From Siphonodentalium dalli (lineage: Eukaryota; Mollusca; Scaphopoda; Gadilida; Siphonodentaliidae): a DNA stretch of 64,000 nucleotides. Of this stretch, positions 1 to 64,000 are shown piece by piece (the first letter of the stretch is position 1; every line of letters starts with the position of its first letter). A program made the translations under genes and the position numbers. The notes under the pieces were generated by a model that was not told the origin of the DNA, did not search any database, and saw only the letters and a list, made by a program, of their open reading frames with translations. The stretch is from positions 260,618,077 to 260,682,076 of the forward strand of contig CP136061.1 in the NCBI GenBank assembly GCA_032622095.1, read 5' to 3'.

Positions 1-141
1 ATACATCTACTCACAAGCCCCTGGAGAAAAATACAATAATACCAATATGGACTATACCAGTGACTGGTATACTCACTGTATAGTCTATATTGGTAATTCA
101 GTTTTTTTCCCCAGGGGCCTGTGTATGTACATGTAGATGTA
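1..141. repeat. Inverted-repeat hairpin element, probably cut by the window edge
   Basis: Positions 12-62 pair with 74-123 (cacaagcccctgg against ccaggggcctgtg, and accaatatggactatac against gtatagtctatattggt). About 10 bases of loop lie between. Further out, tacatctac near position 2 pairs with gtagatgta at 133-141 after a small insertion, so the arms may begin before the window. This looks like a small hairpin (MITE-like) element; the family is not identified. Confidence 0.6.
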
Positions 142-730
142 CTGATAGATGCTTTGTATGGGAGGCCAAATTCACATTTAATAATTAATTGTGCTTAAGC
201 GCAATTCATGGTTATATGTAACAAAACACCCCTGGTGAATAAATAGATTTCTCCATAACTTAGCATTAACTCCTATTGACATGTCACTTCTTGGTTTCAT
301 TGGTTTGGATGGGTAGAGAGCTAGCCCAACTTCTTTATCAAAATGGCTGACTCGCAATAGTATCACCTTCTGTTTTAGTTGGAGCGATTCATGATAGCAT
401 TATATTATCTTCGGTATATATTAGTTGGGGCTACCGGTACTTGCAATAGCATTACTTTCTGTATTAGTCGGGGCGACATTGATTTTCTTCAATTTTCGAG
501 TATACAGGCACACCATATGAGGGAAGCAAGCCCTCGGTGACACCACATTCACACAATATGATCATGGAAATACTATAGATTTTTGCAAGAGCTGCTGATT
601 TAATAAGAAAAACTAGAGCTTCAGGACTGAGACACCAAAGCTCCAGTAATTACACACCATTTTTTGGACAGGGATGCTGATAATATGAAAATAGGGTTTG
701 TTTCCCCCTGATTTAAGTCAATAAGTAAAC

Positions 731-948
731 CATACAGTAATGCTCTAATTAATCGACTCCTTAACCACAGCAGAATTATGGATAACTTTTCAGGATTTAG
801 TCGGAAATATGGCTTGTTGCCATTCATCGGAAAGCTCTCGAGAGCTTTTCGATGAATGGCAACAAGCCATATTTCTGACTAAATCCTGAAAAGTTACCCA
901 TAATTCTGCTGTGGTTAAGAAGTCGATTAAATAGAGCATTACTGTATG
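731..948. repeat. 218-bp near-perfect palindrome with no loop
   Basis: The sequence reads as its own reverse complement around the point 839/840 (aaagctctc|gagagcttt). Base 731 pairs with 948 with no insertion or deletion over 109 pairs; I count five mismatches. A hairpin without a spacer is unusual for a MITE and would extrude as a cruciform. It lies inside the TIR element at 159-1486, either as a nested insertion or as part of it. Confidence 0.85.
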
Positions 949-1263
949 AGGTAAGAAAGCTCTCATGCAGTGACACCGCATGCATGTATAGGATAAAGGC
1001 TAAAATGATATAAGGCTAAAATCTGTGCAAAAATACATTAAAAACATCATACAAAACATTACTAGAGTTCCGGGAAGGCCACATCAATTCTTTGGATAGA
1101 GGGATGCTGATAATATGTAATTAGGGGATTCTCCTTGTTGAACACATACTCACAGTTTGACTGTTGAGTACAGGTCAAAATTAGCCCAATGCTCATCTTG
1201 TGTTGCTAGGTGATACACCAGGTCATGATAATAGTTTATGGGTAGGTTAGATAGTAGTCACAA

Positions 1264-1459
1264 TTACGCTTAAGCGCAATTAATTACGCTTAAGCGTAAA
1301 TGCCCTATTTGCGCTTAAGCACAATATGTGGTATGTGCGCTGAAGCACAATATGTGGTATTTGCGCTTAAGTGCAATTGATTGTGCTTAAGCGCAATTAT
1401 TTGCGCTTAAGCGCAATCAATTGGGCTTAAGCGCAATCAATTGCGCTTAAGCGCAATTC
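1264..1459. repeat. Cluster of gcgcttaagcgcaa palindromic motifs near the element's right end
   Basis: Nine copies of a 14-bp, nearly self-complementary motif (gcgcttaagcgcaa with variants acg-, gtg-, ggg-, -agcaca) are spaced 14 to 35 bp apart, just inside the right terminal repeat. One more copy sits at 189-202 inside the left end. Clustered subterminal motifs of this kind are known as transposase-binding arrays in several DNA transposon superfamilies; that role is inferred here. Confidence 0.7.
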
Positions 1460-1488
1460 ATTATTAAATGTGAATTTGGCCTCCCATA

Positions 1489-2538
1489 GCTTTGGGGAAG
1501 ATATTTTGTGTATAATTGGGTGTCTACTACATGTATGTTACCTAATTGTACATGTAACTGTCACTATAAACTGGGCATGAAGATTACAACTTGGGAGACT
1601 ATTATTATTGCGGCCTCATTGCAAATGGGGGCCTCTTGGACGGTACATGTGTATACTAGTAGTTCTTCGTTGCTATTTGGATGAAAACAAAAAATCAGTG
1701 TCGATACAATTGGAACAATTAAAGGACATTTACTAGTAAAGCAGAAAAATTACTTGGACCAATTCCTGAGGTCACATAACCATTAACTCAATCATGTACA
1801 GTGCATTAGTCAGAGTGTTCATTACTAGTACATGTAGTTCGATGGGTTCGATTGTCAGGAAGTTCAATAGTTTGAGGGTTCAAATGGTCCAAGGTTCAAT
1901 TGATGGTACATAGGTTTGAAATAATCGATTGTGTTTTACAACACATTAATTTAGTCAGTTATATACATGTACATGTATGGTAATAGTATTACCCTCATAC
2001 AAAATAAATTACCCGAGACATAACATATATTACCCATGAAAATATACACAAATTAATGCAATATTTATGCAATTTATAGTTTACGCATACATGTACTGAT
2101 GCTTTGGGGGAGATAATTAGACCTAACATGACTCTCGCTATAAACTGGGCATGAAGATTACAAATTTTGAGACAATGTACACTCTATAATAACCAAACAC
2201 CCAGGTTATCAGACTCTCGGACTAATGCACAGTACTCATGATTTCCGCTTGGATCTCACATATTTGAAAATAAAAAAAATTGTTAGGTGATCAGCTACAT
2301 GTACTTGTACAGGTACATGTACTTGTAAATGAAGTAAATTGAAAACATTGATGCACAATTTTCAGGTGGCATGCATGATTCATACCCCTCTGCTAATTTG
2401 GTAGTCGGGATTCATTTGCGCAGTTTAACCGGTATTCCGGTATTCAGGATTCAACAAAAAGGCTGGTTCGCAGCTTTTCTAGCACAAAATTAATTTTGTT
2501 TTATTATTTTCCAGCCCAAATGACATTTATGATGTAAT
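1489..2538. other. No gene seen; AT-rich spacer with one short duplication
   Basis: No coding signal was found. A segment around 1487-1600 (gctttggggaagat ... ataaactgggcatgaag) recurs in shorter, diverged form at about 2100-2173. Scattered acatgtac motifs occur, for example at 2295-2330. Confidence 0.5.
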
Positions 2539-3272
2539 TGTCCCCCAAAAATTTCAGGGGACTATTAAAATAGCCGGTGTCCGTCCGTCCGTCTGTCCGG
2601 AAATGGTTTCCAGATGATAACTTTAGTTTCGGTTATTAGATCAAAAGCAAATTTGGTACATGTATGTGTGTTTATCAGACTAAAATAAAGATCAAGTTCG
2701 AATATGGGTTTGCTCTGCCCATTTTTGCGAGAGTTATGGCCCTTTTTTTACTTAGAATTTTGTAATTTTCTGTTTTCCGGATGATAACTTCAGTTTGTGT
2801 GATCATATCTGAAACAAATGTGGTATGTAAGTTTATCAGACCAAAATACAGGTCAAGTTCGAATATGGGTGTGCTCCGCCCATTTTTGCAAGAGTTATGG
2901 CCCTTTTTTACTTAGAAATTTTATAATTTTCGGGTTTCCGGATGATAACTTCAGTTTGTGTGATCATATCTGAACCAAATTTGGTATGTGAGTTTATCAG
3001 CCCTATTAACAGGTCAAGTTCGAATATGGGTTTACCCATATTTGCGAGAGTTATGGTCCTTTTTCGACTTAGAATCGTGTTAATTTCTGGTTTCCGGATC
3101 ATAATTTTAGTTTGTGTGATCATATCTGAATAAAATTTAGTATGATAGTTTATTATTCACCATTTCATGGGACACTGGTTGGATTGTTCTGAAATGTATT
3201 ATCAGATTTAGGGTCCTTGATATTTTTTTCAGACAAGCTGATGCCCCAATGAAGCCACTTTTTTGGGGGGAC
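2539..3272 (+). repeat. Dispersed repeat with about four tandem units of ~165 bp
   Basis: The block opens with tgtcccccaaaaa and closes with ttttttggggggaca, which are inverted copies, so it may be a TIR element of about 735 bp. After a gtccgtccgtccgtctgtcc run, a unit of about 165 bp (ccggatgataact...cagtttgtgtgatcatatctgaa...gagttatggccc) repeats near 2608, 2776, 2938 and 3097, the last copy incomplete. A related copy in opposite orientation lies at about 18700-19135. No coding function is visible; small open frames inside are repeat shadows. Confidence 0.65.
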
Positions 3273-4796
3273 ACTGCGGCCGGACGTCCTTTTATTCAAT
3301 CTGTTATCTATAGGTATGTAGAAGTTATGGATACAACTTCAGCAAATACTAGTACATGTATATGAAAACTATATTATTAGTGTAATATTAGTTTTCATTC
3401 AATATTTCCTTACTTGTAACTGGTACGCATGATTCAACCTTTTACATTAACTGGTATTGGGGCCAGGGAGGTGGGGGTTGTGACACCTTCCATACTGGTG
3501 TATTCAATTGTGAGTGGCCTTTATGAGGGTGTTACCCCTCCTATCACCCATGAATACTGAATACCAGTTCACAGTTTTCTCACATTTGCTGAAATAGTAT
3601 CCAAAACATCAACATATCAAGAGGTATTAGACTGAATTAGATAAAAATATATCACTTGGGTCTGTTTAGGCTGGAAAATACTCAAAATTTGTATAATTTT
3701 CTGCTACCGGTATTATATCTGCATACTAGCCTTTTTGCTGAATCATGAATGCCAGTTATATTACCGTGTGAAATCCTGGTACCAGATAACATTGGGTATG
3801 TATATAGCATACCACCTGAAAATGGCCTGAATATCACATGCCAAAGCAGGGTGGGGGTGTGTGTGACACCCTCCTTGATCATAGTCTGTATTCTACAGGG
3901 TATGTTAACTGTTTCGAGTTGGTGCAATTAATGTGATTGTTTAATCTCTACCATCTGAAATCTATTTTTTATAGCATATTTTGCTATCTGATCAATTGCT
4001 ACTGATATAAAAAAGGTTAAAGATGGTGTGTCTCTTTCCCAAATGTTCTGCTTACATGTTCATTTGGGGGTTTATGAGTCAAATACTAATAGACAACATG
4101 TCCTTCTAACACTAAGAAATAATGTGTTCTTATGAACCAGGACAAAATATGACTATTTCTGGAGCATTACAGCACACTATTACAAATATATATTTGTAAG
4201 CAGTGAGATAATGACAGGAAACATGTCCTTAGACTAAAAAATATTTGTTTGGTGTGTATTTCACATCACAGCTCATGTGTATACTCACATTAGTTTATGT
4301 CATTCAAAGGGAGAAACCCATTTAGAAAGTTTAAATGAGACAAAACTACCTCACTGTAGATGTAGTTGCAAGGTAAAACATGTACATGTATACTGGTAAA
4401 TGACATTGGAACTAAAATAATGATTTTTGTGTCCACCGGTATGTCATGTACCGGTATACATTGCAACTACATGTACATGTAACTTGCCTAACATACCATA
4501 TATATGTATGCAGAGGGAATTTGCAAGTGTTTTTTAATCAAAAATTTAACCCAACTCTTGTTGTCAGTAAGTTTTAACCCATGCAGTTTAATGAGTTTAT
4601 ATATTAATGTATTACATGTGTTTCTATACATGTATTTTATCTTTAGTTAGTTTGTTGTCCTTGAATAAACTTGTATTGCTGCACAATCAGTTTCCTTAAT
4701 GTTCTATTATACTAAAACAACTCCATTGATAACAATACCCCTGCATCCCATCCAAATCTACTTCATTGCCATCCTCATCATTTCACTTTGGATCCC
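3273..4796. other. No gene seen; AT-rich spacer
   Basis: No coding signal, RNA gene or transposon end was recognised. Short acatgtacatgta motifs occur at 4379-4395 and about 4470. A short phrase (gtgggggt...gtgacaccttcc) near 3472 recurs near 3850. Confidence 0.4.
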
Positions 4797-5540
4797 CACC
4801 CAGGTGTACCTTGGTGTTATTCACCCAGGTGTTCCTTGGTGTTTCCTACCCATGTGTACCTTGGTGTTTCCCACCCAGTTGTACCTTGGTGTTTTCTTAC
4901 CCAGGTGTACCTTGGTGTTTTCTTACCCAGGTGTACCTTGGTGTTTTCCTGCCCAGGTGTACCTTGGTGTTTCCTTACCTGGGTGTACCTTGGTGTTTTC
5001 TAACCAGGTGCATCTCAGTGGGAAATCCACCTGGGTAAGAAAACACCAAGGTACACCGGTGTAAGAAAACACCAAGGTACATCTGGGTTGGAAACATCAA
5101 GGTACACCTGGGTGGGGAACACCCAGGTAGGAAACACCAGGGTTCACCTGGGTGAATAACACCAAGGTACACCTGGGTGGGAAACACCCAGGTAGGAAAC
5201 ATCAGGGTACACCTGTGTGAACAACACCATGGTACACCAGGGTGGGGGAAACACCTGGGTGAATAACACCATGGTACACCTGGGTGGGGGAAACACCCAG
5301 GTAGGAAACACCAGGGTACACCTGGGTGGGAAACACCCAGGTAGGGTACACCTGGGTGTGGTCACCTGGGTAAATACACCCAGGTTTATCCATACCAGGG
5401 TTTTTTGTCCAGTTTCAGGTGGGTAAATCATGGTAAAACCCAGGTTTCAGGGGGTCTTGATGGTTGGTGGATATCTTGGTAGATAGATTTACCTGGGTTT
5501 CGGCCCAAAAAACCTGGGTGGATTTACCCAGGTACATTTT
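4797..5540. repeat. Mirrored ~25-bp minisatellite (direct half followed by inverted half)
   Basis: From 4797 to about 5016 a unit of roughly 24-26 bp (cccaggtgtaccttggtg plus a T-rich spacer) repeats about nine times. From about 5027 to 5400 the same unit runs in the opposite orientation (caccaaggtacacctgggtg), decaying toward 5540. The two halves can fold into one long imperfect hairpin. Several frames stay open on both strands and translate to repeats of PGVPWCF/QVYLGVF. I regard these as by-products of a stop-free unit, not as a protein. Confidence 0.85.
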
Positions 5541-7256
5541 TATATGGGGAAACGCGTTACGTGAGTGTCGAAGGCAGTTCGAGCTTGGGGTATTTATATT
5601 TCTAATATCTATATGGTGATACTGAAAGAGGCGATGATTTGATGAAATAAATAAATTACAGATACATGCAAATCAGCAAAGTTATTTATCAAAGCATTTT
5701 ATATAGACATATAGTCATAGTTTGTTTTTTATTTTTTATTTATTTTTTAAATTGTATAGCCCATGATTCAGGGACGCGGCCCCGTGAAAAAAGGAGGGTG
5801 TATATATACGAGTAGAACGGGGTATCAGACTGGCTATTTTTTGTGTTATTTATTATTATTTTTTATTTTATTTTATTTTTTTAATTGAAATTGGGCATAA
5901 CAGTGTTAAAGGTGTCATTCCGGATTTGAGGCATTCAGTTACATAAACATGCCAAATATAATATACTTTTAATTTATTTGGAAATATATTTTGTGATTAT
6001 GTTTGTTTTTTATTTTGTTTTTGTTTTTTCAATTGGAGATCAAAATTTGGTGTTACATATAAGCTAAGTTTCATCATGTACACTTGTATAATGAATTATG
6101 TTTATGATCATGTTTTATGATTGTTAAATCTGGATTCATGGAAATATGTCCGAAAAGTGAGAGACACCTTTAAGTAAATTGGAACTACTCATTGCTGATT
6201 GGCTTGCAATTAATTGGTACTTTCACACATATTGATGTGAGATTTTCAGAGTGATAGTTTGTTCCAATTGTTTTTTTGTTTGTTTTTTTTTTTTTCACGG
6301 TTTCGCATTCTGGATGCAGGAATTTTGAGTTGGTATATGGTTCTAGGGTTTAATATGTACATTGTTAGTTTGAAATTACCTTTGTAACACTTAAGGAATT
6401 TGCGAGGCCAAACCAAATTTAACTTCACTTAGTAAAGTTCTTAATTTGTTTGAAAAAGTCATGTGCAAGTGTTATTGATTAGGGTATCATGAATTGATTT
6501 AACTGAGTGGTGATGAGCTTTGATTAGAATGAGTTATTTTCAAGTCTGCATTGTTCCATCAAATTAATCAATTGGATTTTCATCATTTTAAATGAATTAA
6601 ATTGTTACAAAACAAATATATATATATATATAAATATATATTTTTTATTATTATTTTTTTTTTCTTCTATCCATTCTCAAAGTTGATGAAACTCATCACC
6701 AGCCAGATTTACCTTTGCTCCTTTGTCTCATTGGTCACAGTTTGGACTGAAGATCTGGAGATTGGATTTTGTAAATTTAAAATTGGAAGTATTTTGCAAA
6801 ATATTTGCTTGATTGTTGCAATGAAAAGTGGTGGATTGGATGTACCAAAAGGAACCACCAAAATTCTCTTATGTGTTATGCACCTTGTCTCCAGATCTCC
6901 CTTCCGATCTGTTTTTATACATATAAAGTTTTCATGTCCAGCTGAAAATTTGTAAAAATACATATATTCCGTACCTACATGTATGACAAAAAGGTATCCT
7001 GGATTCACATTCTATGCTGTTAGTTAAGACATAGATTTAGAAATGTATACTCAGAGTTTCAGTACAACTTAAAGATATGTTCAGGGTTCTAGGTCCAATT
7101 TGAATCTGTAGATTTTATATAAATGATATACATGTGGTGAATAGGGTAATGACTTTAACAATGGTTGATGAAATAAGTTGAGGATAGGTATATACTATAT
7201 AGATGTTGCTAATTCAGCCGTGTAATGAAATAGAAATAATGAGTTTAGCAAATTTG
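5541..7256. other. No gene seen; AT-rich spacer with T-runs and a (TA)n tract
   Basis: Long T-rich tracts occur at about 5730-5760, 5850-5880 and 6270-6296, and a (ta)n tract at 6617-6640. Open frames at 6602-7008 overlap on both strands and lack codon or domain signal. Confidence 0.4.
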
Positions 7257-8022
7257 AATCAAGTAACTTGGTTATAGGTAATTAGCTGCTACTAATTTGG
7301 GCCTTGTGGCCCTGAACACATATTTAATGCCTTGGCATGTGAACCAAGTAACTTGAAAAATAAATAATTAGCTGTTTATAATTGAGCCCTGTGGCCCTGA
7401 ACACATATTTAATGTCTTATCATGTGAACCAAGTAGCTGGACTATAGGTAGTTAGCTGTTGCTAATTTGGGCCTAGTGGCCCTGAACACATATTTAATGC
7501 CTTATCATGTGAACCAAGTAGCTTGACTATAGGTAATTAGCTGTTGCTAATTTGGGCCTTGTGGCCCTGAACACATATTTAATGCCTTATCATGTGAATC
7601 AAGTAACTTGACTATAGATAATTAGCTGTTGCTAATTTGGGCCTTGTGGCCCTGAACACATATTTAATGCCTTATCATGTGAAATCAAGTAACTTGACAA
7701 TAGATAATTAGCTGTTTCTAATTGAGCCCCGTGGCCCTGAACACATATTTAATGCCTTATCATGTGAACCAAGTAGCTTGACTATAGATAGTTAGCTGTT
7801 GCTAATTTGGGCCTTGTGGCCCTGAACACATATTTAGTGCCTTATCATGTGAATCAAGTAACTTGACTATAGGTAATTAGCTGTTTCTAATTGAGCCTTG
7901 TGGCCCTGAACACATATATATTTAATGCCTTATCATGTGAATCAAGTAACTTGTCTATTGGTAATTAGCTGTTGCTACATGTAGTTGAGCCTTGTGGCCA
8001 TGAACACATAGTTAATGTCTTT
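7257..8022. repeat. 85-bp tandem repeat, about nine copies
   Basis: The landmark 'caagtaacttg/caagtagcttg' recurs at 7261, 7346, 7431, 7516, 7601, 7687, 7771, 7856 and 7943, a period of 85 bp with one- or two-base slips. Each unit also holds taattagctgtt and tggccctgaacacatattt. The outer copies are more diverged than the inner ones, as expected for unequal exchange. No coding role is seen. Confidence 0.9.
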
Positions 8023-8428
8023 ATTGTGGCATATCAATACAAATTGTTTTTGGTCCATCAAAGACTGAGACTCTGTTTCAGTAAACAAGTTTTAAAATAG
8101 TCTTTGATTTAATTCATTCCATTGTTTGATCTCAATTAGAATAATAGTGAGGCCCTCTGTCCTGGACGGATATTTATTCTGGTGCAGTTTTCAAGGATTA
8201 ACCATTTCATGTCATGAACTGCACTGGTGTAGATTTAAAGATCATTCTTCCGTTCATGCGAGTCCCTTCCCCACAGGGAGCCCCGCACTCACTCGAGAAA
8301 GCACCGGCTTGCAAGGTCAGAGTAAATATTGATTGTCCAATGAATTATTGCATATATAACCCTCAAGACAAGGCATCAGAAAAAGGTTTTGGGGGGGGGA
8401 TTCAAAAATTCAAAAGTCTCCAAGTTGA
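8023..8428. other. No gene seen
   Basis: Unique-looking sequence before the composite repeat. The short frames around 8126-8525 show no recognisable domain. Confidence 0.35.
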
Positions 8429-8704
8429 GCAATTTACGCACAAGGTGTCGCTTTTACCAGAGTCTCCAGATGTCAGACACATCCTGAATTCAACTATTAT
8501 AGTTATATTCAACTGCAATAGGTAAATATGGATATAATCCTTTTGTGAATTCGATTAGAGGCATAACCCAGCATCATATTTCACACACAAATGATTCCAA
8601 AACTGCATGTGTCATACTAGATCGGTACCACGTTTGTATTGCGACGAATTACTAAGTCTCGATCCGTGAGAAAGAATAGTCATGATGGCACATTATAATA
8701 AAGA
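8429..8704. repeat. Composite dispersed repeat, copy 1: flank plus first 47-bp unit
   Basis: About 275 bp here match 25714-25985 (tgtcgcttttaccagag, gaggcataaccca, gattccaaaactgcatgtgt, tcggtaccacgtttgtattg) in the same order and orientation. The segment ends in one copy of the 47-bp unit that is amplified about 28 times at 25.9-27.25 kb. It is broken at about 8705 by an insertion and resumes at 9226. Confidence 0.8.
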
Positions 8705-9225
8705 TAAAGATAAGATAAGATAAATTTTATTTAAAATTCGGAGTTATTTAAACATATTACAAACAGCTTTTGACCGACTGTAAAACAAATACATATATAA
8801 ATTAAAACATACATAGAACAGGATAGCATATCAATTGTATGCAAATAAAAATAAGTTGAATCATAGTTAAAATACCTAACTGACAACAGCTAAAAAAAAA
8901 TATCTATCAAGTACTAAATTTATAATTTATTAAAAAACAAAAAAACAGAAAACCAATAAAAACACCAGAGAAATCAGTATGTATAATTTAAATTTGCCAC
9001 TTCCAGTAATATAAGAGCAAAAAGTTATTATAATTAACTTGAATTTCATGTTTCTCGGTTTCAGAAAGGAATTTTACCAAAGGAATAAATATAGTTTATA
9101 ATCAACTTCGAGAGACATATTTCCTTATTAAAGTATTTGTTGAAATTTCTTAAGAATGTTAAGATCAATTTCAGAGTTACCGGTACCAAAATTTGGTTTG
9201 ATAGTGAAACCATTTGAAATCTTTA
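8705..9225 (-). mobile_element. Retroposon-like insertion with a (GATAA)n tract at one end
   Basis: About 520 bp interrupt the 47-bp repeat between 'cacattataataaag' and 'agatcagtcttgatgg'. The left end is gataaagataagataagataa, which on the minus strand is a simple (TTATC)n tail like the 3' ends of several LINE and SINE families. The interior is AT-rich and no reverse-transcriptase motif was recognised. A 5'-truncated LINE or a SINE is the likely reading; no target duplication was identified. Confidence 0.4.
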
Positions 9226-9384
9226 AGATCAGTCTTGATGGTACATTATAATGAAGTCATGGTGGTACATTATGATAAAGTCATGATGATACAATATAAT
9301 AAAGATTAGTCATGATGGTAGAGTATAATAAAGATTGGTCATGATGGTACATTATAGTAAAGTCATGATGGTACATTAGCAGTT
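9226..9384. repeat. Composite dispersed repeat, copy 1 continued: degenerate short units
   Basis: Five or so shortened copies of the 47-bp unit (agtcatgatggtacattataataaag, lacking the tctcgatccgtgaga part in most) continue after the insertion and end near 9384, only 49 bp from the stop codon of the GPCR gene. Confidence 0.65.
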
Positions 9385-9432
9385 TGTTTTCAGTTCATTT
9401 TAATGTTCATTGGAACGTAAAACAATTATTAT

Positions 9433-10455
9433 CTAAGAGAAACCTTCAGCGTTACTGGTCCTATTACAAGGTCTTCTTGTCACTATAAGGATTAACTCTG
9501 ATCTGAATCGTCTCCCCGACAAGCAGTACGTAACACAATTCAGGGCGTTGTTACCCATCGCTAATAGTGATAGACTTGACATGACACAGTTCATCTTTTC
9601 GTTCATGACTGGCTTCATGTAGTTAACGACCGACAGCGCAACAACGATAGGTAACGTGGTAACGAGAAGCTGAATAGTCGTTGCTATTAGTATGGGCGTA
9701 ACGGACGATGTTGTCTTGTCTTTATGTTGCTTACGACCTCCGATGACGCTACTCATCGACCTTCGTGTTTCTTTGATTTCCTTAACAATGACGGTATTGC
9801 AGACTACAAGTATTGTGACAGGGATAATAGAATATTTTGCGATGTCTAACCAATTCCATATATTATCGGTGAAATACATGTAGGCGTCTGGGCCATGGAA
9901 TGCACAACCGAACGCAGACTCGTTTCCGTAGTCTTTTTCAAATCCGTATATTAGGTGGCCGTTTACTAACGATGCGACAGTGGTTACGAATAATAATCGC
10001 ATGATGGGCGTTCGCTTTCCTGCTATTTCTCTGGGTATCTCGGATAACCGAACCGCCAACGTTCTGTCGATTGTCAGAATCACAAGAAACCAAATAGATA
10101 TATCTCCAAACGTATATGTCGCGAACTGCGTAACCTTACACGTGGTCGAAGAAATCGAAATGACATTCACTTGGAAACTGTATGTCAAGTAATTCGGGAC
10201 AAAGGTACACACATTTATAATATCGGCTATCGCCAATCCAATGAAGTAAATAGTAGACCGTTTCTTTACCATTGATGGCTGACAGAAAACCATAGTGACC
10301 AAGATGTTCCCGAATATTCCCAGAAAAACAAAACATCCACCCATTAACATCCACATCCATGTTGTTACAAGTGAATATACGGATTGTTGTGACTCATCCG
10401 TCAAGTCGCTGCTGTTTCCTGATTGGTTTATTTCCACCTTTAAAAATGACGCCAT
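9433..10455 (-). CDS. Rhodopsin-class (class A) G-protein-coupled receptor, peptide/FMRFamide-receptor-like
   Basis: A single uninterrupted frame of 340 residues, the usual length for the family, with seven membrane segments at roughly 33-58, 67-92, 104-136, 152-171, 205-227, 252-277 and 290-311. Family landmarks: GN at 49-50 (TM1), LAIAD with D78 (TM2), C106 and C184 for the TM3-ECL2 disulfide, IDR-T at 129-132 in place of DRY, P212 (TM5), TTLP ending at P269 (TM6), and NCVTY 306-310 in place of NPxxY. N-glycosylation sequons occur at N10 and N14; no signal peptide is needed. It should sit in the plasma membrane and couple a ligand to a G protein. The TM5 and TM6 patterns resemble invertebrate neuropeptide (FMRFamide-like) receptors, but molluscs have large expansions of such intronless receptors, some chemosensory, so the ligand is unknown. 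The start is the first ATG in frame. It is the only convincing intact host gene here. Confidence 0.88.
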   Translation of the reverse strand: MASFLKVEINQSGNSSDLTDESQQSVYSLVTTWMWMLMGGCFVFLGIFGNILVTMVFCQPSMVKKRSTIYFIGLAIADIINVCTFVPNYLTYSFQVNVISISSTTCKVTQFATYTFGDISIWFLVILTIDRTLAVRLSEIPREIAGKRTPIMRLLFVTTVASLVNGHLIYGFEKDYGNESAFGCAFHGPDAYMYFTDNIWNWLDIAKYSIIPVTILVVCNTVIVKEIKETRRSMSSVIGGRKQHKDKTTSSVTPILIATTIQLLVTTLPIVVALSVVNYMKPVMNEKMNCVMSSLSLLAMGNNALNCVTYCLSGRRFRSELILIVTRRPCNRTSNAEGFS

Positions 10456-11702
10456 GATGCTCGTTGCTATAGTAAATGGTATGGTCCTAACATGAGAGTG
10501 TTCAACTATACTCAGCTATAGGAGCGGACATGCACCTTCTTTGTGCGGAAATCGTATTAATTGTCATATACGCTCATGTGATTAGGTTGATCGGTTTTCA
10601 CAGACATACACCCTTGTGTCGAGTTTTATGGATTTTTTCAGACGTCGCTTCAATTGAATTCTAACGGATGATTTGTCGATATGACCAGTAACAACAACCT
10701 CCATATAAATAACGTCACGCATCCAGGCAGTTATATCTACTGGGAGACCAGCAGCTTTCGTGTTCTGTCGTCTTTCATTTATTCTATACTAAATTGATTC
10801 TCACACTCATAGCAATACACATTTGATTAGTCTATTATGCATGCCGAAAGAGAATATACAATTGCAGAAGGATTCATCCTTTGTGTGAAATGTTCAGATA
10901 ATAGGTTAAAAAACCACCAATGGCTCTCAATTAATGCCCTTGAGAAAATACGTTAAACGTACTCCATATACATTCCATATTTACCATTAATTCTTCATAA
11001 GGTTTCCTACTGCGTATTCAAAAGAATATTGGTAAATTAACGGTCAGTGGTCCTACTAAAAGCCTAGAGCACCCGAGCGCACCCGACCTTACTGGGTCGT
11101 ATCTGACCACACCGACCTTACCTCACCCGGGGGTCCGCTCGAGATGACGCATGCACTATATCGCGCCGAATATACCCGTATATACCAAAGATCCAATGCC
11201 CAACTCGATATCTCAAGCGGAAACGGAACTGTTAATCCACAACTTGCCGTCGGTTCCGTCAGGTAGACCAAATAAAACAGGCACATACCGCACCTCTCCT
11301 AGCTGTCTGACCACGGAACGGGACTGGTTGGACCTTTTGCGTGGTGTGTGCATTCGCGGACGTCTCATTGTTGCAGTATGTAACTTTTATGACCGCGTTA
11401 TTGCTTTCGATATTTAGGCGTGAACAATGGCTGGGCCAGTCTTTAAAAGTTATTGCGGGAACACAATACATACTATAACAGCTAGCATTGCAGATAAAGT
11501 ATGTCTCAGTCGGAATATAGACGAAATGTCGTATTGCGAAGTATCGGGGTGTATTTAATCCGAATAGTAGATTGTTGGTACGCATTTCGAGGCTTTCTGG
11601 TGTGGTGAATGAGAAACATTCAGTGATAAGCCGTATATTTTATATGTTATATATCGTAATAGTGTAGTCTGGAGTGTGCACAATCAGTGTAGCAAAACAA
11701 GC
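10456..11702. other. GPCR upstream region; no second gene recognised
   Basis: This is the presumed 5' flank of the minus-strand GPCR gene. An open frame at 11259-11585 (minus, 108 residues, cysteine-rich) has no domain I recognise and overlaps a plus-strand frame. It is left uncalled. Confidence 0.4.
10702..10717 (-). promoter_or_regulatory. Possible core promoter of the GPCR gene (CRE-like site and AT-rich box)
   Basis: On the minus strand, TGACGT (10712-10717) is followed by ATTTATAT (10702-10709), about 250 bp upstream of the GPCR start codon. A CRE-like half site beside a TATA-like box would suit an intronless receptor gene. Both motifs are short and may be chance. Confidence 0.2.
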
Positions 11703-11980
11703 TTGCACAGCCGAATAATTTACCAACATCGAGAAAGTTCAGAAGAGAGAAACAAAGCAGACACCAGAAATGAAAGGATAGGATATTTTATTTCAATACA
11801 CATACATATTACATAATAATGATAAGACTTATGGATAATTCTGTCGTATATTGTGGGGGATGGCATAATCTGGCAAGACTCTCTTTCTGCCATCCCCAGT
11901 ATGGTAAATATAGAAAGTAATAACTTATAGTAAGATGGCCTTGTGTGAGCCGTGCACATATTGTGTATATGTAAATTTAT
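11703..11980. repeat. 278-bp direct repeat, copy A (3' side of the LINE)
   Basis: Base for base the same as 17966-18243 in my reading, in the same orientation, 6,263 bp away. It abuts the (AT)n-tailed 3' end of the minus-strand LINE. It contains a small hairpin (ggggatggca ... tgccatcccc) and, on the minus strand, an aataaa. A 79-residue frame inside is identical in both copies but shows no domain. Likely explanations are a very long target-site duplication, or the 5' leader of a second, head-to-tail LINE copy. Confidence 0.9.
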
Positions 11981-11991
11981 ATATATATATC

Positions 11992-11997
11992 TTTATT
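11992..11997 (-). terminator. Polyadenylation signal AATAAA of the LINE
   Basis: TTTATT on the plus strand reads AATAAA on the minus strand, about 11 bp before the end of the element, the position expected for a LINE transcript's 3'-processing signal. Confidence 0.65.
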
Positions 11998-12256
11998 TTC
12001 CTCCATATAATGAAGAGATGTCAAATACAATCACGAAAATTTAACATATATACAATTAGAAAACATGACCACACAAAAAGTATAAATATGTCATATCTAT
12101 ACAAATAACAATTAGAATAATAACACAACACACGCAGCATCTATTTACATAATTTCATTCTCATGCACACCTACGCCTACCATTGCATTAGTTATAGGCA
12201 TACACATAGTCCTTCTGTCTGACACGCACATACAGACGACGTCCCCATACACGACA

Positions 12257-12375
12257 CATGCATACATATATACATACATACATACATACATACATACACA
12301 CATACATACATACATTCATACATACATACACATACAAAACATACCTCAATTCACACACACATTAAAATACTTACA

Positions 12376-12469
<94 letters not shown>

Positions 12470-12543
12470 CACACATATACACATACATACATATATACAT
12501 ACATACATACATACACATACATACACATATATATATATATGTA
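12257..12543. repeat. (ACAT)n and (AT)n microsatellites inside the LINE 3' UTR
   Basis: Runs of acat/catac (12257-12342) and at (12379-12475, then mixed to 12543). Open frames here translate to strings of I, Y, V, C and M and are artefacts. Confidence 0.9.
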
Positions 12544-12789
12544 TGCAATGCATATTTTAATACAAGCAACATATCAGACATCCCTTACACACCTACACAT
12601 GTCAGCATACATGAACAAAACAAACATAAATGTACGTTATTACGTGCACACAGCTACCACTCACCAGATATACAAAGTTACACGGGCGTCAAGGCACGTA
12701 GATTGGACGGACAGACATAACTATGTATAGATGACATCATAGATAATCATACAGTCAAGTAGACATATATTTTAGTTAAGCATCATTCA

Positions 12790-15700
12790 TTAGGGTACGG
12801 TTACTGAAACCATTGGTGTTTGTTCGATTCTACGATAGGCTTTCCATAAGCAAAATGTGCTATTTACCATGAAGTTTGTGAACAGGTCTGGCTCTTCAAT
12901 TTCGTCGAACAAATCCGGCGGACGTGCAGTTAAAAATACTTCCAGTTGTGTACGCGGATTGTAGCTATCCATTTTAAGTGAGCACGGAATACCGAAGAGA
13001 TTTAGTAATTCATACCATATGTCATTTCTAAGTTCCAGAATCATAGGACAATGTATGATTACATGTAAGGGCAGATCGTCAAACTCCGCACCACATCTGC
13101 AGTTACAATGTGTCTGTTCGGTACAGGCTATTATGTTTGCAACAGTTAGGTATGCCGCCTTGTTTGTCGGAAACTTGCGACAGGACTTCCACAGGCACGA
13201 CAGTGAGAGTGTAGGGTGAATATTATGGAAACGGTGGAGTGTTGGATCCGCGTTTCCAGAGAGTTCCCAGATTGAGTTAGAGGTTTCGACGATTGCATTT
13301 CGAACGATTTGCTTCCATGATGACCTTTCCGGAAATGCACATTTTGATACATACTTTGTTAAATAATGCATAAGTCGGTGATTTGCAAGGACATCTGCGA
13401 TATCGGCAATGAATGAATCGGCTGATACGCCGGAGATAAAGTATGAGTGTAGCCTAAGTAAAAATACAGATTTCGCTGCCTTGTCTGTAGATAAATGACA
13501 TAGACTGCCCAGAAGTAGGAGTTTTTTCTTATCCACAAAGCTTTTGACATTGCCTATACCCAGGAGTCCTTCCACTACATTTGTGCGCGTGTGCATACGA
13601 AGACCTTGTATTTTCTTTAGACAAAAACGGTGAGATCTTTCCAATGATAGGGTGTCTGAGTCTGACATGCCACATAATAGTTCACACCCAAATAGGCCTC
13701 GTGGCATAATGATTGACGTGTACATTTTTAAACTGCTAGTGGGTGTTATTCCTCCAGCATACATTCCTACGTTTGTTAGTGCGAAATAGCTTGAACGGAG
13801 TTTTTGTTTAATTTCTGTTGTGAAGTTACTCGTCTGGTTATATTTATGGAGCGGGATTCCAAGGTGTGTCAGATTATCGACTTCAGCTACATGTTTGTCA
13901 CAGAGAATCCACGATCTATCAACAGAAGCCTTTGCGTGTTCATTTTTGTTTTCATTAAAGACGATAATTACTGACTTTTGCTCGTTGTACTTGTATCTCC
14001 ATTTACGACTGTATTTAGTGCAAATATTCATAAGGTGTTGTAAACCACTTTCAGAGACCGAGAGCAATGTCATATCGTCCGCTTGCGTTGGGCATGAACA
14101 ATTAACAGAAAACATATTGAGCCCAGCTCCAGATACGGATAATTCTGACAATAGTTGATCTATAAATAGCATATAAAGTAGAGGGGAGACGACTCCTCCC
14201 TGTTTTGTTCCTTGTGCTATTGGAAACTGCTTAGAGAGAGTATTTCCATACTTTACTTGACAGGATGTTCCTTTAAGCATTTGGTAAAAAATTAACCAGG
14301 TTTTCTGATCAAAGTCTAACATGTAAAGTTTATAAAGGAGACCATTTACCCAAACGGTATCAAATGCCTTATGAACGTCTAGAAAGCATGCATATAATTT
14401 ACTGTTATTTTCACGTGCGAATATCTTCGATTCGTGTACTATGAGTGAGTTCATAAGACAATTGATACCCTTCTGGAATCCATGCTGTAGATTATGAACT
14501 TTGACCATGTCTGGAACATTACACTCTAGTCTTCTCAGTAAGATTTTTTCTAATAACTTGTAGAGAGCGGGAAGCAATGTAATTGCTCGGTAGCTATCAA
14601 AATTTGCTTGTGGTTTATTCCCACCTTTGTAGAGAGGTACAATTACGCCTTTCTTGGCAGGTTCCGGTATATATGAGAGAGACAATATTCCAGTCAACAA
14701 AGCGGACAGACATGTTATCAAAGCTGGACCACCAAATACCAAATGTTCATTGTAAACGTTGTCCCACCCTGCTGCCTTGTTCAAATTTAGAGTTTTGAGA
14801 GCACTTTCAAGTTCGCCAGGTTCAACCTTTTCGGTGATATGCTTGCAGCTACTGGACCCTTGTTTGCTATATTGCCCACTCACTAGTAGTTCTACATGTT
14901 CATTTACGAGATGGGAGTGATCTTGGTCGAAACTGCTGTCTGATAAAGGCGAATACAGCTTTTCAAAATAATTCGCCCAGCCATTAGTAATCTCAGACGA
15001 ATTTCTCAAGGTTGACCCATCATATTTGAAAATTTTGTTCGGCCTCTTATCTTGATTGCGCCTAGAGTTAAGGATCTTGAAAAAGGACCCTTGGTCCAGT
15101 TCAGCGGCTGTGTCAAGTTCGTTATTTCGATCAATCATATATTGGTTACAGCACATTCTATATTCCCGTCGGTAAAGTCTTTTCTGCGCTTTATAATCTG
15201 TATAAGTTAAATCATTTTCATCTCTTGGTCGACCAGCGGAAATCCACTGTCGTCTGCTTGATATCATATTAACATGCAATTGTTTCAAGCGACTATTCCA
15301 GAACGGCTTGAGATAACTTTTATATGTTTTACGAGGGACAGTCTGATTGGAGGCTAGCAGTATAGCAGCCACAATGGAGTCATATAATGTGTCCAAGTCA
15401 CTATTATTGACGATTGTGTGATTTGCAGGGAGTATTTCTTTTAAACAACATTGATACTGGCTGATTAAGGTAGGAGCCGCTTTAAATTTTTTCCAATTAA
15501 ATGTCGGTGTTGAGCTATCGTGTCGCCGGTCTGGTATGTCGCTTGGAACGTCACATTTAAATTGGCATACAATCGGTCTATGGTTCGATGCGCCAGACAA
15601 TACATCTTCAATAATTTCTGCATATGTGAGAGAAATGTATGGATCAAATTCAGAATAAAATATATAATCAATGCATGAACCCGACCCGTTCATAGTCGGA

Positions 15701-16305
15701 ACATAAGTGTTGCGGTTTCCTATGCAGAGAGAACTTCCATTTACTGATATAAATCTTTTTATAGCCAGAATATCACGCAGGGAATTGTCCCTTGCGCGTG
15801 TTTTGGATAGCGTACAATTAAAATCGCCCATAATAATGACGTGACCCAAGTCGAAATATTGATCGATAATATCACGCAGTGCGTTTACATATTGCAAATG
15901 AAAGTCATCGGTATAATTTGTTGATGGCAGGTAAACTTGGAATATGTACAGGTATTCTGAGCCAGGAAGTTCAACTTGGATTCCACATATTCTATCGTCT
16001 TCGAGTTGTATAGTTGATACGTAAGGATCTAAAATGTCCCTCCATATGAGGGCTACGCCGCCTTTGTATCTCCCACGCTGATGTGGGAGCCTCTGTGAAA
16101 AGTCACACACGACATGGCATTTGTAGTCACCTAACATAGGTTCAAGAATATGAGAGTTATGTGTATGGAGCCAGTGCTCACTTATACCGCATATATCTAT
16201 ATTTCTTTCGTGCACCATTTTATTCAAGTATCCACCTGCTAATGAGTCTGAAGAGGTAATACCTGTACAATTCCAAGTGGAGATTGACACCTGAGCGTAA
16301 GACAT
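12790..16305 (-). CDS. LINE ORF2 protein: APE endonuclease plus reverse transcriptase
   Basis: 1,171 residues with no interruption. The N-terminal endonuclease (about 7-250) keeps its active-site residues: N12 in STWNCTG, E43 in GISEHW, GDFN 160-163, ID 212-213 and SNHRPI 240-245. The reverse transcriptase (about 500-800) shows SYRAITLLPALYKLLEKIL at 571-589, HGFQKG 608-613, FLDVHKAFD 641-649 (catalytic D643), QGTKQGG 698-704 and QADD 741-744 (catalytic D743 and D744). Most clades have Y or F where this one has Q741. A CCHC-type cluster (C1067, C1071, H1081, C1086) lies near the C-terminus, as in many LINEs. No RNase H domain is seen. The protein should nick chromosomal DNA and prime cDNA synthesis from the nick. 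The exact clade is not resolved by eye. Confidence 0.93.
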   Translation of the reverse strand: MSYAQVSISTWNCTGITSSDSLAGGYLNKMVHERNIDICGISEHWLHTHNSHILEPMLGDYKCHVVCDFSQRLPHQRGRYKGGVALIWRDILDPYVSTIQLEDDRICGIQVELPGSEYLYIFQVYLPSTNYTDDFHLQYVNALRDIIDQYFDLGHVIIMGDFNCTLSKTRARDNSLRDILAIKRFISVNGSSLCIGNRNTYVPTMNGSGSCIDYIFYSEFDPYISLTYAEIIEDVLSGASNHRPIVCQFKCDVPSDIPDRRHDSSTPTFNWKKFKAAPTLISQYQCCLKEILPANHTIVNNSDLDTLYDSIVAAILLASNQTVPRKTYKSYLKPFWNSRLKQLHVNMISSRRQWISAGRPRDENDLTYTDYKAQKRLYRREYRMCCNQYMIDRNNELDTAAELDQGSFFKILNSRRNQDKRPNKIFKYDGSTLRNSSEITNGWANYFEKLYSPLSDSSFDQDHSHLVNEHVELLVSGQYSKQGSSSCKHITEKVEPGELESALKTLNLNKAAGWDNVYNEHLVFGGPALITCLSALLTGILSLSYIPEPAKKGVIVPLYKGGNKPQANFDSYRAITLLPALYKLLEKILLRRLECNVPDMVKVHNLQHGFQKGINCLMNSLIVHESKIFARENNSKLYACFLDVHKAFDTVWVNGLLYKLYMLDFDQKTWLIFYQMLKGTSCQVKYGNTLSKQFPIAQGTKQGGVVSPLLYMLFIDQLLSELSVSGAGLNMFSVNCSCPTQADDMTLLSVSESGLQHLMNICTKYSRKWRYKYNEQKSVIIVFNENKNEHAKASVDRSWILCDKHVAEVDNLTHLGIPLHKYNQTSNFTTEIKQKLRSSYFALTNVGMYAGGITPTSSLKMYTSIIMPRGLFGCELLCGMSDSDTLSLERSHRFCLKKIQGLRMHTRTNVVEGLLGIGNVKSFVDKKKLLLLGSLCHLSTDKAAKSVFLLRLHSYFISGVSADSFIADIADVLANHRLMHYLTKYVSKCAFPERSSWKQIVRNAIVETSNSIWELSGNADPTLHRFHNIHPTLSLSCLWKSCRKFPTNKAAYLTVANIIACTEQTHCNCRCGAEFDDLPLHVIIHCPMILELRNDIWYELLNLFGIPCSLKMDSYNPRTQLEVFLTARPPDLFDEIEEPDLFTNFMVNSTFCLWKAYRRIEQTPMVSVTVP

Positions 16306-16338
16306 ATCTGCTAAAGTAGATAATACAATTACAAAAAA

Positions 16339-17955
16339 TTAGAAGCTTTTGTTATACTGGAATTGTCGCCTGTCAAAGTCACCTTGAGATAACCATAGGC
16401 GACTGTGCACACCGCGAGGCCAGAAATGTTCATCGGTTACCGTCGAGATATCGTCCTCGTGAATGTTGATTCTGGCAGATACTGTATGCTCCTTCTTACT
16501 TTTCATCAAACGCAGAATCGAGAATCGAACTCCAGCTTTCGTGAGAAAGTTTTCAATAGCATTGTCAGTAACATCGTACATCAAATTACTCACGAATACG
16601 CGAATAGTGTTTATAGGCGTGTTACACTGTCGTCGTGTATTGCTACTTGTGTGTTGTGTGTTGTTGGGCCTATCACCTGGTGATGGGTGCGATCTGCTGT
16701 GGTGTGAATTTTCACGATCATTCCAATAGTTGTTTTGGGCCTTATAGTAACTTCCTTGATTTGAATGTTCAGGTAATGTATTTGCTCGTTTTGTTTCACG
16801 TTCACTCCGTTGTGTTGTGTCTTGGTTTTTTGTGTCATGTCGATTATATCGATCAATCTGATCAGAGTCATTCAAGTCGTCTACTGGAATAGAGTTATAG
16901 GAACTGTTTTTATCAGGTATCGGACTACTGGTAGGATATTTCTGTGAGCTTGTGTCGATTATGTTCTGGTTGAACCACTGTTGTTGGTGAGCACATAGTT
17001 GATTAAATCTAGAGTTTATTCCATTAAGAGCTTGTGAGGTGAACTGCTGGAAACTGCATGCGAATTCTCGCGAGAACATATTAAGTTTGTTATTTAGTTT
17101 GTCAATACATTTTATCTTGTTACAGTCATCAGATTCATTACTTTCCGATATTGGCTCGTCGGGGGCATTTTCCATATTATCTGGTTCATTACTTAAATGT
17201 TCATTTTCATTTGGTGTGTCGTTGGTTTTATTTGTTGTTTCACTGGGTTCTTTCGTTATTTCAGAGTTGTTCTTGTTCATTTTTATCTGCTTTTTGGGTT
17301 TTCCTTTTGCTTTCAGAGTTCCAATATAACCCGTGTTTGAATTGACAACTTTTCTGAGTGATTTGACGTCGTCTTTCGTTGATTCATTGTCCATTTTAAT
17401 TCCACGAATATCGTTTTTGAGTTTTGAAACGCCAGAACATCTCTCGTCGGCTGTGCGGTCTATGTCTAGCTCCATTGTCTCGATTTTTTCTTCAACTCTG
17501 TCGATTTTTTCCGACATCTGATTTATTATCTGGTCGTTATTATTCATTCTATCTACAAGTTTATTTATCGTCGCGGCTAGTTTTTCCGAGTAGTTCATAT
17601 TCTGTTCCTTCATCTCGTGAACTGTTTTGTACAAGTCTGCCAAACTGTGAATCGGTCCGAATTTATTTGTGTCATCTATGGTATCCAACATTTCTTTTGG
17701 CGTCTCGAAATTCTCTTTGTAGAGGGGCACAACATTTATAGCCTGACTGTTGATTTTCACTTTTGGTGCAGTGAGGACGTCAGCAATATGTTCAATTTTC
17801 TCATCAAGTATACATAACATCATTTGGTAGATATCATGAGAATATTTCACAGCAAGTGACGATTCTCTATCCGTGGACATTTCCCGATTTGCTCTTCGTT
17901 GTTTTAGAGTGCTATTTGGATTCATGTCTATTTTTTCAGATTTTGCAAGCTTCAT
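16339..17955 (-). CDS. LINE ORF1 protein (coiled coil plus RRM-like C-terminal domain)
   Basis: 538 residues. A heptad-rich coiled coil spans about 110-206, which in LINE ORF1 proteins drives multimerisation. Residues 220-445 are low-complexity and rich in N, S, T, D and E, with a basic stretch (KGKPKKQIKMNK). The C-terminal part, about 449-523 (TIRVFVSNLMYDVT ... FWPRGVHSRLWL), has the alternating strand and helix pattern of an RRM-like or ORF1-type nucleic-acid-binding domain. No CCHC zinc knuckle is present. By analogy with L1-type ORF1 it would coat the element RNA in an RNP and act as a nucleic-acid chaperone. It is followed after 33 bp by ORF2. The start is the first usable ATG, about 10 bp inside the direct-repeat boundary. 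Assignment rests on position and architecture, not on a strong domain match. Confidence 0.8.
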   Translation of the reverse strand: MKLAKSEKIDMNPNSTLKQRRANREMSTDRESSLAVKYSHDIYQMMLCILDEKIEHIADVLTAPKVKINSQAINVVPLYKENFETPKEMLDTIDDTNKFGPIHSLADLYKTVHEMKEQNMNYSEKLAATINKLVDRMNNNDQIINQMSEKIDRVEEKIETMELDIDRTADERCSGVSKLKNDIRGIKMDNESTKDDVKSLRKVVNSNTGYIGTLKAKGKPKKQIKMNKNNSEITKEPSETTNKTNDTPNENEHLSNEPDNMENAPDEPISESNESDDCNKIKCIDKLNNKLNMFSREFACSFQQFTSQALNGINSRFNQLCAHQQQWFNQNIIDTSSQKYPTSSPIPDKNSSYNSIPVDDLNDSDQIDRYNRHDTKNQDTTQRSERETKRANTLPEHSNQGSYYKAQNNYWNDRENSHHSRSHPSPGDRPNNTQHTSSNTRRQCNTPINTIRVFVSNLMYDVTDNAIENFLTKAGVRFSILRLMKSKKEHTVSARINIHEDDISTVTDEHFWPRGVHSRLWLSQGDFDRRQFQYNKSF

Positions 17956-17965
17956 TATTTCATTA

Positions 17966-18243
17966 TTGCACAGCCGAATAATTTACCAACATCGAGAAAG
18001 TTCAGAAGAGAGAAACAAAGCAGACACCAGAAATGAAAGGATAGGATATTTTATTTCAATACACATACATATTACATAATAATGATAAGACTTATGGATA
18101 ATTCTGTCGTATATTGTGGGGGATGGCATAATCTGGCAAGACTCTCTTTCTGCCATCCCCAGTATGGTAAATATAGAAAGTAATAACTTATAGTAAGATG
18201 GCCTTGTGTGAGCCGTGCACATATTGTGTATATGTAAATTTAT
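17966..18243. repeat. 278-bp direct repeat, copy B (5' side of the LINE)
   Basis: Identical to 11703-11980. It ends about 10 bp before the ORF1 start codon. On the minus strand, copy B leads into aataatgaaataatg and then aagcttg; copy A leads directly into aagcttg before the two diverge. This leaves a 7-base match after a 15-base gap, which may be microhomology at the 5' junction. Confidence 0.9.
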
Positions 18244-18278
18244 GAGTTTAGGGCTTAGTTTAAGAGTGTGTGAAAATG

Positions 18279-18342
18279 GATACTACCCGAGGGATGTTCA
18301 ATACCATGTATATGGTTCAAATTCAGATGATCGGGTAGTATG
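18279..18342. repeat. Short hairpin, actacccga / tcgggtagt
   Basis: Inverted 12-bp arms (atactacccgag and gatcgggtagtat) enclose about 40 bp. Function unknown. Confidence 0.4.
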
Positions 18343-18404
18343 TTTGGCGGACTACATGGATAACTGATTCGTATATATTGACGGTGAACGTGTTATATGT
18401 ATAC

Positions 18405-18600
18405 TTAACGGGGTACGTTCTGGGGGCAGTCTGGACATCCTCGATTCTTGTATTTGATATTGTTAGAATATGCGCTTATTGTTTTCTCTGTGATGTGTTT
18501 TTTGAATACGTGCCTACTTTGATTTTTAGTCATAGTGTTATCTAAGTTGTTCCATGAGGTGGGAATATATGAAAGGGTTAATAGCTTCACGAAAATCAGT
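18405..18600 (-). pseudogene. Possible relic of a LINE ORF2 C-terminus
   Basis: A frame containing SYIPTSWNNLD and then SRHVFKKHI resembles the SFxPxxxxxWNxL ... F pattern that ends many LINE ORF2 proteins, also seen at 24161-24577 and 34252-34537. It is short and no upstream reverse-transcriptase motif was found, so it stays tentative. If correct, direct-repeat copy B lies in this older element's 3' region. Confidence 0.3.
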
Positions 18601-18699
18601 TTCCACCCCTGTCCAAGGGATCCTGCTCTTTGTGCAATGACGCTGGTGGGTCACGTTGAATTGTTATGATGCTGTGAGGACAAAATGCTGCTGTGTCGA

Positions 18700-19135
18700 A
18701 AATTAGGGCTATAACGAGTAATCCATATGCCATGGAAATATGAAAACAAACAGATAACTATAACTAAAGCTATCACCCGGAACCTAACATATTCGTCAAA
18801 ATATAAGTAAACAGGGACCATAACTCCGGTTATAATAGGCGGACGGAACCCAAATTCGAACTTGACCTGCATTTTCATATTATTAACACACCCACCTGGA
18901 AACCAAATTAATCGGCAATTCTAAGTCGACAAGGACCATAACTCCGGAAAAATGGGCGAACCAATATTTTTGGCTAGTAAACTATACATAGCAACTGTCA
19001 TTCCATTCAGTTCATACTTACTAAAGTTGTGATCCGGAAACTAAAAAGCGAGCGGACAGACGGATGGACGGGTGGAGAGACCGACGGACGGATGAACCAA
19101 TAACATAATACGATCCGTTTTTTTAAACGGGCGTA
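18700..19135 (-). repeat. Dispersed repeat, second copy of the family at 2539-3272, opposite orientation
   Basis: ggaccataactccgg occurs at about 18813 and 18933, about 118 bp apart, with cgaacttgacctgcatt between. Then come gtgatccggaaac and an acggatggacgggtgg ... acggacggatg run (19040-19092). These are the reverse complements of gagttatggccc, aggtcaagttcg and gtccgtccgtcc in the 2.6-3.2 kb copy, but well diverged. Confidence 0.6.
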
Positions 19136-19342
19136 TAAAAACATTTAAGATATATAACTCTTGTTTCGATTAAAGTTATGCAGTTATAGCCGAACAGTTT
19201 GAAGATACATTATAATGCACTAAGGCCAATATACCCCCGGAAACACCACTTATTTGCGACACGCGCTCCAACGTTCGATATTCCTACGCGTCATTTCTAA
19301 CAGCTGATTTTCCGTTACCTGGTAATTACATAAACAATAACA

Positions 19343-22006
19343 ATGGCGTCGCTAATGCGCAACGATTCCTTTTTGGATGGATTAACGGAGGCGGATTTGG
19401 CTAAATTGTTTATGCAAGAGGAATATACAGAACACCCAACAACAACATATCTCATCGACGACGAAAACGATGCATTAATGATGGCTATAGATATTCCAGA
19501 TCCAATTACAACGGCCGCCGATGAGAGGGTTTCTCAACCAAGTACATGTATTTCTATCAGTAAGTTTACAGTACTTTATAGGCCCAGTAAAATCATACAC
19601 AGAATGACATCGTGACTGTCCACAATGTGACAAAAAGTCAGATCTATTGTCCAACAACAGTATACTCAACGAGCAGTATCATAATAATGATATAATACTG
19701 ATAAATACCCTGAGTTTACCCCTAAAAATAGGCTAAATGTCACGATTCATGTGTGCCTAAAACTTATAAGAATACACTTCCCTCATCCCAGAGTCTCATC
19801 TCACTCATTTCCTTTTCAAATTCAATTTATACTGAAGAAATATAGAATTTAAAGGTTAGCAGAAATGTAATTAAACCAAGTCAATTGACATGTATAGATG
19901 TGATGATGTGTGTTTCCAATGTAGTGAGACAATGCACTCTTTAATTTAACAGGTGATGCTAGTCTCACTCTCAGTACTGACAACAGTAGACCTGCAACTT
20001 CCAGCAGTACAACTACATCATCACGGTTTGATACATTGAGCGATGAGGAACTCAGGCAATTGGAAGAATCATCAAAAAGTCCTAGCACACAGAAAATGAC
20101 AAAATGGGCGGTTAAAATGTTCAGAGGTATATAAATTTCCTCCTATGAATATACCATTGGAATCTTATATAAAACTCCTGAATTAGTGAATAAATATAAT
20201 AAATTTAAACTTAAAGTATTACAATTAAGTCACTCAATGTAATTATAGGGTAGTTCACCTCCACAACTTGCAAAACACCCTTGTAGCCTAATGAGAATTG
20301 CCTCTCTTGTAATTTTCATGTCGTTAACAGAATGATTCGAATATATATACCACATACAAGTAAGTTTCTCGTGAACAGATTTTTTCCCAGAATTTTCAAC
20401 ATAAACCTCTGATGGATATTTCCACGAAATGAATCTCGATTATTTTTTTCCCAATTTCCACAGAATGGTTGGTGCACAACGACTTTCCTGCCCAATTTGA
20501 GAATCTCCAGAAGGATGAACTGGATCAACGCCTACGCCTATTCTATTCATATGCCAAATCAGCTGATGGCAAGCCTTATTCGAAAAGTTCATATGTTGGA
20601 TTAAGAGCTGCAATAAACCAACATCTGAGAGATCCTCCATTTTCCTGTAGCTACGCTCTTATGGGTGATCCAGCATTCCATAAAAGTAACAGTATGTTTA
20701 TGGCCGTTTTGTAAAAGTTGAAGCGAGAAGGTCTTGACAAAACGACGCACCACGAATCAATGATATGATCAAGCTCCGTTCAAGTGATGTCTTATCTGTC
20801 AGCACTCCAAAGGGCCTGCAAAAAAAAGTATGGTTCTAATTAACCCTTGGTTTTGCAAGGAGAGGGCGCGAAAATATGCGCAATCTACCATGTGGGGCAT
20901 TTTGTATAAATACAGACAGTGCCGGCAATGAATATATAGAAATGACATTTAACGAAGCAACAAAGAACCATCCTGGTGGCTAAAGGGATAAAGACCATGA
21001 AACGAGGCCAAGGCTGTATGCGACAAAAGATGACATTTGTCCGGTAGCGGCATACATAATTCTTCTAAGTAAGCACAACAAGCTCAACAATATCCTGTTT
21101 CAGCAACCGAGGTTATACGTCAATAATGGGGACACTTGCTGGTATACCACAAGACCAATTGGCGAAAAGATGCTGAACGACATGATGAAAACGACATTGA
21201 AAGAAGTCGGTTTGAGCAAGGTACATATACAGCAATTTGTTCCAAATAATATATCAATTATTACAATGTAATAAAGTATCCATAATCATCTTCATGAATC
21301 AGTTAATTTCAAACACCTCAAACTTATTTACAAAGCTGTTGCAAGTAAATTACTCATTACTCAGTATGATTTATCCACAATATACCTACCGGTATTGCAA
21401 TTAAATATGGATTTTGACGACAAGGATGTTTTGTCATTATAAAGGTATATGGCGATTATACTGTGGCAAATTTAGTTATAGCCGGCGGCGGCAGTGGTAG
21501 TTACTCACATTGTACCAATTTTAAGTAACATTTTTATTTATAAACCGTATAATTCTCGGAATGAAATAAACGAAGGGAAATTTATGTTACAGATTTATAC
21601 CAACCACTGTGTGCGGGCTACTTCCATTACTTTGCTCAGTCACGCAGGTGTTGAGGCACGTGAGATTATGAGGATATCAGGCCAACCAAGCGAGCAAAAC
21701 ATACGCTCGTACAACACAGATTCATCGGAATCGCAGAAAAGACAACATAGTCGTATATTGAGTGGTTGCCAGGATGCAGATCCCTCAACAGATACTGTCG
21801 CACCAGTGTATGTTAACACAGAATGCAGCCAACTAACTAGTCGTACTAGTCCGATAAACAATTTAGTTTTGGAATCAGCGAGAACTTTGAATGCATATAG
21901 CATGATGCTGAGAGTGTCTTTCGACAAGCAGTTGGAAATCCATGCGCAAAATGTCACCATTAACAATTATTTCTGTGACCATAGCAGACAGCAACCTGAG
22001 CCTTGA
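19343..22006 (+). pseudogene. DUF3504 (Crypton-derived tyrosine recombinase, KIAA1958/ZMYM-like) gene, four exons, disabled
   Basis: Splice-consistent exons can be read at 19343-19559, 19953-20126, 20464-21220 and 21593-22006, all with GT-AG borders and matching phases. Exon 1 starts with a well-placed ATG (acaatgg) and is acidic. Exon 2 ends WAVKMFR and exon 3 begins EWL, the motif that opens the domain in this family. Exon 3 holds SYVGLRAAINQHLRDPP, KTTHHES, NHPGG and CPVAA. Exon 4 carries the recombinase box HCVRATSITLLSHAGVEA and RSY, which match the HxxR and terminal Y of tyrosine recombinases, with Q in place of the usual second H (SGQ). Defects lie in exon 3: in-frame stops near 20712 (TAA), 20837 (TAA) and 20983 (TAA), and a one-base loss near 20755. 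Family members derive from Crypton transposons; many are domesticated and their biochemical role is unclear. The protein cannot be made from this copy. Confidence 0.88.
21421..21490 (+). repeat. Fragment of the 22774-22941 hairpin element inside intron 3 of the pseudogene
   Basis: The phrase aaaggtatatggcgattata and then ctgtggcaaatttagtta repeats the arm of the hairpin at 22.8-22.9 kb, with a few changes. One arm only is present. Confidence 0.6.
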
Positions 22007-22773
22007 ATGTTGAAAATCTTGCATGTCTGAATTGTTGTTGTATATTTTGTTCTAGATCTAGGTCAGTGTTGATATGAAAATGAGTTTGAGATCAGTATTG
22101 ATATTGAAATGAGTTTAGTGAACTGAACATGATATTAAAGATAAATATTGTCAATTAAATTTGGAGTTCTCAGCAAGTTATTGGGTGTCCCAGTTTTAAT
22201 GAAAGCTGAAAATGAAAATTTTCAATAAAATTGACTCGACAACGGGGGAGGCTCGATGTAATCGCTAGAAAAAAATGTTTAAAATGTTGATATATATCAC
22301 TTACCATAGTATGAGGTAATCCTTGCATATCATTGTTTCGATATCAAGTGATAAACTTTCTTGACACGAAACAGAAACGGCGTGAATTACACATTTCAAC
22401 GAGTGAATTTTTTTCCATTTTTTCCCAAGTTCGCCAGAGTTCGCAGTCAAAATAAACATCGGCGAATCTGGGTCAGGTCATCGTCGGAAGAAATTATTTT
22501 AAGTGATAAAATTCTGAAAAAGACATCAACTACATGCAGAAACTAATTGTTGTGTTTATTTATTTATATTCGAGGTGGCAATTTTTCCTCTTATTCAGCA
22601 TTTTTAGCGATAAGAACGATGTTAATTGGGGGACTATATTTTATCTAGCACATTAAATTTAAAATAAAAAGTCGTGAATTGGCTGAGTTTTTTCTATGGC
22701 CGCACATTTCGTTGATAATTACGAGGCATTTGTTCGTCTAAATAACGTTTTTAAGTTCGAAGAGCACTCGAAT
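22007..22773. other. Pseudogene 3' flank; no other gene seen
   Basis: AT-rich sequence with one AATAAA (22221). The frame at 22361-22546 has no recognisable domain. Confidence 0.4.
22221..22226 (+). terminator. Candidate polyadenylation signal of the DUF3504 pseudogene
   Basis: AATAAA lies 215 bp after the exon 4 stop codon, on the same strand, a normal distance for a 3' UTR. Confidence 0.4.
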
Positions 22774-22941
22774 GGGGATAACAGTGTGGTGTTTTGTGAT
22801 TTCGGAAAGGTACATGGCGAATATACTGTGGCAAATACCCGTTAATGGGCTCCGGCTCCGCCGTCGCCCATTAACTAAATTTGCCACAGTATATTCGCCA
22901 TGTACCTTTCCGAAATCACAAAACACCACACCGTTATCCCC
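22774..22941. mobile_element. Hairpin MITE, 168 bp
   Basis: The left arm (ggggataacagtgtggtg...aaggtacatggcgaatata...) and right arm are near-exact inverted copies of about 75 bp around a GC-rich centre at 22850-22866. The outer ends are ggggataac and gttatcccc. Target duplication is not clear. A one-arm relative lies at 21421-21490. Confidence 0.75.
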
Positions 22942-23886
22942 TAAATCTTCAAACTTTTCGGTTACAACTCATAACCTCAATCGAAACAAGAGTTATTTCT
23001 TATAATTTAATCCGCCATCGAAATGTAGAGGTTGGTAGTTTTACGAGCGTATAGCATTGATACTATTTTTGACGAAAAAGACACGTTAAGTTGAAAGAGA
23101 TACCTGTCGCGCAAAACAAGCTCACCGAGTGATGAAATCGCGTCGGAGATTCGGCGTTTTTTGATTGGCTAGTCGCAACTTAGCACGCACCGGGCAGCTG
23201 TATATAGTTGCACGTGTGATTGATATATTGATGTAAACAGTATTTATTCCATATAATTCAAATACAGTGTATTTAACAAAAAATATGAATCATGAATATT
23301 GGTTGATGGAGGGGATCCGACATCAAGCATAAAGCTTATGGGGGTCGTTTCCGATTACGTGTGAATACGCCCACACTGTGAGAATGATAACATAATATTA
23401 GGTAATTGTGTTCATACTAATTTTAGAAGATCGTTGTTGGTATATATGTTACTCAGCTACTCACAGTGTGGGCTGGATTGATAGATATATCAAAATGAGA
23501 TTTTTTTTTTCTTATGGAATAATAGAAAGAAATTGATTGCAAATAGATTTAGTATAGCGGAACGAAGTATAGATCGGTATAGACAAGAGCGTGAGGTTAA
23601 ACCAAACGTTTGTGTGAGTCTGATATGCAGTACATGGAGGGGAGTGTAAATGATAAGCTATTGCTTTTAATTTCTGCACTAATTTTGTGTTCTGACCTAT
23701 AGCATGTTTGCATTCGAGCCGACACCACTATCAATTGGATTTGTACGAATATCTAATAACATCACCATTAATATTTCTATTTCTCACGCGATTTTTGACG
23801 ATATGAGTCGATTTGATAACTGTTAGGTGATAGATGCTATGCATGTGCGTGGTTCAAGAGGAAGTCCTTGGTTTGTGGTCGAGATT
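22942..23886. other. No gene seen
   Basis: No coding signal. A gcagctgtatatagttgcac stretch near 23197 has a TATA-like core but no gene follows it. Confidence 0.35.
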
Positions 23887-24590
23887 TTATTTGAATCTTT
23901 TTGTTCGAATAATGTACTTCTGAACTTCTCGGACAATCGTTATGTTATATTCCTGAGATAGTTCATTAGAACCATGTAGAAGTATATTGGCGGTGATGTT
24001 ACATATATCAGATACCTCGTTCATAAATAACAATCGCTGTACATTATATAATTGGCATTCAATTAGATAATGTCCTGTGTCCTCTATACTTCACCACATG
24101 TACACATGGGTTGGTCGGCAATGAAGTTAGAATATTTGTGGTAATTCAGATTGCTACAGTTTAATCTGAGGCGTGCATGCAAAATTTGCGCTTCGCGTGT
24201 GTTAGCGTGGTATAACCAATTATAGGGGTCATCTTTCGTTTTGGTTCCAGAGAATTTGAGAAAGTTGCCAGGGAGTCCATGGTTACTTTTCTTGTGTCTA
24301 GGTTATTCCACAAAATTGTTGTTGATGGGAGAAACGATTTTTTAGAATAGTCATAGGAAAAACTAGGGACCATAAGCTTGCTAGACTGTCTAGTTTCGCG
24401 TTGTGATATCTGCCCGTGAGTAGGGGGAACTAGGTTTCTGAGATAGACAGGTGCTTGAACTTTTACCATTTTATAAAATAATTTTAGTTTATGTTTTTTC
24501 TGTCGTGATTTAAGGGTTTCCCAACAAGTTTCTCTAAGCAGAGATACATTACTGACAGACCTAGTCGCGGCTGCCACAATACGAGCTGAG
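23887..24590 (-). pseudogene. LINE ORF2 C-terminal relic
   Basis: Reading the minus strand gives recognisable C-terminal LINE motifs in three frames: KLKLFYKMVKVQAPVYL and SFLPSTTILWNNLD (24577-24230), then HARLRLNCSNLNYH with CTCG (about 24190-24100), then IEDTGHYLIECQLY (about 24095-24050), ending in a stop at 23887-23889. The frame changes near 24225 and 24105, so at least two indels have occurred. The CxCG ... H ... C pattern is the zinc-knuckle-like end common in LINE ORF2. The stop overlaps an AATAAA (minus strand, 23886-23891). The upstream part of the same relic seems to run through the 47-bp array and toward about 25010, but is too decayed to read with confidence. Inactive. Confidence 0.75.
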
Positions 24591-24825
24591 ATACATTACT
24601 GACAAACCTAGTCGCAGCTGCCACAATACGAGCTGAGATACATTACTGACAGACCTAGTCGCGGCTGCCACAATACGAGCTGAGATACATTACTGACAGA
24701 CCTAGTCGCGGCTGCCACAATACGAGCTGAGATACATTACTGACAGACCTAGTCGCGGCTGCCACAATACGAGCTGAGATACATTACTGACAGACCTAGT
24801 CGCGCCTGTCACAATACGAGCTGCC
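24541..24825. repeat. 47-bp tandem repeat made from a piece of the LINE ORF2, six copies
   Basis: The landmark gagatacattactgac starts at 24541, 24588, 24635, 24682, 24729 and 24776, exactly 47 bp apart. On the minus strand the unit reads IVAAATRSVSNVS, the same residues as the LINE relic that directly adjoins it. The unit length is not a multiple of three, so the copies cannot extend the coding frame. The array is a local amplification of a LINE coding segment. Confidence 0.92.
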
Positions 24826-25547
24826 TCGTGTTAGTTTTTATTTCAGTGTGCACTTCTTTGCAATGTTCAATCTTGTTGATTTGTCTGGTTACTTGTGCAC
24901 TGAACATTAGCATCTAGTACGGTTATTGTCAATACTGTCATACCCGAAGGAATTATGATGCAGCACCGAAATTTCTTGTTAAATCGTAGGAAGTATCGAA
25001 CAGTTTCTAGATACATTTTTAGGCACGCGGTCACTCGACGCTGCTGTCATTTCTATAGCGGGGAAAGTAATCAAGAAATTTAGGTTATCGACAAATAGCT
25101 TGAATAGCTAAATGTGTGACAACCAATGGTATTACAGTATTATGTAGATTGACAGCTTATGATTAAATTACACGAAACTGTCAAAACATATTATATTGCG
25201 AAATTGTTTAATACTGGTTGTATTAGTTTATTAAGATGGCTATTCTCTTCGTTTTGCAAACACCAGCAAATATATACTTATATATATATACTTGAATATT
25301 TCGAATGGATACACTGGTGTTTTCCCAAATCGCTCTCATTAGCCAAACACCGCGAAAATGACAACTTTAGAACAAATAACGGTCCATTTTCCTAATGGCA
25401 ACAATTTGCCTGCAAGCATCATAGCAATTCAACAGGACCAACATCATAGAAAACTGGCAGGACCTCTTGACCACGGGTGGTTACGATAATGACCTGCTCG
25501 ATAAATGAAAATATGAACCAGCCCACCAAGTGCGGCGCAAGTAAACC
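24826..25547. other. Probably decayed LINE sequence, then unique DNA
   Basis: The minus strand between about 25010 and 24830 gives fragments such as VLDANVQC and INKIEHC that could be the region just before the C-terminal domain of the same LINE, but with several frame changes. Nothing is seen from 25020 to 25547. Confidence 0.3.
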
Positions 25548-25667
25548 GCGATAACTCTATGGTGTACTGGACTCTGACAACTAAAGTGCGATAACTCTAT
25601 GGTGTACTGGACTCTGACAACTAAAGTGCGATAACTCTATGGCGTACTGGATTCTCACATTTCGATC
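25548..25667. repeat. 40-bp tandem repeat, three copies
   Basis: gcgataactctatggtgtac begins at 25548, 25588 and 25628. The third copy has diverged at its end. Confidence 0.85.
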
Positions 25668-25713
25668 TGCTGGACTCCATCTCTCTCATGTCGATCTAAT
25701 TCACATCAAATCA

Positions 25714-25935
25714 ATTAAGGCACGAAGTGTCGCTTTTACCAGAGCATCCAGGTGTCAGCCACATCATGAATTCAGCTATTATAGTGATATTCAACTATAA
25801 TAGGTAAATATCATCGTTTTGTGAATTCGATACAAGAGGCATAACCCAACATCATATTTCACAACAACAAAATGATTCCAAAACTGCATGTGTCATACTA
25901 AATCGGTACCACGTTTGTATTGTGACGAAATACAA
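25714..25935. repeat. Composite dispersed repeat, copy 2: conserved left flank
   Basis: Collinear with 8429-8650: the same landmarks in the same order, with a few substitutions and small indels. It leads straight into the 47-bp array. Confidence 0.8.
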
Positions 25936-27252
25936 TTTCTCGATCCGTGAAAAAGATTAGTCATGATGGTACATTATAATAAAGTCTCGATCAGTGAGAA
26001 AGATTAGTCACGATGGTACATTATAATAAAGTCTCGATCCGCGAGAAAGATTAGTAATGATGGTACATTATAATAAAGTCTCGATCAGTGAGAATGATTA
26101 GTCATGATGGCACATTATAATAAAATCTAGATCCGTGAGAAAGATCAGTCATGATGGTACATTATAAGGAAGTCTCGATCCGTGAGAAAGATTAGTCATG
26201 ATGGTACATTATAATAAATTCTCGATCCGCGAGAAAGATTAGTCATGATGGTACATTATAATAAAGTCTCGATCCGTGAGAACGATTAGTCATGATGGTA
26301 CATTATAATAAAGTCTCGATCCGTGAGAAAGATTAGTCATGATGGTACATTATAATAAAGTCTCGATCCGTGAGAAATATTAGTCATGATGGTACATTAT
26401 AATAAAGTCTCGATCAGTGAGAAAGATTAGTCATGATGGTACATTATAATAAAGTCTCGATCAGTGAGAAAGATTAGTCATGATGGTTCATTATAATAAA
26501 GTCTCCGTTAGAAAGATTAGTCATGATGGTACATTATAATAAAGTCTCGATCCGTGAGAAAGATTAGTCATGATGGTACATTATAATAAAGTATCGATCC
26601 GTGAGAAAGATTAGTCATGATGGTACATTATAATAAAGTCTCGATCCGTGAGAATGATTAGTCATGATGGTACATTATAATAAAGTCTCGATCCGTGAGA
26701 AAGATTAGTCATGATGGTACATTATAATAAAGTCTCGATCCGTGAGAAATATTAGTCATGATGGTACATTATAATAAAGTCTCGATCAGTGAGAAAGATT
26801 AGTCATGATGGTACATTATAATAAAGTCTCGATCCGTGAGAAAGATTAGTCATGATGGTACATTATAATAAAGTCTCGATTCGTGAGAAAGATTAGTCAT
26901 GATGGCACATTATAAAGAGGTCATGGTGGTACATTATAATAAAGTCTCGATCCGTGAGAAAGATTAGTCATGATGGTACATTATAATAAAGTCTCGACCA
27001 GTGAGAAAGATTAGTCATGATGGTACATTATAATAAAGTCTCGATCCGTGAGAAAGATTAGTCATGATGGCACATTATAAAGAGGTCATGATGATACATT
27101 ATAATAAAGTCTCGACCAGTGAGAAAGATTAGTCATGATGGTACATTATAATAAAGTCTCGATCCGTGAGAAAGATTAGTCATGATGGTACATTATAATA
27201 AAGTGTCGATCCGTGAGAAAGATTAATCATGATGGTACATTATAAGGAAGTC
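25936..27252. repeat. 47-bp tandem array, about 28 copies
   Basis: The unit joins gtctcgatccgtgagaaaga to ttagtcatgatggtacatta and taataaa (47 bp). Variants include cagtgag for ccgtgag, and some copies drop the tctcgatccgtgaga half (near 26923 and 27088). Those two short copies share the same neighbours, which points to block duplication of several units. The array is preceded by the conserved flank at 25714-25935. Confidence 0.93.
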
Positions 27253-27590
27253 AACTGGCATTTAATTGTTCTAAATATTGTTTTGAAGGAGCGATTGAGT
27301 GATCATGTTAAAGACATATTATGGACTTGGTCGGTGCGAGAAACAGATCAGTTGGTACTCACGCGCTATGCCAAGTGTGGGAATGTAGCATTCTACTAGC
27401 ATTTCCGAAAATTTCAAAGAAATTAACCATAGCGCTCCATATATATCATTGTCTGAACTACACTTAATTGTAAATATTTACATCTCGATTCGGGACGCTG
27501 TGATCGGCGGCAAACTAAAGCAAATTATTTCGCCAACGAGCGTTTACTGTAAATTTGGATTAATATGCGTAAAAATAACTACTTTAAACA
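27253..27590. other. No gene seen
   Basis: Unique sequence between two arrays. A 150-residue frame from 27449 starts at TTG and runs into the 27-bp repeat; it is not called. Confidence 0.35.
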
Positions 27591-27830
27591 ATATTGTTCT
27601 CCGGTTCCATTTGATCACCCTACCGGAGTGTTCCCGGTTCCATTTGATCACCCTACCGGAGTGTTTCCATTTGATCACCCTACCGGAGTGTTTCCATTTG
27701 ATCACCCTACCGGAGTGTTTCCATTTGATCACCCTACCGGATCACCCTACCGGAGTGTTTCCATTTGATCACCCTACCGGAGTGTTTCCATTTGATCACC
27801 CTACCGGATCACCCTACCGGAGTGTTTCAC
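27591..27830. repeat. 27-bp minisatellite, about eight full or partial copies
   Basis: The unit gtttccatttgatcaccc plus taccggagt repeats, with shorter copies that drop part of the unit (ccggatcaccctaccgg). The length is nine codons, so frames stay in phase (FDHPTGVFP or FHLITLPEC), which explains the open frames here. No flanking coding signal is seen. Confidence 0.88.
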
Positions 27831-28067
27831 ATCGCTTTAATGTAATCCAGCACAAAGGGTTGCAAATTGAATTTTCTCGGGAGACTGAACATTTTATGTA
27901 ATGTTGCTACGAGTGCAATGTGTCTGTTCACTGGGATGCGCGAACCTGTGCATAGTTTTCCGAGAATCAAGGAAATGGTGGATTTAGCAAATCTGTCAAA
28001 TTCCACTATAATAGTTTAATGTAACTATAACAGTAAAATTCAGGATATGCCTGACCTGTTTACAGTA

Positions 28068-28118
<51 letters not shown>
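28068..28118. repeat. (TA)n microsatellite
   Basis: About 25 TA units. Confidence 0.95.
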
Positions 28119-28124
<6 letters not shown>

Positions 28125-28324
28125 CAAATACTCAATACATTTATACAAAATATATTTCAGACGGGGAGGGGTTGTATCAAAATTGTAAGATTGTACATGT
28201 ATGTCTGACCTGGTGTGGTATTTTATTAAACAAGCATGGTTTATATTTGAACATCATACAATGTTTTCTTAATTTTAAAAGACATATCGATATATATACA
28301 GAATACCACTATATAGACTGTATA

Positions 28325-28385
28325 TACTCTTACCGAAGGTCGACTCGCATATATAAGAGCATGCACTGGCACAGGATTTTCGTAA
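28325..28385 (+). repeat. Fragment related to the interior of the TTAA element at 35346-35819
   Basis: gtcgactcgcatatataaga and gcatgcactggcac resemble tcgagtcgacc...ggcctcgcatatataaga and gaatacattggc at 35409-35454. Confidence 0.4.
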
Positions 28386-28443
28386 AATATCTTAGCTGGT
28401 TTTAGTACGAGAAGACTTGGACTAATGTACTTGTTAATAGTTG

Positions 28444-28560
28444 TTTTACAGACTTTTATATATAATACATGTTTTACAGACTTTTATATATAATACATGT
28501 TTTACAGACTTTTATATATAATACATGTTTTACAGACTTCTATATATAATACATGTTTTA
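28444..28560. repeat. 28-bp tandem repeat, four copies
   Basis: ttttacagacttttatatat starts at 28444, 28472, 28500 and 28528. The copies are almost identical, so the expansion is recent. Confidence 0.92.
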
Positions 28561-29484
28561 TTTCACATGAACCCATCATGAAACCCGTGCGACTATTTAA
28601 AGGGATGTAAAACACTCCCGTCATTCCGCGCTCCGTGTGTATACTGTTTCGCTGTTTGTTGGTATACAGTGGGCACATGGGCGGTTTATTTATAGAATGG
28701 GAAATTTTTGACGGATTAAAAGTCGAACTGCGACCCGGAGGCCAAGTTCGGTAAAATGTGTAGTACATAGATGTATATATGGAAGTTCAACTCAAAAGCA
28801 CTTATGTGTTAATATGCACACTATCCACTATTACCAGTTACCTTCTATTATTACGACAGTTTTACTAGATTGTTTTTAATACTATTATTTTATATACCCA
28901 GTATAATGGGGTGCTCCTCACCTAAAGGAAGGATTTACACAACAAAGTAAAAAGTTGGGAATTTCAATTTCAATTGTTAATCGGATGCCAAGAAGTGCAG
29001 GGCGATTAATTATATGAATATATGATTTTGAGCGCGCTACCATTTCTGACTATGGTTTTCTTGTTCTTATAAAGTTAATTAAATGCTGTGAATGTCGTTT
29101 GTGAACTTTTTAGTTACCACCGATTGTTGCATCATGAATCGAGAGGTAAATATCTACAATTGAACGTAGTTCAGACGATGTGTTCTATAGAGTAGTGCGG
29201 TCGATTTGTGTGAGATTTCTGACGATGTTAGTAGAATGCCACATTCCTTCAGTTGACATAGCGCCTGCGTGAGTAGTAACTTATCAGTTCCATGCACCCA
29301 AACAAGTCCATACTATGTCTTTAACAGGCATATCATATATAGAGTATAATCTCATTGATTGGTACGGGTGACGTGAAACAATTCATGAGGGGCAGAGACG
29401 TTGTACAAACACGAGAGCGCATTGATCTTGGGCGTTTTACAACTTTTCAATTCAATTCAATGTATTAGTATTCTGATCATCAAC
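28561..29484. other. No gene seen
   Basis: No coding signal, RNA gene or transposon end recognised. A minus-strand frame at 28502-28768 has no domain. Confidence 0.4.
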
Positions 29485-29548
29485 ATACACTCTTAAAAAA
29501 ATAGGTACTTCAGAGTGCCTACGTAGGTAATAAGCTTTGTCCCAGGGG

Positions 29549-29695
29549 GAGTACCAACTGTTTGGTACTCTGGAGTACCAAAAGTGGTACTCTGGAGTAC
29601 CAAATGTTTAGGTACTCTGGAGTACCAAAGTGGTACTCTGGAGTACCAAAAGTTTAGGTACTCTAGAGTACCAATATGATTGGTACTCTGGATTA
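29549..29695. repeat. Tandem hairpin motifs GGTACTC-TG-GAGTACC
   Basis: A 16-bp near-palindrome ggtactctggagtacc occurs four times, with variants ggtactctagagtacc and ggtactctggattac, separated by aaagt or aaatgttta. Each copy can fold on itself with a seven-base stem, and copies can pair with one another. Related single motifs continue at 29822-29930 and 33205-33440. Confidence 0.85.
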
Positions 29696-30248
29696 CTTAC
29701 TAAATATTTAGGTTCTATCCGGGCATTGTGCATATAATACCCACTCTGCCTTTATGTCACCGAAGTCATGACGCACACGATATGAAGTGCCAAGAAATAC
29801 ACACCCATTATATTATATGAAGTACCGAATATAAAGACAGATACTCTGAAGTATTTAGGTACTATGCATAGTACCTAGCAATTTGGTACTCCACAGAACC
29901 AAACATATAGGTACTAAGCTGAGAACCTGCCCAGATACCAAGCACTCGAAATTACGAAACATGGCCGACGGCAAATTTAACAATGTGGCAATTTAGATTC
30001 CAAATGAAGCTATGGCGTTTAAACATTGAATAAAGTACAAAACCACTCCATTGCATAGTGATAATGATATAATCCGAATTATACATGCATTACTTTTATT
30101 AGTATATAACCTTGATCGTGATTTTGAACTTAAATCAAAGTTTAATATCTCGATTTCAGGATTCCCTGTTCCCTGCATGTGGAGTAAAATTGGTCTGAAT
30201 GTCCAAAAATAATTTCTTAATTTGTTTGCAATAATATTAAGTAAACAT

Positions 30249-31570
30249 AAATCAAACATCTTGGAACTGGTCTGGATGAAACACCGATCGATCTAGAATA
30301 GCCCGATAAATAAAAAAACTACCTTGCGATAAATCGCAAACCTTTGCGAATCGCAAACAACTTTGCAATAAGTACCGGTATATGCGATTTAGTGTAAAGG
30401 TTTTTCGATTGATTACAAAAGATTTGCGATTAATCGCAATGGTTTGTGATTTATCGCAGATATATTTTCATGCATTGGCATTAATGGACTTGAACCATAT
30501 AAATATAATCCGACATCTTCAACAGGTCTGTGTAAACCACCAATCGATCTATAATAGCATGGTTGGGCTAAAATAGACCGATCGTTCTTTGGCAGCAAGC
30601 ATGCATGTGGGATAAGGCGAGCAAACCTTCGCAATAAATTACAAAACAACTTTGCGAAAAATTACAAACACCTTTGCGATAACTCGCAAACCTTTAACAT
30701 AATCTCAAACATCTTTACGAGGACTCTCAGACAGCGTAGTGGGTGATTAAATTTAGCGAATTATCGCAAACATGTTTGAGATTTGTGGCAAACTTTTATG
30801 GTGCTAACAATTTCTTAATTTGTGTTTAAACATAATAAATCAGCCATCTTGAACAGGTCTCAGTTTATAATTGAACGGTCGAGCTAAAATAGACCGATCA
30901 GTCATTCACGGCCAGATGCAAGAATGTTGAGAGGAGCAAAACTTTGCGAAAAATCACAAACACTTTCGCGATAACACGCAAACCATTACGATAAATCTCA
31001 AACATCTTTACGATAAATCTCAGACTACATACTGTGTGAATAATTTTTTTTATTTATCGCAAAGATGTTTGAGATTTGTCGCAAAGGTTTTGTTTTGCAC
31101 TAATGGGCTTCTGTGAATATTATAAATCAGACATCTTAAACAGGTCTGAGTGAACAACCTATCAATCTATGCCCAGTCGGACTAAAATAGACCGATCAGT
31201 CATTCACAGCCAGATGCATGAGTGATGAAGGAGCAAACCTTTGCGATAATCACGAACACCTTTGCGATAACACACAAACCTTTACGATAAATCTCAAACA
31301 TCTTTATGATAACTCTCAGACTACGTACTGGGCGATTATATTTTTGCGATTTATCGCAAAGATGTTTGAGATCTGTCGCAAAGGCTTTTTGCCGATAATG
31401 GGCTTCTGTGAACATTATAAATCAGACATCTTAAACAAGTCTGAGTGACCAACCTTTCAATCTATAATTGCCCGGACATGCTAAAATAGACCGATCGGTC
31501 ATTCACAGCCAAGGGAGCAAATATTTGCGATAACTCCCAAACCTTTGTAAATAGTGTGCGATAAGCAAAA
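30249..31570. repeat. Long tandem repeat of about 255-335 bp, four to five copies, with internal inverted repeats
   Basis: The phrase aaatcagacatctt...acaggtct starts units near 30249, 30503, 30838, 31123 and 31419. Each unit also has ctaaaatagaccgatc and gtcattcacagccagatgc, then a cluster of gcgataaatcgcaaa-type words. Inside a unit, acgataaatctcaaacatct is matched by the inverted agatgtttgagatttgtcgc some 60 bp later, so every unit can form a hairpin. Confidence 0.75.
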
Positions 31571-33214
31571 TACTCAAAAATGGGGAGACCATTAACTTTG
31601 GTTAATTAAAACTGTTAAAATACTGCTATAGCGCTCGCTAGTACTCGCTACAAGGAGGTGTTGAATGGGTTACCAGAATTATTATCACTCTCCCAAAAAA
31701 ATTGCCACGGTGTTCAGTGTTTTGCTTATCGTACACTTACAATGCGCTGTATCAGTAAATGAACAAATACTAAGATACATGTAACACAAAGAGAGTTTAA
31801 TGTATCTAATATATGATAAAGTTTGGTCAAGCCATAGTTAATATTATTCTCCATTCGCATCTATGCGTCAACAAGTCAGTGGCATTGCCTGATCACCAGA
31901 GCCATATAATGTAGAATTTCGCTAATATGGTTTCCAGTTATGGATGAGGTTATTTCCTAGCAAAGCAGAAATGGCCGAATCACTCAGAATGATAACCACA
32001 CATGTAGCCAGACATGTTTTGATAAGAACATGAAGCATCTGGACATTGGAATGGTCTACATGTTCATGTATGTATACAGCTAAGCTCTAATTGACCCCTC
32101 CCCTTTAACGACATTGGCCACCGATATTACGAGTAGTTGCGAATGTCGGTCAGTGACCAACTTTGAATGTTAATTAAACTGTAAACAAATTATTAATTGA
32201 AATATTGTTTTGTGTATAGTTAATATGGTGCATGGCGCTGATGAAAAGCTGGACTGGGTGTTTACAAGGTGTCCATGTAAAAAATTAGTGCGGCGTACAG
32301 TGGTCGCAAAATATTATTAATAAGACTGTATAAAGATTATCTGCGGTTGCCACACATCAACCACTTGACCATGGTTGAACGGCGGTATGGTATAACCGGT
32401 GTCTGACTGTCATTAACGCCCTACAACCTTGTTAAAGGGGGTGATTAATTAGAGCATACATGTACATGTAGCTGTAGTACGTTACTAAAAGCTTGCGATT
32501 GATTCAGTTATAACGTGTGTCCCATAATTGGATCCATATCTCCGAGATTATCCACCATTCCATAAATATATCAGAACAATATCACAGCATCACAGGCGTT
32601 TCGATCAAAAGAATAGCAGAATCCGTAACTGGGCTACATTTCATGGCGACATGGTTCTCTTGGATGTCTCGTAATCATAGTCACCAGTGGTTGACTCTTG
32701 TGAGTTAATTGGGCGGTTTATAATGTTGTGAAACTTAAGTATCTGTCTTTTGTAATTCACAATAATGTTGTGTTGTGCATGTAGTAAACCACACTGCACT
32801 CAATGACTTTTCAATTTGGTCTAGCTCAGTTCACCGAAAATTGCAGCTTTCAATAATGTAAACGCCCGTTATTTTTTCGGAGGTTATATATCATCTTGTC
32901 CCGTCCATGTACAACCATAATCCACACAGTGCTGACAATATTCCAGGTTATTGAGAAGCCAGTTAGGTCCAATTTCACACACACAAAAATATGTTGATGA
33001 ATTTCAGAGAAGTTACTTCCCTAAATCCACCCAGCGAGCGAACAACGTACCTAAACTGGCATATACTACAACATGTAAGCCCAGTCCGATTGCAACATAA
33101 AATGTCTAAGTCTGATGTTTGTTTGTCTCTTCGTCCATGTTTATATACTGTACAAAATCTCAATCGTATCAACTTGAAGTGGCTGGACGCCGCCATTTTA
33201 TCGAGATCGGCTAG

Positions 33215-33345
33215 TACCAAATGAATTATCACGTGATGCCATCACATGGGTAACACTTGGGTACCGAGATCGCGCTAGTGCCAATGAATTATCACGTGGT
33301 GCCATCACGTGGCTAACATTCAGGTTCCGAGAGTGGATAGTACCA
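33215..33345. repeat. Two-copy ~65-bp tandem duplication
   Basis: aatgaattatcacgtg...tgccatcac starts near 33220 and again near 33284, followed in both by gtaacac/ctaacat and a ccgaga phrase. It carries two cacgtg-type palindromes. Confidence 0.6.
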
Positions 33346-33468
33346 ACATGGTGTGGTACTATATCAATTTTTAGAACCAAATTCTTCTCAATACCCGTTG
33401 GTCTGGTACTATCAGACATATTGGCACTACCTTAGTACCTACATGGCTTATTATTTCTAAGTGTGTAT

Positions 33469-34147
33469 ATATAACAGAAACATATTGCAGAAATCGATGC
33501 AAATATAAATTGTTGCACGGATGCACATGTGGATAATATATACGTATATACAGCAATAGTGTCCTGATCTGTTTATAATTATATTTATCTTATATATATA
33601 TCGGTTTAATGTCGTTATCGGCTTCGTGTTCGGTTATTGGATATGCATTTTGAATGGTTGTATAGGAATTAAGCCCCAAGATGACTCATATTGTACTACT
33701 TTTAGCGTATTTTCGTATGAATAATGATAATTTTCTCAATGTTTTCTCGCTGTGGGTTCTGAAAAGTGTGGCTAATTTCAATACATTTGGCCTCTTATAG
33801 AAATATGGCTTTAGATACTTTTCTCTTAAGTTCTCTAAGTTCACTACAGCGTAAAAAGAGTCCCTGCCTCGAATGAATTAAATCACATCACCAGTTCAAT
33901 CAAGTAATTATCCTGTAATGTATATTCCACTATAAACATCCGATTCACCATAAATCTAAATATTACCACCATATACCCATGGCGCATACATTTCGATAAT
34001 GCGTATGAATACATACGGCGCTAGTTAAAGTGATATAATTCACTAGCGAAATTATCATTTATAATCACTCGAGAAATCAAGGTAGATCACACATAGGAAT
34101 GTAATAAATATAAATAAATACTTAATCGGAGGGTGATTAGATATTAT
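33469..34147. other. No gene seen
   Basis: AT-rich, no coding signal. Confidence 0.4.
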
Positions 34148-34182
<35 letters not shown>

Positions 34183-34183
34183 C
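34148..34183. repeat. (TAA)n microsatellite
   Basis: About 12 taa/ata units. Confidence 0.95.
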
Positions 34184-34251
34184 CCAAACCACATTGACCA
34201 TGTGTGCAGGATCACTGTATTAAATGAAGATATATTATGAATCTATGATAG

Positions 34252-34540
34252 TAAGATAGTTGACGGGAAGTTACCATCTGTCACAACACAGGACATACTA
34301 ATCGATAACAAAGTGGGCCGAAAGATTGTTGCAAAACACTTCGAGGGTTATCAGTCACAAAACATTGTGCAACATTATGAGTGTAATAACTCAAAACCCT
34401 TCAAGCTGATCAAGGCCGACACAAAGGAACAAGAACATTCATTCTTCTCAAAAACTATCCTGAAATGGAATCAGCTTGAGGAAAGTGCCTCACTGCTGGA
34501 GACAACATCATCCAGCAGTCAAACACCATCATATTGATCC
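34252..34540 (+). pseudogene. LINE ORF2 C-terminal relic (second family)
   Basis: One frame reads DGKLPSVTT ... GRKIVAKHFEG ... CNNSKPFKLIKAD ... EHSFFSKTILKWNQL and ends at a TGA at 34535-34537. The SFFxxTIxxWNxL block about 25 residues before the end is the hallmark of the C-terminus of many CR1/RTE-like LINE ORF2 proteins. Nothing of the reverse transcriptase itself remains and no ATG opens the frame. It is a 5'-truncated fragment, different in sequence from the relic at 23887-24590. Confidence 0.6.
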
Positions 34541-35341
34541 AGCACCAGCGTATTTATATCCGGAAGGATCCTACGCTGAACTAAATACAGGTACAAATAC
34601 AGATGATTGTCTTATGATTAATCGAGGATTAATACTGACAAAGAAGAAGTGTTTTTAAGATTGATATTAGGATTAATCTTGAAGTGTTTTTTAAATAGTA
34701 AAGAACCGGGCTGGACTGTGACACACGCGTATTTATCAGAGTATTTAGACCCACCTGACCGGGCTGGAATGTTATACATGCGAACATTACTACATGTATG
34801 TGTAATTTTGAGCTATATAATCTATATGATGCTTACATATAATTTCCAGACATCTAGAAATCAGTGTTTATAGTCAGAGTCTGTCAAAGCCTCCACGAAG
34901 TTTGTGTTTTCCAGAGCAAATTATATTTGAACTCGGGACAGTAATAGTAACTATATAAACTTTGAATATTCTGGACTTTTAATCCGGTCTTTAAATAGAA
35001 TCACTTGTTTATCGAATGATTGCGCCTCTGTTTTTGTTTCTGGTATAACATTTCACAACAGTAGTCAACAGTTTTATAGAAATACTGATACCGCCGAAGC
35101 AAGTACCTCCGAGAAGAGGTAATCTTCTAGTTATTTTTGCTTCTGCAATTGCAACCACTTTATTTCGTCATCTGCATATTTAATTGTTAATCGTTGTCAT
35201 TTATAGCCGCGTAATGAATTTGTGCTACATGTCGGAGCTGGGCAAGCCTAAATGGCCAGCACTTGTGCCCTAATCCATATTGTCTGTTATTGTCAATAAC
35301 AATAGTTTAACTAATTTACACCACGAAACGGCTGAACTCAC
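34541..35341. other. No gene seen
   Basis: No coding signal. Anonymous AT-rich sequence. Confidence 0.4.
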
Positions 35342-35345
35342 TTAA

Positions 35346-35819
35346 CCCTTTCAGTGCCAGGTCCGATTTTTGTATCAACCCATATACCCTGTGCCAATGC
35401 ATTCTCTTATCGAGTCGACCATAGGTGGCCTCGCATATATAAGAGAATACATTGGCCTAAGAATTTTTCATCATTTGTTATTATTTTTTTACAATTTTAA
35501 TAATTTATTCTTATATTCTTTAACAGACTTATTTTGTAGGTTTAGTGCCAGGGAATCTTACGTTTTTCATGGGCATCAAAATTATTACTATGAATACTTG
35601 GTGATAGTTTTGAGTTATAACATGCCCCTAAAGTTTAATCCGGTTTGTTTTTAAATTCGCTATAGCATGCTTAAGCATACCCAAAACAAATTCAACCCAA
35701 AACAAATCTAAAAAAACAAAAATAACAAATATCTTATTGTTTATTTTTCATTTTTTTTAGGGCCGATTTTGCAGACCATATATTAGGGCCGATGAGATCG
35801 GCCCCTGACACTGAAAGGG
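35346..35819. mobile_element. piggyBac-like MITE, 474 bp
   Basis: The ends are inverted copies: ccctttcagtgccaggtccg at 35346 and the reverse complement of ...cccctgacactgaaaggg at 35819. The left border is TTAA (35342-35345); the right is TTAC (35820-35823), one base off. Termini starting CCCTTT with a TTAA target site are the piggyBac signature. There is no transposase inside. An internal gcatatataagaga phrase also occurs at 28.3 kb. Confidence 0.72.
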
Positions 35820-35823
35820 TTAC

Positions 35824-36722
35824 TAGTGGGGTTTATTATCCCGATGCTATGGATATGAACTTCGGGGAAACGTCACGCCATTTTACAGCACCAATCGTAG
35901 ACGCATATAGATATCGGTCCAACGTGTAAGGAAACGTTTTATTAAAGATGCATAATCCGATTAAGCTCCCCTCAATTCTTATTTATTTGGAGTCGGGAGT
36001 AACACATGTTTGATTCGAGTCGAGGAACCCACATATCAAAGCTCAGAGTTATAAGATACTGATTTTTTAAATAAATTGTTTTTCAGCATCGATACTTATT
36101 AGGACCAAATTGCGGATGAAGATGGATAACTCTAAAATCAAGAGGATTTGTGTTGATAATAAGGCAAAATTTCGTCGAACAACACGTCGATAAATAACAC
36201 ATTTGGAAATGTTATAGTATAGTTGACAGTGGTTAGCATTCTTTTTGGGCAATTAATAGATTCTGATAACTAAAGCGGCATTTCTAAAAAATGTTGTTGT
36301 TGTTGGAATCTGATTATATGGGACCATCGAATCGGATTGAGTACCTTTAATAATAGTCGGTTGTGGTGACAAGTTGCACAGGCAAATCCCATATCAGTGT
36401 TTGCATATAAATAATTCCTTATTAGAATATTGAATTATTGCTCTGTGTTACAAGTTACGTACGCTACACGTTGTGCGTAAAACTTCTAAACGGTCTTTGT
36501 TGTGTTCGTATAAACGGCTTGGTGGTGTATGCGTAGGCTTTCGTTGACTGACATTGACAACGGTAACACAGGTTACACGTTACAAACACGTGTTGCTGAA
36601 CCTGTTAATGTGTGTAGCGCACTCTGTGCTGTCATAAGCCACCCAACACTGAGGAAGCTGGTTCCATTCCCTCGGCGAAGCAGAATGGTCTCTATCATAC
36701 CAAACAACTATGGGATGGAAGT
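35824..36722. other. No gene seen
   Basis: The frame at 36529-36726 has no recognised domain and overlaps the start of the next TTAA element. Confidence 0.35.
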
Positions 36723-36726
36723 TTAA

Positions 36727-36967
36727 CCCTTTTTATACTAAATGCTCATTGATGAGTAGTTCCCTTAGGACATTTTCAGAGAGGCCGTTTGTTGAACTTA
36801 TTATCTGAACATTTCCCACCAAAGAATAAGAATCCTTCTGTGTTGTATATATTATCTTTTTCATAAGTATATCGTCTGCTCGTTTTCCTGAACATCCCTT
36901 CAATCGATTAATAGACCATTCCAATGCATACTTTTATAACTGAAGGCGATATTCCATTTATAAAGGG
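36727..36967. mobile_element. Small TTAA-flanked element, 241 bp
   Basis: Exact TTAA on both sides (36723-36726 and 36968-36971), with ends ccctttttatac and the reverse complement of tttataaaggg. This is consistent with a piggyBac-type MITE, but the terminal repeat is short. Confidence 0.55.
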
Positions 36968-36999
36968 TTAAATGATGACGACGAAGATGATGAAGACAC

Positions 37000-37420
37000 T
37001 GGTGTCGATCATGCTACTAGTGGTGACGACGACGATAATGATGATGGTGATGACTATATGGGCCTAGACGATGGTGTGGCGGTGGTGACGACGACGATAA
37101 TTGTAATGGTGATGACTATATGGGCGTAGACGATGGTGTGGCGGTGGTGACGATGGTGATGATGGTAATGGTGATGACTATATGGGCGTAGACGATGGTG
37201 TGGCGGTGGTGACGACGACGATAATGGTAATGGTGATGACTATATGGGCGTAGACGATGGTGTGGCGGTGGTGACGTCGACGATAATGGTAATGGTGATG
37301 ACTATATGGGCGTAGAAGATGTTGTGGCGGTGGTGACGACGACGATAATGGTAATGTTGATGACTATATGGGCGTAGACGATGGTGTGGCGGTGGTGATG
37401 ATGGTGATGATGGTGATGAT
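37000..37420. repeat. 62-bp minisatellite, about 6.5 copies
   Basis: gatgactatatggg starts at 37049, 37111, 37173, 37235, 37297 and 37359, exactly 62 bp apart. The unit is G-rich and contains gacgatggtgtggcggtggt. Because 62 is not a multiple of three, it is not coding, although stretches resemble acidic DDD repeats. Confidence 0.93.
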
Positions 37421-37499
37421 GCTTTTGTTGTTTTATGTATAGTGCAGTTTAGTTATGTTATTGATATTATTCTCAATGTTACAAATATTGTGTCTCAGT

Positions 37500-37925
37500 A
37501 ATATATCATTACGTTACATTTATTTACAATACGTTACATTTATTTACAATAATTTACATTACATTACATCACTTTACAGTATATTACATTACTTTGCATT
37601 ACGTGACGTTACATTACATTACTTTACATAACATTGGATTACTTTACATTACATTACTTTACATTACATTATTTCACATTACATTACAGTACAATACATA
37701 ACATTACGTTACAGTGTATTACATTGTGATACGTTACATTACATTACGTTATATTAATTTAAATTACATTGCATTAATTTACATTACATTACGTTACATA
37801 TACATTACATTAATTGACATTACATCACATTATATTACGTCACATATCATTGCATTACATTGCATCACATTCCAATACAGTATATATTACATTACATTAT
37901 ATTACATTACATTACAATTGGTAAC
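37500..37925. repeat. (TTACA/TTACATT)n low-complexity tract
   Basis: About 425 bp of degenerate ttacatt words. A short cousin (ccgttacattacatcac) at 38270-38295 precedes a repeat of the following sequence. Confidence 0.85.
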
Positions 37926-39830
37926 GTTGTTCGCTCGATGTATATAGGGATATCACGGAATTCATCAACATGTGAATAACAGTCATGTCGCCGTGCCCGT
38001 AACACACCAAGATGTAATATTATACTGCAATACGCCAACATGTGTCATTTAATTTAGAAAATAACCATAATATGTGTAATTTGGTTGTTGAATCCTGAAT
38101 ACGGATTAAATTTGGCATATGAATCGCAAATTATATTTACGGTATGTATGATAATTTACATATATGATTTTCTTTTGTCTCGTTTTATCGTTACGGTTTA
38201 TCATCAAATCCTTCGAAAGAAAATCAACCGATAATCGGGCGCAAATTACGTTTACGTATGGTCAGATTAAACCGTTACATTACATCACATTACAATTTTT
38301 AGCGATGTTCGCTCGGTGTACACAACTACACATATAGGAAAATCGCCGAAGTCCACACACTGTGAGTAACATGTCGCCGTTTGTATTCGGCGTTCCACGC
38401 AAATCAGTCTACACAGGTTTATTGTTATTTGACAAATTCTTCGATAGGACAATTATGTATGGTTCATGTTCTTTGATCGTCAAACATCCGGAAACATGAG
38501 CCATCCAACCGATTTAAATGGCATTGATGGCACGGATTCACGATGTCTGTTTACACTGTCTGCCTCGACATAATGTCGCAACACAATTGCGCTATTTTGG
38601 ATGTCTACAGAAGTCATGGAAATTTCCACAATAGTTATATTACTGCGATGTAGTAATCGAGTTTTCGAACGTGAAGCAAACACATGATCTATATTAATAC
38701 CGTATCAGGAATACTCTAAAGAAGTAACGCTCTTAATATGTCTATAATATATGGGCGTACAAGGTCGATGCTTATGTGAGTCGTTTCCGGGATCATTTGA
38801 TACCGATTCCACCTTTTCCATTTCAATTAAGAGAAGATTGTCTATTCGTGTAACCGTCTATTGCTCCATCGAGGTGGGCTGATATATGGATGAATCAATG
38901 TACATCTGATAATGGCATTGTAAAACTGTGTATTGAAAATAAGGAAGAAATAGATCGGAAAAATAGAGCTATTGACGCTGTATCTCCTCTATGATTTGTT
39001 GTATTGTTCAATAGTAGAAATGACTTCGAAAAGATTTATTATCAGTAGGAACTTTTTTGTATTACAATGGGATGTTTTAAATCGCCCAAGTTGCAATACA
39101 GAGTTCAGTCCCTCTCTATGTTGGTGTTATCGCTGCCATCACGTATATATTCGTAACTAGCCGGGCCACCCGGCGTTGCCCAAGTTAAAATGGTGTGAAA
39201 CCCACAGATATGGACATTTGGTGGGAATGGAGAATACTCTTGCTCAAAAGTTACACGTATTCACATATATTTTATATCCAAATGGATTCACAAAACGTCA
39301 TTCTTATACATGGATTACAAGTGGTGGATCACAAGTTGTCGGAGTGATTTTCATGTTGTATATCCCGATTAATTCGTCCCACCAATAAAGAAGTATTTAT
39401 TTACAAATGTGCGTACTTCAGACGTTAGCATTTTTAAATTGTATAGTCGAAGTGGCTGGAATTGATGTTTGTTTGCTTTTTCTAAAAATATTTGTATTGG
39501 GATCAAAACATCAACATCTTAAACACATTAGTTCGAACAATTAAAAGACAACAAATTGGTTTTACATAAAGATATATAAATACATCTACTGGGTTAGACT
39601 AAGACTTTTAGGACACCTGGTTATCATATTTCCATGAAGATACAGATGTTTTAAAGAAATTTCCAGGTGCTCCTCTGTTCCTAGTGATATACTGGCTAAT
39701 TATTCTCAGATTAAAACAAATATTGCTATATTTCAGCTGCATGTGACGGACACAGGGCGAGACTTTAAGTTGTTTATGTCAGTCTATGAGTCTGTTCTAA
39801 AACGAATACAATAAATCATCCGTATCTTGC
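37926..39830. other. No gene seen; one diverged duplication
   Basis: The phrase after the ttacatt tract (cgttgttcgctcgatgta ... gtgaataac ... atgtcgccgt, 37924-37996) returns in diverged form at 38303-38380 (cgatgttcgctcggtgta ... gtgagtaac ... atgtcgccgt). At 39158 a gccgggccacccggcgttgc phrase occurs. No coding signal is convincing. Confidence 0.4.
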
Positions 39831-42800
39831 AGATATACCCTTGTTAGATGCCAGTATTGGAGGATATACCAGTATTCTATAGATATACCCTTATTAGATG
39901 CCAGTATTGGAGGATATACCAGTATTCTATAGATATACCCTTGTTAGATGCCAGTATTGGAGGATATACCAGTATTATATAGATATACCCTTATTAGATG
40001 CCAGTATTGGATGATATACCAGTATTCTATAGATATACCCTTATTAGATGCCAGTATTGGAGGATATACCAGTATTCTATAGATATACCCTTATTAGATG
40101 CCAGTATTGGAGGATATACCAGTATGCTATAGATATACCCTTATTAGATGCCAGTATTGGAGGATATACCAGTATTCTATAGATATACCCTTATTAGATG
40201 CCAGTATTGGAGGATATACCAGTATTCTATAGATATACCCTTATTAGATGCCAGTATTGGAGGATATACCAGTATTCTATAGATATACCCTTATTAGATG
40301 CCAGTATTGGAGGATATACCAGTATTCTATAGATATACCCTTATTAGATGCCAGTATTGGAGGATATACCAGTATTCTATAGATATACCCTTATTAGATG
40401 ACAGTATTGGAGGATATACCAGTATTCTATAGATATACCCTTATTAGATGCCAGTATTGGAGGATATACCAGTATTCTATATATATACCCTTATTATATG
40501 CCAGTATTGGATGATATACCAGTATTCTATAGATATACCCTTGTTAGATGCCAGTATTGGAGGAAATACCAGTATTCTATAGATATACCCTTATTAGATG
40601 CCAGTATTGGATGATATACCAGTATTCTATAGATATACCCTTATTAGATGCCAGTATTGGATGATATACCAGTATTCTATAGATATACCCTTATTAGATG
40701 CCAGTATTGGATGATATACCAGTATTCTATAGATATACCCTTGTTAGATGCCAGTATTGGAGGAAATACCAGTATTCTATAGATATACCCTTATTAGATG
40801 CCAGTATTGGATGATATACCAGTATTCTATAGATATACCCTTATTAGATGCCAGTATTGGATGATATACCAGTATTCTATAGATATACCCTTATTAGATG
40901 CCAGTATTGGATGATATACCAGTATTCTATAGATATACCCTTATTAGATGCCAGTATTGGATGATATACCAGTATTCTATAGATATACCCTTATTAGATG
41001 CCAGTATTGGATGATATACCAGTATTCTATAGATATACCCTTATTAGATGCCAGTATTGGATGATATACCAGTATTCTATAGATATACCCTTATTAGATG
41101 CCAGTATTGGATGATATACCAGTATTCTATAGATATACCCTTATTAGATGCCAGTATTGGATGATATACCAGTATTCTATAGATATACCCTTGTTAGATG
41201 CCAGTATTGGAGGAAATACCAGTATTCTATAGATATACCCTTATTAGATGCCAGTATTGGAGGATATACCAGTATTCTATAGATATACCCTTATTAGATG
41301 CCAGTATTGGATGATATACCAGTATTCTATAGATATATCCTTGTTAGATGCCAGTATTGGACGATATACCAGTATTCTATAGATATACCCTTGTTAGATG
41401 CCAGTATTGGAGGAAATACCAGTATTCTATAGATATACCCTTGTTAGATGCCAGTATTGGAGGATATACTAGTATTCTATAGATATACCCTTATTAGATG
41501 CCAGTATTGGAGGACATACCAGTATTCTATAGATATACCCTTGTTAGATGCCAGTATTGGAGGATATACCAGTAGTCTATATATATACCCTTATTAGATG
41601 CCAGTATTGGAGGATATACCAGTATTCTATAGATATACCCTTGTTAGATGCCAGTATTGCAGGATATACCAGTATTCTATAGATATACCCTTATTAGATG
41701 CCAGTATTGGATGATATACCAGTATTATATAGATATACCCTTATTAGATGCCAGTATTGGAGGATATACCAGTATTCTATAGATATACCCTTATTAGATG
41801 CCAGTATTGGAGGATATACCAGTATTATACAGATATACCCTTATTATATGCCAGTATTGGAGGATATACCAGTATTCTATATATATACCCTTATTAGATG
41901 CCAGTATTGGATGATATACCAGTATTCTATAGATATACCCTTATTAGATGCCAGTATTGGAGGATATACCAGTATTCTATAGATATACCCTTATTAGATG
42001 CCAGTATTGGAGGATATACCAGTATTCTATATATATACCCTTATTAGATGCCAGTATTGGATGATATACCAGTATTCTATAGATATACCCTTATTAGATG
42101 CCAGTATTGGAGGATATACCAGTATTCTATAGATATACCCTTATTAGATGCCAGTATTGGACGATATACCAGTATTCTATAGATATACCCTTATTAGATG
42201 CCAGTATTGGAGGATATACCAGTATTCTATATATATACCTTTATTAGATGCCAGTATTGGAGGATATACCAGTATTCTATAGATATACCCTTGTTAGATG
42301 CCAGTATTGGAGGATATACCAGTATTCTATAGATATACCCTTGTTAGATGCCAGTATTGGAGGATATACCAGTATTCTATAGATATACCCTTAATAGATG
42401 ACAGTATTGGAGGATATACCATTATTCTATAGATATACCCTTATTAGATGCCAGTATTGGAGGATATACCAGTATTCTATAGATATACCCCTTATTAGAT
42501 GCCAGTATTGGAGGATATACCAGTATTCTATAGATATTCCCTTATTAGATGCCAGTATTGGAGGATATACCAGTATTCTATAGATACACCCTTATTAGAT
42601 GCCAGTATTGGAGGATATACCAGTATTCTATAGATATACCCTTATTAGATGCCAGTATTGGAGGATATACCAGTATTCTATAGATATACCCTTGTTAGAT
42701 GCCAGTATTGGAGGATATACCAGTATTCTATAGATATACCCTTGTCAGATGCCAGTATTGGGGATATACCAGTATTATATAGTCATACCCTTATTAGATG

Positions 42801-45375
42801 CCAGTATTGGAGGATATACCAGTATTCTATAGATATACCCTTATAAGATGCCAGTATTGGAGGATATACCAGTATTCTATAGATATACCCTTATTAGATG
42901 CCAGTATTGGAGGATATACCAGTATTCTATATATATACCCTTGTTAGATGCCAGTATTGGAGGATATACCAGTATTCTATATATATACCCTTATTATATG
43001 CCAGTATTGGAGGATATACCAGTATTCTATAGATATACCCTTGTTAGATGCCAGTATTGGAGGATATACCAGTATTATATAGATATACCCTTGTTAGATG
43101 CCAATATTGGATGATATACCAGTATTATATAGATATACCCTTATTAGATGCCAGTATTGGAGGATATACCAGTATTCTATAGATATACCCTTGTTAGATG
43201 CCAGTATTGAGGATATACCAGTATTCTATAGATATACCCTTATTATATGCCAGTTTTGGAGGATATACCAGTATTCTATAGATATACCCTTATTAGATGC
43301 CAGTATTGGAGGATATACCAGTATTCTATAGATATACCCTTGTTAGATGCCAGTATTGGAGGATATACCAGTATTCTATAGATATACCCTTATTATATGC
43401 CAGTATCTGGAGGATATACCAGTATTCTATAGATATACCCTTGTTAGATGCCAGTATTGGAGGATATACCAGTATTCTATAGATATACCCTTATTAGATG
43501 CCAGTATTGGATGATATACCAGTAGTCTATGATATACCCTTATTAGATGCCAGTATTGGAGGATTTACCAGTATTCTATAGATATACCCTTATTATATGC
43601 CAGTATTGGAGGATATACCAGTATTCTATATATATACCCTTATTAGATGCCAGTATTGGAGGATATACCAGTATTCTATAGATATACCCTTATTAGATGC
43701 CAGTATTGGAGGATATACCAGTATTCTATAGATATACCCTTATAAGATGCCAGTATTGGATGATATACCAGTATTCTATAGATATACCCTTATTATATGC
43801 CAGTATTGGAGGATATACCAGTATTTTATAGATATACCCCTTATTAGATGCCAGTATTGGAGGATATTCCAGTATTATATAGATATACCCTTATTAGATG
43901 CCAGTATTGGAGGATATACCAGTATTCTATAGATATACCCTTGTTAGATGCCAGTATTGGAGGATATACCAGTATTCTATAGATATACCCTTATTAGATG
44001 CCAGTATTGGATGATATACCAGTATTATATAGATATACCCTTGTTAAATGCCAGTATTGGAGGATATACCAGTATTCTATAGATATACCCTCATTAGATG
44101 CCAGTATTGGAGGATATACCAGTATTCTATAGATATACCCTTGTTAGATGCCAGTATTGGAGGATATACCAGTATTCTATAGATATACCATTATTAGATG
44201 CCAGTATTGGAGGATATACCAGTATTCTATAGATATACCATTATTAGATGTCAGTATTGGAGGATATACCAGTATTCTATAGATATACCCGTGTTAGATG
44301 CCAGTATTGGAGGATATACCAGTATTATATAGATATACCCTTATTAGATGCCAGTATTGGAGGATATACCAGTATTCTATAGATATACCCTTGTTAGATG
44401 CCAGTATTGGAGGATATACCAGTATTCTATAGATATACCATTATTAGATGCCAGTATTGGAGGATATACCAGTATTCTATAGATATACCATTATTAGATG
44501 TCAGTATTGGAGGATATACCAGTATTCTATAGACATACCCTTATTAGATGCCAGTATTGGAGGATATACCAGTATTCTATAGATATACCATTATTAGATG
44601 CCAGTATTGGAGGATATACCAGTATTCTATAGATATACCATTATTAGATGTCAGTATTGGAGGATATACCAGTATTCTATAGACATACCCTTATTAGATG
44701 CCAGTATTGAGGATATACCAGTATTATATAGATATACCCTTATTAGATGCCAGTATTGGAGGATATACCAGTATTCTATAGATATACCCTTGTTATATGC
44801 CAGTATTGGAGGATATACCAGTATTCTATAGATATACCCTTATTAGATGCCAGTATTGGAGGATATACCAGTATTCTATAGATATACCCTTATTAGATGC
44901 CAGTATTGGAGGATATACCAGTATTCTATAGATATACCCTTATTAGATGCCAGTATTGGAGGATATACCAGTATTCTATAGATATACCCTTATTAGATGC
45001 CAGTATTGGATGATATGCCAGTATTCTATAGATATACCCTTATTAGATGCCAGTATTGGAGGATATACCAGTATTATATAGATATATCCTTATTAGATGC
45101 CAGTATTGGAGGATATACCAGTATTCTATAAATATACCCTTATTAGATGCCAGTATTGGATGATATGCCAGTATTCTATAGATATACCCTTATTAGATGC
45201 CAGTATTGGAGGATATACCAGTATTCTATAGATATATCCTTATTAGATGCCAGTATTGGAGGATATACCAGTATTCTATAGATATACCCTTATTAGATGC
45301 CAGTATTGGATGATATACCAGTATTATATAGATATATCCTTGTTAGATGCCAGTATTGGAGGATATACCAGTATT

Positions 45376-47730
45376 CTATAGATATACCCTTGTTAGATGC
45401 TAGTATTGGAGGATATACCAGTATTCTATAGATATACCTTATTAGATGCCAGTATTGGAATATATACCAGTATTCTATAGATACACCCTTATTAGATGCC
45501 AGTATTGGAGGATATACCAGTATTCTATAGATATACCCTTGTTAGATGACAGTATTGGAGGATATACCAGTATTATATAGATATATCCTTGTTAGATGCC
45601 AGTATTGGAGGATATACCAGTATTCTATAGATATATCCTTGTTAGATGCCAGTATTGGAGGATATACCAGTATTCTATAGATATACCCTTGTTAGATGCC
45701 AGTATTGGAGGATATACCAGTATTATATAGATATACCTTATTAGATGCCAGTATTGGAGGATATACCAGTATTCTATAGATATACCCTTATTAGATGCCA
45801 GTATTGGAGGATATACCAGTATTCTATAGATATACCCTTATTATATGCCAGTATTGGATGATATACCAGTATTCTATATATATACCCTTATTATATGCCA
45901 GTATTGGAGGATATACCAGTATTCTATAGATATACCATTATAAGATGCCAGTATTGGAGGATATACCAGTATTCTATTAGATATACCCTTATTAGATGCC
46001 AGTATTGGAGGATATACCAGTATTCTATAGTTACAACCCCTTATTATATGCCAGTATTGGAGGAGTATACCAGTATTCTATAGATATACCCTAATTAGAT
46101 GCCAGTATTGGAGGATATACCAGTATTCTATAGATATACCCTTATTAGATGCCAGTATTGGAGGATATACCAGTATTCTATAGATATACCCTTATTAGAT
46201 GCCAGTATTGGATGATATACCAGTATTCTATAGATATACCCTTATTAGATGCCAATATTGGAGGATATGCCAGTATTCTATAGATATACCCTTGTTAGAT
46301 GCCAGTATTGGACGATATACCAGTATTCTATAGATATACCCTTATTATATGCCAGTATTGGATGATATAACCAGTATTCTATAGATATACCCTTATAAGA
46401 TGCCAGTATTGGAGGATATACTAGTATTCTATAGATATACCCTTGTTAGATGCCAGTATTGGAGGATATACCAGTATTCTATAGATATACCCTTATTAGA
46501 TGCCAGTATTGGATGATATACCAGTAATCTATATATATACCCTTGCTAGATGCCAGTATTGGAGGATATACCAGTATTCTATAGATATACCCTTATTAGA
46601 TGACAGTATTGGAGGATATACCAGTATTCTATAGATATACCCTTATTAGATGCCAGTATTGGATGATATACCAGTATTCTATAGATATACCCTTATTAGA
46701 TGCCAGTATTGGAGGATTATACCAGTATTCTATAGATATACCCCTTATTAGATGCCAGTATTGGAGGATATACCAGTATTCTATATATATACCCTTATTA
46801 GATGCCAGTATTGGAGGATATACCAGTATTCTATAGATATACCCTTATTAGATGCCAGTATTGGAGGATATACCAGTATTCTATATATATACCCTTATTA
46901 GATGCCAGTATTGGAGGATATACCAGTATTCTATAGATATACCCTTATAAGATGCCAGTATTGGAGGATATACCAGTATTCTATAGATATACCCTTGTTA
47001 TATGCCAGTATTGGATGATATACCAGTATTCTATATATATACCCTTATAAGATGCCAGTATTGGAGGATATACCAGTATCCTATAGATATACCCTTATTA
47101 GATGCCAGTATTGGAGGATATACCAGTATTCTATAGATATACCCTTATTAGATGCCAGTATTGGAGGATATACCAGTAGTCTATAGATATACCCTTATTA
47201 GATGCCAGTATTGGAGGATATACCAGTATTCTATAGATATACCCTTATTATATTCCAGTATTGGATGATATACCAGTATTCTATAGATATACCCTTATAA
47301 GATGCCAGTATTGGAGGATATACCAGTATTCTATAGATATACCCTTGTTAGATGCCAGTATTGGAGGATATACCAGTATTCTATATATATACCCTTATAA
47401 GATGCCAGTATTGGAGGATATACCAGTATTCTATAGATATACCCTTATTAGATGCCAGTATTGGAGGAAATACCAGTATTCTATATATATACCCTTATTA
47501 GATGCCAGTATTGGAGGATATACCAGTATTATATAGATATACCCTTATTATATGCCAGTATTGGAGGATATACCAGTATTTTATAGATATACCCTTGTTA
47601 GATGCCAGTATTGGAGGATATACCAGTATTCTATAGATATACCCTTGTTAGATGCCAGTATTGGAGGATATACCAGTATTCTATAGATATACCCTTGTTA
47701 GATGACAGTATTGGATGATATACCAGTATT
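45376..47730. repeat. Higher-order repeat block 1 within the satellite (~2.35 kb, 47 monomers)
   Basis: Rare variants occur in the same order as in the next block: tgctagtattgg at 45398 and 47753; cagtaatctatatatat with cttgctagatg near 46521 and 48871; ttccagtattggatgat near 47252 and 49602. The spacing is 2,350-2,355 bp. Confidence 0.85.
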
Positions 47731-50080
47731 CTATAGATATACCCTTGTTAGATGCTAGTATTGGAGGATATACCAGTATTCTATAGATATACCTTATTAG
47801 ATGCCAGTATTGGAATATATACCAGTATTCTATAGATACACCCTTATTAGATGCCAGTATTGGAGGATATACCAGTATTCTATAGATATACCCTTGTTAG
47901 ATGACAGTATTGGAGGATATACCAGTATTATATAGATATATCCTTGTTAGATGCCAGTATTGGAGGATATACCAGTATTCTATAGATATATCCTTGTTAG
48001 ATGCCAGTATTGGAGGATATACCAGTATTCTATAGATATACCCTTGTTAGATGCCAGTATTGGAGGATATACCAGTATTATATAGATATACCTTATTAGA
48101 TGCCAGTATTGGAGGATATACCAGTATTCTATAGATATACCCTTATTAGATGCCAGTATTGGAGGATATACCAGTATTCTATAGATATACCCTTATTATA
48201 TGCCAGTATTGGATGATATACCAGTATTCTATATATATACCCTTATTATATGCCAGTATTGGAGGATATACCAGTATTCTATAGATATACCATTATAAGA
48301 TGCCAGTATTGGAGGATATACCAGTATTCTATAGATATACCCTTATTAGATGCCAGTATTGGAGGATATACCAGTATTCTATAGTTACACCCTTATTATA
48401 TGCCAGTATTGGAGGATATACCAGTATTCTATAGATATACCCTAATTAGATGCCAGTATTGGAGGATATACCAGTATTCTATAGATATACCCTTATTAGA
48501 TGCCAGTATTGGAGGATATACCAGTATTCTATAGATATACCCTTATTAGATGCCAGTATTGGATGATATACCAGTATTCTATAGATATACCCTTATTAGA
48601 TGCCAATATTGGAGGATATGCCAGTATTCTATAGATATACCCTTGTTAGATGCCAGTATTGGACGATATACCAGTATTCTATAGATATACCCTTATTATA
48701 TGCCAGTATTGGATGATATACCAGTATTCTATAGATATACCCTTATAAGATGCCAGTATTGGAGGATATACTAGTATTCTATAGATATACCCTTGTTAGA
48801 TGCCAGTATTGGAGGATATACCAGTATTCTATAGATATACCCTTATTAGATGCCAGTATTGGATGATATACCAGTAATCTATATATATACCCTTGCTAGA
48901 TGCCAGTATTGGAGGATATACCAGTATTCTATAGATATACCCTTATTAGATGACAGTATTGGAGGATATACCAGTATTCTATAGATATACCCTTATTAGA
49001 TGCCAGTATTGGATGATATACCAGTATTCTATAGATATACCCTTATTAGATGCCAGTATTGGAGGATATACCCAGTATTCTATAGATATACCCTTATTAG
49101 ATGCCAGTATTGGAGGATATACCAGTATTCTATATATATACCCTTATTAGATGCCAGTATTGGAGGATATACCAGTATTCTATAGATATACCCTTATTAG
49201 ATGCCAGTATTGGAGGATATACCAGTATTCTATATATATACCCTTATTAGATGCCAGTATTGGAGGATATACCAGTATTCTATAGATATACCCTTATAAG
49301 ATGCCAGTATTGGAGGATATACCAGTATTCTATAGATATACCCTTGTTATATGCCAGTATTGGATGATATACCAGTATTCTATATATATACCCTTATAAG
49401 ATGCCAGTATTGGAGGATATACCAGTATCCTATAGATATACCCTTATTAGATGCCAGTATTGGAGGATATACCAGTATTCTATAGATATACCCTTATTAG
49501 ATGCCAGTATTGGAGGATATACCAGTAGTCTATAGATATACCCTTATTAGATGCCAGTATTGGAGGATATACCAGTATTCTATAGATATACCCTTATTAT
49601 ATTCCAGTATTGGATGATATACCAGTATTCTATAGATATACCCTTATAAGATGCCAGTATTGGAGGATATACCAGTATTCTATAGATATACCCTTGTTAG
49701 ATGCCAGTATTGGAGGATATACCAGTATTCTATATATATACCCTTATAAGATGCCAGTATTGGAGGATATACCAGTATTCTATAGATATACCCTTATTAG
49801 ATGCCAGTATTGGAGGAAATACCAGTATTCTATATATATACCCTTATTAGATGCCAGTATTGGAGGATATACCAGTATTATATAGATATACCCTTATTAT
49901 ATGCCAGTATTGGAGGATATACCAGTATTTTATAGATATACCCTTGTTAGATGCCAGTATTGGAGGATATACCAGTATTCTATAGATATACCCTTGTTAG
50001 ATGCCAGTATTGGAGGATATACCAGTATTCTATAGATATACCCTTGTTAGATGACAGTATTGGATGATATACCAGTATTC
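47731..50080. repeat. Higher-order repeat block 2 within the satellite
   Basis: Nearly identical to block 1 apart from a few one-base indels (for example cccagtattc at 49071 where block 1 has an extra t near 46717). Confidence 0.85.
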
Positions 50081-51410
50081 TATAGATATACCCTTATAAG
50101 ATGCCAGTATTGGAGGATATACTAGTATTCTATAGATATACCCTTGTTAGATGCCAGTATTGGAGGATATACCAGTATTCTATAGATATACCCTTATTAG
50201 ATGCCAGTATTGGATGATATACCAGTAATCTAATATATACCCTTGCTAGATGCCAGTATTGGAGGATATACCAGTATTCTATAGATATACCCCTTATTAG
50301 ATGACAGTATTGGAGGATATACCAGTATTCTATAGATATACCCTTATTAGATGCCAGTATTGGATGATATACCAGTATTCTATAGATATACCCTTATTAG
50401 ATGCCAGTATTGGAGGATATACCAGTATTCTATAGATATACCCTTATTAGATGCCAGTATTGGAGGATATACCAGTATTCTATATATATACCCTTATTAG
50501 ATGCCAGTATTGGAGGATATACCAGTATTCTATAGATATACCCTTATTAGATGCCAGTATTGGAGGATATACCAGTATTCTATATATATACCCTTATTAG
50601 ATGCCAGTATTGGAGGATATACCAGTATTCTATAGATATACCCTTATAAGATGCCAGTATTGGAGGATATACCAGTATTCTATAGATATACCCTTGTTAT
50701 ATGCCAGTATTGGATGATATACCAGTATTCTATATATATACCCTTATAAGATGCCAGTATTGGAGGATATACCAGTATCCTATAGATATACCCTTATTAG
50801 ATGCCAGTATTGGAGGATATACCAGTATTCTATAGATATACCCTTATTAGATGCCAGTATTGGAGGATATACCAGTAGTCTATAGATATACCCTTATTAG
50901 ATGCCAGTATTGGAGGATATACCAGTATTCTATAGATATACCCTTATTATATTCCAGTATTGGATGATATACCAGTATTCTATAGATATACCCTTATAAG
51001 ATGCCAGTATTGGAGGATATACCAGTAATTCTATAGATATACCCTTGTTAGATGCCAGTATTGGAGGATATACCAGTATTCTATATATATACCCTTATAA
51101 GATGCCAGTATTGGAGGATATACCAGTATCTATAGATATACCCTTATTAGATGCCAGTATTGGAGGAAATACCAGTATTCTATATATATACCCTTATTAG
51201 ATGCCAGTATTGGAGGATATACCAGTATTATATAGATATACCCTTATTATATGCCAGTATTGGAGGATATACCAGTATTTTATAGATATACCCTTGTTAG
51301 ATGCCAGTATTGGAGGATATACCAGTATTCTATAGATATACCCTTGTTAGATGCCAGTATTGGAGGATATACCAGTATTCTATAGATATACCCTTGTTAG
51401 ATGACAGTAT
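50081..51410. repeat. Higher-order repeat block 3, partial (~1.33 kb, about 27 monomers)
   Basis: Matches the right part of block 2 with an offset of about 1,350 bp: cagtaatctaatatat with cttgctag at 50224, and ttccagtattggatgat at 50951. It joins block 2 in phase, as expected from unequal exchange. Confidence 0.8.
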
Positions 51411-53924
51411 TGGAGGATATACCAGTATTATATAGATATACCCTTGTTAGATGCCAGTATTGGAGGATATACCAGTATTCTATATATATACCCTTTTTAG
51501 ATGCCAGTATTGGAGGATATACCAGTATTCTATAGATATACCCTTATTAGATGCCAGTATTGGAGGATATACCAGTATTCTATAGATATACCCTTATTAG
51601 ATGCCAGTTTTGAGGATATACCAGTATTCTATAGATATACCCTTATTAGATGCCAGTATTGGATGATATACCAGTATTCTATAGATATACCCTTATTATA
51701 TGCCAGTATTGGACGATATACCATTATTCTATAGATTATACCCTTATTATTAGGTGCCAGTATTGGAGGATATACCAGTATTCTATAGATATACCCTTAT
51801 TATATGCCAGTATTGGAGGATATACCAGTATTCTATAGATATACCCTTATTAGATGCCAGTATTGGAGGATATACCAGTAGTCTATAGATATAGCCGTAT
51901 TCGATGCCAGTATTGGAGGATATACCAGTATTATATAGATATACCCTTATTAGATGCCAGTATTGGAGGATATACCAGTATTCTATAGATATACACTTAT
52001 AAGATGCCAGTATTGGAGGATATACCAGTATTATATAGATATACACTTGTTAGATGCCAGTATTGGATGATATACCAGTATTCTATAGATATACCCTTAT
52101 AAGATGCCAGTATTGGAGTATATACCAGTATTCTATAGATATACACTTGTTAGATGCCAGTATTGGATGATATACCAGTATTCTATAGATATACCCTTAT
52201 TAGATGCCAGTATTGGAGGATATACCAGTATTCTATAGATATACCCTTATTAGATGCCAGTATTGGAGGATATACCAGTATTCTATAGATATACCCTTAT
52301 TAGATGCCAGTATTGGATGATATACCAGTATTCTATAGATATACCCTTATTAGGTGCCAGTATTGGATGATATACCAGTATTCTATAGATATACCCTTAT
52401 TAGATGCCAGTATTGGAGGATATACCAGTATTCTATAGATATACCCTTATTAGATGCCAGTATTTGAGGATATGCCAGTATTCTATAGATATACACTTGT
52501 TAGATGCCAGTATTGGATGATATACCAGTATTCTATAGATATACCCTTATTAGGTGCCAGTATTGGAGGATATACCAGTATTCTATAGATATACCCTTAT
52601 TAGATGCCAGTATTGGAGGATATACCAGTATTCTATAGATATACCCTTATTAGATGCCAGTATTGGAGGATATACCAGTATTCTATAGATATACCCTTGT
52701 TAGATGCCATTATTGGATGATATACCAGTATTATATAGATATACCCTTGTTAGATGCCAGTATTGGATGATATACCAGTATTCTATAGATATACCCTTAT
52801 TAGATGCCTGTATTTGAGGATATACCAGTATTCTATAGATATACCCTTGTTAGATGCCAGTATTGGGAGGATATACCAGTATTCTATAGATATATCCTTG
52901 TTAGATGCCAGTATTGGAGGATATACCAGTATTCTATAGATATACCCTTATTAGATGCCAGTATTGGAGGATATACAGTATTCTGTAGATATACCCTTAT
53001 TAGATGCCAGTATTGGAGGATATACCAGTATTCTATAGATATACCCCTTATTAGATGCCAATATTGGAGGATATACCAGTTATTCTATAGATATACCCTT
53101 ATTAGATGCCAGTATTGGAGGATATACCAGTATTCTATAGATATACCCTTATTAGATGCCAGTATTGGAGGATATACCAGTATTCTATAGATATACCCTT
53201 ATTAGATGCCAGTATTGGAGGATATACCAGTATTCTATAGATAATACCCTTATTAGATGCCAGTATTGGATGATATACCAGTAATCTATAGATACACCCT
53301 TATTAGATGCCAGTATTGGAGGATATACCAGTATTCTATAGATATACCCTTATTAGATGCCAATATTGGAGGATATACCAGTATTCTATAGATATACCCT
53401 TATTAGATGCCAGTATTGGAGGATATACCAGTATTCTATAGACATACCCTTATTAGATGCCAATATTGGAGGATATACCAGTATTCTATAGACATACCCT
53501 TATTATATGCCAGTATTGGAGGATATACCAGTATTCTATATACATACCCTTGTTATATGCCAGTATTGGGGGATATACCAGTATTCTATAGATATACCCT
53601 TGTTAGATGCCAGTATTGAGGGATATACCAGTATACTATAGATACACCCTTATTATATGCCAGTATTGGAGGATATACCAGTATTCTATAGATATAGCCT
53701 TATTAGATGCCAGTATTGGATGATATACCAGTATTCTATAGATATACCCTTATTAGATGCCAGTATTGGAGGATATACCAGTATTCTATAGATATACCAT
53801 TATTAGATGCCAGTATTGGAGGATATACCAGTATTCTATATATATACCCTTATTAGATGCCAGTATTGGATTGATATACCAGTATTCTATAGATATATCC
53901 TTGTTAGATGCCAGTATTGGAGGA

Positions 53925-53952
53925 ATACCAGTATTCTATAGAATACTGGTAT
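53925..53952. repeat. 28-bp perfect palindrome inside the satellite
   Basis: ataccagtattcta is followed directly by its reverse complement tagaatactggtat. The rest of the array runs head to tail, so this marks a small inversion or template-switch scar. Confidence 0.85.
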
Positions 53953-56691
53953 ATGCCAATTATTGGAGGATATACCAGTATTATATAGATATACCCTTAT
54001 TAGATGCCAGTATTGGAGGATATACCAGTATTCTATAGATATACCCTTATTAGATGCCAGTATTGGAGGATATACCAGTATTCTATAGATATACCCTTAT
54101 TAGATGCCAGTATTGGATGATATACCAGTAATCTATCGATACACCCTTATTAGATGCCAGTATTGGAGGATATACCAGTATTCTATAGATATACCCTTAT
54201 TAGATGCCAATATTGGAGGATATACCAGTATTCTATAGATATACCATTATTAGATGCCAGTATTGGATGATATACCAGTATTCTATAGATATACCCTTAT
54301 TAGATGCCAGTATTGGAGGATATACCAGTATTCTATATATATACCCTTATTAGATGCCAGTATTGGATGATATACCAGTATTCTATAGATATATCCTTGT
54401 TAGATGCCAGTATTGGAGGATATACCAGTATTCTATAGATATACCCTTGTTAGATGCCAGTATTGGAGGATATACCAGTATTATATAGATATACCCTTAT
54501 TAGATGCCAGTATTGGAGGATATACCAGTATTCTATAGATATACCCTTATTAGATGCCAGTATTGGAGGATATACCAGTATTCTATAGATATACCCTTAT
54601 TAGATGCCAGTATTGGATGATATACCAGTAATCTATAGATACACCCTTATTAGATGCCAGTATTGGAGGATATACCAGTATTCTATAGACATACCCTTAT
54701 TATATGCCAGTATTGGAGGATATACCAGTATTCAATATACATACCCTTGTTATATGCCAGTATTGGGGGATATACCAGTATTCTATAGATATACCCTTGT
54801 TAGATGCCAGTATTGAGGGATATACCAGTATTCTATAGATACACCCTTGTTAGATGACAGTATTGGAGGATATACCAGTATTCTATAGACATACCCTTAT
54901 TAGATGCCAATATTGGAGGATATACCAGTATTCTATAGACATACCCTTATTATATGCCAGTATTGGAGGATATACCAGTATTCTATATACATACCCTTGT
55001 TATATGCCAGTATTGGGGGATATACCAGTATTCTATAGATATACCCTTGTTAGATGCCAGTATTGAGGGATATACCAGTATTCTATAGATACACCCTTGT
55101 TAGATGACAGTATTGGAGGATATACCAGTATTCTATAGATATACCCTTGTTAGATGACAGTATTGGAGGATATACCAGTATTCTATAGATATACCCTTAT
55201 TAGATGACAGTATTGGAGGATATACCAGTATTCTATAGATATACCCTTATTAGATGCCAGTATTGGAGGATATACCAGTATTCTATAGATATATCCTTAT
55301 TAGATGCCAGTATTGGATGATATACCAGTATTCTATAGATATATCCTTGTTAGATGCCAGTATTGGAGGATATACCAGTATTCTATAGATATACCCTTGT
55401 TAGATGCCAGTATTGGAGGATATACCAGTATTCTATAGATATACCCTTATTAGATGCCAGTATTGGATGATATACCAGTATTCTATAGATATATCCTTGT
55501 TAGATGCCAGTATTGGAGGATATACCAGTATTCTATAGATATACCCTTGTTAGATGCCAGTATTGGAGGATATACCAGTATTATATAGATATACCCTTAT
55601 TAGATGCCAGTATTGGAGGATATACCAGTATTCTATAGATATACCCTTGTTAGATGCCAGTATTGGAGGATATACCAGTATTCTATAGAAATACCCTTAT
55701 TAGATGCCAGTATTGGAGGATATACCAGTATTCTATAGATATAACCTTGTTAGATGCCAGTATTGGAGGATATACCAGTATTCTATAGATATATCCTTAT
55801 TAGATGCCAGTATTGGAGGATATACCAGTATTCTATAGATATACCCTTGTTAGATGCCAGTATTGGAGGATATACCAGTATTATATAGATATACCCTTGT
55901 TAGATGCCAGTATTGGGGGAAATACCAGTATTCTATAGATACACCCTTGTTAGATGCCAGTATTGGAGGATATACCAGTATTCTATAGACATACCCTTAT
56001 TAGGTGCCAATATTGGAGGATATACCAGTATTCTATAGATATACCCTTATTAGGTGCCAGTATTGGAGGATATACCAGTATTATATAGATATACCCTTGT
56101 TAGATGCCAGTATTGGGGGAAATACCAGTATTCTATAGATACACCCTTGTTAGATGCCAATATTGGAGGATATACCAGTATTCTATAGACATACCCTTAT
56201 TAGGTGCCAGTATTGGAGGATATACCAGTATTCTATAGATATACCCTTATTAGGTGCCAGTATTGGAGGATATACCAGTATTCTATAGATATACCCTTAT
56301 TAGGTGCCAGTATTGGAGGATATACCAGTATTATATAGATATACCCTTGTTAGATGCCAGTATTGGGGTAAATACCAGTATTCTATAGATACACCCTTGT
56401 TAGATGCCAGTATTGGAGGATATACCAGTATTCTATAGATACACCCTTGTTAGATGCCAGTATTGGAGGATATACCAGTATTCTATAGATATATCCTTGT
56501 TAGATGCCAGTATTGGAGGATATACCAGTATTCTATAGATATACCCTTGTTAGATGCCAGTATTGGAGGATATACCAGTATTCTATAGATATATCCTTGT
56601 TAGATGCCAGTATTGGAGGATATACCAGTATTCTATAGATATACCCATATTAGATGCCAGTATTGGAGGATATACCAGTATTCTATAGATA

Positions 56692-56791
56692 NNNNNNNNN
56701 NNNNNNNNNNNNNNNNNNNNNNNNNNNNNNNNNNNNNNNNNNNNNNNNNNNNNNNNNNNNNNNNNNNNNNNNNNNNNNNNNNNNNNNNNNN
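56692..56791. other. Assembly gap (100 N)
   Basis: Exactly 100 N in the satellite, a conventional placeholder for a gap of unknown size. The true array length is therefore uncertain. Confidence 0.98.
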
Positions 56792-59647
56792 AGGATATAC
56801 CACTATTCTATAGATATACACTTATTAGATGCCAGTATTGGAGGATATACCAGTATTCTATAGATACACCCTTGTTAGATGCCAGTATTGGAGGATATAC
56901 CAGTGTTCTATTGATATACCCTTATTAGATGCCAGTATTGGAGGATATACCAGTATTCTATAGATATACCCTTATTAGATGACAGTATTGGAGGATATAC
57001 CAGTATTCTATAGATATACCCTTATTAGATGACAGTATTGGAGGATATACCAGTATTCTATAGATATACCCTTATTAGATGCCAGTATTGGAGGATATAC
57101 CAGTATTCTATAGATATACCCTTATTAGATGCCAGTATTGGAGGATATACCACTATTCTATAGATATACACTTATTAGATGCCAGTATTGGAGGATATAC
57201 CAGTATTCTATAGATATACCCTTGTTAGATGCCAGTATTGGTGGATATACCATTATTCTATAGATATACCCTTATTAGATGCCAGTATTGGATGATATAC
57301 CAGTATTCTATAGATATACCCTTGTTAGATGCCAGTATTGGAGGATATACCAGTATTCTATATATATACCCTTATTAGATGCCAGTATTGGAGGATATAC
57401 CAGTATTCTATAGATATACCCTTATTAGATGACAGTATTGGAGGATATACCAGTATTCTATAGACATACCCTTGTTAGATGTCAGTATTGGAGGATATAC
57501 CAGTATTCTATAGACATACCCTTGTTAGATGTCAGTATTGGAGGATATACCAGTATTCTATAGATATACCCTTATTATATGCCAGTATTGGAGGATATAC
57601 CAGTATTCTATAGATATACCCTTATTAGATGCCAGTATTGGAGGATATACCAGTATTCTATAGATATACCCTTGTTAGATGCCGGTATTGGAGGATATAC
57701 CAGTATTCTATAGATACACCCTTGTTAGATGTCAGTATTGGAGGATATACCAGTATTCTATAGATATACCCTTGTTAGATGTCAGTATTGGAGGATATAC
57801 CAGTATTCTATTGATATACCCTTGTTAGATGCCAGTATTGGAGGATATACCAGTATTCTATAGATATACCCTTGTTAGATGCCAGTATTGGAGGATATAC
57901 CAGTATTCTATAGATACACCCTTGTTAGATGTCAGTATTGGAGGATATACCAGTATTCTATAGATATACCCTTGTTAGATGCCAGTATTGGTGGATATAC
58001 CAGTATTCTATAGATATACCCTTGTTAGATGCCAGTATTGGATGATATACCCGTATTCTATAGATATACCCTTGTTAGATGCCGGTATTGGTGGATCTAC
58101 CAGTATTCTATAGATACACCCTTATTAGATGCTAGTATTGGAGGATATACCAGTATTCTATAGATATACCCTTGTTAGATGCCAGTATTGGTGGATATAC
58201 CAGTATTCTATAGATACACCCTTATTAGATGCCAGTATGGTGGATATACCAGTATTCTATAGATACACCCTTGTTAGATGTCAGTTTTGGAGGATATACC
58301 AGTATTCCATAGATATACCCTTGTTAGATGCCAGTATTGGAGGATATACCAGTATTCTATAGATATACCCTTATTAGATGCCAGTATTGGATGATATACC
58401 AGTATTCTATAGATATACCCTTGTTAGATGCCAGTATTGGTGGATATACCAGTATTCTATAGATACACCCTTATTAGATGCTAGTATTGGAGGATATACC
58501 AGTATTCTATAGATACACCCTTATTAGATGCCAGTATTGGTGGATATACCAGTATTCTATAGATACACCCTTGTTAGATGCCAGTATTGGAGGATATACC
58601 AGTATTCTATAGATATACCCTTATTAGATGCCAGTATTGGAGGATATACCAGTATTCTATAGATACACCCCTTATTAGATGCCAGTATTGGAGGATATAC
58701 CAGTATTCTATAGATATACCCTTGTTAGATGCCAGTATTGGTGGATATACCAGTATTCTATAGATATACCCTTATTAGATGCCAGTATTGGAGGATATAC
58801 CAGTATTCTATAGATATACCCTTGTTAGATGCCAGTATTGGTGGATATACCAGTATTCTATAGATATACCCTTATTAGATGCCAGTATTGGAGGATTATA
58901 CCAGTATTCTATAGATACACCCTTGTTAGATGCCAGTATTGGAGGATATACCAGTATTCTATACATATACCCTTGTTAGATGCCAGTATTGGTGGATATA
59001 CCAGTATTCTATAGATATACCCTTATTAGATGCCAGTATTGGAGGATATACCAGTATTCTATAGATATACCCTTATTAGATGCCAGTATTGGAGGATATA
59101 CCAGTATTCTATAGATATACCCTTGTTAGATGCCAGTATTGGTGGATATACCAGTATTCTATAGATACACCCTTATTAGATGCTAGTATTGGAGGATATA
59201 CCAGTATTCTATAGATATACCCTTATTAGATGCCAGTATTGGAGGATATACCAGTATTCTATAGATACACCCTTGTTAGATGCCAGTATTGGAGGATATA
59301 CCAGTATTCTATAGATATACCCTTGTTAGATGCCAGTATTGGAGGATATACCAGTATTCTATAGACATACCCTTGTTAGATGCCAGTATTGGAGGATATA
59401 CCAGTATTCTATAGATATACCCTTGTTAGATGCCAGTATTGGATGATATACCAGTATTCTATAGATATACCCTTGTTAGATGCCAGTATTGGAGGATATA
59501 CCAGTATTCTATAGACATACCCTTGTTAGATGCCAGTATTGGAGGATATACCAGTATTCTATAGATATACCCTTGTTAGATGCCAGTATTGGAGGATATA
59601 CCAGTATTATATAGATATACCCTTGTTAGATGACAGTATTGGAGGAT

Positions 59648-60450
59648 CCTGGAAGTGATCTGCTACTGACTGTGATTTATTTTGTCTCAGAACAAAACTT
59701 TGCACAATGTGACCACTATTTTTAACATGCATTCTACTCATGCCCATCTCTCTTGACAAATTGTATCTTTTTGTGTGGAAAATGTCTTGAATGAGACAGA
59801 CTAAATGGTTTTACAATACATGAGCCATTCTAGCATGTCATCTTCTGACGGTTCACGGTCACTTCTTGTGCAAGAATATGTGTATCTCTTAAATAGAATG
59901 CTACATATATTTTTAATGCACTCTTCTATGTATATGTTTTGCTAGCTCAATATATGAATGCCCTGATTCCCGTCCCCATATAAATATGACAGTTTAGAAA
60001 ATACAATTGTTGAAGCAACTTAATTTGTCAATAGTAGAACCCTCATCGCTACATCCCTGAGCCAAACGGCGACAACTGTGGCGTCTTTAACCCACACTAT
60101 TTGGTGGAATATATGGTGGAAATTAGTGATAAACATAATTATATCAGCTTTGGTGTCCAAACCCTCCCCACGCATGACTCTAACGGCGTCACTTTTGATA
60201 TATTTAAACCACGTCAATTAGACTCCTGGCATAATGCCAAATGATTTGTATCAATTTGGTGGAAACGGTGCTAGAAATATTTTGTGCTATCAACTTTTGC
60301 TCCCCCTTTCCCCTCTGTTACTCGAGTGGCGCCACGTAATGGAGATGATTATGTATAAGATTGGTGGAAATCGGCGACAAAACTATTTTATAAATTGTTG
60401 GGTCCCTCCCCTCTTTTCTACCCCTGTCACCAACAAAGTCAATTTGCCGT
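59648..60450. other. No gene; diverged tandem-like spacer
   Basis: From about 60030 to 60440 a loose unit recurs (atttggtggaaa..., then C-rich ccctccc, then ...gcgtcac), near 60099, 60254 and 60358. The last copy is duplicated again at 61010. Confidence 0.4.
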
Positions 60451-61140
60451 ATTTTAATCACACGATGAGATTCTGGATTCTGGTATGGTATAGAGTTTCC
60501 GGTCGCCGGATTCTGGTATTATATGGAGTTTTCCGGACGCCGGATTCTGGTATGGTATAGAGTTATCCGAACGCCGGATTCTGGTATGGTATGGAGTTTT
60601 CCGGACGCCGGATTATGTTATGGTATAGAGTTTTTCGGATGCCGGATTATGGTATGCTATGGACTTTTCCGGACGCCATATTCTGGTTATGGTATATAGT
60701 TTTACGGAGGCCGGATTCTGGTATGGTATAGAGTTTTTCGGACGCCGGATTCTGGGATGGTATGGAGTTTTCCGGACGCCGGATTCTGGTATGGTGTGGA
60801 GTTTTCCGGACGCCGGATTATGGTATGGTATGGAGTTTTGCCGGACGCCGGATTCTGGTATGGTATAGAGTTTCCGGACGCTGGATTCTGGGATGGTATG
60901 GATTTTTCCGGACACCGGATTCTGGGATGGTATGGAGTTTTCCGGGACGCCAGATTATGGTATGGTATTGAGTTTTCCAGACGCCGGATTCTGGTATGGA
61001 GTTTTCCGGTGATGATTATGTATAAGATTGGTGGAAATCGGCGGCAAAACTATTTAATCAATTTTTCTGTCCCTCTCCCTTTTCTACCCCTGTCACCAAC
61101 AAAGTCAATTTGCCGTACTTTAATCACACGATGAGATTCT
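60340..61140. repeat. ~675-bp compound duplication: spacer plus 34-bp array
   Basis: The spacer tgattatgtataagattggt...ggaaatcgg...caccaacaaagtcaatttgc...cacgatgagattctgg occurs at 60346-60480 and again at 61013-61146, each time leading into the 34-bp array. The pair (spacer and array) has thus been duplicated as a block. Confidence 0.85.
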
Positions 61141-61700
61141 GGATTCTGGACGCCGGATTGTCGTATGGTATGGAGTTTTCCGGACGCCGGATTCTGGTAT
61201 GTATGGAGTTTTCCGGACGCCGGATTCTGGTATGGTATGGAGTTTTCCGGACGCCGGATTCTGGTATCCTATGGAGTTTTCCGGACGCCGGATTATGGTA
61301 TGGTATTGAGTTTTCCAGACGCCGGATTCTGGTATGGAGTTTTCCGGACGCCGGATTCTGGTATCCTATGGAGTTTTCCGGACGCCGGATTCTGGTATGG
61401 TATGGAGTTTTCCGGACGCCGGATTCTGGTGTGTATGGAGTTTTCCGGATTCTGGTATGGTATGGAGTTTTCCGGACGCCGGATTCTGGTATTCTATGGA
61501 GTTTTTCGGACGCCGGGTTCTGGTATGGTATGGAGTTTTACGGACGCCAGATTCTGGTATTATATGGAGTTTTCCGGACGCCGAGTCTGGTATGGTGTGG
61601 AGTTTTCCGGACGCCGGATTCTGGTATGTATGGAGTTTTCCGGACGCTGGATTCTGGTATGGTATGGAGTTTTCCGGACGCTGGATTCTGGTATGTATGT
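60470..61700. repeat. 34-bp minisatellite, about 34 units in two runs
   Basis: The unit is ttttccggacgccggattct plus ggtatggtatggag, with shorter versions lacking one ggtat. It runs from about 60470 to 61005 and from 61146 to 61700. The unit has no stop codon in several frames on both strands, so long frames (up to 216 codons, 61110-61760) arise; their repeats (SGRRILVWYGV, FPDAGFWYG) are not evidence of a protein. Confidence 0.93.
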
Positions 61701-61701
61701 A

Positions 61702-62345
61702 GTAGACACGTGATCGCGGCGGATTTAAATCATTTAGACACGCGATCACGGCGGATTTAAATCATGTCGACACGCGATGACGGCGGATTTAAATCATGTA
61801 GACACGTGATCACGGCGGATTTAAATCATGTAGACACGCGATGACGGCGGATTTAAATCATGTAGACACGCGATCACGGCGGATTTAAATCATGTAGACA
61901 CGCGATCACGGCGGATTTAAATCATGTAGACACGCGATCACGGCGGATTTAAATCATGTAGACACGCGATCACGGCGGATTTAAATCATGTAGACACGCG
62001 ATCACGGCGGATTTAAATCATGTAGACACGCGATCACGGCGGATTTAAATCATGTAGACACGCGATGACGGCGGATTTAAATCATGTAGACACGCGATGA
62101 CGGCGGATTTAAATCATGTAGACACGTGATCGCGGCGGATTTAAATCATGTAGACACGCGATGACGGCGGATTTAAATAATGTAGACACGTGATCGCGGC
62201 GGATTTAAATCATGTAGACACGTGATCGCGGCGGATTTAAATCATGTAGACACGCGATGACGGCGGATTTAAATCATGTAGACACGCGATCACGGCGGAT
62301 TTAAATCATGTAGACACGTGATCACGGCGGATTTAAATCATGTAG
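61702..62345. repeat. 32-bp tandem array, 20 copies
   Basis: The unit is gtagacacgcgatcacggcg plus gatttaaatcat (32 bp). It contains the palindrome atttaaat. Variant sites (cgatcacgg, cgatgacgg, tgatcgcgg) alternate along the array. The copies are otherwise nearly identical, so the array is young or well homogenised. It directly abuts the 34-bp array. Confidence 0.95.
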
Positions 62346-62443
62346 AAATTAACTGCGTCATCATTGTATATGTCCCATAATGACGCATTGAAGTCACAAC
62401 AAAATACAACTTTGAACAGTCTAATACTGGTATGTCCGTTTAA

Positions 62444-62699
62444 AGGGATACTATACACTAAATCCGGTCATTTATGAGACCATGCAGATGTCCTTTTATT
62501 CTCAACAGAATATATGCAACAATTGAAAGAATTTGAGCCATGGATTATGCAAAAATACATTCCTATGCTCTATGAACGATGCAAACAAAATGGTAATTAT
62601 AAAGGTATATATATAAATTCATTCATTTGTTGCATATATTCTGTTGAGTATAAAAGGGGATGGTCCCATAAATGGCCGAATTTAGTGTACAGTACCCCT
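62444..62699. mobile_element. TTAA-flanked hairpin MITE, 256 bp
   Basis: Long inverted arms of about 75 bp: agggatactatacactaaat at 62444 and the reverse complement of ...atttagtgtacagtacccct at 62699. Both continue through ccatttatgggaccat and tctcaacagaatatatgcaa. TTAA lies on both sides (62440-62443 and 62700-62703). A 71-codon frame inside is not a gene. Confidence 0.75.
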
Positions 62700-62703
62700 T
62701 TAA

Positions 62704-64000
62704 CATGTAGTGTACTGGCAATAAACTGAAAGGAATACAAGATGCCAGCGTCGTTCCGTGTTATGTATTAAAATTATTGCCCCTGGATAAATAAGGACGT
62801 TAAATAATTGAAATGAAGCGAGTTTGGCAAAACAAACTTCTTTAATGTTGGAAGTCCGCGGGGATGTTACGGTGAATATGTTTTATTTGATATATTTGTT
62901 GAGTAAATAACTTTTATATTTCACCTCGCATCGCAATTGTTTGTTACCTGTTAATAATTAACATAAATATGGGCTCATCCCTTGAACTGCAAACGACGAG
63001 CACGGAAGAAATAACAATACGCGTCTGCGTGTATAATTATATAATAGATTTTATATTGCAAGTCGAAACGTGATGTGACATGCGCTTAGCATGGCATATA
63101 GTCAGCAATCTGCAACTGATGATGATCTTAACAAAACATTTTGGCATCTTTTTAACTCATTGGGAGTATTTTTCAAAAATTTAGAAATTCTACCTTTGGC
63201 ATTAAATAATCTTGTTTTTGTGGGGTACGTTCTAAAATTATTTTCAAAATTATAATAAACCGCTCCAGGGTCCAGCTTTCACCTCAAAATTCATGCCATC
63301 AGAACGAGTAGCAATTTGTCTGCGACAAATTGGGACCTTGGTCATCATCACATTAAGCCTCGAATCTTCTTTAATATGCATATAGCAGACAACCTCCCCT
63401 TTCTTTTGACATCCATACATTCATTATGTGGGGAAATTATATGACGGATAGGTTGTAAGCCATTATTTCTTTCACTCTACTTATGTTGACAAACGGAAAG
63501 ACCGTAAAGTCCGTCAGCCAGTGCTCCATTCTGACTTGTTATTGTCATTCCGGAGGGCTAGGTGTGATTTTCGTTGACCCGGGCAGATGTGTTATATACC
63601 TTGTCAGGCACCCACTTACCTGTATTGGTTAACCCATACAACTGCGTGTATACTTATATAACAGATTTTATATTGGAATTATGTTTGTTGTGTAAAATAT
63701 TCAATCATGAATTTAATGGTTGTATAATTCGACTGTCTATCAACACAGGGACGGCACAGCAGGGTTCCATTGGTTGCCGGCTGTTCTTCTTTGGCAATAC
63801 CGAATTTACAAGGCCTGGTAATTCCGTTTGCACCCATTCCTTCGCCACTCCCTTCACTCATCACTACACCCGTCCATGCACCCGCCATTTCGTTGGAATG
63901 ATTGTTTACCAATAAATTCATTTCAATGATAAACTCGTCGTCAGTTTAACATATAGAGCGGAATATACAAAAGGTTACAATTTAAAAATTTAAAAAGTCT
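62704..64000. other. No gene recognised; one short direct repeat
   Basis: A 34-bp phrase (ctgcgtgtataattatataa then tagattttatattg) at 63025-63058 recurs with two changes at 63642-63675. The open frames at 63574-63921 overlap on both strands and match no family I know. Confidence 0.35.

Follow-up and report, generated by a model that had tools for sequence, protein, structure and literature searches.

The question raised by this locus is how a LINE came to lie between two direct repeats of 278 bp. The window, a stretch of 64,000 nt from Siphonodentalium dalli (GCA_032622095.1, contig CP136061.1, 260,618,077-260,682,076, forward strand), carries these repeats at 11703-11980 and 17966-18243, and they agree at 278 of 278 bases, as a first-pass annotation of the sequence had reported. 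We conclude with high confidence that they are the target-site duplication (TSD) of a 5'-truncated LINE that inserted into an older LINE fragment, that further young members of its family also carry long TSDs, and that the insertion probably proceeded by target-primed reverse transcription with an uncoupled second break. Target-site duplication was also the explanation favoured by that annotation, and it is borne out by the ancestral context at one repeat copy, by differing repeats at other family members and by the restriction of repeat matches, outside the older-LINE part and among 40 scored of 960 candidates, to the two copies in the window. The features of the locus are the following:

11703..11980, minus strand: copy A, the 3'-side TSD copy, starting directly after the G(AT)n 3' tail of the LINE family
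11981..12789, minus strand: 3' UTR with a (TA)/(CATA) microsatellite and the end AATAAAG(AT)n
12790..16305, minus strand: ORF2, 1171 aa, with APE-type endonuclease (PF03372, E 2e-12) and reverse transcriptase (PF00078, E 6e-30)
16339..17955, minus strand: ORF1, 538 aa, no confident match in Pfam or PDB
17956..17965, minus strand: remnant of 10 nt ahead of ORF1 at the 5' truncation point; 8 of them agree with the family, the other two (TA) do not
17966..18243, minus strand: copy B, the 5'-side TSD copy and ancestral target, identical to copy A, with the older LINE family continuous through 18243
18035..18603, minus strand: 3' part of the older LINE that served as insertion target (end of the coding region, 3' UTR, TATCC tail)
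18243..18244, no strand: position of the first nick, sense CTC/ATAAA, with its counterpart after insertion at 11980/11981

The focal LINE lies on the minus strand. The annotation had called it a complete two-ORF element of APE type; both ORFs are indeed open and the endonuclease and reverse transcriptase are present in a single ORF, but the element is not complete, as relatives have up to ~820 bp of 5' UTR upstream of ORF1 that the focal copy lacks. The repeat does end 10 bases ahead of the ORF1 ATG, yet a leader of ~10 bp is not the natural state of this element and reflects its 5' truncation. The best PDB matches of ORF2 are L1 ORF2p and R2 structures, no RNase H model matched it at E 0.1, and a scan for its relatives in viral contigs, where an animal LINE would hardly be expected, found none. 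The AATAAAG(AT)n end is common to other family copies, each followed by a different flank, and a constant 3' end with variable 5' truncation and without terminal repeats of its own agrees with an APE-type LINE. An ordinary short TSD (usually ~5-30 bp) was found in 0 of the 24 copies with readable length among 27, as judged by exact matches only; since a short TSD is a usual and not a defining trait, membership among LINEs stands.

The state of the target before insertion can be read at copy B. Across its outer edge (18243) the older LINE family aligns in all 11 distinct other places compared, and copy A starts at exactly the point which that family crosses at the copy B edge. The possible older LINE C-terminus noted beyond copy B proved real: the fragment adjoins copy B and continues into it with its last 209 bp.

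The annotation had proposed to compare what flanks other copies. A search with the 3' end yielded 167 candidates, of which 40 were listed; 29 of these were followed and 11 left out. From the 29 we dropped L079 and L082, because their flanks are identical and hence not independent, and a tandem partner at C9:42.640, which was used in one comparison only. With the addition of L027, found via its 5' end, 27 copies had both flanks paired. Further copies found by their 5' ends (L020, L023, L024, L026, L028-L033, L035) were not counted, their usual 3' end lying outside the sequence examined.

A direct repeat anchored at the element edges was present in 14 of the 27 real flank pairs versus 0 of 702 mismatched pairs. 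Five of the 27 copies are less certain: L019, C3:252.6 and C5:207.5, three of the 14, sit in tandem-repeat targets, so that the duplication length is unreadable and the TSD could even be a short one, while L025 and C1:206.0 look duplicated but fall below the strict filter. Where both ends are visible, TSD lengths range from 88 to ~1,275 bp; extrapolation takes them to ~2 kb:

L018: 253 bp, both edges seen
L021: ~1,275 bp at 99.8% identity, both edges seen
L027: 772 bp for the 5' copy, identity 94.5% (18 mismatches, 26 gap bases), both edges seen
L076: 476 bp, both edges seen
L081: ~120 bp, both edges seen
C9:42.6: 423 bp, both edges seen
C9:173.7: 106 bp, both edges seen
C5:146.5: 88 bp, both edges seen
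C1:52.6: ~2 kb implied, 1,363 bp seen
C4:106.4: ~2 kb implied, 1,231 bp seen

Other copies of the LINE have repeats of their own that differ from this one, which supports target-site duplication, and the 278-bp case is not the single exceptional insertion it had seemed, long duplications being common among the paired copies. The idea that long TSDs are restricted to near-full-length copies was dropped after further copies had been compared. At C9:42.6 Mb the order is TSD-element-TSD-element-TSD, and at C4:106.4 the element starts with a repeated piece of itself.

Eleven of the 27 copies, L078 and L036 among them, showed no duplication within the roughly 3.2-6.4 kb of flank compared and no exact short TSD above 4 nt; for L022, also one of them, none was found up to ~7.6 kb, apart from a 441-bp gap. 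We tentatively read these 11 copies as target deletions. C7:117.3, which belongs to this group, carries an identical 84-bp repeat in both flanks away from the edges, and at C8:57.9 a 6-nt word is common to element and flank.

Duplications of ~90 to ~2,000 letters, compared with the usual 10-20, suggest that the two cuts in the host DNA are mutually uncoupled. Insertion would start as target-primed reverse transcription normally does, the first nick falling at a T/A-rich site whose end would be able to pair with the (AU)n stretch that closes the RNA; a T/A-rich start at the nick was present in all five family copies inspected. The second strand would then be cut at a distant, unrelated break instead of at a fixed short stagger. 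A break downstream would duplicate the intervening region as a long TSD, and one upstream would delete it and leave no visible duplication. It is quite conceivable, although we hold this only tentatively, that in this natural LINE family the coupling of second-strand cleavage was lost or had never existed, with random distant breaks to either side, about half of its insertions duplicating 0.1-2 kb and the rest deleting target DNA. The word AAGCTTG, for which the annotation had wanted an account, has no proven one: it belongs to the family sequence, and the second target break happens to carry it as well.

The 5' joins allow for another route, which we regard as somewhat unlikely. Downstream of the nick, the cDNA end may anneal to the top strand via microhomology, so that the target is copied twice and no distant nick is needed. 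Matching of 2-4 nt past the boundary in L021, L076, L081, C9:173.7 and C5:146.5 fits this route, part of such matching being expected by chance. However, microhomology is also normal in ordinary LINE 5' joining, as far as the available text of PMC4245944 describes it, the focal copy has 2 extra nt instead, and template switching alone leaves the copies without TSD unexplained.

Long duplications could also be a trait of the host rather than of the family, for instance through weak germline nucleotide-excision repair (NER), and the length spectrum does resemble that of L1 in NER-deficient human cells (PMC5223499, in part). We consider this unlikely, since neither the four older-LINE copies nor the single related-family copy tested had an anchored repeat, versus 14 of 27 copies here, five controls being few. 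The older-LINE copies tested were truncated and represent 4 of 11 distinct places; the best matches listed for them did not exceed 18 nt, and this LINE may never make TSDs. Of the other places, L006 and L008 extend beyond the compared 5' side. Two 3' stretches represented the related family, which is related to the focal family at ~68% in ORF1 DNA and ~75% in ORF2 DNA; L118 was usable, and the L119 stretch stops short of the 3' end.

An artefact of assembly or haplotype is very improbable: the data come from an assembly, but even with tandem-repeat targets set aside the duplications are spread over 6 of the 9 contigs, at 13 loci with L025 and C1:206.0 included, and the mismatch control gave 0 of 702.

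That the repeat is an acquired LTR-like or Penelope-like terminal repeat travelling with the element, as the annotation had also considered, is scarcely credible. Position and identity of the repeats in the focal copy do resemble an LTR pair, but, read in element orientation, the repeat opens with 209 bp from the 3' end of the older LINE. About 70 bp lie outside that end; the repeat without its older-LINE part, and its bases 1-43 in particular, matched only the two window copies among 40 scored matches of 960 candidates. The flanks differ between copies, no similarity was found among the 13 duplicated stretches, and none of the 702 cross-pairs matched, which refutes terminal repeats owned by the element as in an LTR retrotransposon. 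Penelope-like elements have a GIY-YIG endonuclease and would carry travelling repeats, whereas here the endonuclease is of APE type and the repeats differ. The annotation's remaining proposal, a head-to-tail second LINE of which a 278-bp 5' UTR is the only remnant, can practically be dismissed: despite the repeat edge 10 bp from ORF1 and the tandem arrangement known in the family (C9:42.6), it is refuted by the true family 5' UTR of up to ~820 bp, which is a different sequence.

Like human L1, zebrafish ZfL2-1 and Nimb-2_DR, the S. dalli family shows 5' truncation and has an APE endonuclease with reverse transcriptase, and it probably shares their target-primed insertion. For Rte-1 of C. elegans, flanking direct repeats of ~200 bp have been described, a likeness to the long repeats found here, but Rte-1 belongs to the RTE clade with one long ORF, while the S. 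dalli element has two. The R9 LINE is not known to be of APE type. R9 and Rte-1 are among the nearest known parallels; the literature search for natural LINE families with very long TSDs covered open-licence papers, and closer ones may exist. R9, specific for rDNA in bdelloid rotifers, is likewise a naturally occurring LINE whose TSD is unusually long, a single value of 126 bp being cited for it (PMC6895275), whereas in S. dalli lengths vary widely and sites are dispersed. The long TSDs also set the family apart from human L1 (~15 bp), ZfL2-1 (~5 bp) and Nimb-2_DR (12-13 bp), by the values in the accessible part of PMC4245944. A paper on Entamoeba SINE1 (PMC2996970) also mentions long TSDs. 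Similar in length are the TSDs of human L1 in XPA/XPC/XPD NER-deficient cells, which span hundreds of bp up to several kb with a median of 1,495 bp, and for which the authors invoke a distal unrelated nick; in ordinary cells, TSDs above 100 bp reach up to 10% in HeLa, and 3 of 9 were found in complemented cells (sections of PMC5223499). Unlike those repair-mutant cultured cells, the S. dalli copies are natural ones in an animal genome, with no short TSD found in any of the 24 (of 27) whose length is readable.

The broad natural spread of 0.1-2 kb duplications, with short ones not found, is a natural counterpart to the repair-mutant cells. PMC6895275 calls the second half of LINE integration very poorly understood, and a contrast of endonuclease and ORF1 with the related family could reveal what normally determines the stagger. 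Long TSDs of this kind could pass for LTRs, and a single insertion can duplicate an entire regulatory stretch. If uncoupled cleavage is the true reading, the long TSDs would serve as recombination substrates, as at C9:42.6 Mb.

The two 278-bp direct repeats that bracket the minus-strand LINE are identical at 278 of 278 positions, as the first-pass annotation had it. The features are:

11703..11980, 3'-side copy of the repeat (copy A)
17966..18243, 5'-side copy of the repeat (copy B)
between the repeats, minus strand, ORF1 of 538 aa
between the repeats, minus strand, ORF2 of 1171 aa, with APE-type endonuclease and reverse transcriptase

The best PDB matches of ORF2 are human L1 ORF2p and R2, the 3' end of the element reads AATAAAG(AT)n, and BLAST detected no further copy of it in the 64-kb window. 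Its close relatives elsewhere in the genome have a common 5' UTR, which extends ~820 bp upstream of ORF1 in the longest (L018, L019, L020) and is shorter in others. These relatives continue past a point 8-10 bp before ORF1, and the focal copy does not carry their 5' UTR. The focal copy is 5'-truncated, though both ORFs are open; the element had been described as intact and complete, which holds for the ORFs and fails for the missing family 5' UTR (up to ~820 bp). The relatives' 5' UTR also contradicts the proposal that the 278 bp are the leader of the element.

The 278-bp query was searched against the genome (2.23 Gb, 9 contigs), and 40 matches were scored of 960 first-look candidates. Among these 40, full-length matches are confined to the two window copies, and only they cover repeat positions 1-43 (numbered on the plus strand); the remaining 38 begin no earlier than position 44, many of them at 70, and span roughly the first 209 bp of the repeat in element orientation. 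These ~209 bp represent the 3' terminus of an abundant older LINE, which carries AATAAA as a signal and TATCC as a tail. Copy B and its outside sequence were compared with 14 fetched loci of the older LINE, representing 11 distinct places (three fetched twice), and in all 14 the alignment is continuous across the outer edge of copy B. Since the older LINE runs through this edge and copy A starts exactly at that point, copy B still lies in its original setting and copy A is the addition. Elsewhere in the window, short repeats with GGACCATAACTCCGG lie at 18762-18968 with related stretches near 2650-3155, repeats such as GGACCATAACTCC, reminiscent of molluscs, occur near 18800, a ~20-kb tandem satellite (period near 50 bp, copies ~94-95% alike) occupies 39831-59647, and a 340-aa minus-strand ORF at 9433-10455 resembles, by eye, a peptide-receptor type GPCR.

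Both ends of further family copies were fetched for flank comparison, which the first-pass annotation had suggested as a check. The duplications there differ from copy to copy, and no similarity was found between any of the 13 that lie outside tandem-repeat targets. The median length is 476 bp (13 lengths, four of them implied).

Duplications at individual family copies (L-numbers and contig:Mb labels denote other loci in the genome)
L018: 253 bp
L021: ~1,275 bp, 99.8% identity, ends at the 5' edge of the element
L027: ~772 bp in its 5' copy, 94.5% identity (18 mismatches, 26 gap bases)
L076: ~476 bp
L081: ~120 bp
L025: ~552 bp implied, contains a variable tandem repeat
C1:52.6: 1,363 bp seen at 99.6%, up to the end of the fetched sequence; ~2.0 kb implied
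C1:206.0: 1,242 bp seen at 98.6%; ~2.1 kb implied; neither end in view, internal repeats
C4:106.4: 1,231 bp at 99.4%; ~2.1 kb implied; copy starts with a repeated piece of itself
C9:42.6: 423 bp
C9:173.7: 106 bp
C5:146.5: 88 bp

For 27 family copies with both flanks, a direct repeat running from the 3' tail to the 5' edge was required, and a repeat cut short on one side by the limit of the available sequence was also accepted. Such an anchored repeat was present in 14 of 27 real flank pairs, whereas 702 mismatched pairs gave none. Of the 14, three (L019, C3:252.6, C5:207.5) lie in tandem-repeat targets, where the length is unreadable and even a short target-site duplication (TSD) is possible; L025 and C1:206.0 failed the strict filter. 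No anchored duplication was found in 11 copies (L022, L034, L036, L073, L074, L078, L080, C8:57.9, C9:204.7, C1:173.2, C7:117.3), for which sizes up to ~3.2-6.4 kb were detectable (~7.6 kb for L022, with an unfetched 441-bp gap). C7:117.3 has 84 identical bp in both flanks away from the edges, and L036, L073 and C9:204.7 show weaker off-edge matches. The best exact short TSD in these 11 (exact matches only) was 4 nt, TATA in L080, overlapping the tail; in C8:57.9 a 6-nt ACATGT common to element and 3' flank could mask a 6-bp TSD. An ordinary TSD of 7-30 bp was seen in none of the 24 copies with readable length.

The first-nick site is T/A-rich in all five copies inspected. The DNA end at such a nick can base-pair with the RNA's (AU)n tail, as in usual target-primed reverse transcription, and what differs would be the second break, at a variable distance of 88 bp to ~2 kb from the first. 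If an upstream second break were allowed, the target would suffer a deletion, and such an insertion would look like the 11 that lack a TSD. With 16 copies showing some duplication and 11 showing none, the split would fit breaks on either side of the first nick. Several copies show 2-4 nt matching past the 5' edge, part of which chance would account for. AAGCTTG is native to the start of the family's ORF1, and the target has the same word where the second break falls; simple annealing there would have lost the preceding bases, which the focal copy retains, and the match may be due to chance.

At C9:42636787-42642888 two truncated family copies stand in tandem (period ~3.26 kb) in the order TSD-element-TSD-element-TSD, at 99.8-100% identity and with the same 423-bp duplication on either side of each copy, an arrangement that recombination between long TSDs would explain simply. 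L023 and L024 (C9:104841842-104897035) are complex loci in inverted orientation to each other, with a rearranged 5' UTR and with repeated ORF2 pieces ~2.28 kb apart.

Rte-1 of C. elegans has been described with flanking direct repeats of ~200 bp. Reported lengths are ~15 bp for human L1, ~5 bp for ZfL2-1 and 12-13 bp for Nimb-2_DR (PMC4245944), and a schistosome paper mentions L1 TSDs up to several hundred nucleotides (PMC1291365). The 126-bp TSD of rotifer R9 was termed exceptionally long (PMC6895275). For human L1 a median TSD of 14 bp is given in complemented cells versus 1,495 bp in NER-deficient cells, and for the long TSDs the authors suggested a distal unrelated nick; L1 TSDs longer than 100 bp make up at most 10% in HeLa, but 3 of 9 in complemented cells (PMC5223499). 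For truncated L1 in HeLa cells, too, extremely long TSDs as well as deletions have been reported (PMC2912911). The open-licence literature searched yielded no natural LINE family comparable to the present one.

Four truncated older-LINE copies (four of the 11 places) were tested and none has an edge-anchored repeat, nor was one found within ~1.9 kb of one copy of a related family (~68% identical in ORF1). Of 4,095 candidates 40 were scored, and among these the first 504 bp of that copy's 3' flank have a full match only in themselves. Since none of these five control copies has an anchored repeat, they weakly favour the long duplications being a trait of the element rather than of the host.
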